Shown here in pieces: positions 1-40,808 of a DNA stretch of 40,808 nt. The notes below the pieces were generated by a model. The model worked only from the letters and a program-made list of their open reading frames with translations. It was not told the origin of the DNA and did no database searches. This DNA is from a virus. A program made the translations under genes and the position numbers. Positions within the stretch are counted from its first letter, which is position 1. Every line of letters begins with the position of its first letter. The stretch lies in the IMG/VR virus record IMGVR_UViG_3300025669_000085, positions 1 to 40,808 of that record. One strand, given 5' to 3'.

Positions 1-1104
1 TGGGAGCAAATTGAGGATGATCGCACGATTCCGGTCGGCCTGATCTTCGTAGGGTAGCGAAATACCAGCTAACCAGCAAAGATGATGGAGTGAAAATGAG
101 GTGGCTTGACCGCCTGGAGTGCCACGAATAGCGACGGCGCCACTTGATCGACTTGCTGACCGCAGCATTTTCAGGATTTCCCGCTGTTTCTGCACCTCCT
201 TGCGATTTTTCGTATCTACTTCATCGACAATAACTACTTTGGCTGATTTCCGCATCTCCTGCCGTAGCCCGGCGGCCGACGCATCGAAAGTCGAGATCGT
301 CATATTGCAAAATAGCCCCATTAGGGCCTCGCAGAAAATGGACTTTCCGGTCCCCGACGCCCCGAGCATATCAATCCGAGGACGCCAGGGCCAAAGCGTT
401 TGGATCCATGTAGCAAATATCAGGGCGGATACGATGATTGTGTCTTGGCCACCACGCCATCGCCAACGACGGAAGAGGTCGACTAGATCGTCGGCAACTG
501 CCCCTCGCCATTTGGGGGATTTAGCCTGTTCGAGCATGACTACCAGATGATCGTAGTCGTACCATGGCTTCGTGCCGCTGGAAAAATCAAGCAGCAAATC
601 ATCATGGCGGGGATGTTCAATCCGTTCGATGCCGGCCGATGACAAGTGCATCCCCTCCCCTAGATTGACTAGCACTATCTCCTTATTTGAGCAGCTTGGC
701 CAGACCCCAAAGCCTTTCTTCGACTCGTCGCCGATAATTTTCGGTGCCGAGAGGTGACCGAGCATATTTCGCACATCGCTAACCGAATACATGCTGGGAA
801 CATCCTCATTGGCGACGGTCACAGTCTTGCGAACGACTGGCCCACCGAAAAGCTGGAGCATTCGAGCGTAACGCAACCGATCGTAATCTCGAATAGATAC
901 CGTGCGGCGAAAATACAGCGAGTAGACTTCGATGATGCCGTCTTCGCGGTGACCGAGTACGTCTATTTTCAAGGCTTCGGCTATCTGGCGCTCAGTGAAA
1001 TCGTCAATATCCTGATCGGTGGGGCGACTGGCTGACGGCTGATTGTCGACCGGTGGTTGCCATGGTGAAACAAGATCAAGCAAGTCTCGGTAGGCTTTTG
1101 GCAT
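1..1104 (-). CDS. AAA+ helicase-like replication ATPase (C-terminus beyond window)
   Basis: The frame is open for 368 codons and runs off the left edge, so the C-terminus is missing. The start is ATG at 1104 with GAGG 6 nt upstream. A Walker A motif GASGTGKS lies at residues 248-255 and a Walker B-like VVIVDE at 290-295. A DRNR segment near residue 357 could carry the arginine finger. The ATPase core follows a roughly 240-residue N-terminal part, as in phage helicases that work with a separate primase. It lies just downstream of the Toprim gene with a short gap. Role inferred: unwinding DNA for phage replication. It could instead be another P-loop ATPase. Confidence 0.75.
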   Translation of the reverse strand, partial: MPKAYRDLLDLVSPWQPPVDNQPSASRPTDQDIDDFTERQIAEALKIDVLGHREDGIIEVYSLYFRRTVSIRDYDRLRYARMLQLFGGPVVRKTVTVANEDVPSMYSVSDVRNMLGHLSAPKIIGDESKKGFGVWPSCSNKEIVLVNLGEGMHLSSAGIERIEHPRHDDLLLDFSSGTKPWYDYDHLVVMLEQAKSPKWRGAVADDLVDLFRRWRWRGGQDTIIVSALIFATWIQTLWPWRPRIDMLGASGTGKSIFCEALMGLFCNMTISTFDASAAGLRQEMRKSAKVVIVDEVDTKNRKEVQKQREILKMLRSASRSSGAVAIRGTPGGQATSFSLHHLCWLAGISLPYEDQADRNRAIILNLLP

Positions 1105-1118
1105 CCGTTCCTCAATCC

Positions 1119-2201
1119 TTAGTCTTGCGTTAGGAAGTCTCGCACATCTTCACCATTTTTAGGCTTCACTTCATATGGCAATTTAGCAGTCCGGACATCT
1201 TTTGCTACACTGTATAGGGCCCGGCATCGCTTCTCGACCCCAACTTGGCCGGCATCGTCTGCATCCCCGATAACCACCACGGACAGCCCCGCTAGAATCT
1301 TGGCCTGATGCTGATGGACGTCGGCCGTTGCCCCGGCTGGCGAGGCAATTACAGCCACTTTATCCCGCTGATCCACTGGAATCGCGGCCCACAGTGCCAA
1401 CATGCACGTCGGGCCTTCCGGCCACCACACTAATTCCACCTTCTCACGCCGCTCCGGATCGCAGAGCAACATGAGAGTCGATAGTCCACATAGCGTGCCG
1501 GCAGTCGGGCCAATCGACAGGTCCTTCGCCCAGGTTCGTTCTTTGGTTGAGTCCGTGCCTCGCGGTGTCACGTCGAACGGCTGGCCCGAGCAGTCGAATA
1601 TCTGCCACGCCACCGGATCGGCGTCGAGAAACCATTGGCCATAGCAGGGGATCGCAATCACCTGACGACAGCTATGGGTGTGCTTTAGTTCCTTTGTTTT
1701 CTTGTCGCGATAGCAGGGGTAGTGGGCCATCTGCCCACCGGCCGCCATGATGCTTTCGATTGTAATGCCTGGTTTCCGGAGGCACCAGCCCCGGCCAAGC
1801 ACTTCATTACCGGGATCCGTCCAGCATTGGAAGATGAGTTTTTCCCGCCAATCGGTTTGTCCTTCCGCTACTCGTTTCTCCCGCCCGAGGGTTACACCAG
1901 CTTTTTCGGCGTATGCTTTCCGTGCTGCCTTCCAGTCGGGGAACTTACCTGCACGAACTGCGAAGTCCCACAGCGAGCAGGTGAACGATTCGGTGTCCTT
2001 GCCGCCCGAGTCCCCGTAATAACCGGTTTTAATGTTGAACCAGGCCGACGGTCTTCGGTCCTTGCGTCCGAACGCATAACATGAAACCATTCCTGATGCT
2101 CGCGGATTACCACTGGCGCGCACACCAAGCGCGGCGTACTCGGCGGCGATGTCGAGCCCTGCTAGGATTTCTACGTTAATCTCTTGTGGGGTTCTACTCA
2201 T
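1119..2201 (-). CDS. Toprim-domain primase-like protein
   Basis: This 360-residue protein starts at the ATG at 2201, which overlaps the end of the upstream nuclease gene by 8 nt. A further-upstream in-frame start would run into that gene. The C-terminal third looks like a Toprim fold: a glutamate in a WPEGPT context (about residue 262) and an acidic GDADDAG motif (about 312-318). Toprim domains bind metal in primases and topoisomerases. The N-terminal half has scattered Cys and His but no clear classical zinc-binding motif. Adjacent to a helicase-like gene, it probably makes replication primers. A Toprim-containing accessory protein without primase activity is the alternative. Confidence 0.7.
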   Translation of the reverse strand: MSRTPQEINVEILAGLDIAAEYAALGVRASGNPRASGMVSCYAFGRKDRRPSAWFNIKTGYYGDSGGKDTESFTCSLWDFAVRAGKFPDWKAARKAYAEKAGVTLGREKRVAEGQTDWREKLIFQCWTDPGNEVLGRGWCLRKPGITIESIMAAGGQMAHYPCYRDKKTKELKHTHSCRQVIAIPCYGQWFLDADPVAWQIFDCSGQPFDVTPRGTDSTKERTWAKDLSIGPTAGTLCGLSTLMLLCDPERREKVELVWWPEGPTCMLALWAAIPVDQRDKVAVIASPAGATADVHQHQAKILAGLSVVVIGDADDAGQVGVEKRCRALYSVAKDVRTAKLPYEVKPKNGEDVRDFLTQD

Positions 2202-2730
2202 TCCTATGGTTCCAAAATTTCCACATGATCCGAAATGCGAGCAGTTCGGCATACCGTCGGTCGCCACCAAAATACCAGTGGACACCATATTTCTGCGGCC
2301 ATGATGCTGCCGCTCCGATCACCATATCGCCAGTCACCCGGCGGCTATCGTCGTTGTCTAGCTCCTCGCAGATCGCAGATAGTGAGCCCTCGATTACTAC
2401 GCACGCGAAGCCGCCCGACAACACAATCTCGGCCATGCGCTCATGTTCCCGGCGGAAACGAGCGTTGCCGCTGGTTATGGAGCCTACTAAGTCAGATGCC
2501 GATTTCCGTTCAACGCAAAGCAATTCCTCCATGCCTTTGATCGTATAGTCACCAGTTTTCAGCCCCTTTACTTCATGTTGAATGACCCACAGCCGCTTCT
2601 CAATAACGATACCGGAAAACTGCCATGGCGCTTGTTCTCTAGTATCTCGAAGGACCACAAAAGGACAAACAAACAGATCGCGTACCGGGGCAGGCTTTGG
2701 TCGTTTCGTTGGTGGGCCACATTCGACCAT
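2194..2730 (-). CDS. ERCC4-type nuclease
   Basis: The protein has 178 residues from the ATG at 2730; the longer frame from a GTG at 2769 overlaps the upstream gene and has no better SD. ERCC4/XPF nuclease signatures are visible: RDTREQ at about residues 28-33, GDY at 60-62 and the hallmark ERKSASDL at 74-81. These are the metal-binding acidic residues and the ERKxxxD motif of the family. Such nucleases cut branched DNA, and small phage versions act in recombination or replication-fork processing. It lies between helicase and primase genes in an overlapping operon, which fits that role. Confidence 0.8.
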   Translation of the reverse strand: MVECGPPTKRPKPAPVRDLFVCPFVVLRDTREQAPWQFSGIVIEKRLWVIQHEVKGLKTGDYTIKGMEELLCVERKSASDLVGSITSGNARFRREHERMAEIVLSGGFACVVIEGSLSAICEELDNDDSRRVTGDMVIGAAASWPQKYGVHWYFGGDRRYAELLAFRIMWKFWNHRNE

Positions 2731-2744
2731 CGTTTTGCCTGAAA

Positions 2745-3011
2745 TCAGTCGAGTATTCGGTCGTCGCACAAAGACATGCGCAAGAAGAATTCAGCCACTT
2801 CGCCTGGTTTCCGCATGGGCTCTGCTGAGAATCTTTTGCCATGGAAAATTATTGGTCGTCCACCTGTTGCATGAATCGTTCTTGCGAGTTCCTTACTTGC
2901 TTTCTCCATCACTGTTTTCGCTTCTGCCTGCTGCTGTACCAGGCTGTCATACAACTCTCTAGAATCCAGAAAGACCTTGATTGCCTTCTGGATTTTCTCA
3001 TATTCGTTCAT
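2745..3011 (-). CDS. Small helical protein of unknown function
   Basis: This 88-residue protein starts at the ATG at 3011, preceded by AGGAG at good spacing. The ATG shares one base with the TAA of the upstream RecD-like gene (TAATG), so translation is probably coupled. Residues 1-45 are rich in Glu, Lys, Gln and Ala with heptad-like spacing, suggesting a helical or coiled-coil segment. I do not recognise the family. Its place in a replication operon suggests an accessory factor, which is inference only. Confidence 0.7.
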   Translation of the reverse strand: MNEYEKIQKAIKVFLDSRELYDSLVQQQAEAKTVMEKASKELARTIHATGGRPIIFHGKRFSAEPMRKPGEVAEFFLRMSLCDDRILD

Positions 3012-5401
3012 TACCAAATCTCCTTTGTGTTTGTGTCTGCCAAGACCAGCCCGGCATCTGTTGCATAGCGCCGGATTGTCTCGACCATGAATGTTTTACG
3101 CCGTTGGATAAATGTCCGCCGGCATATCGAGTCCGCTGTGTGCTTCATGCCAACCAGAAAACAGGCTGTCTGCGCCCGGCTGACTCCAGTGTAGAAGTGC
3201 GCCCTATCACACACTCCGTATTCCCCACTCGCTCCAGGATATTCATCAAGGCAGTAGATTATGATTTTCCATTGTGAGCCTTGTGATTTATGGGTTGTCA
3301 CGGCGTATGCCAAGTCCAGGTCGCACCCCGTATCCGCTTTATTCCCACCGTTCTCGTCACCCTCTCCGTTTTTGTCTTCGTCCTGCTTTCTGTCAGCGCG
3401 AAAGATAATCACCGGCTTCTGGCTGCTTGGGAATTTCACTACAGTCTTCTTCTGCTCTGCATGGAGAACCCTGCCGATCTCGCCATTGGCTACCATGGCT
3501 TTTTCGTCGGCCGATTTCCAAGTGCCGTCTTTCGACTGGGTAGCAAATGGGAGGAAGCTGTTACGGAGTTGTATAACCTTGTCGCCAAGCCTGAAGGGAG
3601 TACGGGTATCGCCATCGCCATCGACCGGGTTCAGCAAATCTTGCAGCCGCCGGTTCAGCACCGTCCGGCTGAGCGGGCTCCTCTTGTTCACAGCGACCAG
3701 AACCTGCGCGTCCCAGACAGGATCATAGGGAGAGTCATCGCGTATTTGCTCCAGCAGACCGCACACCCTGGCTGGAGCCACCGAGCCACTACAAGTATGC
3801 AGCATCAGGTTCTTCGGGTCTTCGGCTTGCAGGTCGATTGTGTCGTCCGGTTCCCATGGTTGCTGATCCACAATGGCTGTACAGACGCGAACGATCGTGC
3901 CGGAATTTCTGTGTATTTCCTTTAATTCGCCGCAGGGCAGCCCGGCCTCGATCATGTCTCGTAGCGGAGCCCCGTATTCAACCGGAGGGAGTTGGTTGCA
4001 ATCTCCGACCAGGAGTAGCCCGCAGCCTTTCGGGATCGCTGCCAATAGCGAGCGGAAGAGGCCGGTCCCCAGCATTGATGCCTCCTCGACAACCACGAAT
4101 TGAGCGTCGAGCGGATTCGACTCGTTATGCTTAAACTCCCAGCCGCCTTCATCAACCGCCTCAACACCAAGGCCCGAGTGGATTGTGGTAGGAGTAAGAC
4201 CGGACAATTTCGCTTCGGCCATCAATTCCTTGACCCGCTGAGCCGCTTTGCCGGTCGGGGCCATAACCTTGACGCAACCCTGGCCGTGCATCATCTGGAT
4301 CGCACGAACGAGGCGGACAAGGGTGAAGGATTTTCCAGTCCCTGGTCGACCACCCAGCAAAACAACAGGACCGGCCAGAGCCTTCCTGAGTTCCGTGCGT
4401 TGATGATCCGTCAATTCCGCAAACTCCGGCCGGTCCAAAGAAGGCCATTCAACTGATTCATTTGCCATCATTTCTATCAGCCGCCGGCAGCAATACTCTT
4501 CCGCGTCTGCCCGCTGGATGTCTGCGACCCAGAGCCTATCCTGTTCGTCCGTCCGGGTCCGCATGATCTTGCCTCTCACCGCCAATGTCAATGCTTTCGT
4601 TGGCGTTACTTTCGTTCCGGCCACCGCCGCCCTCAGATACTCTACCCCCTTTTCCCATTGCATCCACACATGCCCCTGACTGTCAGACTCCTTGCGTGTT
4701 GCGTAGGACAGACAGTACGCCTGCCGCTTCAATCGTGACGGATCGTACCCTAATTCCAAGTAGAACCTATCTGCTTTTAAGAACCCGACACCACGCAGAG
4801 CTTGGGCCCGATGCGGGTAGCGAGTCAATATCTCGTGAGCTTTGGCCCCCCACAGTTGCAGCGCTTGCCTTACGCACACCTTGCCGAACCCGCGACCATC
4901 AAACAAGTCGTACAGTTGGATTGTGAGGTCTTCGGCGGCCTTCAATCGCTCTAGGACCTTGGACGCCTCGCGAGCCTTCTGGGCTGAAAATCGCTTGTTT
5001 CCGACAGTTTCAGCCGCCCGTTCGGGTTCTTCTCGCAAGACTTTGACCGCATCACCCTGAAACTCATCCCATAGAGCGTGGGCGGTCGCTGGCCCGACAT
5101 ACTTTGCTTGCTGGAGGTACTTGACGATACCAGTTTGGTTGTGTGGTTGGATTGAGCAGAACGAGTCAAACCGAAAATTATGCTGGGTCTCGCCGCCCCA
5201 CTGTTTTTGTTCCCAGCGGCCCCAGAATCGGAACGGTAATTGAGCTTGCAATTCGCCGGGATCCGCTTCGCCAAGCAGTGAAAATGCCCGCGGTAGATCG
5301 GCGTCGACCGGCTGCTGCTGCTTGGCCGACATGATCGTGAACGAGTCCCGGCGAAATTTCTCGTCGATCGGGACAGCAGTAATTTCAGTCAATTGGGCCA
5401 T
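3011..5401 (-). CDS. RecD-like ATP-dependent DNA helicase (SF1)
   Basis: The protein has 796 residues from the ATG at 5401. Walker A GGRPGTGKS lies at about residues 348-356, motif II VVVEEAS at about 434-440, and the C-terminal TTHKSQGSQ motif, typical of the UvrD_C_2 part of RecD2-type enzymes, at about 700-708. The roughly 340-residue region before the ATPase matches the size of the helix-hairpin-helix N-terminal region of RecD2 proteins. Such enzymes unwind DNA 5' to 3'. Here it likely serves phage replication or recombination. The gene ends on the start codon of the next gene. Confidence 0.9.
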   Translation of the reverse strand: MAQLTEITAVPIDEKFRRDSFTIMSAKQQQPVDADLPRAFSLLGEADPGELQAQLPFRFWGRWEQKQWGGETQHNFRFDSFCSIQPHNQTGIVKYLQQAKYVGPATAHALWDEFQGDAVKVLREEPERAAETVGNKRFSAQKAREASKVLERLKAAEDLTIQLYDLFDGRGFGKVCVRQALQLWGAKAHEILTRYPHRAQALRGVGFLKADRFYLELGYDPSRLKRQAYCLSYATRKESDSQGHVWMQWEKGVEYLRAAVAGTKVTPTKALTLAVRGKIMRTRTDEQDRLWVADIQRADAEEYCCRRLIEMMANESVEWPSLDRPEFAELTDHQRTELRKALAGPVVLLGGRPGTGKSFTLVRLVRAIQMMHGQGCVKVMAPTGKAAQRVKELMAEAKLSGLTPTTIHSGLGVEAVDEGGWEFKHNESNPLDAQFVVVEEASMLGTGLFRSLLAAIPKGCGLLLVGDCNQLPPVEYGAPLRDMIEAGLPCGELKEIHRNSGTIVRVCTAIVDQQPWEPDDTIDLQAEDPKNLMLHTCSGSVAPARVCGLLEQIRDDSPYDPVWDAQVLVAVNKRSPLSRTVLNRRLQDLLNPVDGDGDTRTPFRLGDKVIQLRNSFLPFATQSKDGTWKSADEKAMVANGEIGRVLHAEQKKTVVKFPSSQKPVIIFRADRKQDEDKNGEGDENGGNKADTGCDLDLAYAVTTHKSQGSQWKIIIYCLDEYPGASGEYGVCDRAHFYTGVSRAQTACFLVGMKHTADSICRRTFIQRRKTFMVETIRRYATDAGLVLADTNTKEIW

Positions 5402-5481
5402 GCCTGCAATCCTCGGGAAAAAACAGGGCGGCGGCTGCGGGAAAGGGACCACAGCCGCCGCAAGACGAACTGGAACGGAGT

Positions 5482-6051
5482 CTACCAGCTCATCCCCGGC
5501 CCCGGCGGAACCCCTGCCTCATTCTGCTGCTGGGGGGCAGTTTCCTGCTTGGTCTGCTGCCCAAGCATTCCGAGAAATTGCGCATCCTTCGGGATGTCTT
5601 TGGCCTTGTCGGCTGTGACGGCAAAGGTACGAAAGCCAATCCGCGGGTATGGACCCGGTTTCTCAGGGTCCACCTCGGTCTGACCCGTCGCCGGGTTCTT
5701 CCGCATGTTCGCTTCCATCTGGATGTCGGCGCAGCACTGCCGCCCCTTGAGAAGCGTTTCATCAACAGCCAGCCCTTGTTCGGCCGCCGTGGCTGCTTTT
5801 CGCTGTTCGGCGGTAACCAATCCAACCGCCTCGGCGAGATTATAGAACTTATCGACGGCTTTGCCTTCACATGGAAAGAACTCGCTGTGTATCTTGTCCT
5901 TCTGTGCTGGATCGGTAGCCGCCAACACCTGAAACGAGACTTTCACTGCTGTCCCGTACTGGGTTGATAGCTCCTGGCCTTCAATCAGTAGATGACACTT
6001 GCAGTTAGCGTCAATCATCCGATTAGCGGATCCGGGGTCGCATTGCACCAT
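5482..6051 (-). CDS. Possible ssDNA-binding/recombination partner protein
   Basis: This 189-residue protein has an ATG at 6051 preceded by CGGAGGAAA. The N-terminal 75 residues alternate hydrophobic and polar residues as in a small beta barrel, and the tail (about 165-189) is rich in Gln, Pro and Gly, a layout common in phage SSB-like proteins. It lies between the RecA/Sak4-like ATPase and the RecD-like helicase, where phages often place an ssDNA-binding partner. I see no diagnostic motif, so the function is inferred from context and composition. A DUF669-like protein is another option. Confidence 0.5.
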   Translation of the reverse strand: MVQCDPGSANRMIDANCKCHLLIEGQELSTQYGTAVKVSFQVLAATDPAQKDKIHSEFFPCEGKAVDKFYNLAEAVGLVTAEQRKAATAAEQGLAVDETLLKGRQCCADIQMEANMRKNPATGQTEVDPEKPGPYPRIGFRTFAVTADKAKDIPKDAQFLGMLGQQTKQETAPQQQNEAGVPPGPGMSW

Positions 6052-6139
6052 TTCAATTTCCTCCGTTAAGTAGGGCCTTGAGTTATTATTGGCTCGCCGC
6101 TAGGCCCCATGTGGGCGGGAGACCATTTTCATGTCTGTG

Positions 6140-7678
6140 TCAAAAGGGAATCTTGTCACCCCCGTTTGTCGGCTCCTTGGGGCTCAGTAGATGCCCCAGC
6201 ACGGCAATCCGGTCAATTGCCTGCAAATGAGTGAGGGATTCGGCCGTATTGTAGCCGAGCGCTTGCAGGAACAGTGCTTGCTCGTGCGGTGCCTTGTCGC
6301 CATACAACTCGACGGTAAGTTCACGGATACGGTTCCGCTGATCCTGTGCTGCCGGGTCATTATTCAGCGGCTGTTTTTCCGTCGGCTCAGTGGGTGCCGG
6401 TTCCGGCATGGTAGCCAGTTGCTTTTCAGCCTGCGTCCTCAAGAGTGCGGACAATGCACCGTCAGACTGCGGATCGGTCAGCATTGCCGGATGCTCGACG
6501 CCAAATCTCTCCTGGAGCCACGCCTTGGCCTCGGCCCCAGTGGCGAAAAGATTCTTCATTTGCAGTAGGCATTCATTGACCCGAGCCTCCGACGCCATTT
6601 TGGGCGTAGTGTCCTTCGGTTGAGTGGTTCGGGTGGCTTCCGGCTGAACTGCGGCATTTCCGCGTGCCGCTGCCTGCCGAGCCATTTCGAGCGCCGAGAC
6701 CTTTGACCCCTCTGCCTCGGCCTGGAACTGGGCAATCTGCTGCTGGGCGATAAGCCGATCGTCCTCGTTCATCTGGGCAGCCTCTGGCACCCGCTCTGCC
6801 GGCGTCAGTTTTTTGAAGTCCGGCGGGCTGGCAATGTAAGCTCGAATCGCATCCGGCGTGCATTCCGGAAGCCGCGGGGGAAGGATTGGCTGATCTTCGC
6901 TCGAATTGGCACCAAAACGTACCAGCCGCTCCTTCTTTAGGATGGCCGCGGGTACTCGCGGAGCCTCCTTCCCCTTGGCTTTCGGAGTGCGGTCAAGCTC
7001 GACATGCAGTGTCGCTAACTTCTCCAGCACATCCAGCCCCTCGGCAACCTTATTTTTCGTCCTTTGGCCACCAATCCACTCGTTTTTCAAATGGACCGTC
7101 AAAACAAACGTCTCGAACCGTAATCGACAATCGGTGCTCAGGATATGCGAGAGGATTGACTTGAGATCGGGCCAGAGCGTCATACTACTGGCCTTGGTGT
7201 ATTCGTTCACCGTGCGGCCAAACGCTTCCGGATGCCGTCGTAGCCAGTCGATCAGCCCCTCTTGGAGCGGGGTGAAGGTGTCGACCATACCAACGCGGTA
7301 CTTCCCAGCCGGCACGTCGATGAGCGACAGATACCACGCACGGAAAAGAGATGCCGACGGCGAATCATTGCAATCCGCTTGTTCCTTCAAGATGCGCAAC
7401 CAGCGGGGATCAGCACTACCTGGTGTCATCACCTTGTTGTGTACGCCCGCGGCAACCGCTGCCCGCGTATCTTTGTGGGTGAAATTCAGCGAGCCAGCAT
7501 AAGAGTCGGAAGACCCCTCCTGGTCGTACACAAGAGTAGTCGGCTCGATTTCAGTCGACGGCCGACGGCAATTGTCGTCGATCGTCAAGCCGAACAGTGT
7601 TTTTCCCGCGTTTACTGCTCCAGATACCATGATAATTGGTATCCGCACCCCGCCCCACAATTCGTTGGATTCAGACAT
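6140..7678 (-). CDS. RecA/Sak4-like P-loop ATPase
   Basis: The 512-residue protein starts at the ATG at 7678 after two GGAG-like sites. Walker A GAVNAGKT is at residues 20-27, and a Walker B strand ending VGMVDT at about 129-134. The P-loop so close to the N-terminus followed by a RecA-like core resembles phage Sak4/AAA_24 recombinases, which promote single-strand annealing. The long C-terminal part (about 300-512) is rich in Ala, Gln, Glu and Pro and looks like a flexible extension, making the protein longer than typical Sak4. Neighbouring SSB-like, exonuclease and helicase genes support a recombination role. Confidence 0.7.
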   Translation of the reverse strand: MSESNELWGGVRIPIIMVSGAVNAGKTLFGLTIDDNCRRPSTEIEPTTLVYDQEGSSDSYAGSLNFTHKDTRAAVAAGVHNKVMTPGSADPRWLRILKEQADCNDSPSASLFRAWYLSLIDVPAGKYRVGMVDTFTPLQEGLIDWLRRHPEAFGRTVNEYTKASSMTLWPDLKSILSHILSTDCRLRFETFVLTVHLKNEWIGGQRTKNKVAEGLDVLEKLATLHVELDRTPKAKGKEAPRVPAAILKKERLVRFGANSSEDQPILPPRLPECTPDAIRAYIASPPDFKKLTPAERVPEAAQMNEDDRLIAQQQIAQFQAEAEGSKVSALEMARQAAARGNAAVQPEATRTTQPKDTTPKMASEARVNECLLQMKNLFATGAEAKAWLQERFGVEHPAMLTDPQSDGALSALLRTQAEKQLATMPEPAPTEPTEKQPLNNDPAAQDQRNRIRELTVELYGDKAPHEQALFLQALGYNTAESLTHLQAIDRIAVLGHLLSPKEPTNGGDKIPF

Positions 7679-7713
7679 CTCCGTGTTCTCCGTATGAGTG
7701 TTACTTTACTTTT

Positions 7714-8460
7714 CTAGCCCAGTCCCATCGCCTGCGCAATCTGCATTGTGATCCGGACATCCTGCTCTAAGTACCTAATCGCTAGGGCCCGCTCCTCTGG
7801 CGTCCCGTGCCACATTCGGGAGAAGTCCGCTCCAGTGCAGCCCTCCAGCTTGCCCCCGAACCCAAATATCTTGGCTAGGGCGTTGAGCTTAATAAACTTG
7901 CCGTACTCTCCCATCGTCCATGTGGTCATCGTGTCCGCAAAACTGTCCTGGTTGAAGTACACCCGGCTGCCGCGGAACGACAACACCCAATCTGGAACGG
8001 TCACATCCAGCAGCCACGACCGACGGACCAGAAACGGCAAGTCGAAACCGAAGCCGTTGTGGAACACAATCGTCTGCTCCATAAACTCGTCGCATATTTC
8101 CCACCATGATTCCAGCGTTTCGTCTTCGTCCCCGCTGGCAAGCACTAGTGGTTCATAGTTCTCGATCAGGTAGCCAATTGCCAGCACTTGACCCGTTAGT
8201 GGATCCAGTGCTGCTTTCTCCTTGGTGGTCGCCAGATAACCGGCTTGATGCTGTTCGCAGTAACCATCCCAGTCGGCTAGAATGGCCTCGTGCTCAACCT
8301 TGGCTTCGGCGATCTTCTTGTCGATCGTCTCTTGTTTCACTGCCCGGCCGATATCTACCGTCGCCGGGTCGAATTGCCCCGGCATTACCGGCGGAACGTA
8401 TAGCCGCAGTAGGTCTCTGTCAGGTAGCGGACCTGTTTCAATGTCACTTGCTATCAGCAT
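7714..8460 (-). CDS. DEDDy-type 3'-5' exonuclease (DnaQ-like)
   Basis: The 248-residue protein carries all expected exonuclease motifs: Exo I with D6 and E8 (SDIETG), Exo II as FHNGFGFD with N135 and D140, and Exo III as YLEQD with Y230 and D234, placing it in the tyrosine (DEDDy) subclass. These enzymes remove nucleotides from 3' ends using two metal ions. No polymerase domain is attached. The start overlaps the end of csrA by 17 nt. Probably proofreading or recombination-associated trimming; the substrate is not evident from sequence. Confidence 0.85.
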   Translation of the reverse strand: MLIASDIETGPLPDRDLLRLYVPPVMPGQFDPATVDIGRAVKQETIDKKIAEAKVEHEAILADWDGYCEQHQAGYLATTKEKAALDPLTGQVLAIGYLIENYEPLVLASGDEDETLESWWEICDEFMEQTIVFHNGFGFDLPFLVRRSWLLDVTVPDWVLSFRGSRVYFNQDSFADTMTTWTMGEYGKFIKLNALAKIFGFGGKLEGCTGADFSRMWHGTPEERALAIRYLEQDVRITMQIAQAMGLG

Positions 8461-8617
8461 CGTTTTCCTCCTCTAGCAGTTCATCTCGTAAAATCACAAC
8501 ATCTGCCGGCGCCTCAATGCCCAGGCGAATATCTCCGTGCTTGATTCGCACAACCGTAACGGTGATGTGGGCGCCGATATGGATGGATTCGCCTTGTTTG
8601 CGAGTGAGCACAAGCAT
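8444..8617 (-). CDS. csrA: CsrA-family RNA-binding regulator
   Basis: The 57-residue protein starts at the ATG at 8617 with GGAG 7 nt upstream; a longer frame to 8674 has no support. It aligns end to end with CsrA/RsmA: MLVLTRKQGE at the N-terminus, the GIxAPxxVxxxRxE block at 33-46, and the key RNA-contact residues L4, R6 and R44 all present. CsrA dimers bind GGA motifs in mRNA leaders and control translation. A phage copy could redirect host carbon-storage control or tune the many GGA-rich SD sites in this genome; both are inference. It overlaps the exonuclease gene downstream. Confidence 0.95.
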   Translation of the reverse strand: MLVLTRKQGESIHIGAHITVTVVRIKHGDIRLGIEAPADVVILRDELLEEENDADSK

Positions 8618-8664
8618 TTTTTCGCTCCATGAAAAATTTACGTGTGTTTCTGATGTTACCCGGA

Positions 8665-8693
8665 AACTTGACACATTTGCCTGATGTTGTCAA
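8665..8693 (-). promoter_or_regulatory. Weak candidate promoter before csrA
   Basis: A perfect -35 TTGACA (8688-8693, minus strand) is followed after 17 nt by CAAGTT, a poor -10. It would start transcription about 40 nt before the csrA ATG. Low confidence because of the weak -10. Confidence 0.25.
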
Positions 8694-8708
8694 TACGGCT
8701 TTGGCAAG

Positions 8709-9041
8709 TTAGTCGACGAACATGGCTTCGGCGGTTGCGGACTGGGGCGGGGGGAGTTGTAGGAGGGGCTTAGTTTTTTCCTTGGGCATCTGGGGTTTAA
8801 TCATCTGCAATACAACTGCGGGCATCCCGTCTTCGGTTGTCACCTGGGTCTTCATCTTGCAGCCGCGTCTCCCGGCAGCGTTTTGTGCTTGTTGGCGAAA
8901 CGATTCTGCCGAGACTTTGAAATCAACTTCCTGCACCAATAACCACTGGTCCCCATCAAGCCAGTTGGGCCAGTCGTATTTTCGGATACGCTGACCGCGG
9001 TAGTAAGGCTTGAGTCTTCCTTCAACTTTAATGGCCATCAT
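8709..9041 (-). CDS. Hypothetical protein, first gene of replication operon
   Basis: The 110-residue protein begins at tandem ATGs at 9041/9038 preceded by AGGAG. It contains a charged, Trp- and Tyr-rich N-terminus (about 10-40) and a Pro/Gln-rich C-terminus. I recognise no family. It is the first gene behind the promoter at 9092-9119 and leads into csrA and the recombination genes, so it is expected early in infection. Confidence 0.7.
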   Translation of the reverse strand: MMAIKVEGRLKPYYRGQRIRKYDWPNWLDGDQWLLVQEVDFKVSAESFRQQAQNAAGRRGCKMKTQVTTEDGMPAVVLQMIKPQMPKEKTKPLLQLPPPQSATAEAMFVD

Positions 9042-9091
9042 ACAAACTCCTGTGTAAAACCTACTGCTTGATTATTACTTACTATGTATGA

Positions 9092-9119
9092 ATCATAGCC
9101 ATTGCACTCTTTAGGTCAA
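9092..9119 (-). promoter_or_regulatory. Sigma-70-like promoter for the leftward replication operon
   Basis: On the minus strand TTGACC (9114-9119), a 16-nt spacer and TATGAT (9092-9097) form a near-consensus promoter. Transcription would start near 9085 and read the gene at 9041 and then csrA and the replication genes. Confidence 0.7.
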
Positions 9120-9178
9120 GACCGAAATGTCGATAGTCGATCTTGCCCCCCCATACTCCCCTCGTAGAAACTAATGAT

Positions 9179-9515
9179 GGCCACACCCGGCCACAAATTG
9201 CGCGCTGGCGGCCACAGTAGTATTGCAAGCATAAACCCTAAGATACAAGCATATTACATCAAAAAATTAGAAATTCTCGTCAGTGTGGCCACTGTGGCCA
9301 GCTTTTTCTTTCGCGGGTAAGGGGGAGTTAATAGGTGTTTTGATAGATCAAACGACATATATCAATTTATCAACGCACGACATCCTAAAAGGGTCTGTCT
9401 TGTTCTGCGCGGGGTGGCCACACTGCCTAAAATCGTCGTAACTTGTTGCCATGAAATAACTTAACTGCGTGGCCACCTCAAAAAACGCCGGCCACAAAAC
9501 TGAGTGCCGGCCACA
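9179..9515. repeat. GGCCAC motif cluster with AT-rich islands (candidate origin or operator array)
   Basis: The stretch 9042-9696 holds no convincing gene. Within it GGCCAC occurs nine times on one strand or the other (about 9179, 9189, 9210, 9284, 9293, 9416, 9470, 9490, 9509), several as GGCCACA. Between the two sub-clusters lie AT-rich segments (about 9230-9275 and 9335-9370), including a 14-bp palindrome TTTGATAGATCAAA at 9339-9352. Iterated protein-binding sites next to easily melted DNA are the usual layout of a replication origin; a multi-site operator is the alternative. It lies just upstream of the promoter for the replication genes. Confidence 0.55.
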
Positions 9516-9579
9516 CAAGTCCCCGGAATAGGCAAGTTAGGCAAACAAGGAGGGGCAAAACACTCAAACCCTTGGCGAT

Positions 9580-9611
9580 CGGCGGCAATTCGGCGGCAAT
9601 TCGGCGGGGGA
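9580..9611. repeat. Short tandem repeat, 11-bp unit
   Basis: The unit CGGCGGCAATT occurs twice in tandem, followed by a partial third CGGCGG. It lies in the non-coding stretch beside the GGCCAC cluster and could belong to the same control region. Confidence 0.6.
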
Positions 9612-9696
9612 GAGGGCGGGAGTAGGGGCGAGGCGGGGCTGTGCGGGGGAAATGCTCCAAGACGCCCGCAAATGGCCCATATGGCGTCCTGGGGCG

Positions 9697-10017
9697 TTAT
9701 GGGCCTTGGGATTCGTTTATTGGCGTTGGATCGCGCCAGTGGGCCTCCTGCGGCTCCTGGGCGGCTATCTGGATGCAGATGCAGTCTTCTACCGACTTCA
9801 CTGGTCGGTCAACCAGATAATTTGCCAATGCGGTTTGTATTTTCGCCAGTCGTTTTGCGCCGGCCTGCTTCCATGTCAGGAATTCCTTTGCTGTCAACCG
9901 CTCCAGGTCGACCACGTAGATGTATCCATGCCGATCAAGTAGTTCTATCACTTGCGGGGGTAGGCCGTATATCTCCAGTTCCGCAATCGTCTTAATCGTT
10001 TTCGAGTTGCTTTCCAT
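9697..10017 (-). CDS. Small protein with RNA polymerase alpha-CTD-like helix-hairpin-helix domain
   Basis: The 106-residue protein starts at the ATG at 10017 after AAGGAAG and overlaps the previous gene by 26 nt. Residues about 13-65 match the pattern of the RNA polymerase alpha C-terminal domain: a LPPQVIELL helix, VVDLERLTAKEF in the middle, and AGAKRLAKIQTAL at the end, comparable to the GDL...T..EL...LG.KSL.EI pattern of that domain. This fold binds UP-element DNA and activators. The C-terminal 40 residues look disordered. It could alter host transcription or be a generic HhH DNA binder; the similarity is by eye only. Confidence 0.5.
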   Translation of the reverse strand: MESNSKTIKTIAELEIYGLPPQVIELLDRHGYIYVVDLERLTAKEFLTWKQAGAKRLAKIQTALANYLVDRPVKSVEDCICIQIAAQEPQEAHWRDPTPINESQGP

Positions 10018-10312
10018 CGCCGTCTTCCTTGGTTAGGGGTTCAGGATCAGCTCGCAATCTTGGCACGAATCCGTCCAACTCACCAGACTCCCGGTCGATA
10101 TACTGGCTAATTCCGTGGACATCGTGCATCAGGTCCGATTCGGCGGCGGTCGCCATCCGCTTCAGGTCGAGCGGGCAGCCGCAGGCATGGCACGCCTCCA
10201 AGTCCATGGCGGTATCAAGTGGATCGAGGCATGGGTCTATGATCCTGGCCCGCTTGACTATCTGCCGGACCGCGAACGTGTCGGTTGAACTGCATTTGCT
10301 CCAGTCAATCAT
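9992..10312 (-). CDS. Hypothetical protein with CxxC motif
   Basis: The 106-residue protein has an ATG at 10312 with GAGGAG upstream. Residues 1-30 contain a conserved-looking STDTFAVRQIVKRA helix, and CHACGC at about 41-46 may bind metal. The rest is acidic. Family not recognised. It overlaps the alpha-CTD-like gene downstream and follows the second hexanucleotide array. Confidence 0.6.
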   Translation of the reverse strand: MIDWSKCSSTDTFAVRQIVKRARIIDPCLDPLDTAMDLEACHACGCPLDLKRMATAAESDLMHDVHGISQYIDRESGELDGFVPRLRADPEPLTKEDGDGKQLEND

Positions 10313-10342
10313 GCTTCACTCCTCAGATTAGGGGGTCCAGAA

Positions 10343-10411
10343 CGTCATTAGCTTCGTCTTCGTCACGGTCACCGCCAATGCCATGGTCACAGCCATTGCC
10401 AACGCCAAAAG
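10343..10411. repeat. Hexanucleotide array 2 (minus-strand unit NNWGRC)
   Basis: About eleven degenerate 6-nt units, mostly NNTGGC or NNTGAC on the minus strand, begin directly after the stop codon of the gene at 10412-11038. The array ends in the same 19-nt block, GACGAAGACGAAGCT plus RATG, as array 1. No ORF with a supported start uses it. Confidence 0.75.
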
Positions 10412-11038
10412 CTAAGCAAACGCCGTCACCTTGCCGCGGCCGAAGCCCATCTTACGCGCCGCCCCGACGCCAATTACCTCAAACGCAGCAGTCAGGATCC
10501 GTTTCACTGTCTGCGCCTGCTTTTCGTCGGCAATGGCAATCGTTCCGGCCGCCTCGAAAAACTTGCCTTTGTCGAGGTACTGCCCGAGGTATTCGTTTTC
10601 TTGCCAGCTTCGCTGGTTGCTCTTTTCGAGCTTGACGAACCGAGCAAAAACGCCGCTCGCTTCCTTGCAGCCGGTAGCAAAATCGCCGATCTGAACGGCG
10701 GCCCGGAAATTGTCCTTGTCATAGGGCCCACGCAGGGCTTTCGGCGCGCCGCCGATAGCTTGCACTAAGGCACCGGCTACCTGATGCCGTGGAATGATGA
10801 TCTCACCATCCTTGTTCCGATACCACTGGTCGGCCGCCTTGATTTTCAGTTCGAGGTATTCTTCGTAGGTGATGCCTTGCTTGGAACACTCGGCCTTGAG
10901 GGCAGCAACTCGCTTCTCCTCGATTTGTAGCCGGTTCACGCCGGACTTCTTTTCGATTTCGATGCAGGTGTTTTTCGCCGGCCAGAAGGGGTGAGCAATG
11001 TACGAAATCATCGTCAATTTTACGCGGTAGGTTCTCAT
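10412..11038 (-). CDS. Uncharacterised protein with RAMP-like features
   Basis: The 208-residue protein is read from the ATG at 11038, which has AAAGGA upstream. The open frame continues upstream through the repeat array, but that extension is low-complexity and not supported. Near residue 80, IIIPRHQVAGAL resembles the IPGSxxKGAL block of RAMP/Cas7-type proteins, and GFGRG at 198-202, close to the C-terminus, resembles their glycine-rich loop. A charged helical segment fills about 27-75. No other CRISPR gene or array is present, so a Cas function is not claimed. It is flanked on both sides by related hexanucleotide arrays, which is odd. Confidence 0.6.
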   Translation of the reverse strand: MRTYRVKLTMISYIAHPFWPAKNTCIEIEKKSGVNRLQIEEKRVAALKAECSKQGITYEEYLELKIKAADQWYRNKDGEIIIPRHQVAGALVQAIGGAPKALRGPYDKDNFRAAVQIGDFATGCKEASGVFARFVKLEKSNQRSWQENEYLGQYLDKGKFFEAAGTIAIADEKQAQTVKRILTAAFEVIGVGAARKMGFGRGKVTAFA

Positions 11039-11083
11039 AATACAGTCCTTTCGAGGGGGGGTTGAAAATAAGTAACACACGTT

Positions 11084-11371
11084 CATCAGCTTCGTCTTCG
11101 CCAAAGCCACTGCCAAGGCCAGCGCCATGGCCAGCAGCTTCGTCTCCGCCATTGTCACTGCCACAGCCACGGCCAGTGCCAAGGCCATCAGCTTCGTCTT
11201 CGTCTTTGTCAGCGCCAGGGTCATGGCCAACGCCATAGCCAACGTCACTGCCATTGTCACCAACTTTGTCTCCGCCAGCGCCTTCGTCTCTGTCATCGCC
11301 ACAGCCAACGCCACAGCCAGCAGCTACGTCTCCGCCAACGCCATCGCCATCGCCACAGCCACTGCCAACAG
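11084..11371. repeat. Hexanucleotide array 1 (minus-strand unit NNWGRC)
   Basis: The 333-nt gap 11039-11371 is mostly a degenerate 6-nt array of about 48 units (minus strand NNTGGC, NNTGAC, NNAGAC) with internal GAAGCT units. It starts immediately after the stop of the small gene at 11372-11551. In one minus frame it reads as alternating X-Gly/X-Asp, in another as Ala/Leu/Thr/Lys-rich, in the plus frame as Ala/Ser/Val-rich; none has a supported start. The remaining 45 nt hold the SD of the downstream gene. Confidence 0.8.
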
Positions 11372-11551
11372 CTACGTCGGTTTCGGTTTCTCGATTGTAG
11401 CGTATCCCGGCCGGTCGCCCCATTTCTCGGCCCGCTCCAGCCCGCGCCGATCGTCCTCGGCCTCGGCTTTTGTGGTGTAGGGTCCGCAATCCGGGCAGTC
11501 GTGCCAGCCGGTTTCTATCCACCAGCCGTTGGGGCGGCGTGTTGTGTTCAT
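11372..11551 (-). CDS. Small CPDC-motif protein
   Basis: A 59-residue ORF with ATG at 11551 and an excellent AAAGGAG SD embedded in the end of the upstream gene, whose stop is 3 nt away. It contains CPDCG at about 19-23, a Trp-rich N-terminus (GWWIETGW) and a charged helix (about 28-45). The pattern suggests a small zinc-binding or nucleic-acid-associated protein; the family is not recognised. Confidence 0.7.
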   Translation of the reverse strand: MNTTRRPNGWWIETGWHDCPDCGPYTTKAEAEDDRRGLERAEKWGDRPGYATIEKPKPT

Positions 11552-11554
11552 GGG

Positions 11555-12157
11555 TCACTCTCCTTTCGCTTTGGCAATGGCGGCACGGGCTCGCTGGACG
11601 GCAACCCAGGCAATCTCTACAACGTCGGGGGTCGATGTCGTTTCAAATTGATTAGCAATGGCCTCGCACGCGGCCAGCAGGTCCGGGCAAGCGGCAAACA
11701 GTTGGGCCATCTTTGGAAACTCGGCATCTACCACCGCAAAAGCGCCCTTCTGCCCGTCTGACATTCGGGATTCAATATGCAACTCTTCCTCGTCAGTCTC
11801 CGGGTTGTATGCACCCCTAACGGTCGCGTACAACAAACTCGGCTCTTTATCATCGTTTCCTTTCGCTTTGGCAATGGCGGCAGCGGCCGTCTCAGCCATG
11901 TGATCAATACAGTTGACCGCGTGTTGCAATGGATCGCGGTTAAATGCACCTTCCTTTTTGGCGATTTCCTCGCACGCCGCCAGTAGGTCGTCATGGGCGT
12001 TGCAGGCCAGGGTGATGAAGGCGGTATTGGCTACGGCTTTGTCCCACATCTCAGTAGACCCAAACGGTGCCGGGATATGCGCAATCAGATTGCCAAGTTT
12101 ATCCCATATGTCGGTCGGCTTGCATTCGATGTGCCATGGTGTTGGTGTGTGTTCCAT
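11555..12157 (-). CDS. Phage hypothetical protein with internal duplication
   Basis: The 200-residue protein starts at the ATG at 12157 (TPTPWHIE N-terminus, a common start in phage hypotheticals of this type). Two segments repeat: NAHDDLLAACEEIAKK (about 52-67) ending in AAAAIAKAKGN (about 89-99), and CPDLLAACEAIANQ (about 156-169) ending in RARAAIAKAKGE (about 189-200). The protein therefore looks like an internal duplication or fusion of two paralogous units. The nucleotide repeat TTCGCTTTGGCAATGGCGGC at both unit ends supports this. Function unknown. Confidence 0.7.
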   Translation of the reverse strand: MEHTPTPWHIECKPTDIWDKLGNLIAHIPAPFGSTEMWDKAVANTAFITLACNAHDDLLAACEEIAKKEGAFNRDPLQHAVNCIDHMAETAAAAIAKAKGNDDKEPSLLYATVRGAYNPETDEEELHIESRMSDGQKGAFAVVDAEFPKMAQLFAACPDLLAACEAIANQFETTSTPDVVEIAWVAVQRARAAIAKAKGE

Positions 12158-12264
12158 CGTTTCTCTCTTTGGGTTTGGGGTTATCCGCGGCCATGCGCCG
12201 GCCGCCAGCGGCCCCGATACGCTGTTGCTCACCCGACTCGGGGCTACATCGGGCAGGAGTTGTG

Positions 12265-12699
12265 CTATTCTTCGTCTTCGTCGAACATCGCTTGCGGGTT
12301 GTTTGCGTCCAATCCTTCAGCTTCCAATTGTTTGTACACGTCGCGCTCGAGTGCCGCGAACATCAGCCGCGACCACTGGATCTCGCCGTCCTCGACCATT
12401 CCTTCGGCCCCAAATTCCTCGACGTAGGCTTCATCGTTATCGGTTGCCAGTAGGCCAAGTTGTGATTGCCAGGTGTAGATAACTCGGCCGCAGCCGTCGA
12501 TGGTTTCGTGCATGTACTCGGTCAGGGTTTCGCGGAGCTTTTCGCTGCGCTGGCCGTCATTATGTGCCTCGCGCATTCGCTCCATAACGTCTTCGGCAAT
12601 GTCCCGTACATCGTTGTGATAGTCCTGCCGGATGATGCTGGTGGCATTGTTTACGGCTTGCTCGCGGTCTTCTCTGGTCATGTCTCGCAATAGTGTCAT
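12265..12699 (-). CDS. Acidic phage hypothetical protein
   Basis: The 144-residue protein has an ATG at 12699 behind a CCCTAAACCCGAGGTAA leader of the repeated type seen in this region. It is mainly helical and strongly acidic, ending in FDEDEE. No family recognised. Downstream spacing to the next gene contains a hairpin-rich intergenic element (12181-12257). Confidence 0.7.
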   Translation of the reverse strand: MTLLRDMTREDREQAVNNATSIIRQDYHNDVRDIAEDVMERMREAHNDGQRSEKLRETLTEYMHETIDGCGRVIYTWQSQLGLLATDNDEAYVEEFGAEGMVEDGEIQWSRLMFAALERDVYKQLEAEGLDANNPQAMFDEDEE

Positions 12700-12734
12700 A
12701 GCGTTACCTCGGGTTTAGGGTTGGTTGAATATCG

Positions 12735-12782
12735 CCACTAGCGCGCCGCACACAATGCCGGCGCGCCGATGGGGCTACGCGC
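12735..12782. repeat. Hairpin cassette B, copy 1
   Basis: An intergenic repeat with stem GCGCGCCG (12741-12748) pairing with CGGCGCGC (12759-12766), followed by GATGGGGCTACGCGC. It matches copy 2 at 13595-13640. The stop codon of the gene at 12775-12999 lies inside the repeat (GGGGCTA). Confidence 0.8.
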
Positions 12783-12999
12783 ATCTTTCCGCCTGGACAC
12801 TGCGCGCAACATCAAGCGCGGTTGCCAGGCCGGGATGGCAGGTCCAGAGAGTCGACCAGTCCACGCCGTACACTATGCCGCCAGAGAACGCGCGGTAGAT
12901 TCTGTCGTAAATAGTCCGGTCGAGCCTATGTAACTGCTCTATCGTCAGTTGCTCACAGTATCGGCGGAGCCGCGCTTGTCGGAGTGTTGGTGTCTTCAT
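12775..12999 (-). CDS. Small basic hypothetical protein
   Basis: The 74-residue protein starts at the ATG at 12999 behind CCCGAGGTGAAACG. Residues 1-38 are Arg- and Leu-rich with helical spacing, which could bind nucleic acid. Its last codons and stop are part of hairpin cassette B. Family not recognised. Confidence 0.65.
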   Translation of the reverse strand: MKTPTLRQARLRRYCEQLTIEQLHRLDRTIYDRIYRAFSGGIVYGVDWSTLWTCHPGLATALDVARSVQAERCA

Positions 13000-13020
13000 C
13001 GTTTCACCTCGGGATTAGGG
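13000..13020 (-). promoter_or_regulatory. Repeated SD leader (one of about seven copies)
   Basis: The leader CCCTAATCCCGAGGTGAAAC directly precedes the ATG at 12999. Close variants precede the starts at 12699, 13301, 13869, 14149, 14182 and 14393. All contain CTAAnCC followed by GAGG(TGA), an extended SD. Confidence 0.7.
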
Positions 13021-13032
13021 GTTCAGGGTTAT

Positions 13033-13076
13033 CAAGTGCCCCGCCGGGTCGCGAAGCCCGGTTACGCTATCGGGGC
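13033..13076. repeat. Hairpin cassette A, copy 1 (44 bp)
   Basis: This 44-bp block is identical to 13335-13378. On the minus strand GCCCCG pairs with CGGGGC and, inside, CCGGG pairs with CCCGG, leaving a one-sided ATAGCGTAA bulge. It precedes the SD leader of the gene at 12775-12999. Confidence 0.85.
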
Positions 13077-13082
13077 TGGGAG

Positions 13083-13301
13083 CTAGGCCCATGATTTTGC
13101 CTTGCTGTGCGGCAAATGCCCAGATTCCAGGAGATAGCCGACATCTTTGATTATTTGCTTGCGAGTACCAAATCGGCTGGGTCCACCCAGTTTGTATTCC
13201 GCAAGATACCAGCAGTCACGCCGAATTCGCTTGATCTGCCAAGTCTTGCCATGGGCAGGAAATAGCGTTGCTTCACGCATTTTGTTGGGAATTGTAATCA
13301 T
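13083..13301 (-). CDS. Small basic hypothetical protein
   Basis: The 72-residue protein starts at the ATG at 13301 behind a CCCTAACCCGAGG leader. It is rich in Lys, Arg and aromatics, with strands suggested at about 10-40. No family recognised. It is followed and preceded by identical 44-bp hairpin cassettes. Confidence 0.65.
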   Translation of the reverse strand: MITIPNKMREATLFPAHGKTWQIKRIRRDCWYLAEYKLGGPSRFGTRKQIIKDVGYLLESGHLPHSKAKSWA

Positions 13302-13334
13302 AAGTTCTGTCCTCGGGTTAGGGTTCGTTGTCAA

Positions 13335-13378
13335 CAAGTGCCCCGCCGGGTCGCGAAGCCCGGTTACGCTATCGGGGC
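13335..13378. repeat. Hairpin cassette A, copy 2 (44 bp)
   Basis: Identical to 13033-13076, with the same two-stem fold. It lies between the stop at 13388 and the SD leader of the gene starting at 13301. Confidence 0.85.
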
Positions 13379-13387
13379 CGGGGCGGG

Positions 13388-13555
13388 TTAGCAGGTGAAC
13401 GATCCTGCTGGGCCATCGAAGAAATTGTAGTAGACGCCCGAGGAAGAATAGAGTCGGAGGGTTTCTCGTTCCTCTTGTCCGGGCCGTTGGTATCGAACAA
13501 CCTGAGCAGCGACTTTACCATTTTTGTGGTAGGTGGTTTTGACTGTTTCTTTCAT
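13388..13555 (-). CDS. Small hypothetical protein (55 residues)
   Basis: An ORF from ATG 13555 to TAA 13388 with AAAGG upstream. The protein has alternating strand-like residues, several Tyr, and ends GSFTC. It fills the gap between two repeat cassettes exactly, which supports it being a gene. Its leader is a diverged form of the local SD leader. Function unknown. Confidence 0.6.
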   Translation of the reverse strand: MKETVKTTYHKNGKVAAQVVRYQRPGQEERETLRLYSSSGVYYNFFDGPAGSFTC

Positions 13556-13594
13556 TGTTCTAGCCTTTCGACTCCGTTAGGGTTTCGGATAACA

Positions 13595-13640
13595 CCACTA
13601 GCGCGCCGTAGTGGTACGGCGCGCCGATGGGGCTACGCGC
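13595..13640. repeat. Hairpin cassette B, copy 2
   Basis: A perfect 10-bp stem (GCGCGCCGTA, 13601-13610, with its complement at 13615-13624) closes a GTGG loop. Flanks match copy 1 at 12735-12782, and here too the stop of the upstream gene (13633-13869) lies within the repeat. Confidence 0.85.
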
Positions 13641-13869
13641 GCCCATATACTATCGACTCTAGCGCTACGCTGGGGTGGCCGACACTGCTGAACGTGATAT
13701 TCCCCCGCGGGCCGAAACGGAAGTGATAAGCCCCGGTGTCGTCGGCCGCAAGAAGCAAGCCGTCAAAATAGCCGATACTGATTCGCGCTGTGTTGTGGCC
13801 AGCCGCGGCCGATTTGTCTCGCCAGTGTTTCAGGATCTGCATTTTGTTTTGCGCCCATGATGGAAGCAT
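13633..13869 (-). CDS. Hypothetical protein
   Basis: The 78-residue protein starts at the ATG at 13869 behind CTCTAACCCGAGGTGAAAC. It has a basic N-terminal helix and a strand-rich middle (about 30-70, GYFDGLLLAADD then YHFRFGPRG). No family recognised; its last codons form part of cassette B. Confidence 0.65.
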   Translation of the reverse strand: MLPSWAQNKMQILKHWRDKSAAAGHNTARISIGYFDGLLLAADDTGAYHFRFGPRGNITFSSVGHPSVALESIVYGRA

Positions 13870-13936
13870 GTTTCACCTCGGGTTAGAGTGTAGGGGAGTG
13901 TAGGGGTCGGCCGGCGTGATGCGGGCCTCTGTATTA

Positions 13937-14182
13937 TTAGGAAAGCTCCATCCATTGGACTGATTCTCCAGGAACGAGCCATACTCGCACGCTATTCCTG
14001 AAAGCGTAGGCGGTAGGCTGTCCAGTGAAAGCAGCACCCTCAGCAACAAACACCGTTTCCCGGGACGTCTTCCCATCTGCCCACAATATCGTGTGCCTTG
14101 TGTGTATCGTTCGGCTCGTTTGCGCTGCTCGTGGTGTTTTGGTTTCCATGCGTTCACCTCGGATTAGTTTGTACGGGGTCAT
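13937..14182 (-). CDS. Hypothetical protein with two candidate starts
   Basis: The protein has 81 residues from ATG 14182 or 70 from ATG 14149. Both starts are in frame and both have a copy of the local SD leader (CCCAGGTGAAACT and CCGAGGTGAACGC), so two isoforms or a recent leader duplication are possible. The body is strand-rich (about 30-75). Function not recognised. Confidence 0.65.
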   Translation of the reverse strand: MTPYKLIRGERMETKTPRAAQTSRTIHTRHTILWADGKTSRETVFVAEGAAFTGQPTAYAFRNSVRVWLVPGESVQWMELS

Positions 14183-14186
14183 AGTT

Positions 14187-14393
14187 TCACCTGGGGGCTA
14201 GGGTAGCTGTCAGCATACAATGGTCAGTGGTTACCGCATTACCGTAGGGCGGTTGATACTCAATCCGGTGTTCGATGATAGCGGAGCCGTCGCGATACTG
14301 TCGACGATGGCCCTTCCGCCCGCAAACAGGGCATACCACTATGCCGTGAAGTTTACTCAGGCGGCGGACCGTGTAGTCTATTGGGGATCGCAC
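14187..14393 (-). CDS. Small CxxC protein, first gene of the leftward group
   Basis: The 68-residue protein uses a GTG start at 14393 behind CCCGAGGTGACCT. CPVCG at about 21-25 with nearby His and Arg suggests a zinc-binding site. It is the first gene behind the promoter at 14464-14491. The end of the gene encodes the SD of the next one. Confidence 0.65.
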   Translation of the reverse strand: MRSPIDYTVRRLSKLHGIVVCPVCGRKGHRRQYRDGSAIIEHRIEYQPPYGNAVTTDHCMLTATLAPR

Positions 14394-14463
14394 AGGTCAC
14401 CTCGGGGTCAGAGTGTAGGGTGCTGGGTATGGGTAGCGTTGTTTTGTATCTGCCCGCTGCTAT

Positions 14464-14491
14464 ATCATACTCTAATTCTCGGTACAGTCAA
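14464..14491 (-). promoter_or_regulatory. Sigma-70-like promoter, leftward
   Basis: On the minus strand TTGACT (14486-14491), a 16-nt spacer and TATGAT (14464-14469). Transcription would start near 14457 and read the gene at 14393 and the small-gene group. Confidence 0.7.
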
Positions 14492-14528
14492 TAGACTATA
14501 GACACAGATAATAGACAGACAGCAGGCG

Positions 14529-14551
14529 ACCTACCACATATAGTGGTAGGT
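14529..14551. promoter_or_regulatory. Perfect palindrome, candidate operator
   Basis: ACCTACCAC and its complement GTGGTAGGT flank ATATA. A half-related site (CATATAGTGGT, inverted) lies at 14561-14571. It is about 40 nt upstream of the leftward promoter, a plausible regulator-binding site. Confidence 0.55.
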
Positions 14552-14755
14552 AGAATCTCGACCACTATATGTTGTATTACGACAGCAAGACCGGAATAAA
14601 ATAAAATCGGAGTGGACACCTGAGTGAATGTTGCGCACGTCGTAAGTCGCTACAGGTACAAGGGTTAGGGATGGTCTTTGGCGGGGGTGGCACTAGGCGG
14701 GGGGTTGACAAGGGGCGAGTCGCCTCGGTGTGGCTCCCCGTGCATCGCTCCCCCC

Positions 14756-14786
14756 CAGTATTACGTTATTGTAATTCGTAACACGC
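14756..14786. repeat. 31-bp dyad repeat, copy 1 (copy 2 at 14806-14836)
   Basis: CAGTRTTACGTTATTGTAAT plus TCGTAACACGC occurs twice, start to start exactly 50 bp apart. Each copy has inverted arms (GTGTTACG / CGTAACAC, perfect in copy 2, one change in copy 1) around an 11-nt AT-rich core. This is the pattern of paired repressor or integrase-accessory sites. The rest of the gene-free stretch 14394-15207 holds two promoters and two palindromes listed separately. Confidence 0.8.
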
Positions 14787-14805
14787 GCGGAGTGCAGCAC
14801 TAGGC

Positions 14806-14836
14806 CAGTGTTACGTTATTGTAATTCGTAACACGC
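14806..14836. repeat. 31-bp dyad repeat, copy 2
   Basis: Matches 14756-14786 except for one base and has perfect 8-bp arms. Confidence 0.8.
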
Positions 14837-14879
14837 ATGAGCGAGGGCAGGCGCAGGCAGGCAGCCAAGGCCTGATTCT

Positions 14880-14905
14880 ATCACAGCTTCTACACAAGCT
14901 GTGAT
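14880..14905. promoter_or_regulatory. 10-bp inverted repeat (hairpin or operator)
   Basis: ATCACAGCTT and AAGCTGTGAT flank CTACAC. There is no T-run on either side, so a classical intrinsic terminator is unlikely; an operator or RNA hairpin is possible. Confidence 0.5.
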
Positions 14906-15129
14906 GATCTTGAGCCATGAACACAGCCGCAGGGGGGCTGGACGATCAAAGCGTGACGATACGCCCATTTTCGACCAGCGAGGGGGAGGGCGACGGCAGC
15001 CGCGGCCAGCAGCAGCTGGCGGAGATCAGCCGGCGCCGACCGATGGGACCCCTATCTCGATCCGCGGATTTTGCCCCGAACCCCACCCCTTCGAGGGGCG
15101 TGGGTACGTAGTTATCCCCATGTCTGTGT

Positions 15130-15158
15130 TTAACAGGATTGGTCATTTGTGCTATAAT
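15130..15158 (+). promoter_or_regulatory. Sigma-70-like promoter, rightward
   Basis: TTAACA (15130-15135), a 17-nt spacer and a perfect TATAAT (15153-15158). The start point near 15165 is about 43 nt before the gene at 15208. Confidence 0.75.
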
Positions 15159-15207
15159 GAGCAAGTCCGACGGGGTTACCACTGGGCTCTAGCCACAACG
15201 GTGCAAG

Positions 15208-15876
15208 ATGAACAAGGCGAGCATAGCGAACCGGCTTACGAGGGTTGGATTACGTGACGTAGCGGAGGCATATCGGGAGGAGGTACGGATTCGTCGGAAG
15301 CGAGGCAATCAAGGCAGGGAGGACCGGGACGTTGCATCGTTAGCAGCATGGGAGGAGATGTGGGACACATTCCGTCAGACTGTTGAGCGATCGGAGGCGA
15401 GATTGGTACGAATGGAGGCGAATTTGAAGTGTGTGGAGGAGTTGAAACTGGAGTTATCGGCGGTAACTGGCGAGTTAGTAGTGGCGAAGCGGGAGTTAGC
15501 GTCGGCGGCGGTTGAGTCACCGGCCAGTCTATGTTTAGCGGGTTTACCGGCGGATTTAGACAAGGTTCTGGACACGGGATATAAGGAGCAGGACGTAAGC
15601 CGTCAATTGCGTGACGGGTTATTATGGTCGGTGATGGAGTTTAGTCGGGTGGTGGAGGACACGGCTAACGGCCCGGTAGCTCATATAGACCGTGCATCCA
15701 ATTTAGCTCCGAATCCATTTGCGTTGTTGATATTAACGACTTATGCGTTGTCCACGGTCGACCGGCGGCGCGAGTTGATAGCTAGGGCATTAGGATTCGC
15801 ATCGAAGGCGGATGGCGGTGTGGGTGGTGGCGGTGTGGGTGATGGTGGCGATGGTGGTTATTTGGACGGTATTTAG
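15208..15876 (+). CDS. Plus-strand protein of unknown function, coiled coil and Gly-rich tail
   Basis: The 222-residue protein is alone on the plus strand between two leftward groups. The start at 15208 is chosen because of the strong promoter just upstream, although the SD is poor. Residues about 25-105 are highly charged and helical with coiled-coil spacing; 150-200 are more hydrophobic; the last 20 are Gly/Asp-rich. Leucine is often TTA and valine GTA, unlike its neighbours, which hints at separate origin. It could be a small terminase-like or DNA-binding protein, but no motif proves it. Its 3' end overlaps the convergent gene by 95 nt. Confidence 0.6.
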   Translation: MNKASIANRLTRVGLRDVAEAYREEVRIRRKRGNQGREDRDVASLAAWEEMWDTFRQTVERSEARLVRMEANLKCVEELKLELSAVTGELVVAKRELASAAVESPASLCLAGLPADLDKVLDTGYKEQDVSRQLRDGLLWSVMEFSRVVEDTANGPVAHIDRASNLAPNPFALLILTTYALSTVDRRRELIARALGFASKADGGVGGGGVGDGGDGGYLDGI

Positions 15877-16021
15877 TGGGTTGTTGGTTTGCGGTTGATC
15901 GTTTCCCGCCGCGTCTCTTCGGCATGTGATAGCCTCGGTCGCTCTTGCACCACCGCTCATCCGATAGCGAGACAATCTCGACGACGATATCGGTGACCTT
16001 ATTGCGCTCGCTGAATGTCAT
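15782..16021 (-). CDS. Small protein with His/Arg-rich tail
   Basis: The 79-residue frame starts at the ATG at 16021, which overlaps the previous stop (ATGA), so coupling is likely. Residues 1-35 look like an ordinary protein; from about 54 the sequence becomes Asn/His/Arg/Pro repeats, because it is antisense to the Gly-rich tail of the convergent gene. The last gene of the integrase operon; the tail may be tolerated rather than functional. Confidence 0.45.
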   Translation of the reverse strand: MTFSERNKVTDIVVEIVSLSDERWCKSDRGYHMPKRRGGKRSTANQQPTKYRPNNHHRHHHPHRHHPHRHPPSMRILMP

Positions 16022-16197
16022 TTGTTTTTCTCCACCCTGTTTCCCTGGATACGCATAATGGCAAACTGTTCGTCACTGCCCTCCACTCGCCGCTCGTAGC
16101 CCCAGACGATTGGCAGTCCTGGATTGCGTTGGTAATCGGCAAGCGATAGCAGACGCGCCAAGTAGACTACCGGCGGGCCGAGGGTTGGGTCAGTCAA
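16018..16197 (-). CDS. Small protein of the LGPPVVYLAR type
   Basis: The 59-residue protein starts at TTG 16197, overlapping the stop of the PAPS-reductase-like gene (TTGA), with AAGGGG upstream. It contains TLGPPVVYLAR near the N-terminus, repeated in the mini-ORF at 16960-17037 and, truncated, at 17204-17263. Function unknown. This looks like the intact member of a family whose fragments mark an insertion upstream. Confidence 0.5.
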   Translation of the reverse strand: MTDPTLGPPVVYLARLLSLADYQRNPGLPIVWGYERRVEGSDEQFAIMRIQGNRVEKNK

Positions 16198-16955
16198 AAC
16201 AGTACCCCTTGCTTGTCCTCTTCCGCGAACCGTCGCTCCAGGTCGTGGACCGTATCGTATTGGTGAAAGCCCCTGTTGTGTCCCGGCCGTATGGCGTCCA
16301 TTTCGAGCATCCGCTGCCAGTAGTGCGGATAGTGCGTGCGCAACGTGCGGCAATCTCGTAACGACTGGAGCGGACAACAAAAGCAACTCACCCGCTTGAA
16401 ATGCTTGTACAAACCACTCCAGGTGTACCCGAGGTCGTGGCACATTTTCAGGGCGTCACGCTCGGTAATGCCTGCTTCTATCAACGGATAGCGTACCTTC
16501 CCTTTGTCTTGTAGTTTTCGCTGTGATTTGGTGTTGCACCGATGGGCTTCGTCGGCCGCGAACCCGATGCACTTTATGCCGTCCGGGCATATCCGCTTAG
16601 CAACTGCGTCTAATCCTCGCGCCTTAATGTCCGTACACCATCGCCCCATGACATTTGGCCAGCCGTAGCCGTGGTAACGCACTTCGCCTTGTTTCACGCC
16701 CTCCTTGGGATAGTCTTTGCTTGCTCGAATCGGCATTGACACAAACTGGAAGTCAAGCGGTATCGTCGGCTGCACGGGGATGATAGTCAGTCCCGTCTTT
16801 TGTTCGACTAAATCCCGGTGTGCCGTTATCTCGTCGAACTCCCAGCCGGTGTGAAATTCAATCACTCCCGCAATATCGGCACTTTGATCCAGCAACAGAT
16901 GTAGCATGGCCGTTGAATCTTTTCCACCGGAAAACGACACTACCAATTCACTCAA
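16194..16955 (-). CDS. PAPS-reductase-like PP-loop protein
   Basis: The 253-residue protein starts at TTG 16955 with AAAGGAG upstream; the nearby ATG is out of frame and stops at once. The PP-loop SGGKDS is at residues 9-14, RWCTD at about 105-109 and a CFCC cluster at 191-194. PP-loop enzymes adenylate substrates, and PAPS-reductase-like members in phages are of uncertain substrate; some relatives handle sulfur in DNA or tRNA modification. It lies downstream of a DNA methyltransferase and a radical SAM protein, so nucleic-acid modification is possible but unproven. Confidence 0.85.
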   Translation of the reverse strand: MSELVVSFSGGKDSTAMLHLLLDQSADIAGVIEFHTGWEFDEITAHRDLVEQKTGLTIIPVQPTIPLDFQFVSMPIRASKDYPKEGVKQGEVRYHGYGWPNVMGRWCTDIKARGLDAVAKRICPDGIKCIGFAADEAHRCNTKSQRKLQDKGKVRYPLIEAGITERDALKMCHDLGYTWSGLYKHFKRVSCFCCPLQSLRDCRTLRTHYPHYWQRMLEMDAIRPGHNRGFHQYDTVHDLERRFAEEDKQGVLF

Positions 16956-16959
16956 AACA

Positions 16960-17037
16960 TCACTCCTTTACTGAGGCCAGCGACAACACGCGAGCCAGGT
17001 AGACGACTGGCGGGCCGAGGGTAAGTTTGCGCTTCAC
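16960..17037 (-). CDS. Mini-ORF, fragment of the LGPPVVYLAR family
   Basis: Twenty-five residues from GTG 17037 (overlapping the previous stop as GTGA) to TGA 16960, containing LTLGPPVVYLARVLSLA. It closely matches the N-terminus of the protein at 16018-16197. Either a short peptide or a remnant; it ends at the SD of the PAPS-reductase-like gene. Confidence 0.4.
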   Translation of the reverse strand: MKRKLTLGPPVVYLARVLSLASVKE

Positions 17038-17207
17038 AAGTCCCACTCCAGTTCCTTTATTCTGCCCCGCAGCCGCTCGACTTCATCACACGCGGCCTCC
17101 AACAACGCGGGGTCGCCGCGCATCCATACCGCTTCCGGGAATAGTCCCGCAAGACGCTGGAAATGCGGTTCGCACTCGTCACGAATGTCTCGGTCTGAAT
17201 TAGTCAT
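17034..17207 (-). CDS. Small acidic hypothetical protein
   Basis: A 57-residue ORF from ATG 17207 with GAGCGGGAGC upstream, overlapping the mini-ORF before it and the one after it by a few bases. Helical and acidic, with a C-terminal heptad-like segment (about 38-57). Family not recognised. Confidence 0.6.
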   Translation of the reverse strand: MTNSDRDIRDECEPHFQRLAGLFPEAVWMRGDPALLEAACDEVERLRGRIKELEWDL

Positions 17208-17263
17208 GCTCCCGCTCCAGTTCCTTGTTCCGTGCCCGGCGGGCCGAGGGTTGGGTCAGTCAA
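17204..17263 (-). pseudogene. Truncated LGPP-family remnant after the methyltransferase
   Basis: TTG 17263 overlaps the methyltransferase stop and has AAGGAG upstream. It reads LTDPTLGPPG and then diverges, stopping after 19 residues. The first 27 nt are the same as the start of the intact gene at 16197, so this is best seen as a broken duplicate. Confidence 0.45.
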
Positions 17264-18561
17264 AATAGCACTCCTTGGCGTAATCGGTTGGCGGCTATCT
17301 CGCAGTATTTCTCTTCCCGCTCGATGCCAATTACCCGCTCGAACCAGCGGGACGCGGCAAGTAGCGTAGAGCCACTACCGGCAAACGGGTCAAGCAACGT
17401 ACCGGCGTGCCTTGGTTGCGAGATGAGCTTGCATAGGTAGCTCATCAAGTCCAGCGGCTTGACCGTCGGGTGGGTGTTGCCCTTGCCGCGTTCGGCCTTG
17501 TCTGCTTTAGCACAGTAAAAAAACCGAGCGGCGCTGCCGGAGTCGTTGCCGTAGTTGCCAGAAACAACACCCCCGCCACCCGTGAAGCTGTTCCCTGTTC
17601 CGTTGCCGCGCTTATGCCCAGCATTTAACGCACCGCTCTTCGTGCACGGAAACCCCGCCACCACTTCCTCGCTACCGTCGTGAATCAGATTGGTGGGCCA
17701 GCGGCCAGAAGGCGAACCACCACGAGGGCCCGGCGTAGCCGAGAAGTCGGTCGCCCCGTTGTCTGTGTATCGTTTGTCCGCCGAAGCCTCTCCGTCGCGT
17801 CCCTTCTGGTAAGCGTTGGGCCGATAGCTTTGTTTCTGGTTTGCGGCATTTAGCCGTTCCATTCCGCCCGAATGTGGCTGCGGAGTAAAGTTGCCCACCC
17901 GGCACCCATCTACGTTGATCCCCGCCACGCCATGCTCAAGCGCGTTGGCAGCGAACGTGCCGTCAAGCGGTTTCATGGCTAGGACAATAATTTCTACTGC
18001 AGGTTTCAAAGCAGTACCCCAGCCGTCCCATAGGCGGGCGGCTTCGGTGGCGGGGACGGTGACAGGTACGCGCTTCGTTTCCTCGGGATGGGATGCAAAG
18101 GCCCCGGCCTTCCACGTTTCGCCGGTGCCGTTGCGCTGGATGCTTGCGCGTTTCGTTTCGCCGGTCGGGACGGGCTCTGCCCCAGCCGCCTTGTCGATGG
18201 CCTTGCTGATGTTATGCGACTTCGGAAATCCACTACCGTAAACCCACATCAAACAATCACGAATTTCCCAGCCGGCATCCTCGATAGCACACATCAAGCG
18301 GTGGTGGGTCCGCGTGCCGCCAAACGCAAGCAGGTGTGCGCCGGGCAAGCAGGCACCCAAGAGCGGTTCCCATATCGCCGGGATACTCGCGTCCCAAGGC
18401 TTGCCCATGAACCCCAGCCCATACGGCGGGTCGGTTACCACGGCAGAGACACCCGACAGCAGCGGCAGCACGTCGCGACAATCCCCGCAGTACAACGTAA
18501 TCCCATCCTTGCACTCGCAAGGTTGACAACCACAGCGATAACACTTAGGTAGTTCGTTCAT
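17260..18561 (-). CDS. DNA methyltransferase (N6-adenine or N4-cytosine, beta order)
   Basis: The 433-residue protein is read from ATG 18561, which overlaps the stop of the small upstream gene (ATGA). DPPY at residues 44-47 precedes the SAM-binding DPFAGSG at about 391-397, the beta-class order. HPTVKPL, typical of this group, precedes the second motif. The N-terminus has a Cys cluster (C7, C10, C12, C15, C17) that may bind zinc. A 300-residue insert between motifs probably holds the target-recognition domain. No restriction enzyme gene is adjacent, so it is likely an orphan phage methylase protecting DNA. Confidence 0.9.
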   Translation of the reverse strand: MNELPKCYRCGCQPCECKDGITLYCGDCRDVLPLLSGVSAVVTDPPYGLGFMGKPWDASIPAIWEPLLGACLPGAHLLAFGGTRTHHRLMCAIEDAGWEIRDCLMWVYGSGFPKSHNISKAIDKAAGAEPVPTGETKRASIQRNGTGETWKAGAFASHPEETKRVPVTVPATEAARLWDGWGTALKPAVEIIVLAMKPLDGTFAANALEHGVAGINVDGCRVGNFTPQPHSGGMERLNAANQKQSYRPNAYQKGRDGEASADKRYTDNGATDFSATPGPRGGSPSGRWPTNLIHDGSEEVVAGFPCTKSGALNAGHKRGNGTGNSFTGGGGVVSGNYGNDSGSAARFFYCAKADKAERGKGNTHPTVKPLDLMSYLCKLISQPRHAGTLLDPFAGSGSTLLAASRWFERVIGIEREEKYCEIAANRLRQGVLF

Positions 18562-18716
18562 TGATTGTCCCAATAGTCCAAGTAATCCCGAATCTCGCTC
18601 AGTGATTTGCCAGCCAGTGGTAACGGCGACTGCCCGAGCGGCCAACGGTAAATGTGCGTCTGGCCGCCGTCGGTGAAAATTAGTAGCTCATGCGTGGCGG
18701 TGGTTATGCGTTGCAT
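18558..18716 (-). CDS. Small hypothetical protein (52 residues)
   Basis: An ORF from ATG 18716 to TGA 18558, ending on the methyltransferase start. Its first 20 nt are identical to the first 20 nt of the radical SAM gene (19535-19554), giving the shared N-terminus MQRITTA. Aromatic-rich C-terminus. Function unknown. Confidence 0.65.
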   Translation of the reverse strand: MQRITTATHELLIFTDGGQTHIYRWPLGQSPLPLAGKSLSEIRDYLDYWDNQ

Positions 18717-18720
18717 TGGT

Positions 18721-19554
18721 TCAGCCTCTCACCTCTAGCGTTCGGTGCTGATAATACCAGCACATCAATTCGCGCCGCTTGCGATTCGTCCACCCGAGCC
18801 CCTGTTGGTCGGTGGTGACTTCGTTTTTCCGCAATGCGTCCAGTCGGTGATACCACATCGGCAGTGCCATAATGCCGAACGATTCGACATACTCACACCG
18901 CTCGCGGTCTTCTTCCGGGCCACCATCGAAGCCACACAAGACGTATGACCGTATTCGGCTCTTTGCAATCCCGGCCGTCCGCAATCTATCCACGGCATCA
19001 GCCCACGGCTCCCTATCCCGATCGTGGTCCAGGGCCAATCGGAGGATGGGCTTTCGTAACGTCGCCAATAGCCCCGCGTGAAAAGCGGTCAGCAGGCGGG
19101 CATCAAGTCCCTGGTTGAAATCAACCCCCTCGTGTTTTCGCAGGCGGGTAATGACGCGGGCAATGTGCCCTTCGCTCGCGGCCAGTAAGTTGTTGTCGCA
19201 CACGATCGGCAGGTCCGGCCAGTCAGCCAATTCCGCAAACTCGCCTTCTATTTTCCGTACTCCGCAAAATGGGCATCGACGGATGCAGCCGACGGTTGTA
19301 CGTGTTGCCATCGGATTGGCTCGCTGCAATACGCCCGGCATATTGTCGCCTACCGAGTCGGCCCCGAGGTCGTAGCTGGGCATCAGCCGCACGGCCGGCC
19401 CGCCCACAACCCAGCGTTTTACAAATAGGTCTCGTTGCTGAATTCTTTGCCTTGCCTTGGGTAGCAGCCACGTAAACGGGATCGACAGATACCCGGTTTC
19501 GCCTACGTGCCACTCGATGATGTCTTTAGGCCATGCGGTGGTTATGCGTTGCAT
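18721..19554 (-). CDS. Radical SAM-like protein
   Basis: The 277-residue protein has the radical SAM cysteine motif CIRRCPFC (C90, C94, C97; CxxxCxxC), which binds the 4Fe-4S cluster that cleaves SAM. DFNQGLDARL at about 144-153 is a conserved-looking block I associate with phage radical SAM proteins. Reaction unknown. The ATG at 19554 overlaps the previous stop (TGATG). Position in the same operon as a PP-loop protein and a DNA methylase makes DNA or tRNA modification a reasonable guess, not more. Confidence 0.75.
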   Translation of the reverse strand: MQRITTAWPKDIIEWHVGETGYLSIPFTWLLPKARQRIQQRDLFVKRWVVGGPAVRLMPSYDLGADSVGDNMPGVLQRANPMATRTTVGCIRRCPFCGVRKIEGEFAELADWPDLPIVCDNNLLAASEGHIARVITRLRKHEGVDFNQGLDARLLTAFHAGLLATLRKPILRLALDHDRDREPWADAVDRLRTAGIAKSRIRSYVLCGFDGGPEEDRERCEYVESFGIMALPMWYHRLDALRKNEVTTDQQGLGWTNRKRRELMCWYYQHRTLEVRG

Positions 19555-19748
19555 CAGTCAGCTTCCAAGGCTGTCCGCGCCTGCTCTATGTGCCAATGCC
19601 AATCGAGTCCGATAGGCGGGTCGTCGGTGAGGTTCTCAAGGGCGGTTCGTAGCCGCGCATTGTCCGCTTGCATGTCCTCCACCGCCTGAATAATTTCCTT
19701 GGCAACACAACGTCGCCGTAGCTGGGAAATCAACTCCTTGTTAGTCAT
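19554..19748 (-). CDS. Small helical hypothetical protein
   Basis: Sixty-four residues from ATG 19748, the second of two ATGs and the better spaced from GGAGGT. Mainly helical with Gln/Arg/Asp (about 1-45). Its start overlaps the upstream stop. Family not recognised. Confidence 0.6.
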   Translation of the reverse strand: MTNKELISQLRRRCVAKEIIQAVEDMQADNARLRTALENLTDDPPIGLDWHWHIEQARTALEAD

Positions 19749-19984
19749 CATTCACCTCCTGCCGCGTCGGCGGCTTTATTGGCTGTCGCCAGCCATATTA
19801 CCGAACCGCCATCGTCGAAAACATCCTTGTTGAATATCTCGCCGAGTAAGGCTGCGATTGACCGCAAGCAGGCGGTATCTATCGTGTCTCCGGCATTTGC
19901 CTGCAAGCATAGTTCGTCTCCGTCCAACACCAATCCGTCAGCACGTTTTATTTTGGCCTTTAAGCCCTCTTGTTCATCGCTCAC
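19748..19984 (-). CDS. Small hypothetical protein ending AADAAGGE
   Basis: Seventy-eight residues from GTG 19984 (GTGA overlap). The C-terminus AADAAGGE is encoded by GCGGCAGGAGGTGA, which is also the SD of the next gene. Similar ends occur in the two following upstream genes, pointing to duplicated junctions. Function unknown. Confidence 0.6.
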   Translation of the reverse strand: MSDEQEGLKAKIKRADGLVLDGDELCLQANAGDTIDTACLRSIAALLGEIFNKDVFDDGGSVIWLATANKAADAAGGE

Positions 19985-20352
19985 AACTCACCTCCCGCCG
20001 CGTCTGCGGCAGTTTGTCCACGATGGCTTGCAGCCACTTTAGCATGAAACCATGAGCGAAACTTCACGTCGCAGTGCTCCCAATCGGCTGTTGCCTCGTC
20101 ACCACCCGCCTCTGCCTCAAAGAAGGATATGATGTGGTGCAACCGCTCGATTTCGTCGGCCTGTTTGATAACCATATTGAAAGCCCGACAAAACTCCTCA
20201 TTGTTGCACCAATGGGTGTACGGCCACTTATGCGATGCAATCATTTTCTTCTGTCGGACGGCAAAGACTTCGCGGGCCTCACGGGTCGTCTCTAGCGGCT
20301 CTCGGCACGATGCCGCGCGCCCTTCGAGCAATACTTTTTCTGTTATCTTCAT
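19981..20352 (-). CDS. Hypothetical protein ending AADAAGGEL
   Basis: The 123-residue protein has ATG 20352 overlapping the previous stop, with GGGAGG upstream. Mid-region has Trp, Cys and His (about 43-58), and a His-rich helical portion follows. Its C-terminal AADAAGGEL matches that of the neighbour at 19748. No family recognised. Confidence 0.65.
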   Translation of the reverse strand: MKITEKVLLEGRAASCREPLETTREAREVFAVRQKKMIASHKWPYTHWCNNEEFCRAFNMVIKQADEIERLHHIISFFEAEAGGDEATADWEHCDVKFRSWFHAKVAASHRGQTAADAAGGEL

Positions 20353-20732
20353 CGCTTCCCTCCCGTCGCGTTTGCGGCCACATGAAATATGTGACTCACG
20401 CTAGTCACATAGTCTCCTGTATGGATCGCTTTCCTTGAGCAATCTACTATGTCCGCCATTGCAGCTTGCAATTCGTGAGCCTGATATAGTTCGCACTGAT
20501 AATAACTTTCCGGTGCCTCCCAGGCGGAATAGACGCTGGCCGGCACGTCTTCCCGGTTGCACTTTCCGACGGCGAAATGAAGCGCTTGCATGGTTTTGTT
20601 TTCTGCTTGCAACCGCTCGATCTCACGACGAAGGCAATGCGGACAATCAGCCGCATGGGCCGTGTACGTTTGCACCCTGTTCGCACCCTTTTCTATGTAG
20701 GACACCGTATGATTACATTCGCTGTCACGCAT
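20349..20732 (-). CDS. Hypothetical protein with CPHC motif
   Basis: The 127-residue protein starts at ATG 20732, overlapping the upstream stop (TGATG), after GGAGGTGA. CPHCLRREIERLQAENK (about 30-46) joins a CxxC to a coiled-coil-like helix. Ends in ATGGKR, a variant of the AAGGE junction. Possible zinc-binding regulator; function not shown. Confidence 0.65.
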   Translation of the reverse strand: MRDSECNHTVSYIEKGANRVQTYTAHAADCPHCLRREIERLQAENKTMQALHFAVGKCNREDVPASVYSAWEAPESYYQCELYQAHELQAAMADIVDCSRKAIHTGDYVTSVSHIFHVAANATGGKR

Positions 20733-21001
20733 CACTCACCTCCCGCCGCTTGTGCGGCTTGGTCGTCAAACAACCCGTCCGACAAATGGCAAAGCGCGGA
20801 AATCGCCGGACGCGACGCCTCATAAATGCCAAGGCAAGCATCGCAATAGTCTCCACGGCACGGCCGGTGAATTTTCTCGGGTTGCCTTTCCGCTTGGAAT
20901 CCCTGGACTTTTACACCGAGCAACGACTGGCTCATCTCGGTCGCCTCGGCCCCACATAATGCCCCGGTGTTTTGCAGTCCTATCCGTAGATGTATTTTCA
21001 C
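20732..21001 (-). CDS. Hypothetical protein with CRGDYCDAC motif
   Basis: Eighty-nine residues from GTG 21001, which overlaps the stop of the small upstream gene (GTGA). The longer open frame upstream is antisense-like to that gene and is rejected. CRGDYCDAC at about 50-58 may bind metal. Ends QAAQAAGGE, the same SD-encoding junction as its neighbours. Confidence 0.55.
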   Translation of the reverse strand: MKIHLRIGLQNTGALCGAEATEMSQSLLGVKVQGFQAERQPEKIHRPCRGDYCDACLGIYEASRPAISALCHLSDGLFDDQAAQAAGGE

Positions 21002-21114
21002 GGCAGTGTATCCATTGCTTTTTCGAGTGGTGTTGGCACATACTCCGGTTCGATTTCCAGTGCGGTCTCTGTTTTGCCAAACAATAAGTCCATTGTTTTC
21101 GCGAGTAGACTCAT
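20998..21114 (-). CDS. Small hypothetical protein (38 residues)
   Basis: An ORF from ATG 21114 with a perfect AGGAGG upstream and overlapping stops on both sides. Predicted as one amphipathic helix followed by EPEYVPTPLEKAM. Too short to place in a family. Confidence 0.6.
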   Translation of the reverse strand: MSLLAKTMDLLFGKTETALEIEPEYVPTPLEKAMDTLP

Positions 21115-21398
21115 GGCAGTTCCTCCTGTGGCTCACTTAGCTTTTCGTAATTACGATCAACTTCTTCCAGGGTATCGGCCATCGCCGCGAAGGACTCGGC
21201 CATTGTGCGCGCGGCCACGGCATTGATGCCCATGCGGTAGGTAGACACGCATTCTGTTGGGTGGACGCCATTTAAGGAATCAAATGAATACGCCTTTTCC
21301 TCCAGCAGCAGGACTACCTCCGCCACCCCATACGATTTAATGTCGCCGCCCGGGTGCATGGACATCATGTTTGTAAGCATCGCCTTGACGTTTTTCAT
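21111..21398 (-). CDS. Hypothetical protein
   Basis: Ninety-five residues from ATG 21398 with AAGGAAC upstream. The stop overlaps the next start. Upstream of the start lies a 25-bp sequence (21407-21431) that is identical to 22075-22099 within the duplicated gene. Function unknown. Confidence 0.6.
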   Translation of the reverse strand: MKNVKAMLTNMMSMHPGGDIKSYGVAEVVLLLEEKAYSFDSLNGVHPTECVSTYRMGINAVAARTMAESFAAMADTLEEVDRNYEKLSEPQEELP

Positions 21399-21672
21399 GG
21401 CTTGTTCCTTTCGTTGGTCCTCGTAAAGAAGATAACTCCGCTGCCCGCTTGTTCCATACATCTATGTCGCAGTGGCGAAGATCATCTTGCGTACCACCCC
21501 AGTGCCCGACTATAATTTCAAGCGGCCAGACTTCATACCAGCCCCACGACGTTCCATCTGTGGACACATGCCTATTTGTTTTGCGTTTGATTTGCATTAC
21601 CCAATTCTGGGCATATTTGTTCTGCTTCCGCAATTGCTGTAAGTATCCAATGAACGTCTCTGGAGGGTTCAT
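21337..21672 (-). CDS. Hypothetical protein overlapping the next gene
   Basis: The 111-residue frame from ATG 21672 overlaps the next start by 62 nt. Residues about 1-80 look coherent and aromatic-rich (WGWYEVWPLEIIVGHWGG, about 44-61), resembling a phage Sak-like or DUF551-type small protein only loosely. The last 30 residues read an out-of-frame version of the LLYEDQRK junction, so the true end may have been altered by recombination. Confidence 0.5.
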   Translation of the reverse strand: MNPPETFIGYLQQLRKQNKYAQNWVMQIKRKTNRHVSTDGTSWGWYEVWPLEIIVGHWGGTQDDLRHCDIDVWNKRAAELSSLRGPTKGTSHEKRQGDAYKHDVHAPGRRH

Positions 21673-21679
21673 GTCGGGT

Positions 21680-22435
21680 TTAGTCCTCGTAAAGTAGCCG
21701 CACCCATAGCGAGGTTGTTTTGTTTTCGACAAGTCCCAGTGCCTTGCGGTTACGGAAAAGCATGCCTTCCATGCGGGTGTATAAATCACAATTATCTCGC
21801 CGGGTTGATCGACCCCAAGTATATGAAGCGTCTTCTATCCTGGCAGTCTGCATGTGCGTTCGCACGTAAAGCCTCACGGCTTCCGGTTGCTCTTTTTGGG
21901 ATGCCTCCAACCAGTACCGCTTTGCCGTTGGTATCTCGAAAAGGTCAGACAGAGAGTACCGTCCCTCGGCGCAGACAACTGCCGCTTCTGGATCACTAGC
22001 AAGCGACAAAGTAACGGAATAGCGAAACTTCTTTCGTACTAACGCCGGCGATATTACGGCCATTGTTTCGGCTCCCTTTCGTTGGTCCTCGTAAAGAAGG
22101 CGCACCCATAGCGCGGTTGTTTTGTTGTTGACAAGCCCCAGTGCCTTGCGGTGGTGGTGGAGTAGATTTCCCAGGGTAGGGTGCATGAGAGACATAACCC
22201 GACGGGGCTTTCTGCCCCAGAAGTATGTACCCACATAAAACCTCACGGCTTCCGGCTGTTCTTTTCGGGACGCCTCTAGCCAATACCGCCTTGCGTCTGG
22301 TATCTCGAAAAACTCAGACAGGGAATGCTGCCCGTAAAGGCAGGCAACGGTGCCGTCCACGTCACTCGCTAATACCAGGGTTTCAAACCCATTATGTTCT
22401 CTTTGCACCAGTGCCGGCGACGTTACGGAGACCAT
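21680..22435 (-). CDS. Fused tandem duplicate of a phage protein
   Basis: The 251-residue protein is two related halves: MVSVTSPALVQ...(about 1-124) and MAVISPALVRK...(about 132-251). Shared blocks are SLSxFFEIPxAxRYWLEAS, EQPEAVRxYVxT and RKALGLVxNKTTxLWVRLLYED. At the joint the first half reads GAGGACCAA where the last copy reads GAGGACTAA, so loss of a stop codon would have fused two tandem genes; an SD-like AAAGGGAG and an ATG remain at the joint. The second half may also be translated alone. Function unknown. Confidence 0.75.
   Translation of the reverse strand: MVSVTSPALVQREHNGFETLVLASDVDGTVACLYGQHSLSEFFEIPDARRYWLEASRKEQPEAVRFYVGTYFWGRKPRRVMSLMHPTLGNLLHHHRKALGLVNNKTTALWVRLLYEDQRKGAETMAVISPALVRKKFRYSVTLSLASDPEAAVVCAEGRYSLSDLFEIPTAKRYWLEASQKEQPEAVRLYVRTHMQTARIEDASYTWGRSTRRDNCDLYTRMEGMLFRNRKALGLVENKTTSLWVRLLYED
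22075..22099. repeat. 25-bp junction repeat (second copy 21407-21431)
   Basis: CCTTTCGTTGGTCCTCGTAA plus AGAAG is identical at 22075-22099 and 21407-21431. It encodes LLYEDQRK and carries the SD for the following start. A related version lies near 21685. Confidence 0.8.
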
Positions 22436-22548
22436 TGTTTCGGTTCCTTTTGGGGTTTCGGTTTTCGTTGGATTACCCAGCGAGTCCAGGCAACTGTGAA
22501 CAAGCCTGCCAAGGCGAACATTGCGATGTATTGAATTACTTCGGGCAT
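22423..22548 (-). CDS. Small single-pass membrane protein
   Basis: Forty-one residues from ATG 22548, overlapping the genes on both sides by 13 nt. Residues 4-22 form a hydrophobic helix (IQYIAMFALAGLFTVAW), followed by a basic Lys/Pro/Gln tail, so the tail is probably cytoplasmic. The length and topology resemble small phage membrane proteins, but no lysis role is shown. Confidence 0.6.
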   Translation of the reverse strand: MPEVIQYIAMFALAGLFTVAWTRWVIQRKPKPQKEPKQWSP

Positions 22549-22799
22549 GGTTTTGCCTCTGGTTTAGGTAGCGGATGCCATCGCAACGGCACACGCTCGG
22601 TTGCGATGGCTTCGTCGGTAGTCCACTTTCCTCTGAACCACGTCAGGTCGCCGTAGCATTCGCACCATATCCAGCCATCAGCGTCGGCGTCGTAGATAAA
22701 GCTGCCAATAAACGGCCCATCCTCGTCCTCAAGGATGAGGACTTCATCCATGTTCACGTAGCTATCGCTGACTAATCGCCAGCCGGGATTATTCGTCAT
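22536..22799 (-). CDS. Hypothetical protein, Trp-rich
   Basis: Eighty-seven residues from ATG 22799 (GAGGGCAAAACC upstream; overlaps previous stop). Strand-rich with many Trp and acidic residues (WRLVSDSYVNMDEVLI, then GWIWCECYGDLTWFRGKW). Resembles DUF551-like small phage proteins by pattern only. Confidence 0.6.
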   Translation of the reverse strand: MTNNPGWRLVSDSYVNMDEVLILEDEDGPFIGSFIYDADADGWIWCECYGDLTWFRGKWTTDEAIATERVPLRWHPLPKPEAKPCPK

Positions 22800-23152
22800 G
22801 GTTTTGCCCTCGCAATTTCCGCTGCTTCCGTCGAACTGAAAACCATGTCCCAATCAGCGATGGCGATTTGACTGTTGTGCTGTAGGTGGAGAACATGGCC
22901 GACAACACCGACGACGGGACCGTAAGTGTAAATGGCTTCTCCGCGAACGACATACACTGTCATCCCAGGCACGATCACTACGCCGTCCTTTGTGTGGCGA
23001 AACTTGGCGAGGTCTGCTTTTAGCCGGGCGATTTCGGCATCGCGTTCGCCGTACATTTCCTGTCCGCACGATTCACATAAGTTTTCGCCGATTCCAATGT
23101 CCGGACCAACGAAACTACATTTACATTCACGACACGTTTGATGCTTAGTCAT
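22796..23152 (-). CDS. Zinc-ribbon protein
   Basis: The 118-residue protein starts at ATG 23152 with AAAGGAGG upstream. Four cysteines in two pairs, CRECKC (about 7-12) and CESCG (about 26-30), form a zinc ribbon, followed by a short helix and a strand-rich C-terminal part (about 55-118). Function not recognised; nucleic-acid or protein binding is typical for such folds. Confidence 0.65.
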   Translation of the reverse strand: MTKHQTCRECKCSFVGPDIGIGENLCESCGQEMYGERDAEIARLKADLAKFRHTKDGVVIVPGMTVYVVRGEAIYTYGPVVGVVGHVLHLQHNSQIAIADWDMVFSSTEAAEIARAKP

Positions 23153-23396
23153 CGTCTTCCTCCTTTCGCCCAATCGGAATGCTTATACCGATACGTTGCT
23201 TGACAATTTCTATCCCCGCGTCGGCCAGCGTCTTGGCAGCATACTCGCTGAGCGATCGGACAACGAAGCGACCCAGCGAATTGAAATACGCAACCTCAAC
23301 GCCGAGAATGCTGACAGTCGGATCGCCGGCGGCATCTCGATGCAGATCGAGTTCGATTGCCGGCTTGTCTTTTTCTAGTTTGTATTCAATTGACAT
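23145..23396 (-). CDS. Hypothetical protein
   Basis: Eighty-three residues from ATG 23396 (GAGGACGAAGACG upstream). An acidic/charged N-terminus is followed by alternating strands and a helix (about 42-60). Ends in EEDDD. No family recognised. Overlaps both neighbours. Confidence 0.6.
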   Translation of the reverse strand: MSIEYKLEKDKPAIELDLHRDAAGDPTVSILGVEVAYFNSLGRFVVRSLSEYAAKTLADAGIEIVKQRIGISIPIGRKEEDDD

Positions 23397-23556
23397 CGTC
23401 TTCGTCCTCTGGTTCGATTTCGTGATGGTCGTTCCACTCGTCAAATTCGCAGAACATTTGTCTTCCGCATTTCGGGCAGCGTTTCTCTGTCTCGGCACCG
23501 CGAAACTTTTCACGATAGTCGCACTCGCACTCGCACACCCAGTCCGCGCAGCTCAT
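23386..23556 (-). CDS. Small zinc-ribbon protein
   Basis: Fifty-six residues from ATG 23556. CECEC near the N-terminus and CPKCG at about 27-31 form a zinc ribbon with an acidic tail. The SD is weak, so expression may depend on coupling with the upstream stop 5 nt away. Confidence 0.6.
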   Translation of the reverse strand: MSCADWVCECECDYREKFRGAETEKRCPKCGRQMFCEFDEWNDHHEIEPEDEDDVN

Positions 23557-23560
23557 CGTG

Positions 23561-23782
23561 TTATTCGTCGAGAGCAATTCGGCCTGTCCCGTCGATCTTG
23601 AGGCCAAGAGCCTCCAATGTCGCTATCTCCGAAACGGTCAAGTGCTGTCGCCACAGCCGGCCGTTGTCTCCAAACAACAGTGCAACTGTTATCCCGTTGA
23701 TTCTCCAGCGACCGTCGCCATCGGAATCAATATCCGTCGAAAGCACGGCCCGTGGCTCGGGCTCTGTAATCATGTCTGGCAT
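23561..23782 (-). CDS. Hypothetical protein
   Basis: Seventy-three residues from ATG 23782 behind CGAGGAGAACTGAC. An acidic Asp/Ser segment (about 17-27) precedes a strand/helix region. Family not recognised. It shares its SD leader (GGAGAACTGA) with the gene at 23835-24320. Confidence 0.6.
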   Translation of the reverse strand: MPDMITEPEPRAVLSTDIDSDGDGRWRINGITVALLFGDNGRLWRQHLTVSEIATLEALGLKIDGTGRIALDE

Positions 23783-23834
23783 GTCAGTTCTCCTCGTGTT
23801 CTCGCTGGGGTACATGGACATTCAGCGGGCGGTT

Positions 23835-24320
23835 TTACACGCCGCCGGTCATTACGCGGGAACGAATATCGACCAGTACGCTGGTGGCCGCACTCGCCTC
23901 GCGACGGGCCACGCGGCCGATGGCCAGATGGCTGGTCGCCACCTTGCCGACCTGCTGGTCCAACAGCGGGCAGCCGTCGACTTCGTCCGGACCGACTCCG
24001 ACTAAATCGCCAAGCTCGAACGTGCCGCTCGGGCAATCGAACTCGAACACGCCGGTCGTGGCCACGCGGATCGGCGACGTGTCGCCGTCACGGCTCCGCT
24101 GCATGGCCACGCCCAGGAAGTTGTTGGCAAATCGCTCTTGCATCAATTTAGCAAAAGACATGTTACTGAATTCCCTATCGGGCCTGGGGATCATCGACGC
24201 CGGCTTGGCATCATCCGCGTTCTGCCAGACCAGGTCGCTGATCTCGATTACCGTGGTCGAATCGTTTGCCGCCACCACCGGGTTCGTATCCCCGTATCGC
24301 CAACGCATCTTGTCGCTCAT
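23835..24320 (-). CDS. DUF2190-like / capsid-decoration-type protein
   Basis: The 161-residue protein starts at ATG 24320 with AAGGAGAAC upstream. The C-terminal half has the pattern GVFEFDCPSGTFELGDLVGV, QQVGKVATSHLAIGRVARRE and a valine-rich end, similar to DUF2190 head-decoration proteins. It lies among early leftward genes rather than with the head genes, which is unusual; a structural protein from another phage or a moved gene is possible. The call is by eye. Confidence 0.4.
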   Translation of the reverse strand: MSDKMRWRYGDTNPVVAANDSTTVIEISDLVWQNADDAKPASMIPRPDREFSNMSFAKLMQERFANNFLGVAMQRSRDGDTSPIRVATTGVFEFDCPSGTFELGDLVGVGPDEVDGCPLLDQQVGKVATSHLAIGRVARREASAATSVLVDIRSRVMTGGV

Positions 24321-24370
24321 TTTCAGTTCTCCTTGGTAAATGAAAACCCCGCCGCCGAATTGGCCGGGAA

Positions 24371-24547
24371 TTAGTCCTCAGTTAATTCTTTGTTGTGTCG
24401 TTTGCGAGTGCTTATTTTGTTACTGGTGGCACGAGGCACAGCCACGGAATTCTTGACGTTCCTTGCGTTACAAGAAAGGCAAAGGCGATTTCCTGGTCCG
24501 GTACTCTTGAATGGTTTTTGGCATCTAAGACAGTCGCGCATGGTCAT
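24371..24547 (-). CDS. Small Com-like zinc-ribbon protein
   Basis: Fifty-eight residues from ATG 24547 (AGGGAACGG upstream). It has CLRCQKPFKSTGPGNRLCLSC (C6, C9, C23, C26 with inserted residues), a zinc ribbon common in small phage and bacterial proteins. A basic tail follows. Function unknown. Confidence 0.65.
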   Translation of the reverse strand: MTMRDCLRCQKPFKSTGPGNRLCLSCNARNVKNSVAVPRATSNKISTRKRHNKELTED

Positions 24548-24568
24548 GGCATCCGTTCCCTAATTGTT

Positions 24569-24955
24569 TCAATATAGCATTTCCTTGATTCGCTGCTGAA
24601 AATCACACCGGAACATTCCCGGTTCTTTCACGGTGTTTGGTACGGGCAGATCGCCATGTTTGGTCTGGGCGACGCTGTAGAGGTCCTCGGCGCCTTTGAT
24701 TGGAATGTCTCGCCACTCGGCGGTTTCTTGTTCAGGGTGGATCCAGAGTTGCTGGAGGATGAGTTGCTGTTCCGGGCCCCATGGGAAATGGCTGGTGATA
24801 TTCTCCCGTGGGTTTGCCTGCTCGATTACGGAAGCGGCAATGGCTTCTTCGCGAGCGGTGGATCGTGGGTTGTTGTAAATTACCCAGCGGAGCCGCATGG
24901 TGGGGATGGCACCATCAGGGTCAGCGATGAATTGAATGAATTGTTTGAATTTCAT
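24569..24955 (-). CDS. Hypothetical protein
   Basis: The 128-residue protein starts at ATG 24955 with AAAAAGGAATAAT upstream. Aromatic and Gln-rich throughout, no motif recognised. Neighbour of the integrase in the same overlapping operon. Confidence 0.6.
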   Translation of the reverse strand: MKFKQFIQFIADPDGAIPTMRLRWVIYNNPRSTAREEAIAASVIEQANPRENITSHFPWGPEQQLILQQLWIHPEQETAEWRDIPIKGAEDLYSVAQTKHGDLPVPNTVKEPGMFRCDFQQRIKEMLY

Positions 24956-24956
24956 A

Positions 24957-25232
24957 TTATTCCTTTTTGTTGTGTTGTGCTTCATCCCGCTTCCGCGCGA
25001 ACTCCTGTGAGAGATCGTGCTGGACCTGGATGTAGATTCGGTCATATTCTTCCTGGGTGATTATGCCTTTGTTGATTAGGAGGACGATGAGGGCACCGTA
25101 GGCAGTGGCGTGGGTTTGGTTAGCTTCGTTGAATTTGCTTCCGAGCAGTTGTATTTGCTGCTTGCTGGTAGCGGTGAGCTCATCCAAGACTTCTAAAATT
25201 TGTTTTATCAGTTGAATTCCTTCGTTGTTCAT
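24957..25232 (-). CDS. Helical hypothetical protein
   Basis: Ninety-one residues from ATG 25232 after AAAGGGAGTGGCA; the start overlaps the integrase stop (ATGA). Almost fully helical, Gln/Ile/Leu-rich; possible coiled coil at about 10-40. Function unknown. The co-translation with integrase suggests a possible accessory role, as for directionality factors, but there is no sequence support. Confidence 0.6.
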   Translation of the reverse strand: MNNEGIQLIKQILEVLDELTATSKQQIQLLGSKFNEANQTHATAYGALIVLLINKGIITQEEYDRIYIQVQHDLSQEFARKRDEAQHNKKE

Positions 25233-25807
25233 TGCCACTCCCTTTTCTTCAATTTGCTATTCATCAAATCCGGCCGCAGCCGGTGCAAATACCGAGACGT
25301 GGTTGACGTATGGACGTGGCCAAGTTGACTGGCGATGGTCGCCAAGTCGAACCCTTCTTCCAGCAGTTCGGACGCCGCGGTATGTCGTAGGCCGTGTAGG
25401 TGGCATCGACGATTGATACCGGCTTTCTCGCGAAGTCGAGCGATCTTGTGTCGGTAGTGGCTGGGATCGAGGTGGTTCCCGCGTGCTTGCTTGTTGGTGG
25501 CACAAAAGAACGGATTGTGGCCGTTAATTTCGAGCGACCTTCGACGTTCTGCCCAAGTCTTGAGGATATCCATAGCCCCGTCATCAAGCACGACCGCACG
25601 GCCCTTCCCACCCTTATCGTTGTGGATGATGAGCATCTTCCGGTCCCAGTTGACGTCGGATGGGCGAATGTGCAAGGTGGCACTGATTCGCGTGCCGCCA
25701 CGGTAGAGCGTTACGAATACGGCTTTGTCGCGGATGCCTGAAGTGGTGTTCGAGCAGGCTGCAAGTAGGGCCTTGGCTTCATCGCGCGAAAGTGGTTGAG
25801 GAAACAT
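25229..25807 (-). CDS. Tyrosine recombinase (integrase), catalytic domain only
   Basis: The 192-residue protein contains the full catalytic set: R40, K68, H138xxR141, H164 and nucleophile Y173, in the order of the lambda Int family. It lacks the N-terminal core-binding domain usually found in 300-400-residue integrases. It begins at ATG 25807, about 125 nt after the likely start site of the promoter at 25939-25967, and is the first gene of the long leftward operon. It may carry out phage integration with a separate DNA-binding partner, or be a resolvase. No att site could be identified. Confidence 0.85.
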   Translation of the reverse strand: MFPQPLSRDEAKALLAACSNTTSGIRDKAVFVTLYRGGTRISATLHIRPSDVNWDRKMLIIHNDKGGKGRAVVLDDGAMDILKTWAERRRSLEINGHNPFFCATNKQARGNHLDPSHYRHKIARLREKAGINRRCHLHGLRHTAASELLEEGFDLATIASQLGHVHTSTTSRYLHRLRPDLMNSKLKKREWQ

Positions 25808-25938
25808 AATCCAGTGCCTTTCTGGTGCCTAGAGTGAAAAAGAGGTCGCGCGGCGGGCCGCTAGGCTGGCGGTGTTCGGTGGCTACACCTACGCCGCACG
25901 ACGTTTGAGGCTGAGGCCCCGTCTTTCTACATTTCGGC

Positions 25939-25967
25939 ATTCTATGTTCCATCTCAATTCATGTCAA
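25939..25967 (-). promoter_or_regulatory. Strong promoter for the integrase operon
   Basis: On the minus strand TTGACA (25962-25967), a 17-nt spacer and TAGAAT (25939-25944). The leader to the integrase ATG is about 125 nt and includes small stems (GCGG-CCCG-CCGC) upstream of a CTCTTTTTC run, which could act as an attenuator. Confidence 0.8.
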
Positions 25968-25974
25968 TATCGTC

Positions 25975-26003
25975 TTGACCATAATTGCGAGAAGTGCTAG
26001 AAT
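25975..26003 (+). promoter_or_regulatory. Promoter of the HTH regulator, leaderless
   Basis: TTGACC (25975-25980), 17-nt spacer, TAGAAT (25998-26003). The expected start is 26010, the A of the regulator ATG. Its -35 lies 7 nt from the opposing -35, and GTCAA-N7-TTGAC across the gap could bind a repressor. Confidence 0.75.
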
Positions 26004-26009
26004 TCTGAC

Positions 26010-26231
26010 ATGAACACACAAAATGTTATGGTGAATGTCCGCGCGCTGGCCAAGAAATCCGGTCTCACCCAGCAGGTAATTGGCGAGCGAATGGGCTATC
26101 CTGTAAAATCGGCCCGAAAATCGGTCTCGCAATTCCTCAAGGGTGGTAATCCGACACTCAACGTGATTGTAAAATTCGCTGAGGCGATGGAGACAAACGT
26201 GGAATCCCTGCTCTCACCGAAAATGAATTGA
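26010..26231 (+). CDS. XRE-family helix-turn-helix regulator
   Basis: Seventy-three residues starting at ATG 26010, with no SD. A helix-turn-helix of the XRE/Cro type spans about residues 15-50 (LTQQVIGERMGY, then SVSQFLKGGNP). The short length, with no dimerisation tail, resembles Cro or small repressors. The promoter start coincides with the ATG, so the mRNA is likely leaderless. It stands between the integrase operon and the head genes, the place of a lysis/lysogeny-type switch, and may bind the dyad between the two promoters. Confidence 0.8.
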   Translation: MNTQNVMVNVRALAKKSGLTQQVIGERMGYPVKSARKSVSQFLKGGNPTLNVIVKFAEAMETNVESLLSPKMN

Positions 26232-26237
26232 GTAACG

Positions 26238-29069
26238 ATGCCAATCTGTGACAAAAAGGGTTCGTCTACCCAGAGCATGGGTGATTACGAATACACTCAC
26301 CATGAAGTTCCAGATGATCCTGAGTTGAATGTCTTTTGGCGGGCGGAAACATTAAGACTGGCCGCACAGAGTCATTCCAATGCCATTGTGTTTCGGCAGC
26401 AGATCATGGATCACTGCCGCAAGGACTTCTGGTATTGGGCTAAGGGGTTTTGTTTCGTTCACGAGCCGCGGATCCTTGATGACGATGCCGAGGAGTTTAA
26501 TACGAAGGTGTCATTCCTGCCATGGCCGCATCAGATTCCCGTCGTCGACCGCATTCTGAAAGTGCTGGGGAAACGAGACTTGCGGGTGGTCAAATCCCGT
26601 GCCCAGGGTGCAAGTTGGATTCTGGTACTCATTTTCATTTGGTGCTGGCTGTTTAAGCCGGGATTCAAGGGGAATCTGGTATCTAAAGATGAGGTAGCTG
26701 TTGACCGCCGGAACGACATGGATTCACTGTTCGGGAAGGCCGATTGGCTCCTGGAAAAGCTCCCTGTTTGGATGGTTGGCAAAAAGAACAAGCACTGGCG
26801 TCGTGGCTACGGTGAACACTACTTGACGCGAATGGATGGCGAAACGGCGATCACAGGTTACGCTTGTACCGCGGATGTGGCTTCGGGCGGACGTGCTATG
26901 GTGTTCGGGATGGACGAGCACGCCAAGCACCCCCGTGGCCCTGACAGGGAGGCTTTGGCTGCGACCCAGCCAATCACCCGCTGCCGGCTATTTATCTCGA
27001 CCCCCAAAGGCCGAAGCGGTGCGTACTACGAGATTATCCACGACGACACAATCGAGGAGCCGGTCCTATACCTCTCCTGGAGGGACAACCCGACGCAGAA
27101 TCGCGGATTGTACCAGATCGTCAAGGGACAACCCGTGGTAATGGATGAGGAAAAGTACGGCCCATTGCTTTCTGAGTACCAGAACCACGAGCAGTGGACG
27201 AAGTTGAAGGAGCGACTGTCCGAACGAGGATACGACCTGACTGGCAAAGCCACTCGTTCGCAGTGGTACGACCAGGAATGCCTGCGTCCAGGTGCCAATC
27301 CCGTGCTCGTTGCCCAAGAGTACGACATGGTATTCGGCGCGGAGGGGGCACAGTATTTTGCGGAAGCGCTCATCAACCGCCTGAAAAATTGCGTTCGCCG
27401 GCCGAAGTTAGGCGAATACCACGTCAACTCGGAATCGCTCACGGGAAACTGGACGGAGAACCCAGACGGCCGATTCAGGATGTGGTGTGAACTAGACATC
27501 CGCAAGTCCCCACCGATGGGTGAGTACGTGGTGGGATGTGACATTTCTGCCGGGCTGGGTGGATCGGGTGGTAGCAACTCGGCGATCACGGTGTTCAGCC
27601 GGCGTACCGGGCAAAAGGTAATGTCGTTCGCCACCCCTTCCGTAAAACCATACGAGTTTGCAGAGATAGCTATTGCGATTTGCAAGTGGTTCTGTAACTA
27701 CAAAAGCGATCCGGCGTTTTTAATCTGGGAAAATCAGGGTCCAGGCAAGGAGTTCTGCCAGCGGCTGGAACGCAGTGGGTTTCAGCACTATTACCGCCGG
27801 AAGTCTTCCGAAGAGGCTCCGCTGCACTCTCGACATAGCAACAAGCCTGGATACTGGATGAACAAGCGAAGCGCTATTCTGGGGCCATATAGGGAGGCTC
27901 TTCTAGAGGGCCATTTCGACAACCCGGATCAGGATGCTATCGAGGAACTTAGGCAGTACCAAATGGGCCTGGATGGCGAACCGTATCACGTTGCCAGCAA
28001 AGACAAGACCGATCCGACTGGAGCCGGTTCGGCGCACGGCGATCGTTGCTTTGTCAAGGGGACAATGATTTTGACTGATCGGGGAGAAAGACCTATTGAA
28101 CAATTGATTCCAGGCGATTTGGTTTGGACTCGCGATGGACTTCGGCCAGTGTTTGCATGTGGAAAAACAGGCGAAGAACAGGTTTTCAACGCGGATTTGT
28201 CGAATGGTCGTTCGCTAATTGGGACTGGGAGGCATCCTGTATGGACAGAAAATCGGTCATGGATCGACTTTTCATCGCTGACGTCCCGCGATAGACTACT
28301 GGCATGGCAACGTCAACATTCAGACGACGAGGTGCGTTCATGTCAACAGAATCAGTCAGAGGGCGAGTGTACAAGTGCGACCCAAGCACGGAAACCATTG
28401 TGTTTAATGGGAGGAAGTACCACCGAAACTCCAATGCCAAGCAAAAGCACCGGCGAAGGTATTTCTGGGGCAGGCGAGAATATGGCAACGGCAAGAAGAC
28501 CGCACTCCATGTCGCTATTTGGGAGTATCATAACGGACCTGTTTCAGAAGGTTATTTGGTACATCACAAAGACAATAGCCAGAGTAATAACGACATCTCC
28601 AATCTTCAGTGTATCACCTATTCAGAGCACGGAAAGATTCACGGAAACGGCAAACACCTGGACGACTACCGACACAAAACGCTTTATTGGCATAAGTGCG
28701 AATGGTGTGGCATCAATTACCAGACCTTCCGAAAATTCAGAACACGGTTCTGTAGCCCCGAGTGCGGACAAAAGCATCTATGCGAGAGCCGTAAAGTCTG
28801 TCGCAGGGAAGCACGCTGTCTACAATCTAAGCGTAGCTAATACGCCGGAATACTTCGCACAGGGCGTTCTTGTGCATAATTGCATTGCCGATGGTCTTGC
28901 TTGGCACGCTTGCCTGATGTTCGGAGATCAGCACGTAGGGAACGTCTGGAGGAATACAGCGAACGTGATGAGCGCTACCGAAGATAACGTGCCGCGCGAA
29001 TCGTTCGCTTGGCGGCGGGCTCAGTACCTGAAGATGCTGAAAAAAAAGAAGCTGGAAACTACTTGGTAA
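26238..29069 (+). CDS. terL: Large terminase subunit precursor with intein
   Basis: The 943-residue frame contains a terminase interrupted by an intein (residues 604-881; see separate entry), giving a 665-residue mature terminase. The ATPase part has Walker A-like KSRAQGAS (119-126) and Walker B MVFGMDE (221-227). The nuclease part has D435 (VGCDISAG), E498 (IWENQG) and D602 in HGDR, just before the intein. The spliced junction reads HGDR-CIADGLAWH, a conserved catalytic motif. It cuts and pumps DNA into the capsid. Start at ATG 26238; the ATG at 26277 is an alternative. Eight A bases at 29039-29046 could allow slippage near the end. Confidence 0.9.
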   Translation: MPICDKKGSSTQSMGDYEYTHHEVPDDPELNVFWRAETLRLAAQSHSNAIVFRQQIMDHCRKDFWYWAKGFCFVHEPRILDDDAEEFNTKVSFLPWPHQIPVVDRILKVLGKRDLRVVKSRAQGASWILVLIFIWCWLFKPGFKGNLVSKDEVAVDRRNDMDSLFGKADWLLEKLPVWMVGKKNKHWRRGYGEHYLTRMDGETAITGYACTADVASGGRAMVFGMDEHAKHPRGPDREALAATQPITRCRLFISTPKGRSGAYYEIIHDDTIEEPVLYLSWRDNPTQNRGLYQIVKGQPVVMDEEKYGPLLSEYQNHEQWTKLKERLSERGYDLTGKATRSQWYDQECLRPGANPVLVAQEYDMVFGAEGAQYFAEALINRLKNCVRRPKLGEYHVNSESLTGNWTENPDGRFRMWCELDIRKSPPMGEYVVGCDISAGLGGSGGSNSAITVFSRRTGQKVMSFATPSVKPYEFAEIAIAICKWFCNYKSDPAFLIWENQGPGKEFCQRLERSGFQHYYRRKSSEEAPLHSRHSNKPGYWMNKRSAILGPYREALLEGHFDNPDQDAIEELRQYQMGLDGEPYHVASKDKTDPTGAGSAHGDRCFVKGTMILTDRGERPIEQLIPGDLVWTRDGLRPVFACGKTGEEQVFNADLSNGRSLIGTGRHPVWTENRSWIDFSSLTSRDRLLAWQRQHSDDEVRSCQQNQSEGECTSATQARKPLCLMGGSTTETPMPSKSTGEGISGAGENMATARRPHSMSLFGSIITDLFQKVIWYITKTIARVITTSPIFSVSPIQSTERFTETANTWTTTDTKRFIGISANGVASITRPSENSEHGSVAPSADKSIYARAVKSVAGKHAVYNLSVANTPEYFAQGVLVHNCIADGLAWHACLMFGDQHVGNVWRNTANVMSATEDNVPRESFAWRRAQYLKMLKKKKLETTW
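28047..28880 (+). other. Intein in the terminase, with out-of-frame insert
   Basis: The in-frame block begins C604 (CFVKGTMILTDRGERPIEQL), has the TGRH of block B (GTGRHPVW), ends VYNLSVANTPEYFAQGVLVHN with penultimate His and final Asn881, and is followed by Cys882. All residues for class 1 splicing are present. About 278 residues long. Between the two splicing blocks the frame is low-complexity Ser/Thr-rich, because those bases encode an HNH enzyme in another frame. The intein sits inside the terminase nuclease motif, a site where removal is essential. Confidence 0.93.
28340..28840 (+). CDS. HNH homing endonuclease, out of frame inside the intein
   Basis: The 166-residue protein begins at ATG 28340, with GAGGTG 5 nt upstream, the same SD type used elsewhere in this genome. 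It is in a different frame from the terminase/intein. HHKDN (75-79) with SNL (87-89) and a following His (97, EHGKIH) form an HNH_3-type site; a zinc ribbon, C120xxC123 and C138xxxC142, follows. Stop at 28838-28840 lies within the intein C-terminal block. It would cut an intein-free terminase gene and so spread the intein. Confidence 0.85.
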   Translation: MSTESVRGRVYKCDPSTETIVFNGRKYHRNSNAKQKHRRRYFWGRREYGNGKKTALHVAIWEYHNGPVSEGYLVHHKDNSQSNNDISNLQCITYSEHGKIHGNGKHLDDYRHKTLYWHKCEWCGINYQTFRKFRTRFCSPECGQKHLCESRKVCRREARCLQSKRS

Positions 29070-29080
29070 GGAGTGATACG

Positions 29081-29482
29081 ATGATCGAGATCAAGGCGGA
29101 CGCAGAACTTGACGAAGCCGTGGCTGACGCGATTGACTTGCAGTATTTTCCACGAACGGGTCCGTTTAGTGGTTTGCCTTATGTTGCCGTACTCATCACA
29201 CTGCGTGAATGGGACGAGATTCGCGGAATCGAGCACATTACCTGCGAAGGGGACATAGCTTGCATTCCGTTTCAACCCAGCATCGACTTGAATGCGGCGT
29301 TTGCGGCGGCCGAGAAGGTGGAGTTGTTCGACCACGAGACACCGCCAAGCTATCGTCGCTGTCTGTTTGGAGTTGATGACGATACTTGGTGTGTTGGTGG
29401 TCCAGGGCTATCAGCGGATGGCCCCACCCCCGCCCTTGCGATCTGTGCCGCAATCCTAAAACTGAAAGAGGTAACCAAATGA
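29081..29482 (+). CDS. Phage hypothetical protein (DUF2591-like pattern)
   Basis: The 133-residue protein starts at ATG 29081 with TAAGGAGTG upstream. LDEAVADAI near the N-terminus, FAAAEKVELF in the middle and the C-terminal PTPALAICAAILKLKE resemble DUF2591-type phage proteins (LDEAVA ... P..AICRA..A). Function not known; its start follows the terminase stop closely. Confidence 0.6.
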   Translation: MIEIKADAELDEAVADAIDLQYFPRTGPFSGLPYVAVLITLREWDEIRGIEHITCEGDIACIPFQPSIDLNAAFAAAEKVELFDHETPPSYRRCLFGVDDDTWCVGGPGLSADGPTPALAICAAILKLKEVTK

Positions 29483-29835
29483 ATAACCGACCCATCAACC
29501 CTATTGGTCCCATCAATCCTAACTTCAACATGAACGACCCGTCACTCAAAGGTGGCGTCCCGCTCCAGCGGGTTCCTGTAATTCCCTGGGAAGCGTTTGT
29601 TGCTTGTGGGCTCCAGGTTTACAAGGATGGTAAGGTCCAATTATCTCTATTCGACCCCAAGCCCATGGCTACTGCCGATGAGGTACTTCAAGTCATGCTA
29701 CTCCTCATATCTTCCCAAGGGAAGAAACCGGGCCCCATTGCCTGGGACACAGTTCCCGAGGAGGTCCATCGCCATTTCAAGTTCAAGGATGAGCCCGTCG
29801 ACGGCGTACCCCGTCAAGATGGCATGTTCGGCTAG
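29479..29835 (+). CDS. Hypothetical protein
   Basis: The 118-residue protein starts at ATG 29479, overlapping the previous stop (ATGA), with GAGGTAACC upstream. N-terminus rich in Asn/Pro/Ile repeats (PINPIGPINPNFN), then a mixed region. No family recognised. Confidence 0.6.
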   Translation: MNNRPINPIGPINPNFNMNDPSLKGGVPLQRVPVIPWEAFVACGLQVYKDGKVQLSLFDPKPMATADEVLQVMLLLISSQGKKPGPIAWDTVPEEVHRHFKFKDEPVDGVPRQDGMFG

Positions 29836-29890
29836 TGAGTCAATCTGCCAATTCTAGGTTGCCTGGGCAATCTATCTCGGCAAATCTCTA

Positions 29891-29919
29891 TTGACGATTG
29901 TGCGCGATCGCCGTATGTT
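29891..29919 (+). promoter_or_regulatory. Candidate promoter for the portal operon
   Basis: TTGACG (29891-29896), 17-nt spacer, TATGTT (29914-29919). Transcription from about 29926 would read the small gene at 29984 and the portal gene. Confidence 0.5.
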
Positions 29920-29983
29920 TACTGTGAACGCTCAATTTATAGGCAGGTGCCTACATTTTAATCAGTCAATGGAGACAGAAGCC

Positions 29984-30142
29984 ATGAAGAACGAAGCCGC
30001 AAAGGCAGTCGAGAAGAAAATCTCTCCCGTAGAGGGGGAGCAAGGCGCGGTCAAAGAGGCCGGAAGCACTCCGCCGCCTTCTTACGGGCATGGCAGTGCC
30101 TCATCTGGAGGCACATCGGGCCAGATTCCAAAGGATGCCTGA
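29984..30142 (+). CDS. Small Gly/Ser/Pro-rich protein
   Basis: Fifty-two residues from ATG 29984; in-frame ATG at 29969 is an alternative. Charged first half, Gly/Ser/Pro-rich second half; probably disordered. Function unknown. Confidence 0.5.
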   Translation: MKNEAAKAVEKKISPVEGEQGAVKEAGSTPPPSYGHGSASSGGTSGQIPKDA

Positions 30143-30181
30143 CATCGCGCTATGACGCGAATTAAGGAATGAGGAATCCAT

Positions 30182-32080
30182 ATGGTAGCTTCATACCCGG
30201 TTTTAGGTGGTGGTGTGCCTGCTGCTGTCGGGATGGGGCTTCCTTTGCCAGATCGGATCGGCGAGTCTGCTAAGCAAGCGGATGTCCCTGCCGGCCCCCT
30301 CACGCCGGATTTCATCAAGCGTCTCCATGACCAGATTGCAATGGCCGAAAAGGAGATGGAGACGTTTCGCGAGCAGAACAGGAAACGTCAGTCACTCTAT
30401 GCCGGTCATGGTTACGGCACAAACGATGAAGAGGTTGATGCTCCGCTAAACGTCTACAACCTCGCCTTGCGAATCTACCAGCGGCGGCTCATTAGTGGTG
30501 ACCCCCGTGTCAACATACGGTCACGCTCCCCGAAGTCGCGACCTGAAGCCTACGAATTGTCCTTGGCTTGCGAACAATTGTTTCGTGAAATCAACCTCAA
30601 GGACACCATGAAAGAGGTTGTTCATCAAGGGCTGGAGAGTGTTGGCATTGTCAAGGTAGCCGTAACGCCTGGCGGCATGAATGAGTCGTTGGGGTTTCTG
30701 CATGATGCGTGGCAGCCGTTTTGCGATCCGGTTTTGCTGGAGAATTTCGCTTTCGATACGAACGCCAAGCGATGGGAAGAGATCGATTGGTGTGGGGACC
30801 GATACCGACTTCCGCTCGATGATCTACTGAATAACTCGGAGTGGGATCAGAAGATTGTTGCAACACTGGACAAGTCTCAGACTCGTCAGGACGATGACTT
30901 GCGACAAAGCCCTGGTGACGAAAGCGTCCAGCGGATGGGTGTTGAAGATTCAGTGTTCCGCGATGACCTGCGGCAGTACGTTACCGTTTGGGACATCTGG
31001 CTTCCGCGGGAGAAGCTATTAATTACCGTCCCCGACGGTCAGGGGCAACCGCTTCGTGTCAAGAAATGGGAGGGACCGGAAAATGGTCCGTATCATCTGC
31101 TGCGGTTCGATCCACTTCCCGGCAACATCATGCCAGTATCTCCAGGTGGACACCTGGAAAGCCTTGCGAAACTGCTGAACCGAGCGATTCGGAAGCTGGG
31201 GAATCAGCTTGACAGGCAGAAGACAAACCCGACGATCACGCCTGCCGCTGCCAATGCTGGGGACGACAATACGATTAAGGATTGTCAAGATGGCGATGTC
31301 TTGCAACTGATGGATCCGAAGAATACCGGCGAGATTCGATCGGGTGGAATTGACCAGCAATCCTACGCATTCACTCAGGGCTTAATCAGTCTGTTCTCCT
31401 GGCTAGGTGGCAACCTTGATTCGCTTGGCGGGCTTGCGAGTAATGCTGGGACTGCCTCGCAACAGGAAATAGAACTGGCGGGTGCGAACAGCCTGATTGA
31501 TGAGTTGAACGACCGGTTTACTGGATTCTTGCAGGGGGTTGTGACCGATTTGGCGTGGTACATCTACAAGGATCCCAAGGGGACACGCAGGTTAATCAAA
31601 CGGGTAGAGGGCACCGATTGGGAAGTGCCGATACGCTGGGGGCCCAATCGGAGATCGCGATCGTTCTTTATGTTTGAGTTTGAGATTGATTCGTTCAGCA
31701 TTCATGCCCGAACGCCGGAACAGCGGTTGCAGACAATTATGGAAATTATGCCGCGGATGATGCAAGCGGCGCAGGCCAAGATGATATTTGCCCAGGTCGG
31801 GGATGAATTGGATACGGAGGCGCTGTGGCGGTTGATTACCCGTTACACAGGGCTTACCGAGTTGTCGGAATTGATTCGATCTTCGGGTATACCGATTACG
31901 GCTGAACCGGGTGGTGCGGATCGGATGCCCAGTGCGAACACAGGGATGCCGCACGAGTACATCCGCCGGAATGTTTCGAGCGGCGGTGGCGGCGGGGGGA
32001 TGGCGCCGGGGCAGCAGGCATTGGCACAGATGATGTCGGCGGGCAACAATGGGGGCGGGCAGCAAGGAACACCAGCATGA
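30182..32080 (+). CDS. Portal protein
   Basis: The 632-residue protein starts at ATG 30182 with GAGGAATCC upstream. Length, position after the terminase and before scaffold and capsid genes, and the long helix-rich middle fit a phage portal, the dodecameric ring through which DNA passes. Features include YNLALRIYQRRL (about 92-103), a DxxxNP/TP-rich central region (about 350-365), and a Gly/Gln/Met-rich tail (about 595-632). No diagnostic motif exists for portals, so the call rests on synteny and size. Confidence 0.8.
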   Translation: MVASYPVLGGGVPAAVGMGLPLPDRIGESAKQADVPAGPLTPDFIKRLHDQIAMAEKEMETFREQNRKRQSLYAGHGYGTNDEEVDAPLNVYNLALRIYQRRLISGDPRVNIRSRSPKSRPEAYELSLACEQLFREINLKDTMKEVVHQGLESVGIVKVAVTPGGMNESLGFLHDAWQPFCDPVLLENFAFDTNAKRWEEIDWCGDRYRLPLDDLLNNSEWDQKIVATLDKSQTRQDDDLRQSPGDESVQRMGVEDSVFRDDLRQYVTVWDIWLPREKLLITVPDGQGQPLRVKKWEGPENGPYHLLRFDPLPGNIMPVSPGGHLESLAKLLNRAIRKLGNQLDRQKTNPTITPAAANAGDDNTIKDCQDGDVLQLMDPKNTGEIRSGGIDQQSYAFTQGLISLFSWLGGNLDSLGGLASNAGTASQQEIELAGANSLIDELNDRFTGFLQGVVTDLAWYIYKDPKGTRRLIKRVEGTDWEVPIRWGPNRRSRSFFMFEFEIDSFSIHARTPEQRLQTIMEIMPRMMQAAQAKMIFAQVGDELDTEALWRLITRYTGLTELSELIRSSGIPITAEPGGADRMPSANTGMPHEYIRRNVSSGGGGGGMAPGQQALAQMMSAGNNGGGQQGTPA

Positions 32081-32640
32081 ACACAATTACCGATGGAATG
32101 CGAGCTACAATGCAGGCGATTACCGCCGGCCTAAGTTGCGTTCGGGTAAGTTCATCGGCTACTAAGCACTTCCGCCATGACGGCGAAAAAGTCGTGGAAG
32201 TTGAGCGGCCTTGTGTAGTTGTTTCGCGGACGATGTTTCCGTACAAGTCAGTTGCAATGGCTGTGAATCCAAGCGAAGTGCCGGCAGTGAAGGAGCGATT
32301 GAAGAGGGAAGGGCTGTTCACGGAGTTTGATTCTGAGGGACGACCAGTTATCACAAGCACGAAGCAACAGGATGCCCTAGCCAAAGCGATGGGCATGAAG
32401 ACTGGTCGGGATGGATATGGGCATACGGACGAGCACGGCAACTTCCAGAACAGTGGTCGACGTCGATCTGATGAAATAGCAGAGGGACGTGGCCGGGTTC
32501 GCAAGGCAATTAAGGAGTTGGAGGCAATGCCCGAAGAGGTGCCTGCCGGTGTTGTAGCGGGAGTACTTGACGAGTACGATATTGTTCCGGGAGTACTTGA
32601 CGAGTACAACATTTTCCCAAACGAGGAGAACACAGGGTAA
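32077..32640 (+). CDS. Hypothetical protein with C-terminal repeat
   Basis: The 187-residue protein starts at ATG 32077, overlapping the portal stop. It has a helix-rich charged middle (about 80-150, with a GRGRVRKAIKELEAMPEE helix). The C-terminus repeats GVLDEYDIVP and GVLDEYNIFP, encoded by a 30-bp tandem duplication (32569-32628). Possibly a head-neck or connector protein; inferred only from position. Confidence 0.6.
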   Translation: MNTITDGMRATMQAITAGLSCVRVSSSATKHFRHDGEKVVEVERPCVVVSRTMFPYKSVAMAVNPSEVPAVKERLKREGLFTEFDSEGRPVITSTKQQDALAKAMGMKTGRDGYGHTDEHGNFQNSGRRRSDEIAEGRGRVRKAIKELEAMPEEVPAGVVAGVLDEYDIVPGVLDEYNIFPNEENTG

Positions 32641-32645
32641 ATACG

Positions 32646-32798
32646 ATGGCAAAAAAGGAGAAGGAGAAGATTCGCCAATTGAAGGAAGGGGTTGGCTACG
32701 GCATGAAATACACGAAGAAAATGAAAGTGGTTGCCGTCAAGCCCAAGTCCAAAACCAATCGTGGCGGCTCTAGGAGAATTGGCGACATCGAGAAGTAA
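32646..32798 (+). CDS. Small highly basic protein
   Basis: Fifty residues from ATG 32646 with AGGGTAAATACG upstream, very rich in Lys and Arg. Possibly nucleic-acid-binding or a capsid-internal peptide. It immediately precedes the tRNA-like element. Confidence 0.6.
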   Translation: MAKKEKEKIRQLKEGVGYGMKYTKKMKVVAVKPKSKTNRGGSRRIGDIEK

Positions 32799-32799
32799 A

Positions 32800-32925
32800 G
32801 GCCCGATGGTGCAATGGCAGCACATCTCCGAAACACGTCCCACCCTGGGTCAGGGAGGGCGGTAACCGAGAGGTCCGCCTGTGCGGTTGAGGAGAAGACC
32901 GCGGGTTCGATTCCCGCAAGGGCCA
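32800..32925 (+). ncRNA. tRNA-like RNA with a 61-nt insert in place of the anticodon loop
   Basis: Canonical parts are present: 5' acceptor GGCCC pairs with GGGCC at the 3' end (5 bp, then two mismatches); D-arm GTGC-AATGGCA-GCAC (32809-32823) with the conserved GG; anticodon stem TCTCC (32825-32829) with GGAGA (32891-32895); a 5-nt variable region; T-arm GCGGG-TTCGATT-CCCGC (32901-32917). Instead of a 7-nt anticodon loop there are 61 nt (32830-32890) that fold into two hairpins, the second closed by a GAGA tetraloop. No U33-anticodon loop is visible, so it is not an ordinary tRNA. The 3' end ACC lacks a full encoded CCA. Confidence 0.6.
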
Positions 32926-32955
32926 CCGAGGAGGACGCGAGGTAATTTGACACAA

Positions 32956-33094
32956 GGAAGGGTCATGCAGCGATGCACGGCCTGAACGGACCAGGCAACC
33001 CCCGACTTGATCCCCGGGGGCGTCGGATTCCCGTTCCAGCGACAGCCTCACGACGGGAGGGTTGTGCGTCGCCGCATGGCCCTTCCGTTTTTTT
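32956..33094 (+). ncRNA. Multibranched structured RNA with terminator-like closing helix
   Basis: GGAAGGGTCATGC (32956-32968) pairs with GCATGGCCCTTCC (33074-33086, one G-T), and after one A-C mismatch GCGATGCAC (32970-32978) pairs with GTGCGTCGC (33064-33072): 22 bp in all. Inside are three hairpins: GCCTG/CAGGC (32980-32996), CCCCCG/CGGGGG (32999-33020) and TCCCGT/ACGGGA (33029-33058). Seven T bases (33088-33094) follow, as in an intrinsic terminator, only about 12 nt before the scaffold ATG. It could be a terminator/attenuator, a processed small RNA, or a packaging-type RNA; function unknown. Confidence 0.6.
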
Positions 33095-33106
33095 GCGAGG
33101 CTCACG

Positions 33107-34339
33107 ATGACAACAGAAACAGCAAAACCAACTTCCCACCAAACGGGCACAACCCCCGACCCGATTGCGTCGAACGCACAGGATTTCAGCGGCAGTGACG
33201 ATGAAGTCCTCGACAATTTCGCGGAAGTACCTAGCGATCAGGTTCCGATGGGGTTGGGCGGCGAGGCAGGAAAGCAATCGGAACCAGCAAGTTCTACGCT
33301 GGAAGCCGATATTGTAAATGGCACTACGAAACAATCCGGCGAGAAACTTCCGTCGGACTATCCCGCAGGCGGGCCCGAACCGGTTCAGGAGCCCGCAGGC
33401 GATGAAGGCACGGAGACTACTCCCGAGCCAATTTCCGAAGAACCGAAAACCCCCGAATTCCCGCCTGCGTTGCTGCAAATGGCGGGATATGCTGATGCCG
33501 CAGCGGCACAAAATGCTGGATTTAACAACCCAGATGCCTTGCTTGCCGCTGTTCAATGGCGCAGCCAATTGTTGACTCCGGGCACTCAAGTAGTTCAACC
33601 TGCTCCGCTTTCTGAGCAAGGGCTGTATCGACGCCCCGCTCAACCATCAACTCCTTCGGTGTCTCCCGCGCCAGAGCCAGTAGCCAAGCCGGAAGACACT
33701 GCCGATTTCAAGGCGTTTCAGTTGCCCACTGATAAACGGGACATGCTGGACGATGATTTGGTGGATGTGCTCGATCAAATGAACGAGCATTACCAGCATG
33801 AACACGAGCATCACCAGCAGGAACTGAAGTCACTTCGCTCTTCTGTTAGCCAGCGGGAAGCTGATATAACCCGCCAGCAAGCACAGGAGGAAAGTGCGAG
33901 GTTTGACAAAGTGGTAAATGCTCTCGGCGATGAGTGGAAGGATGTATTCGGTGAAGGCAGCGGTACGGATTTGGCTCGAATGGGCCAGGACGATCCTGCT
34001 GCGATGACTAACTTTAACCACCGGGTGCGGCTATTCGAGACTGTCGAAGCAGTGCGGGAAGTCAATGCTAAGCAGCAGTACAAGCCCATGACCGTCGAAC
34101 AAGAAGTTCAATGGGCCTTGTTGCAGCGATACCCTGACAAATTTCAACACATGATCTCCGGGAACTCTGATTCCAGCCAAAGCAAGGGAGTCACCGCTAG
34201 TCGCCCGACTCAGCGAAAGACACCACCTAAAAACCAGAATCAAAAGGTTCTGGCCGACGTGGATGCCATGCTTCAAAAGCGGCATGGCCACTCGTTGGAT
34301 ATGGGCCAGGAGGATGAGTTTGATGGGAGAGAAATATAG
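33107..34339 (+). CDS. Scaffold-like protein
   Basis: The 410-residue protein starts at ATG 33107 with GCGAGG upstream. Acidic, Pro/Glu/Gln-rich N-terminal half (disordered), a helical charged stretch at about 220-290, and a basic C-terminus (about 370-410). Position between portal and major capsid and this composition are typical for scaffolding proteins, which guide capsid assembly and leave before DNA packaging. No motif proves it. Confidence 0.7.
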   Translation: MTTETAKPTSHQTGTTPDPIASNAQDFSGSDDEVLDNFAEVPSDQVPMGLGGEAGKQSEPASSTLEADIVNGTTKQSGEKLPSDYPAGGPEPVQEPAGDEGTETTPEPISEEPKTPEFPPALLQMAGYADAAAAQNAGFNNPDALLAAVQWRSQLLTPGTQVVQPAPLSEQGLYRRPAQPSTPSVSPAPEPVAKPEDTADFKAFQLPTDKRDMLDDDLVDVLDQMNEHYQHEHEHHQQELKSLRSSVSQREADITRQQAQEESARFDKVVNALGDEWKDVFGEGSGTDLARMGQDDPAAMTNFNHRVRLFETVEAVREVNAKQQYKPMTVEQEVQWALLQRYPDKFQHMISGNSDSSQSKGVTASRPTQRKTPPKNQNQKVLADVDAMLQKRHGHSLDMGQEDEFDGREI

Positions 34340-34352
34340 GAGGACATCCTAG

Positions 34353-35402
34353 ATGGCAACCATTCAACCGGCCGATATCCCTGATATTGTGGCCACTACG
34401 CGGGTTTCAGAGGGGCGTCTGCGCTTTCAGCAGATTGCACAGAATCTGCCCTTCTACGAGGTCTTTTCTCGCTGGTTCAAGCGGGATAAGGTCATGTTTT
34501 CCAGCGGGTACAAGATTCAACGAACGCTGATGAACAAGTTGAATCGTGCGGCCTCAAAGCATGTTGGGTTTCTACAGCCCGACAAAGTAAACATCATGGA
34601 CGTCCTGACGACCATGAGTGTCGAGTGGGTTCATGCCCAGACCGATTGGGGCATTATCTATCAGACCGATGTTCTGATGAACTCCGGCAAGGACCTGATC
34701 CTGAACATCATCAAGCCGCGGCGTGTCGCATCGCTCTTGGGGCTTGTCGAAGAAATCGAGGAACTGTCCTTCGGGGCCGCTCCCGGCGTAAGCGACAACG
34801 TCAATCCGTGGGCATTGAAGTATTGGGTCACATACAATGCGACCGACGGCTTCACGGGTGCCGCTCCGGGCTCCCATACCACGAAGGGTGGTGTGAACAC
34901 AACGAACGTACCGAACTTCAAGAATTACTCGATTACATACACGGATGTGAGCGACAACGATCTGGTGAAAAGCCTGCGAACGATGTTTCGTAAGTGTCGT
35001 TTCGTCAGCCCGATTAGTCATCCAGACTACCGGGGCCAGATTCGCGATCGCTATCGGCTGTACTGCAACGAGGAAACGATCTCCGCGTTCGAGGACATAG
35101 TTCGGTCGCACAACGAGAATCTTGGCAAGGACTTGGCGATGTTTGATGGTGCCGCGTATATCGCTGGCTACCCAATCATCTACATCCCGCAACTCGACGA
35201 CGATTCGTCGAGCGATCCGGTCTACGTCATAGATCACTCGACGTTTTACCCGGTGTGCCTGAAGGGCGATTACCTCCGGGAAACCGGCCCGCTCCAGGGC
35301 GAATCCCACAATACGTGGAACTGTTTCACGGATTTGACTTACAACTTCCTCAACGTGGACCCGCGGCGCTCCGGCGTAGCGGCCAAGTCTGACCCGTCGT
35401 AA
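34353..35402 (+). CDS. Major capsid protein
   Basis: The 349-residue protein starts at ATG 34353, with AGGAGG upstream. It follows portal and scaffold genes, has about 350 residues, an N-terminal helical segment (about 15-70) and strand-rich remainder, including WGIIYQTDVLMNSGKD and the AFEDIVRSHNENLGKDL helix. This fits HK97-fold coat proteins, but the fold cannot be proven by eye. Confidence 0.8.
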   Translation: MATIQPADIPDIVATTRVSEGRLRFQQIAQNLPFYEVFSRWFKRDKVMFSSGYKIQRTLMNKLNRAASKHVGFLQPDKVNIMDVLTTMSVEWVHAQTDWGIIYQTDVLMNSGKDLILNIIKPRRVASLLGLVEEIEELSFGAAPGVSDNVNPWALKYWVTYNATDGFTGAAPGSHTTKGGVNTTNVPNFKNYSITYTDVSDNDLVKSLRTMFRKCRFVSPISHPDYRGQIRDRYRLYCNEETISAFEDIVRSHNENLGKDLAMFDGAAYIAGYPIIYIPQLDDDSSSDPVYVIDHSTFYPVCLKGDYLRETGPLQGESHNTWNCFTDLTYNFLNVDPRRSGVAAKSDPS

Positions 35403-35466
35403 CGGTGGGAAATCACTGACCGCGTACCAATAATGTTCGCTAACGCGAAAAAGGAGTTCAATACCT

Positions 35467-36330
35467 ATGGGTACTACCAGACTTTCTGCCGAGGGTGCCG
35501 TTGGCCGCGGGTTAAGTCCCGCCATTTGGCAAGCATACGGCTTCATCGGTGGCAACTTCAACGATCCGTCGTTGATTCCGTTTTTCTTTGACGATTTCGC
35601 AAACTTTCCAGTGATGGCAAGTGAAACCGCGCAAGCTGGCTATTACACCTACCAGGATTCTGGTGTGACCGTCCAAGGTTGTGCGGCGGTCGATAACAGC
35701 GAAGGTGAGTTCGGAATCGTCGAAATTGCCGGCAACGATGCCGACAACGATGAAGGGCATCTTGAATTGGGTGCCAGCAAGCATGGGCTGGTTCGCATCG
35801 ACCCGACTGCCGGGGAACGTGCGGTTGTGGCGTTCGAGTGCCGCATGAAGCGGACTTCGGTGACAGACAACCACACGGCCTTTGCCTTCGGGATTGGCGA
35901 ACCGACATTCTGCACAGTCGAGGGCCTAGTGGACAACACGGGGGCACTGTATGCCTCCGGGAAGGATTTTGTTGGCTTCCAAACGCTCACCGCGAGCAAT
36001 GAGGAAATCGACACAATCTACCAGATTGACAGTACCGGCACAGTAGTTCAGGTCAAGGATAACGCCGGAACAGCCGTGGCCGATACCTGGATCAAGCTGG
36101 GTGGCGTCTACGATCCTGGTGCCGAAGCCGACAAGAAGATGAAGTACTTCATCGACGGCGTGGAACTAGGTGATTCGGTGACCGATGCGATCATCACCGC
36201 CGGAACCGCCTTCCCGACCGATGAAGAAATGACGTTGGTTTTGCTGACCAAAAACGGTGATGTCGGCACAACTACTCACGAAGTCTACATGGATTGGTGG
36301 GCAATCGGAACCTATTCCGTTGATACATAA
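35467..36330 (+). CDS. Beta-rich surface protein, lectin-like
   Basis: The 287-residue protein starts at ATG 35467 after AAGGAG. Largely strand-rich, with many Gly, Asp and Thr; segments such as MDWWAIGTY near the end resemble concanavalin/LamG-like jelly-roll domains. Directly after the capsid gene, it is probably a head decoration or fibre protein. No exact family recognised. Confidence 0.55.
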   Translation: MGTTRLSAEGAVGRGLSPAIWQAYGFIGGNFNDPSLIPFFFDDFANFPVMASETAQAGYYTYQDSGVTVQGCAAVDNSEGEFGIVEIAGNDADNDEGHLELGASKHGLVRIDPTAGERAVVAFECRMKRTSVTDNHTAFAFGIGEPTFCTVEGLVDNTGALYASGKDFVGFQTLTASNEEIDTIYQIDSTGTVVQVKDNAGTAVADTWIKLGGVYDPGAEADKKMKYFIDGVELGDSVTDAIITAGTAFPTDEEMTLVLLTKNGDVGTTTHEVYMDWWAIGTYSVDT

Positions 36331-36354
36331 CGTCCACCTCGCGTGGGCCTCCCG

Positions 36355-36384
36355 CCCCCGGCAGTCCGTAGTGACTGCTGGGGG
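36355..36384. promoter_or_regulatory. 12-bp hairpin after the surface-protein gene
   Basis: CCCCCGGCAGTC (36355-36366) pairs with GACTGCTGGGGG (36373-36384; one G-T) around CGTAGT. No T-run follows. It may limit read-through or protect the mRNA end. Confidence 0.5.
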
Positions 36385-36410
36385 CATTGTTGGATGCCGG
36401 CTTCCACGAC

Positions 36411-36474
36411 CGAAGACGCGGCCGGGCTTGTGCCAACCGGACCATCTTAACCCCCGATGTAAAAGGGAAATTCG
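36411..36474 (+). repeat. Duplicated gene leader (copy 2 at 36927-36990)
   Basis: About 60 bp (GAAGACGCGG ... GTGCCAACCGGACCATC ... GATGTAAAA) recurs before both paralogous genes, directly upstream of the SD-like AAAAGGGAA. It shows that leader and gene were duplicated together. Confidence 0.75.
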
Positions 36475-36888
36475 ATGTCTAACGAAAACGTCATGCGGTT
36501 GTTCAATGATGCTGTTACTAACGGCCGAGTTCGCCCCAGACTGAATGTCATCGTCAAGACAGCCAGCTATACCGTCACATCAGGTGACTTTGGCTCGGTA
36601 CTTACGACGCGCGGTGCTCAGGCCGCAGTTACGTTTACGCTGCCGGCAGCCTCGACGCAGAACAAGGGCGAGTGGATGTTGTTCGTCAACGTGGCCAACC
36701 AGAACATGATTATTGCCGGTGCCGATGAGGAGCTAGTTGTGTTCAATGACCTGACAGCCGATAGTATCGCGTTCCAAACCGGCAGCGAAAAAATCGGCGG
36801 GGCATTCCTGGCGATCTCGGACGGGACAAGCTGGACTGTGCAGCCACTTGCAACAGAGACACAAACAGTAACCGTTGCTTCGGCTTAA
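36475..36888 (+). CDS. Small surface-type protein, paralogue 1
   Basis: The 137-residue protein starts at ATG 36475 (AAAAGGGAAA upstream). It shares most of its sequence with paralogue 2: MRLFNDAVTNGRVRPRLN near the start and TADSIxFxTxSEKIxGxFLAISDGTSW near the end. Strand-rich. Likely a head fibre or decoration subunit; lacks the Ser/Pro tail of paralogue 2. Confidence 0.65.
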   Translation: MSNENVMRLFNDAVTNGRVRPRLNVIVKTASYTVTSGDFGSVLTTRGAQAAVTFTLPAASTQNKGEWMLFVNVANQNMIIAGADEELVVFNDLTADSIAFQTGSEKIGGAFLAISDGTSWTVQPLATETQTVTVASA

Positions 36889-36990
36889 CGCAAAGAAGCA
36901 GGGAGTGCCGGTTCTCTTTATGTCCGAAGACGCGGGCAGGCATGGTGCCAACCGGACCATCGTTAATCCAGATGTAAAAAGGAACTTTCA

Positions 36991-37644
36991 ATGTCTTCTG
37001 AAAACATCATGCGGTTGTTCAATGATGCTGTTACTAACGGCCGAGTTCGCCCCAGACTGAATATCATCGTCAAGACAGCCAGCTATACCGTCACGTCGGG
37101 TGACTTTGGCTCGGTACTTACGACGCGCGGTGCTAGTGGCGAGGTGACGTTTACACTGCCCGCAGCTTCGTCTGTCAACAAAAACAACTGGGCGTTGTTT
37201 ATCAACATCGCCGACGAGAACATGATCGTGGCCGGTGCCGATGAGGGGCTGGTTGTGTTCAATGACCTGACAGCCGACAGCATTGGTTTCGCGACGAACA
37301 GTGAGAAGATTGCTGGTGGGTTTTTGGCAATTTCGGATGGAACAAGCTGGCTGGTTCTGCCGATTGCGACGGAAACCCAGACTGTCAATGTTTTCACGGC
37401 TGCATCAACTTCACCTTCGGCTTCACCGTCGCCGTCGAGTTCACCGTCACCTTCGGCTTCGGTGTCAAGTTCGCCGTCGACCTCAGTATCTGGTTCACCT
37501 TCAACCTCACCTTCGGCTTCACCGTCACCGTCGAGTTCACCGTCACCTTCGGATTCACCATCGGCTTCGCCATCACCATCGACCTCACCTTCGGCTTCGC
37601 CTTCTGGTTCGCCATCGGATTCACCGTCAAGTTCGTCGTCGTAA
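36991..37644 (+). CDS. Small surface-type protein, paralogue 2, with Ser/Pro-rich tail
   Basis: The 217-residue protein has the same 137-residue core as its neighbour, then a roughly 78-residue tail of Ser, Pro, Ala and Thr dipeptides (SPSASPSPSSSP and so on), mucin-like and probably an extended stalk. It is encoded by a 6-nt-type repeat that can expand by slippage. The gene is followed by glycosyltransferase-like genes, which may glycosylate the tail; that is inference. Confidence 0.65.
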   Translation: MSSENIMRLFNDAVTNGRVRPRLNIIVKTASYTVTSGDFGSVLTTRGASGEVTFTLPAASSVNKNNWALFINIADENMIVAGADEGLVVFNDLTADSIGFATNSEKIAGGFLAISDGTSWLVLPIATETQTVNVFTAASTSPSASPSPSSSPSPSASVSSSPSTSVSGSPSTSPSASPSPSSSPSPSDSPSASPSPSTSPSASPSGSPSDSPSSSSS

Positions 37645-37653
37645 ACCGCCTTT

Positions 37654-37684
37654 GGCATGGGGTGGCAATGGACCGCCCCATGCC
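37654..37684. promoter_or_regulatory. 9-bp hairpin between tail gene and sugar genes
   Basis: GGCATGGGG (37654-37662) pairs with CCCCATGCC (37676-37684). No T-run. Possible attenuator or mRNA 3'-end barrier. Confidence 0.5.
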
Positions 37685-37699
37685 GTGGATGTTAGTACA

Positions 37700-38428
37700 A
37701 TGAATGACTTGACCATCATCTACCTGACAGTCAATCAGATGCCGAAGTGCTGGGTGGAATTCCAGTTATCGCATCTTCGTCATGCAGCAGAGGGAAGGCC
37801 CATCATCTCAATTTCGCGAGAGCCGATGGACCTGGGGCACAACATCTTGCAAACTGGGCCGTTCGGGTACTGGAACATTTATCGGCAATTGTGTATCGGT
37901 GCAAAACTTGCCGAGACGCCTTATGTATCGCTGGCAGAAGACGATGTGCTGTATCCACCGCATCACTTCAGTGCCTTTCGTCCTCCTGCTGATTCTGTGT
38001 CGTACAATCGGGCAAGATGGTCCCTGTTTACTTGGGACCCGATCTACTGTCTCAGGCAGCGAGTGTGCAATTGCACGCTGATTGCTCCGCGAGCACTTCT
38101 GATTGAGGCACTTGAAGAACGGATGGCGAAACACCCAGACGGTGATTCTCTTCCGGATACCCATGTAGGCGAGGTTGGTCGTCCGAGAGTGGATCAGCGA
38201 CTTAGGGTTAAGAGTCGCAAGAGCGTCGAATGGTGGTCGACTGCACCGGTTGTTCAGCTTAATCACTCAAGTGGAATTGATGTCAGGCAAAACCAACAGC
38301 GCAAGGAACACGGTCAACTCAGGGCGCACGACGTTCCTTACTGGGGTAAAGCCGTAGACATTGCCGCAAAATATCTCGGAAGGCCCGTAGAGGTTCCCAA
38401 GAAACACAAGGAAAAAACACTGCAATGA
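37700..38428 (+). CDS. Glycosyltransferase-like protein (GT-A type)
   Basis: The 242-residue protein starts at ATG 37700 (weak SD). It begins DLTIIYLTVNQMP, has SREPMDLGHN (about 39-48) and the acidic AEDDVLYPPHHF block (about 73-84) typical of a GT-A metal/sugar site, then WWSTAPVVQLNHSSG (about 180-194). It probably transfers a sugar to a phage or host glycan. Exact family and donor unknown. Its last base pairs overlap the methyltransferase start (ATGA). Confidence 0.65.
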   Translation: MNDLTIIYLTVNQMPKCWVEFQLSHLRHAAEGRPIISISREPMDLGHNILQTGPFGYWNIYRQLCIGAKLAETPYVSLAEDDVLYPPHHFSAFRPPADSVSYNRARWSLFTWDPIYCLRQRVCNCTLIAPRALLIEALEERMAKHPDGDSLPDTHVGEVGRPRVDQRLRVKSRKSVEWWSTAPVVQLNHSSGIDVRQNQQRKEHGQLRAHDVPYWGKAVDIAAKYLGRPVEVPKKHKEKTLQ

Positions 38429-39009
38429 ATCCACACGAATGTATTTCAGAGACGTTCAGTACCAAGGAACGTCGTGACAGTATGCCGCGATTGTTACGCC
38501 GAGGAACCAGGGATGATCTTGGAAAGGTCTTCAAGACCCTTGGATACCGGGATGGAGTAGAGGTGGGTACGAGGAAGGGCATTTTTGCCGAGATCCTTTG
38601 CCGTGCTCATCCCGACATGCACCTGCGATGTGTCGATCCGTGGATGGGATACAACAGCGTGAGTCAGAAACGCCAGAATCTCATCTATCCCGAAGCCGTA
38701 AAACGGTTGTCGAAGTACAACGCAACCATCATCCGCAAGACAAGTATGGACGCGGTTGCTGATTTCGAGGATAGGTCACTTGATTTCATTTACATCGACG
38801 GGAATCACAAGTTCGATTTCGTGATGCTGGATTTGATTCACTGGGTGCCCAAGATACGGAAGGGCGGGATTGTGTCGCTGCACGATTACAGGCCGGGACA
38901 TTGGGCTGGTGTCGTGGAGGCAGTGGACGCCTACACGCGGTGCCATGATATTCGTCCGTGGTACGTGACCAGGGAAGGGGAGCCAACGGCATTATGGGTT
39001 CAAGGGTAG
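38425..39009 (+). CDS. SAM-dependent methyltransferase (class I)
   Basis: The 194-residue protein starts at ATG 38425. VEVGTRKGIFAEILCR (about 46-61) is motif I, RCVDPW follows it, and DFIYIDGNHKFDFV (about 116-129) with GGIVSLHDY (about 144-152) matches Methyltransf_24-type sugar methyltransferases. Probably methylates a sugar or glycan. Confidence 0.75.
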   Translation: MNPHECISETFSTKERRDSMPRLLRRGTRDDLGKVFKTLGYRDGVEVGTRKGIFAEILCRAHPDMHLRCVDPWMGYNSVSQKRQNLIYPEAVKRLSKYNATIIRKTSMDAVADFEDRSLDFIYIDGNHKFDFVMLDLIHWVPKIRKGGIVSLHDYRPGHWAGVVEAVDAYTRCHDIRPWYVTREGEPTALWVQG

Positions 39010-39013
39010 GTAG

Positions 39014-39391
39014 ATGTTGCCAAGTATTGGAACACTGCAAGCTAAGGTTTGGGGTGACACTCGGTTACTCTATGCTGCCAACAACACACACTGCCACCTG
39101 ATTAGATTTAGGAATGGAGGGTACTGCTCGAAGCACCGACACCAGCACAAGTGGAATCGCTTTGTCGTCCTCCAGGGGACGTTGATCGTCCGCATCTTTC
39201 GGAATGAGAAGATTCACGAGGAAACGACGGTACGAGAAGGCCAAATGACTGATGTGCCTCCGGGCGTTTGGCATCAGTTTGAGGCTTCAGAGGATGGCGA
39301 GGCGCTGGAATTCTATTGGGCCGAACTGGACGCAGAAGACATCGAGAGGAAGACGGAAGGAGGCATGGAGTGCGAAGCGTCGAGTCCGTAG
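39014..39391 (+). CDS. Cupin-domain protein
   Basis: The 125-residue protein starts at ATG 39014 after AGGGTAGG. Motif 1 is KHRHQHKWNRFVVLQG (about 38-53) with metal-binding His residues; motif 2 is PPGVWHQFEA (about 83-92). Single-domain cupins bind small ligands or metals, often sugars in such clusters. It lies between sugar-processing genes. Confidence 0.8.
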   Translation: MLPSIGTLQAKVWGDTRLLYAANNTHCHLIRFRNGGYCSKHRHQHKWNRFVVLQGTLIVRIFRNEKIHEETTVREGQMTDVPPGVWHQFEASEDGEALEFYWAELDAEDIERKTEGGMECEASSP

Positions 39392-39828
39392 AGCACCTGT
39401 GGAAATCACGCGCCAAGATCAGGCAGCGCAACAAGCGACGTCACGTAGAGAAGCTGCACAACACATTCCTGGAAGTGGTGGAGAATCTAGCAAGAGGCGA
39501 AGAGTACGATCCAGACCGGATGCGATCTTCGTCTTTTTTTCAATACATCCGTCGATACTACCAGCACTGGCAAGAGGAGCCGCTATCGGAAAGAGCCGAC
39601 CGAGAAGTGCGGGAGCGAATGCAAGATGGAATCGACCTGTTTCACGACATCAAGCAGAGCGGTATGCGTGATCCGCTGGAGATGTTTATGCAAAGAGGCA
39701 GGCGGTATTTGGTTCTCGGTAACCGGCGGTTGGTGATCCTGCACGTTTTGGGCACGCCAGAGGCAGAAGTGTTGACCCACACGAGTTTTGACGCATACTG
39801 CAAATCCCAGGAAGCGAAAGCCAGATGA
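39370..39828 (+). CDS. ParB/sulfiredoxin-like protein
   Basis: The 152-residue protein starts at GTG 39370 with AAGGAGG upstream; the longer frame has no SD. IKQSGMRDPLEMFM and LGNRRLVILHVLG (about 94-125) follow the GxxxPLxV ... GxRRxxALxxLG pattern of ParB/Srx nuclease domains, which occur in phage glycan clusters. N-terminal half is Arg/Glu-rich and helical. Function not shown. Confidence 0.5.
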   Translation: MRSVESVEHLWKSRAKIRQRNKRRHVEKLHNTFLEVVENLARGEEYDPDRMRSSSFFQYIRRYYQHWQEEPLSERADREVRERMQDGIDLFHDIKQSGMRDPLEMFMQRGRRYLVLGNRRLVILHVLGTPEAEVLTHTSFDAYCKSQEAKAR

Positions 39829-40682
39829 AGGTATTTGTGCTAAACGATACGTCTTCGGTCAAGCGGCGTGGGAGAACGCATGACCATGCTGGCTCAAATG
39901 CCACGATGCGGGAATTGTATTCACTGCTGGCTGGACACGAGATCGTTGGCAGGCATTACGCCGGGTCGAGGAAGATAAAGAGCACCATTGCTGACAGCGA
40001 CTTGGTTATCTGCAATGGCGAAGGGACGATGCACCACGACCGCTGGCAGGTGCATCTCATTATGGATGCGTTGCGCGAGGCTCAGGAACGAGGGCAAAAG
40101 ACGGCACTGGTGAATTCAGTATGGCACGAAAACGGCAGGCGATATGATGACGTGCTGGACCGATTGGATTTCTTGTCGTTCCGGGAGATAAACAGCCATG
40201 AGGCGTCTGGATGTCGTGGCAGGATATACCCGGACTTGGTGTTTGGCGGGGCATTTCTTTTGTCGCCGAAAAACAGAAGGTCGGAAATTTGCAAAGGCAA
40301 CGATGTGGGAGGGATACTGAATTCGCTTCCGTACCGTCGCATCCCAGTGGAGGGTAGTTTCCAGGAGTGCATCGACCTGATGGCGGACTGCGCAGTGTAC
40401 ATTACGGGACAGTACCACGGCGTTATCTTGGCGATTATGACGAACACTCCATTTGTCGCCATACGGGGGAACACGCCGAAGATCGAAGGGTTGGTAAGAA
40501 CTGCGGGGGTCAACATTGAGGTGTACGGGGACACGAATGACATGGGCGAACGTGTGGAGGCAGCCCGGAAGCGTCAAGACGCATTTGATGTCATTCATGC
40601 TTACTACAGGAATGTGTTACTGCTACAGACGTGTCCTGAATTTTTGGAATTGTTGGGACTTAAACATCGTGAATATGCCTGA
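39825..40682 (+). CDS. Polysaccharide pyruvyl transferase-like protein
   Basis: The 285-residue protein starts at ATG 39825, overlapping the previous stop. SDLVICNGEGTMHHD (about 57-71) and ITGQYHGVILAIMTNTPFVAIRG (about 193-215) are the two blocks typical of PS_pyruv_trans (CsaB/WcaK type) proteins, which add pyruvate ketals to sugars. It may modify phage or host surface glycans. Confidence 0.75.
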   Translation: MKVFVLNDTSSVKRRGRTHDHAGSNATMRELYSLLAGHEIVGRHYAGSRKIKSTIADSDLVICNGEGTMHHDRWQVHLIMDALREAQERGQKTALVNSVWHENGRRYDDVLDRLDFLSFREINSHEASGCRGRIYPDLVFGGAFLLSPKNRRSEICKGNDVGGILNSLPYRRIPVEGSFQECIDLMADCAVYITGQYHGVILAIMTNTPFVAIRGNTPKIEGLVRTAGVNIEVYGDTNDMGERVEAARKRQDAFDVIHAYYRNVLLLQTCPEFLELLGLKHREYA

Positions 40683-40697
40683 CACAAGGACAGCCAA

Positions 40698-40808
40698 ATG
40701 AGAGTTTCCGTTATCATCCCAGTTCTCAACAGCCACGAAGTGGTACGAAGGCAGATTCTGCACTTCGAGAGGATGAACCTGCCGGATGATGTTGAGATCA
40801 TCATTATG
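40698..40808 (+). CDS. Glycosyltransferase family 2, N-terminus only
   Basis: The ATG at 40698 opens a frame running off the right edge (37 codons). RVSVIIPVLNSHEVV is the classic N-terminal strand/loop of GT2 enzymes. Partial. Confidence 0.7.
   Translation, partial: MRVSVIIPVLNSHEVVRRQILHFERMNLPDDVEIIIM

Follow-up and report, generated by a model that had tools for sequence, protein, structure and literature searches.

Hairpin repeats and a start-associated leader at gene junctions in the early operon of a metagenomic phage

Why should two short hairpin-forming repeats recur between small phage genes that are otherwise unlike one another? The question arises in an IMG/VR virus record of 40,808 nt (the whole stretch analysed, here called the window) that belongs to a phage known from metagenomes only. 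In a first-pass annotation of this DNA, two families of duplicated hairpin cassettes, A and B, were described between small genes, and it was proposed that such genes are exchanged or duplicated as units, like a cassette array.

Positions 15834-40808 and 1-8113 of the window recur with 100% identity in another contig, IMGVR_UViG_3300023435_000659, which bridges these two parts via 35 kb of additional DNA. From this identity and the joining of the parts, we conclude that both contigs are pieces of one circularly permuted genome of ~75.8 kb. The cassettes sit within the 7.7 kb that is covered by the window alone, with no second strain there. The phage encodes a terminase, a RecD/Dda-like helicase, a 3'-5' exonuclease of the polymerase type, a methyltransferase, and a tyrosine recombinase. 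Its terminase shows only distant similarity to those of sequenced phages, and the phage is most closely related to metagenomic contigs whose capsid protein (MCP) is 82-93% identical to its own.

Cassettes, leader and a second array in the window

The annotated coordinates of cassettes A and B are correct, and all copies fall between genes of an early operon that runs leftward, for which the minus strand is the mRNA strand (all features of this operon are given on that strand). Read along the mRNA, the order is 14187-14393, 13937-14149, 13633-13869, the second copy of B (B2), 13388-13555, the second copy of A (A2), 13083-13301, the first copy of A (A1), 12775-12999, the first copy of B (B1), 12265-12699, a GC-rich gap, and 11555-12157. 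The genes bordering the cassettes code for 78 (13633-13869), 55 (13388-13555), 72 (13083-13301), and 74 (12775-12999) amino acids, none of them of a known family, and for 144 amino acids (12265-12699) with no family above the cut-off. The protein of gene 11555-12157 has an internally repeated stretch (repeats 11561/11858 and 11652/11958) and a phrog_1273-type domain.

Cassette A is indeed an identical 44-bp repeat (44/44), located at 13033-13076 between genes 13083-13301 and 12775-12999, and at 13335-13378 between genes 13388-13555 and 13083-13301. The identity ends at both edges, and by chance ~1e-18 exact 44-mer pairs would be expected in 41 kb. Its hairpin has the form GCCCCG-(9 nt)-CCGGG-loop-CCCGG-CGGGGC, plus ACTTG, and the upstream stop codon stands 6-12 nt before the hairpin foot and not inside it. 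Cassette B occupies 12735-12782 (B1, 48 nt, before gene 12265-12699) and 13595-13640 (B2, 46 nt, before gene 13388-13555). The two copies have exact blocks of 14 nt and 24 nt in common around unlike tips (10 versus 8 nt), each of which lengthens its own stem with different letters (CAT/GTG in B1, TA/TA in B2). The core GGCGCGCC is palindromic. As had been annotated, cassette B includes the stop codon of the upstream gene: the TAG codons of 12775-12999 (B1) and 13633-13869 (B2) both lie inside the conserved block GCGCGTAGCCCC.

The predicted fold of B2 was more stable than those of shuffled sequences (p 0.002). Compared with composition-matched shuffles, the folds of B1 (-26 kcal/mol, p 0.11) and cassette A (-20.5 kcal/mol, p ~0.06), although energetically strong, were not clearly beyond what their GC-rich composition gives. 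No Rfam 15 match above threshold was obtained for the cassettes, and a comparison of A, B, and the GC-rich gap at 12158-12264 for a common origin gave no significant similarity (all p > 0.19).

Among the genes flanking the cassettes, the pairs that a duplication would have left similar displayed no similarity at either the DNA or the protein level. The cassettes thus did not arise by gene duplication, and the recurring unit is the junction and not the gene. This bears out the annotated role of the hairpins as junction elements between small genes, which recur beside different, mutually unrelated neighbours; the arrangement that had been named as the mark of simple duplication, cassettes always next to the same genes, is not what we see.

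A second element is found in the same gaps. The leader CCCTAA(n)CCCGAGG precedes the next start in three of the four cassette gaps, at 12707-12720 (CCCTAAACCCGAGG, gene 12265-12699), 13007-13020 (CCCTAATCCCGAGG, gene 12775-12999), and 13311-13323 (CCCTAACCCGAGG, gene 13083-13301). A diverged form, CCCTAACGGAG, can be read in the fourth at 13571-13581, before gene 13388-13555. With up to 3 mismatches allowed, the leader was found 6-9 nt ahead of the start of 10 of the 89 predicted genes, compared with ~0.65 expected per 89 (145 of 20,000 random 45-mers fell within 3 mismatches). Nine of these starts, one of them an alternative start, belong to the block at 10.0-14.4 kb, and the tenth is that of 22423-22548. 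Gaps lacking an A or B hairpin also carry leaders, as at 13876-13888 (CTCTAACCCGAGG, gene 13633-13869) and 14157-14169 (AACTAATCCGAGG, gene 13937-14149). As in start-associated sequences, the repeat is longer than a ribosome site and lies near the starts of several unrelated non-structural genes. The repeats with their placement, the common leader, and the unrelated neighbouring genes are established, and the pattern is real and beyond chance.

The same principle is repeated within coding sequence at 19741-20758 on the minus strand, where four copies of a hairpin GCCGC-nnnn-GCGGC plus GGGAGGTGA coincide with gene overlaps. The four genes of this second array are adjacent and otherwise unrelated by blastp, with C-termini AA(D/N/Q)A(A/T)GG that are encoded by the small hairpin together with the next gene's ribosome site. 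Neither this junction family (at 19.7-20.8 kb) nor the leader in the gaps nor the minus orientation of the mRNA had been remarked in the first-pass annotation.

Junctions in other phages

It had been suggested that the cassettes be sought next to other genes in other phages, and among annotated phages they were not found: blastn of the cassette region returned nothing meaningful, and no Ounavirinae record. In viral contigs, a 32-mer of cassette A had no match, and an 18-mer had one, inside a long ORF of a contig without similarity to the proteins of this phage, and for both these reasons we regard it as a chance match. The leader, as a 16-mer pattern, gave nine isolated scattered matches in viral contigs and no arrays. 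In the capsid relatives (L019-L025), the region or the cassettes are absent; the early block of the longest of them, G007, has GAGGTGA ribosome sites but no repeated hairpins of such a kind. Positions 20001-40000 of G007 also contain a 3244-aa open frame beside a cluster of small genes. A collection of bacterial genomes queried with the portal or capsid protein yielded no relative.

The likeness to a cassette array does not extend to integrons, since there are no paired attC-type core sites (no RYYYAAC in 11500-14500, GTTRRRY at chance level) and no integron integrase, the recombinase at 25229-25807 scoring 81 bits against a cut-off of 265.

Closer parallels are found among start-associated and other intergenic repeats. 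In cluster K phages, SAS are short conserved sequences near the starts of non-structural genes that partly match the ribosome site, like the window leader, and a subset has ESAS inverted repeats directly upstream, as here, with different sequences (PMC3203893). The 13-nt SAS GGGATAGGAGCCC of these phages stands a few nt before starts; the window leader, CCCTAA(n)CCCGAGG, is a different sequence. Halovirus HF2 also has two classes of repeat between its genes, class I among early-to-middle genes, and both classes are experimentally proven promoters; unlike the window elements, they are AT-rich, belong to a virus of an archaeal host, serve late genes in the case of class II, and keep their position among related viruses (PMC8707807). 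The window junctions belong among such known systems and are not a novel kind of system.

The SAS literature (PMC3203893) also led us to Citrobacter phage Mordin, for which the genome announcement describes a 26-bp SAS-like repeat, CCAACAATCCTAAACTGGAGAATCTA (PMC4611695), and from there to Felix O1, for which 57-bp and 39-bp copies are listed as direct repeats (PMC3185647). The accessible text of these two papers reports neither hairpins nor recombination at junctions, and no other accessible source on hairpins or early intergenic elements in Ounavirinae came to light. In Felix O1, Mordin, Moogle, and SUSP1, a stop codon is followed by one of two hairpin families, a CCTAAAC-GGAG leader, and an ATG. 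The early arm of Mordin has 16 leader-preceded small genes, most of them with one of the two hairpin families between stop and leader, and a single Mordin hairpin-plus-leader query matched 1381 places in 287 phage records. The long family, H1, starts at or within 2 nt of the upstream stop codon in nearly all Mordin and Felix O1 copies.

We compared 45 distinct H1 copies from 11 phages. Of 846 pair cells, 96.5% were paired, versus at most 56% with the arms slid. Two pairs show GC-to-UA changes on both sides (13 sequences in total) and a third shows a U-G/C-G exchange, which favours pairing as RNA. The covariation score was exceeded by none of 500 shuffles, a control that takes no account of relatedness among the copies. 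As read from the sequence, H1 overlaps TTTACA-N17-TAAGAT-like boxes, and the second family, H2, directly follows TTGACA/TTGCAA-N17-TAAAGT-like boxes; with such sigma70-like boxes at both families, transcripts may also begin at these junctions.

Across nine Ounavirinae phages, gene order (counted for leader-preceded genes only) differs by entire junction-plus-gene units. In three cases, the shorter array has kept the junction that elsewhere stands ahead of the missing gene, now joined to the next gene. The Moogle F05 junction is 98% identical to the Mordin/SUSP1 junction before F09, a gene absent from the Moogle array, versus 70-71% to their F05 junction. The same pattern was found for the F14 junctions of Sf14 (96% versus 77%) and SUSP1 (90% versus 79%). 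Such fusions of a missing gene's junction to the next gene point to a crossover within the common leader or hairpin. The SUSP1 F12 hairpin belongs to the H2 family. In the regions inspected (L049 8711-15822 and L050-L059), the early hairpins coincide with sigma70-like promoters as well as with the breakpoints of gene gain and loss.

The window resembles these phages in its small early genes of unknown function, its two hairpin families, the stop codon at the hairpin foot (the A copies keeping their short distance from it), and a conserved leader in which CCTAA stands 4-5 nt ahead of the ribosome site. The hairpin sequences are not homologous, and the Ounavirinae junctions are present in far more copies and carry sigma70-like promoters, whereas the scan used found none in the A/B gaps; the analogy is therefore imperfect. 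The mean match between the window and Mordin leaders exceeded that of shuffled leaders (p 0.034), a weak resemblance that is suggestive only.

Possible roles of the junctions

On the mRNA, each cassette gap comprises the stop codon of gene n, which falls within the hairpin foot or shortly ahead of it, then the A or B hairpin, a short A/C-rich linker, the leader, and the ATG of gene n+1. We lean, with some reserve, toward reading the cassettes as intercistronic mRNA hairpins that form, with the start-associated leader, modular expression junctions and that serve secondarily as recombination points. The hairpin would act in the mRNA, most likely separating cistrons, and we infer a biochemical role in processing, stability, or insulation; as a processing or exonuclease-blocking element, it would leave the ribosome site of the next small gene clean. 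The leader would set translation initiation of the downstream gene. The intercistronic RNase III sites of T7 early mRNA are likewise related hairpins between early genes, with longer stems than those of the window.

As the same junction stands before and after unrelated genes, it would also offer short homology at which gene units could be inserted, lost, or duplicated. Support for this role comes from the Ounavirinae, where the gain and loss of whole junction-plus-gene units has its breakpoints in the shared junction, and by analogy such exchange is plausible in the window phage. Short homology at gene boundaries has been proposed to generate phage mosaicism, and boundary sequences of that kind resemble the joints of the window, known here from one sequence version; most mosaic boundaries in phages have no visible homology (PMC3029335).

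It is conceivable, if rather doubtful, that unrelated phages have converged on one early-operon design, in which a stop-anchored hairpin and a CCTAA-type leader form a gene-independent joint for exchange by homologous recombination with the expression signals kept. If true, this would amount to a cassette array without a dedicated recombinase. The case bears on how phages shuffle their small early genes: because the joints here can be seen as repeats that probably function in expression, both junction-mediated exchange and the role of the hairpin are directly testable. The visible joints are stronger in Felix O1-like phages, which grow on laboratory E. coli, and the covariation and breakpoint evidence from Ounavirinae is the by-product of most value.

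Among the alternatives, the one with the best standing, itself unlikely, is that each junction has its own promoter, the repeated block being a promoter or operator and the hairpin a by-product or a protector of the 5' end of the new transcript. The proven promoters of HF2 (PMC8707807) and the sigma70-like boxes of both Ounavirinae hairpin families speak for it; the A/B gaps, by contrast, are GC-rich and had no sigma70-like match in the scan used, though other promoter types may serve the host. The sole good sigma70-like match upstream of the operon, by consensus, is TTGACT-16-TATGAT at 14464-14491 on the minus strand. Between the divergent operons, a 32-nt direct repeat (31/32; 14755-14786 and 14805-14836) with palindrome-like GTTACGTTATTGTAATTCGTAAC likely represents operators.

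Attenuators or terminators that turn down distal genes are an improbable reading. GC-rich intergenic hairpins would suit them, and some starts are preceded by C-rich, G-poor linkers on which Rho could load, but C-richness is greatest in gaps without A or B, and neither cassette is followed by a T-run on the mRNA strand, leaving the GC stem of an intrinsic terminator without its second part. A strong intergenic hairpin elsewhere (5402-5481, minus strand; z -4.5), GCGGCGGCTG..CAGCCGCCGC then CCTGTTTTTT, is intrinsic-terminator-like. The phage also encodes a CsrA homologue (8444-8617, minus strand; Pfam E 2e-22), which we rejected as a ligand of the leader, whose sequences have no consistent GGA motif.

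We give little credence to inverted repeats that act as DNA and to which a protein of the phage or host binds, in the way suggested for ESAS. The palindromic core of cassette B would fit such a site, and in cluster K phages the ESAS inverted repeats show no covariation as RNA, leaving, in their authors' view, little support for pairing (PMC3203893). Against it, the tips of cassette B are unlike yet complementary, the copies always have one orientation and the same place between stop and leader, and U-G pairs are retained in Ounavirinae H1.

A simple recent segmental duplication of gene plus spacer is very unlikely: the complete identity of the A copies suggests that A was copied recently, but the unrelated neighbours and the end of identity at the hairpin edges already contradict it. 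Mobile REP-like repeats spread by a transposase can practically be set aside, for although GTAG ahead of the B hairpin resembles the foot of REP repeats, each family has just two copies, all in one place and one orientation, and no such transposase was found among the proteins scanned.

Other features of the window

A tRNA-like sequence at 32799-32926 (plus strand) has an acceptor GGCCC/GGGCC, a D arm GTGC/GCAC, a T arm GCGGGTTCGATTCCCGC, and an insert of ~80 nt at the position of the anticodon loop. ARAGORN made no call there, in Rfam just the T arm matched, weakly, and the stretch is skipped in the Blast alignment of the relative L019. Low-complexity coding repeats with a 6-nt period are found at 10341-11380 (A-x-A-x type on the minus strand) and at 37405-37644 (hydrophobic on the plus strand or EGxGE acidic on the minus strand).

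The terminase large subunit (26238-29069, plus strand) is interrupted by an intein-like (Hint) domain at residues ~604-881. A PAPS-reductase-like protein and a DNA methyltransferase (16194-16955 and 17260-18495, minus strand) both end in QGVLF, a beta-clamp-like motif, and after each of the two gene ends comes a copy of the beginning of one and the same small ORF (repeats 16170/17236 and 16138/16975).
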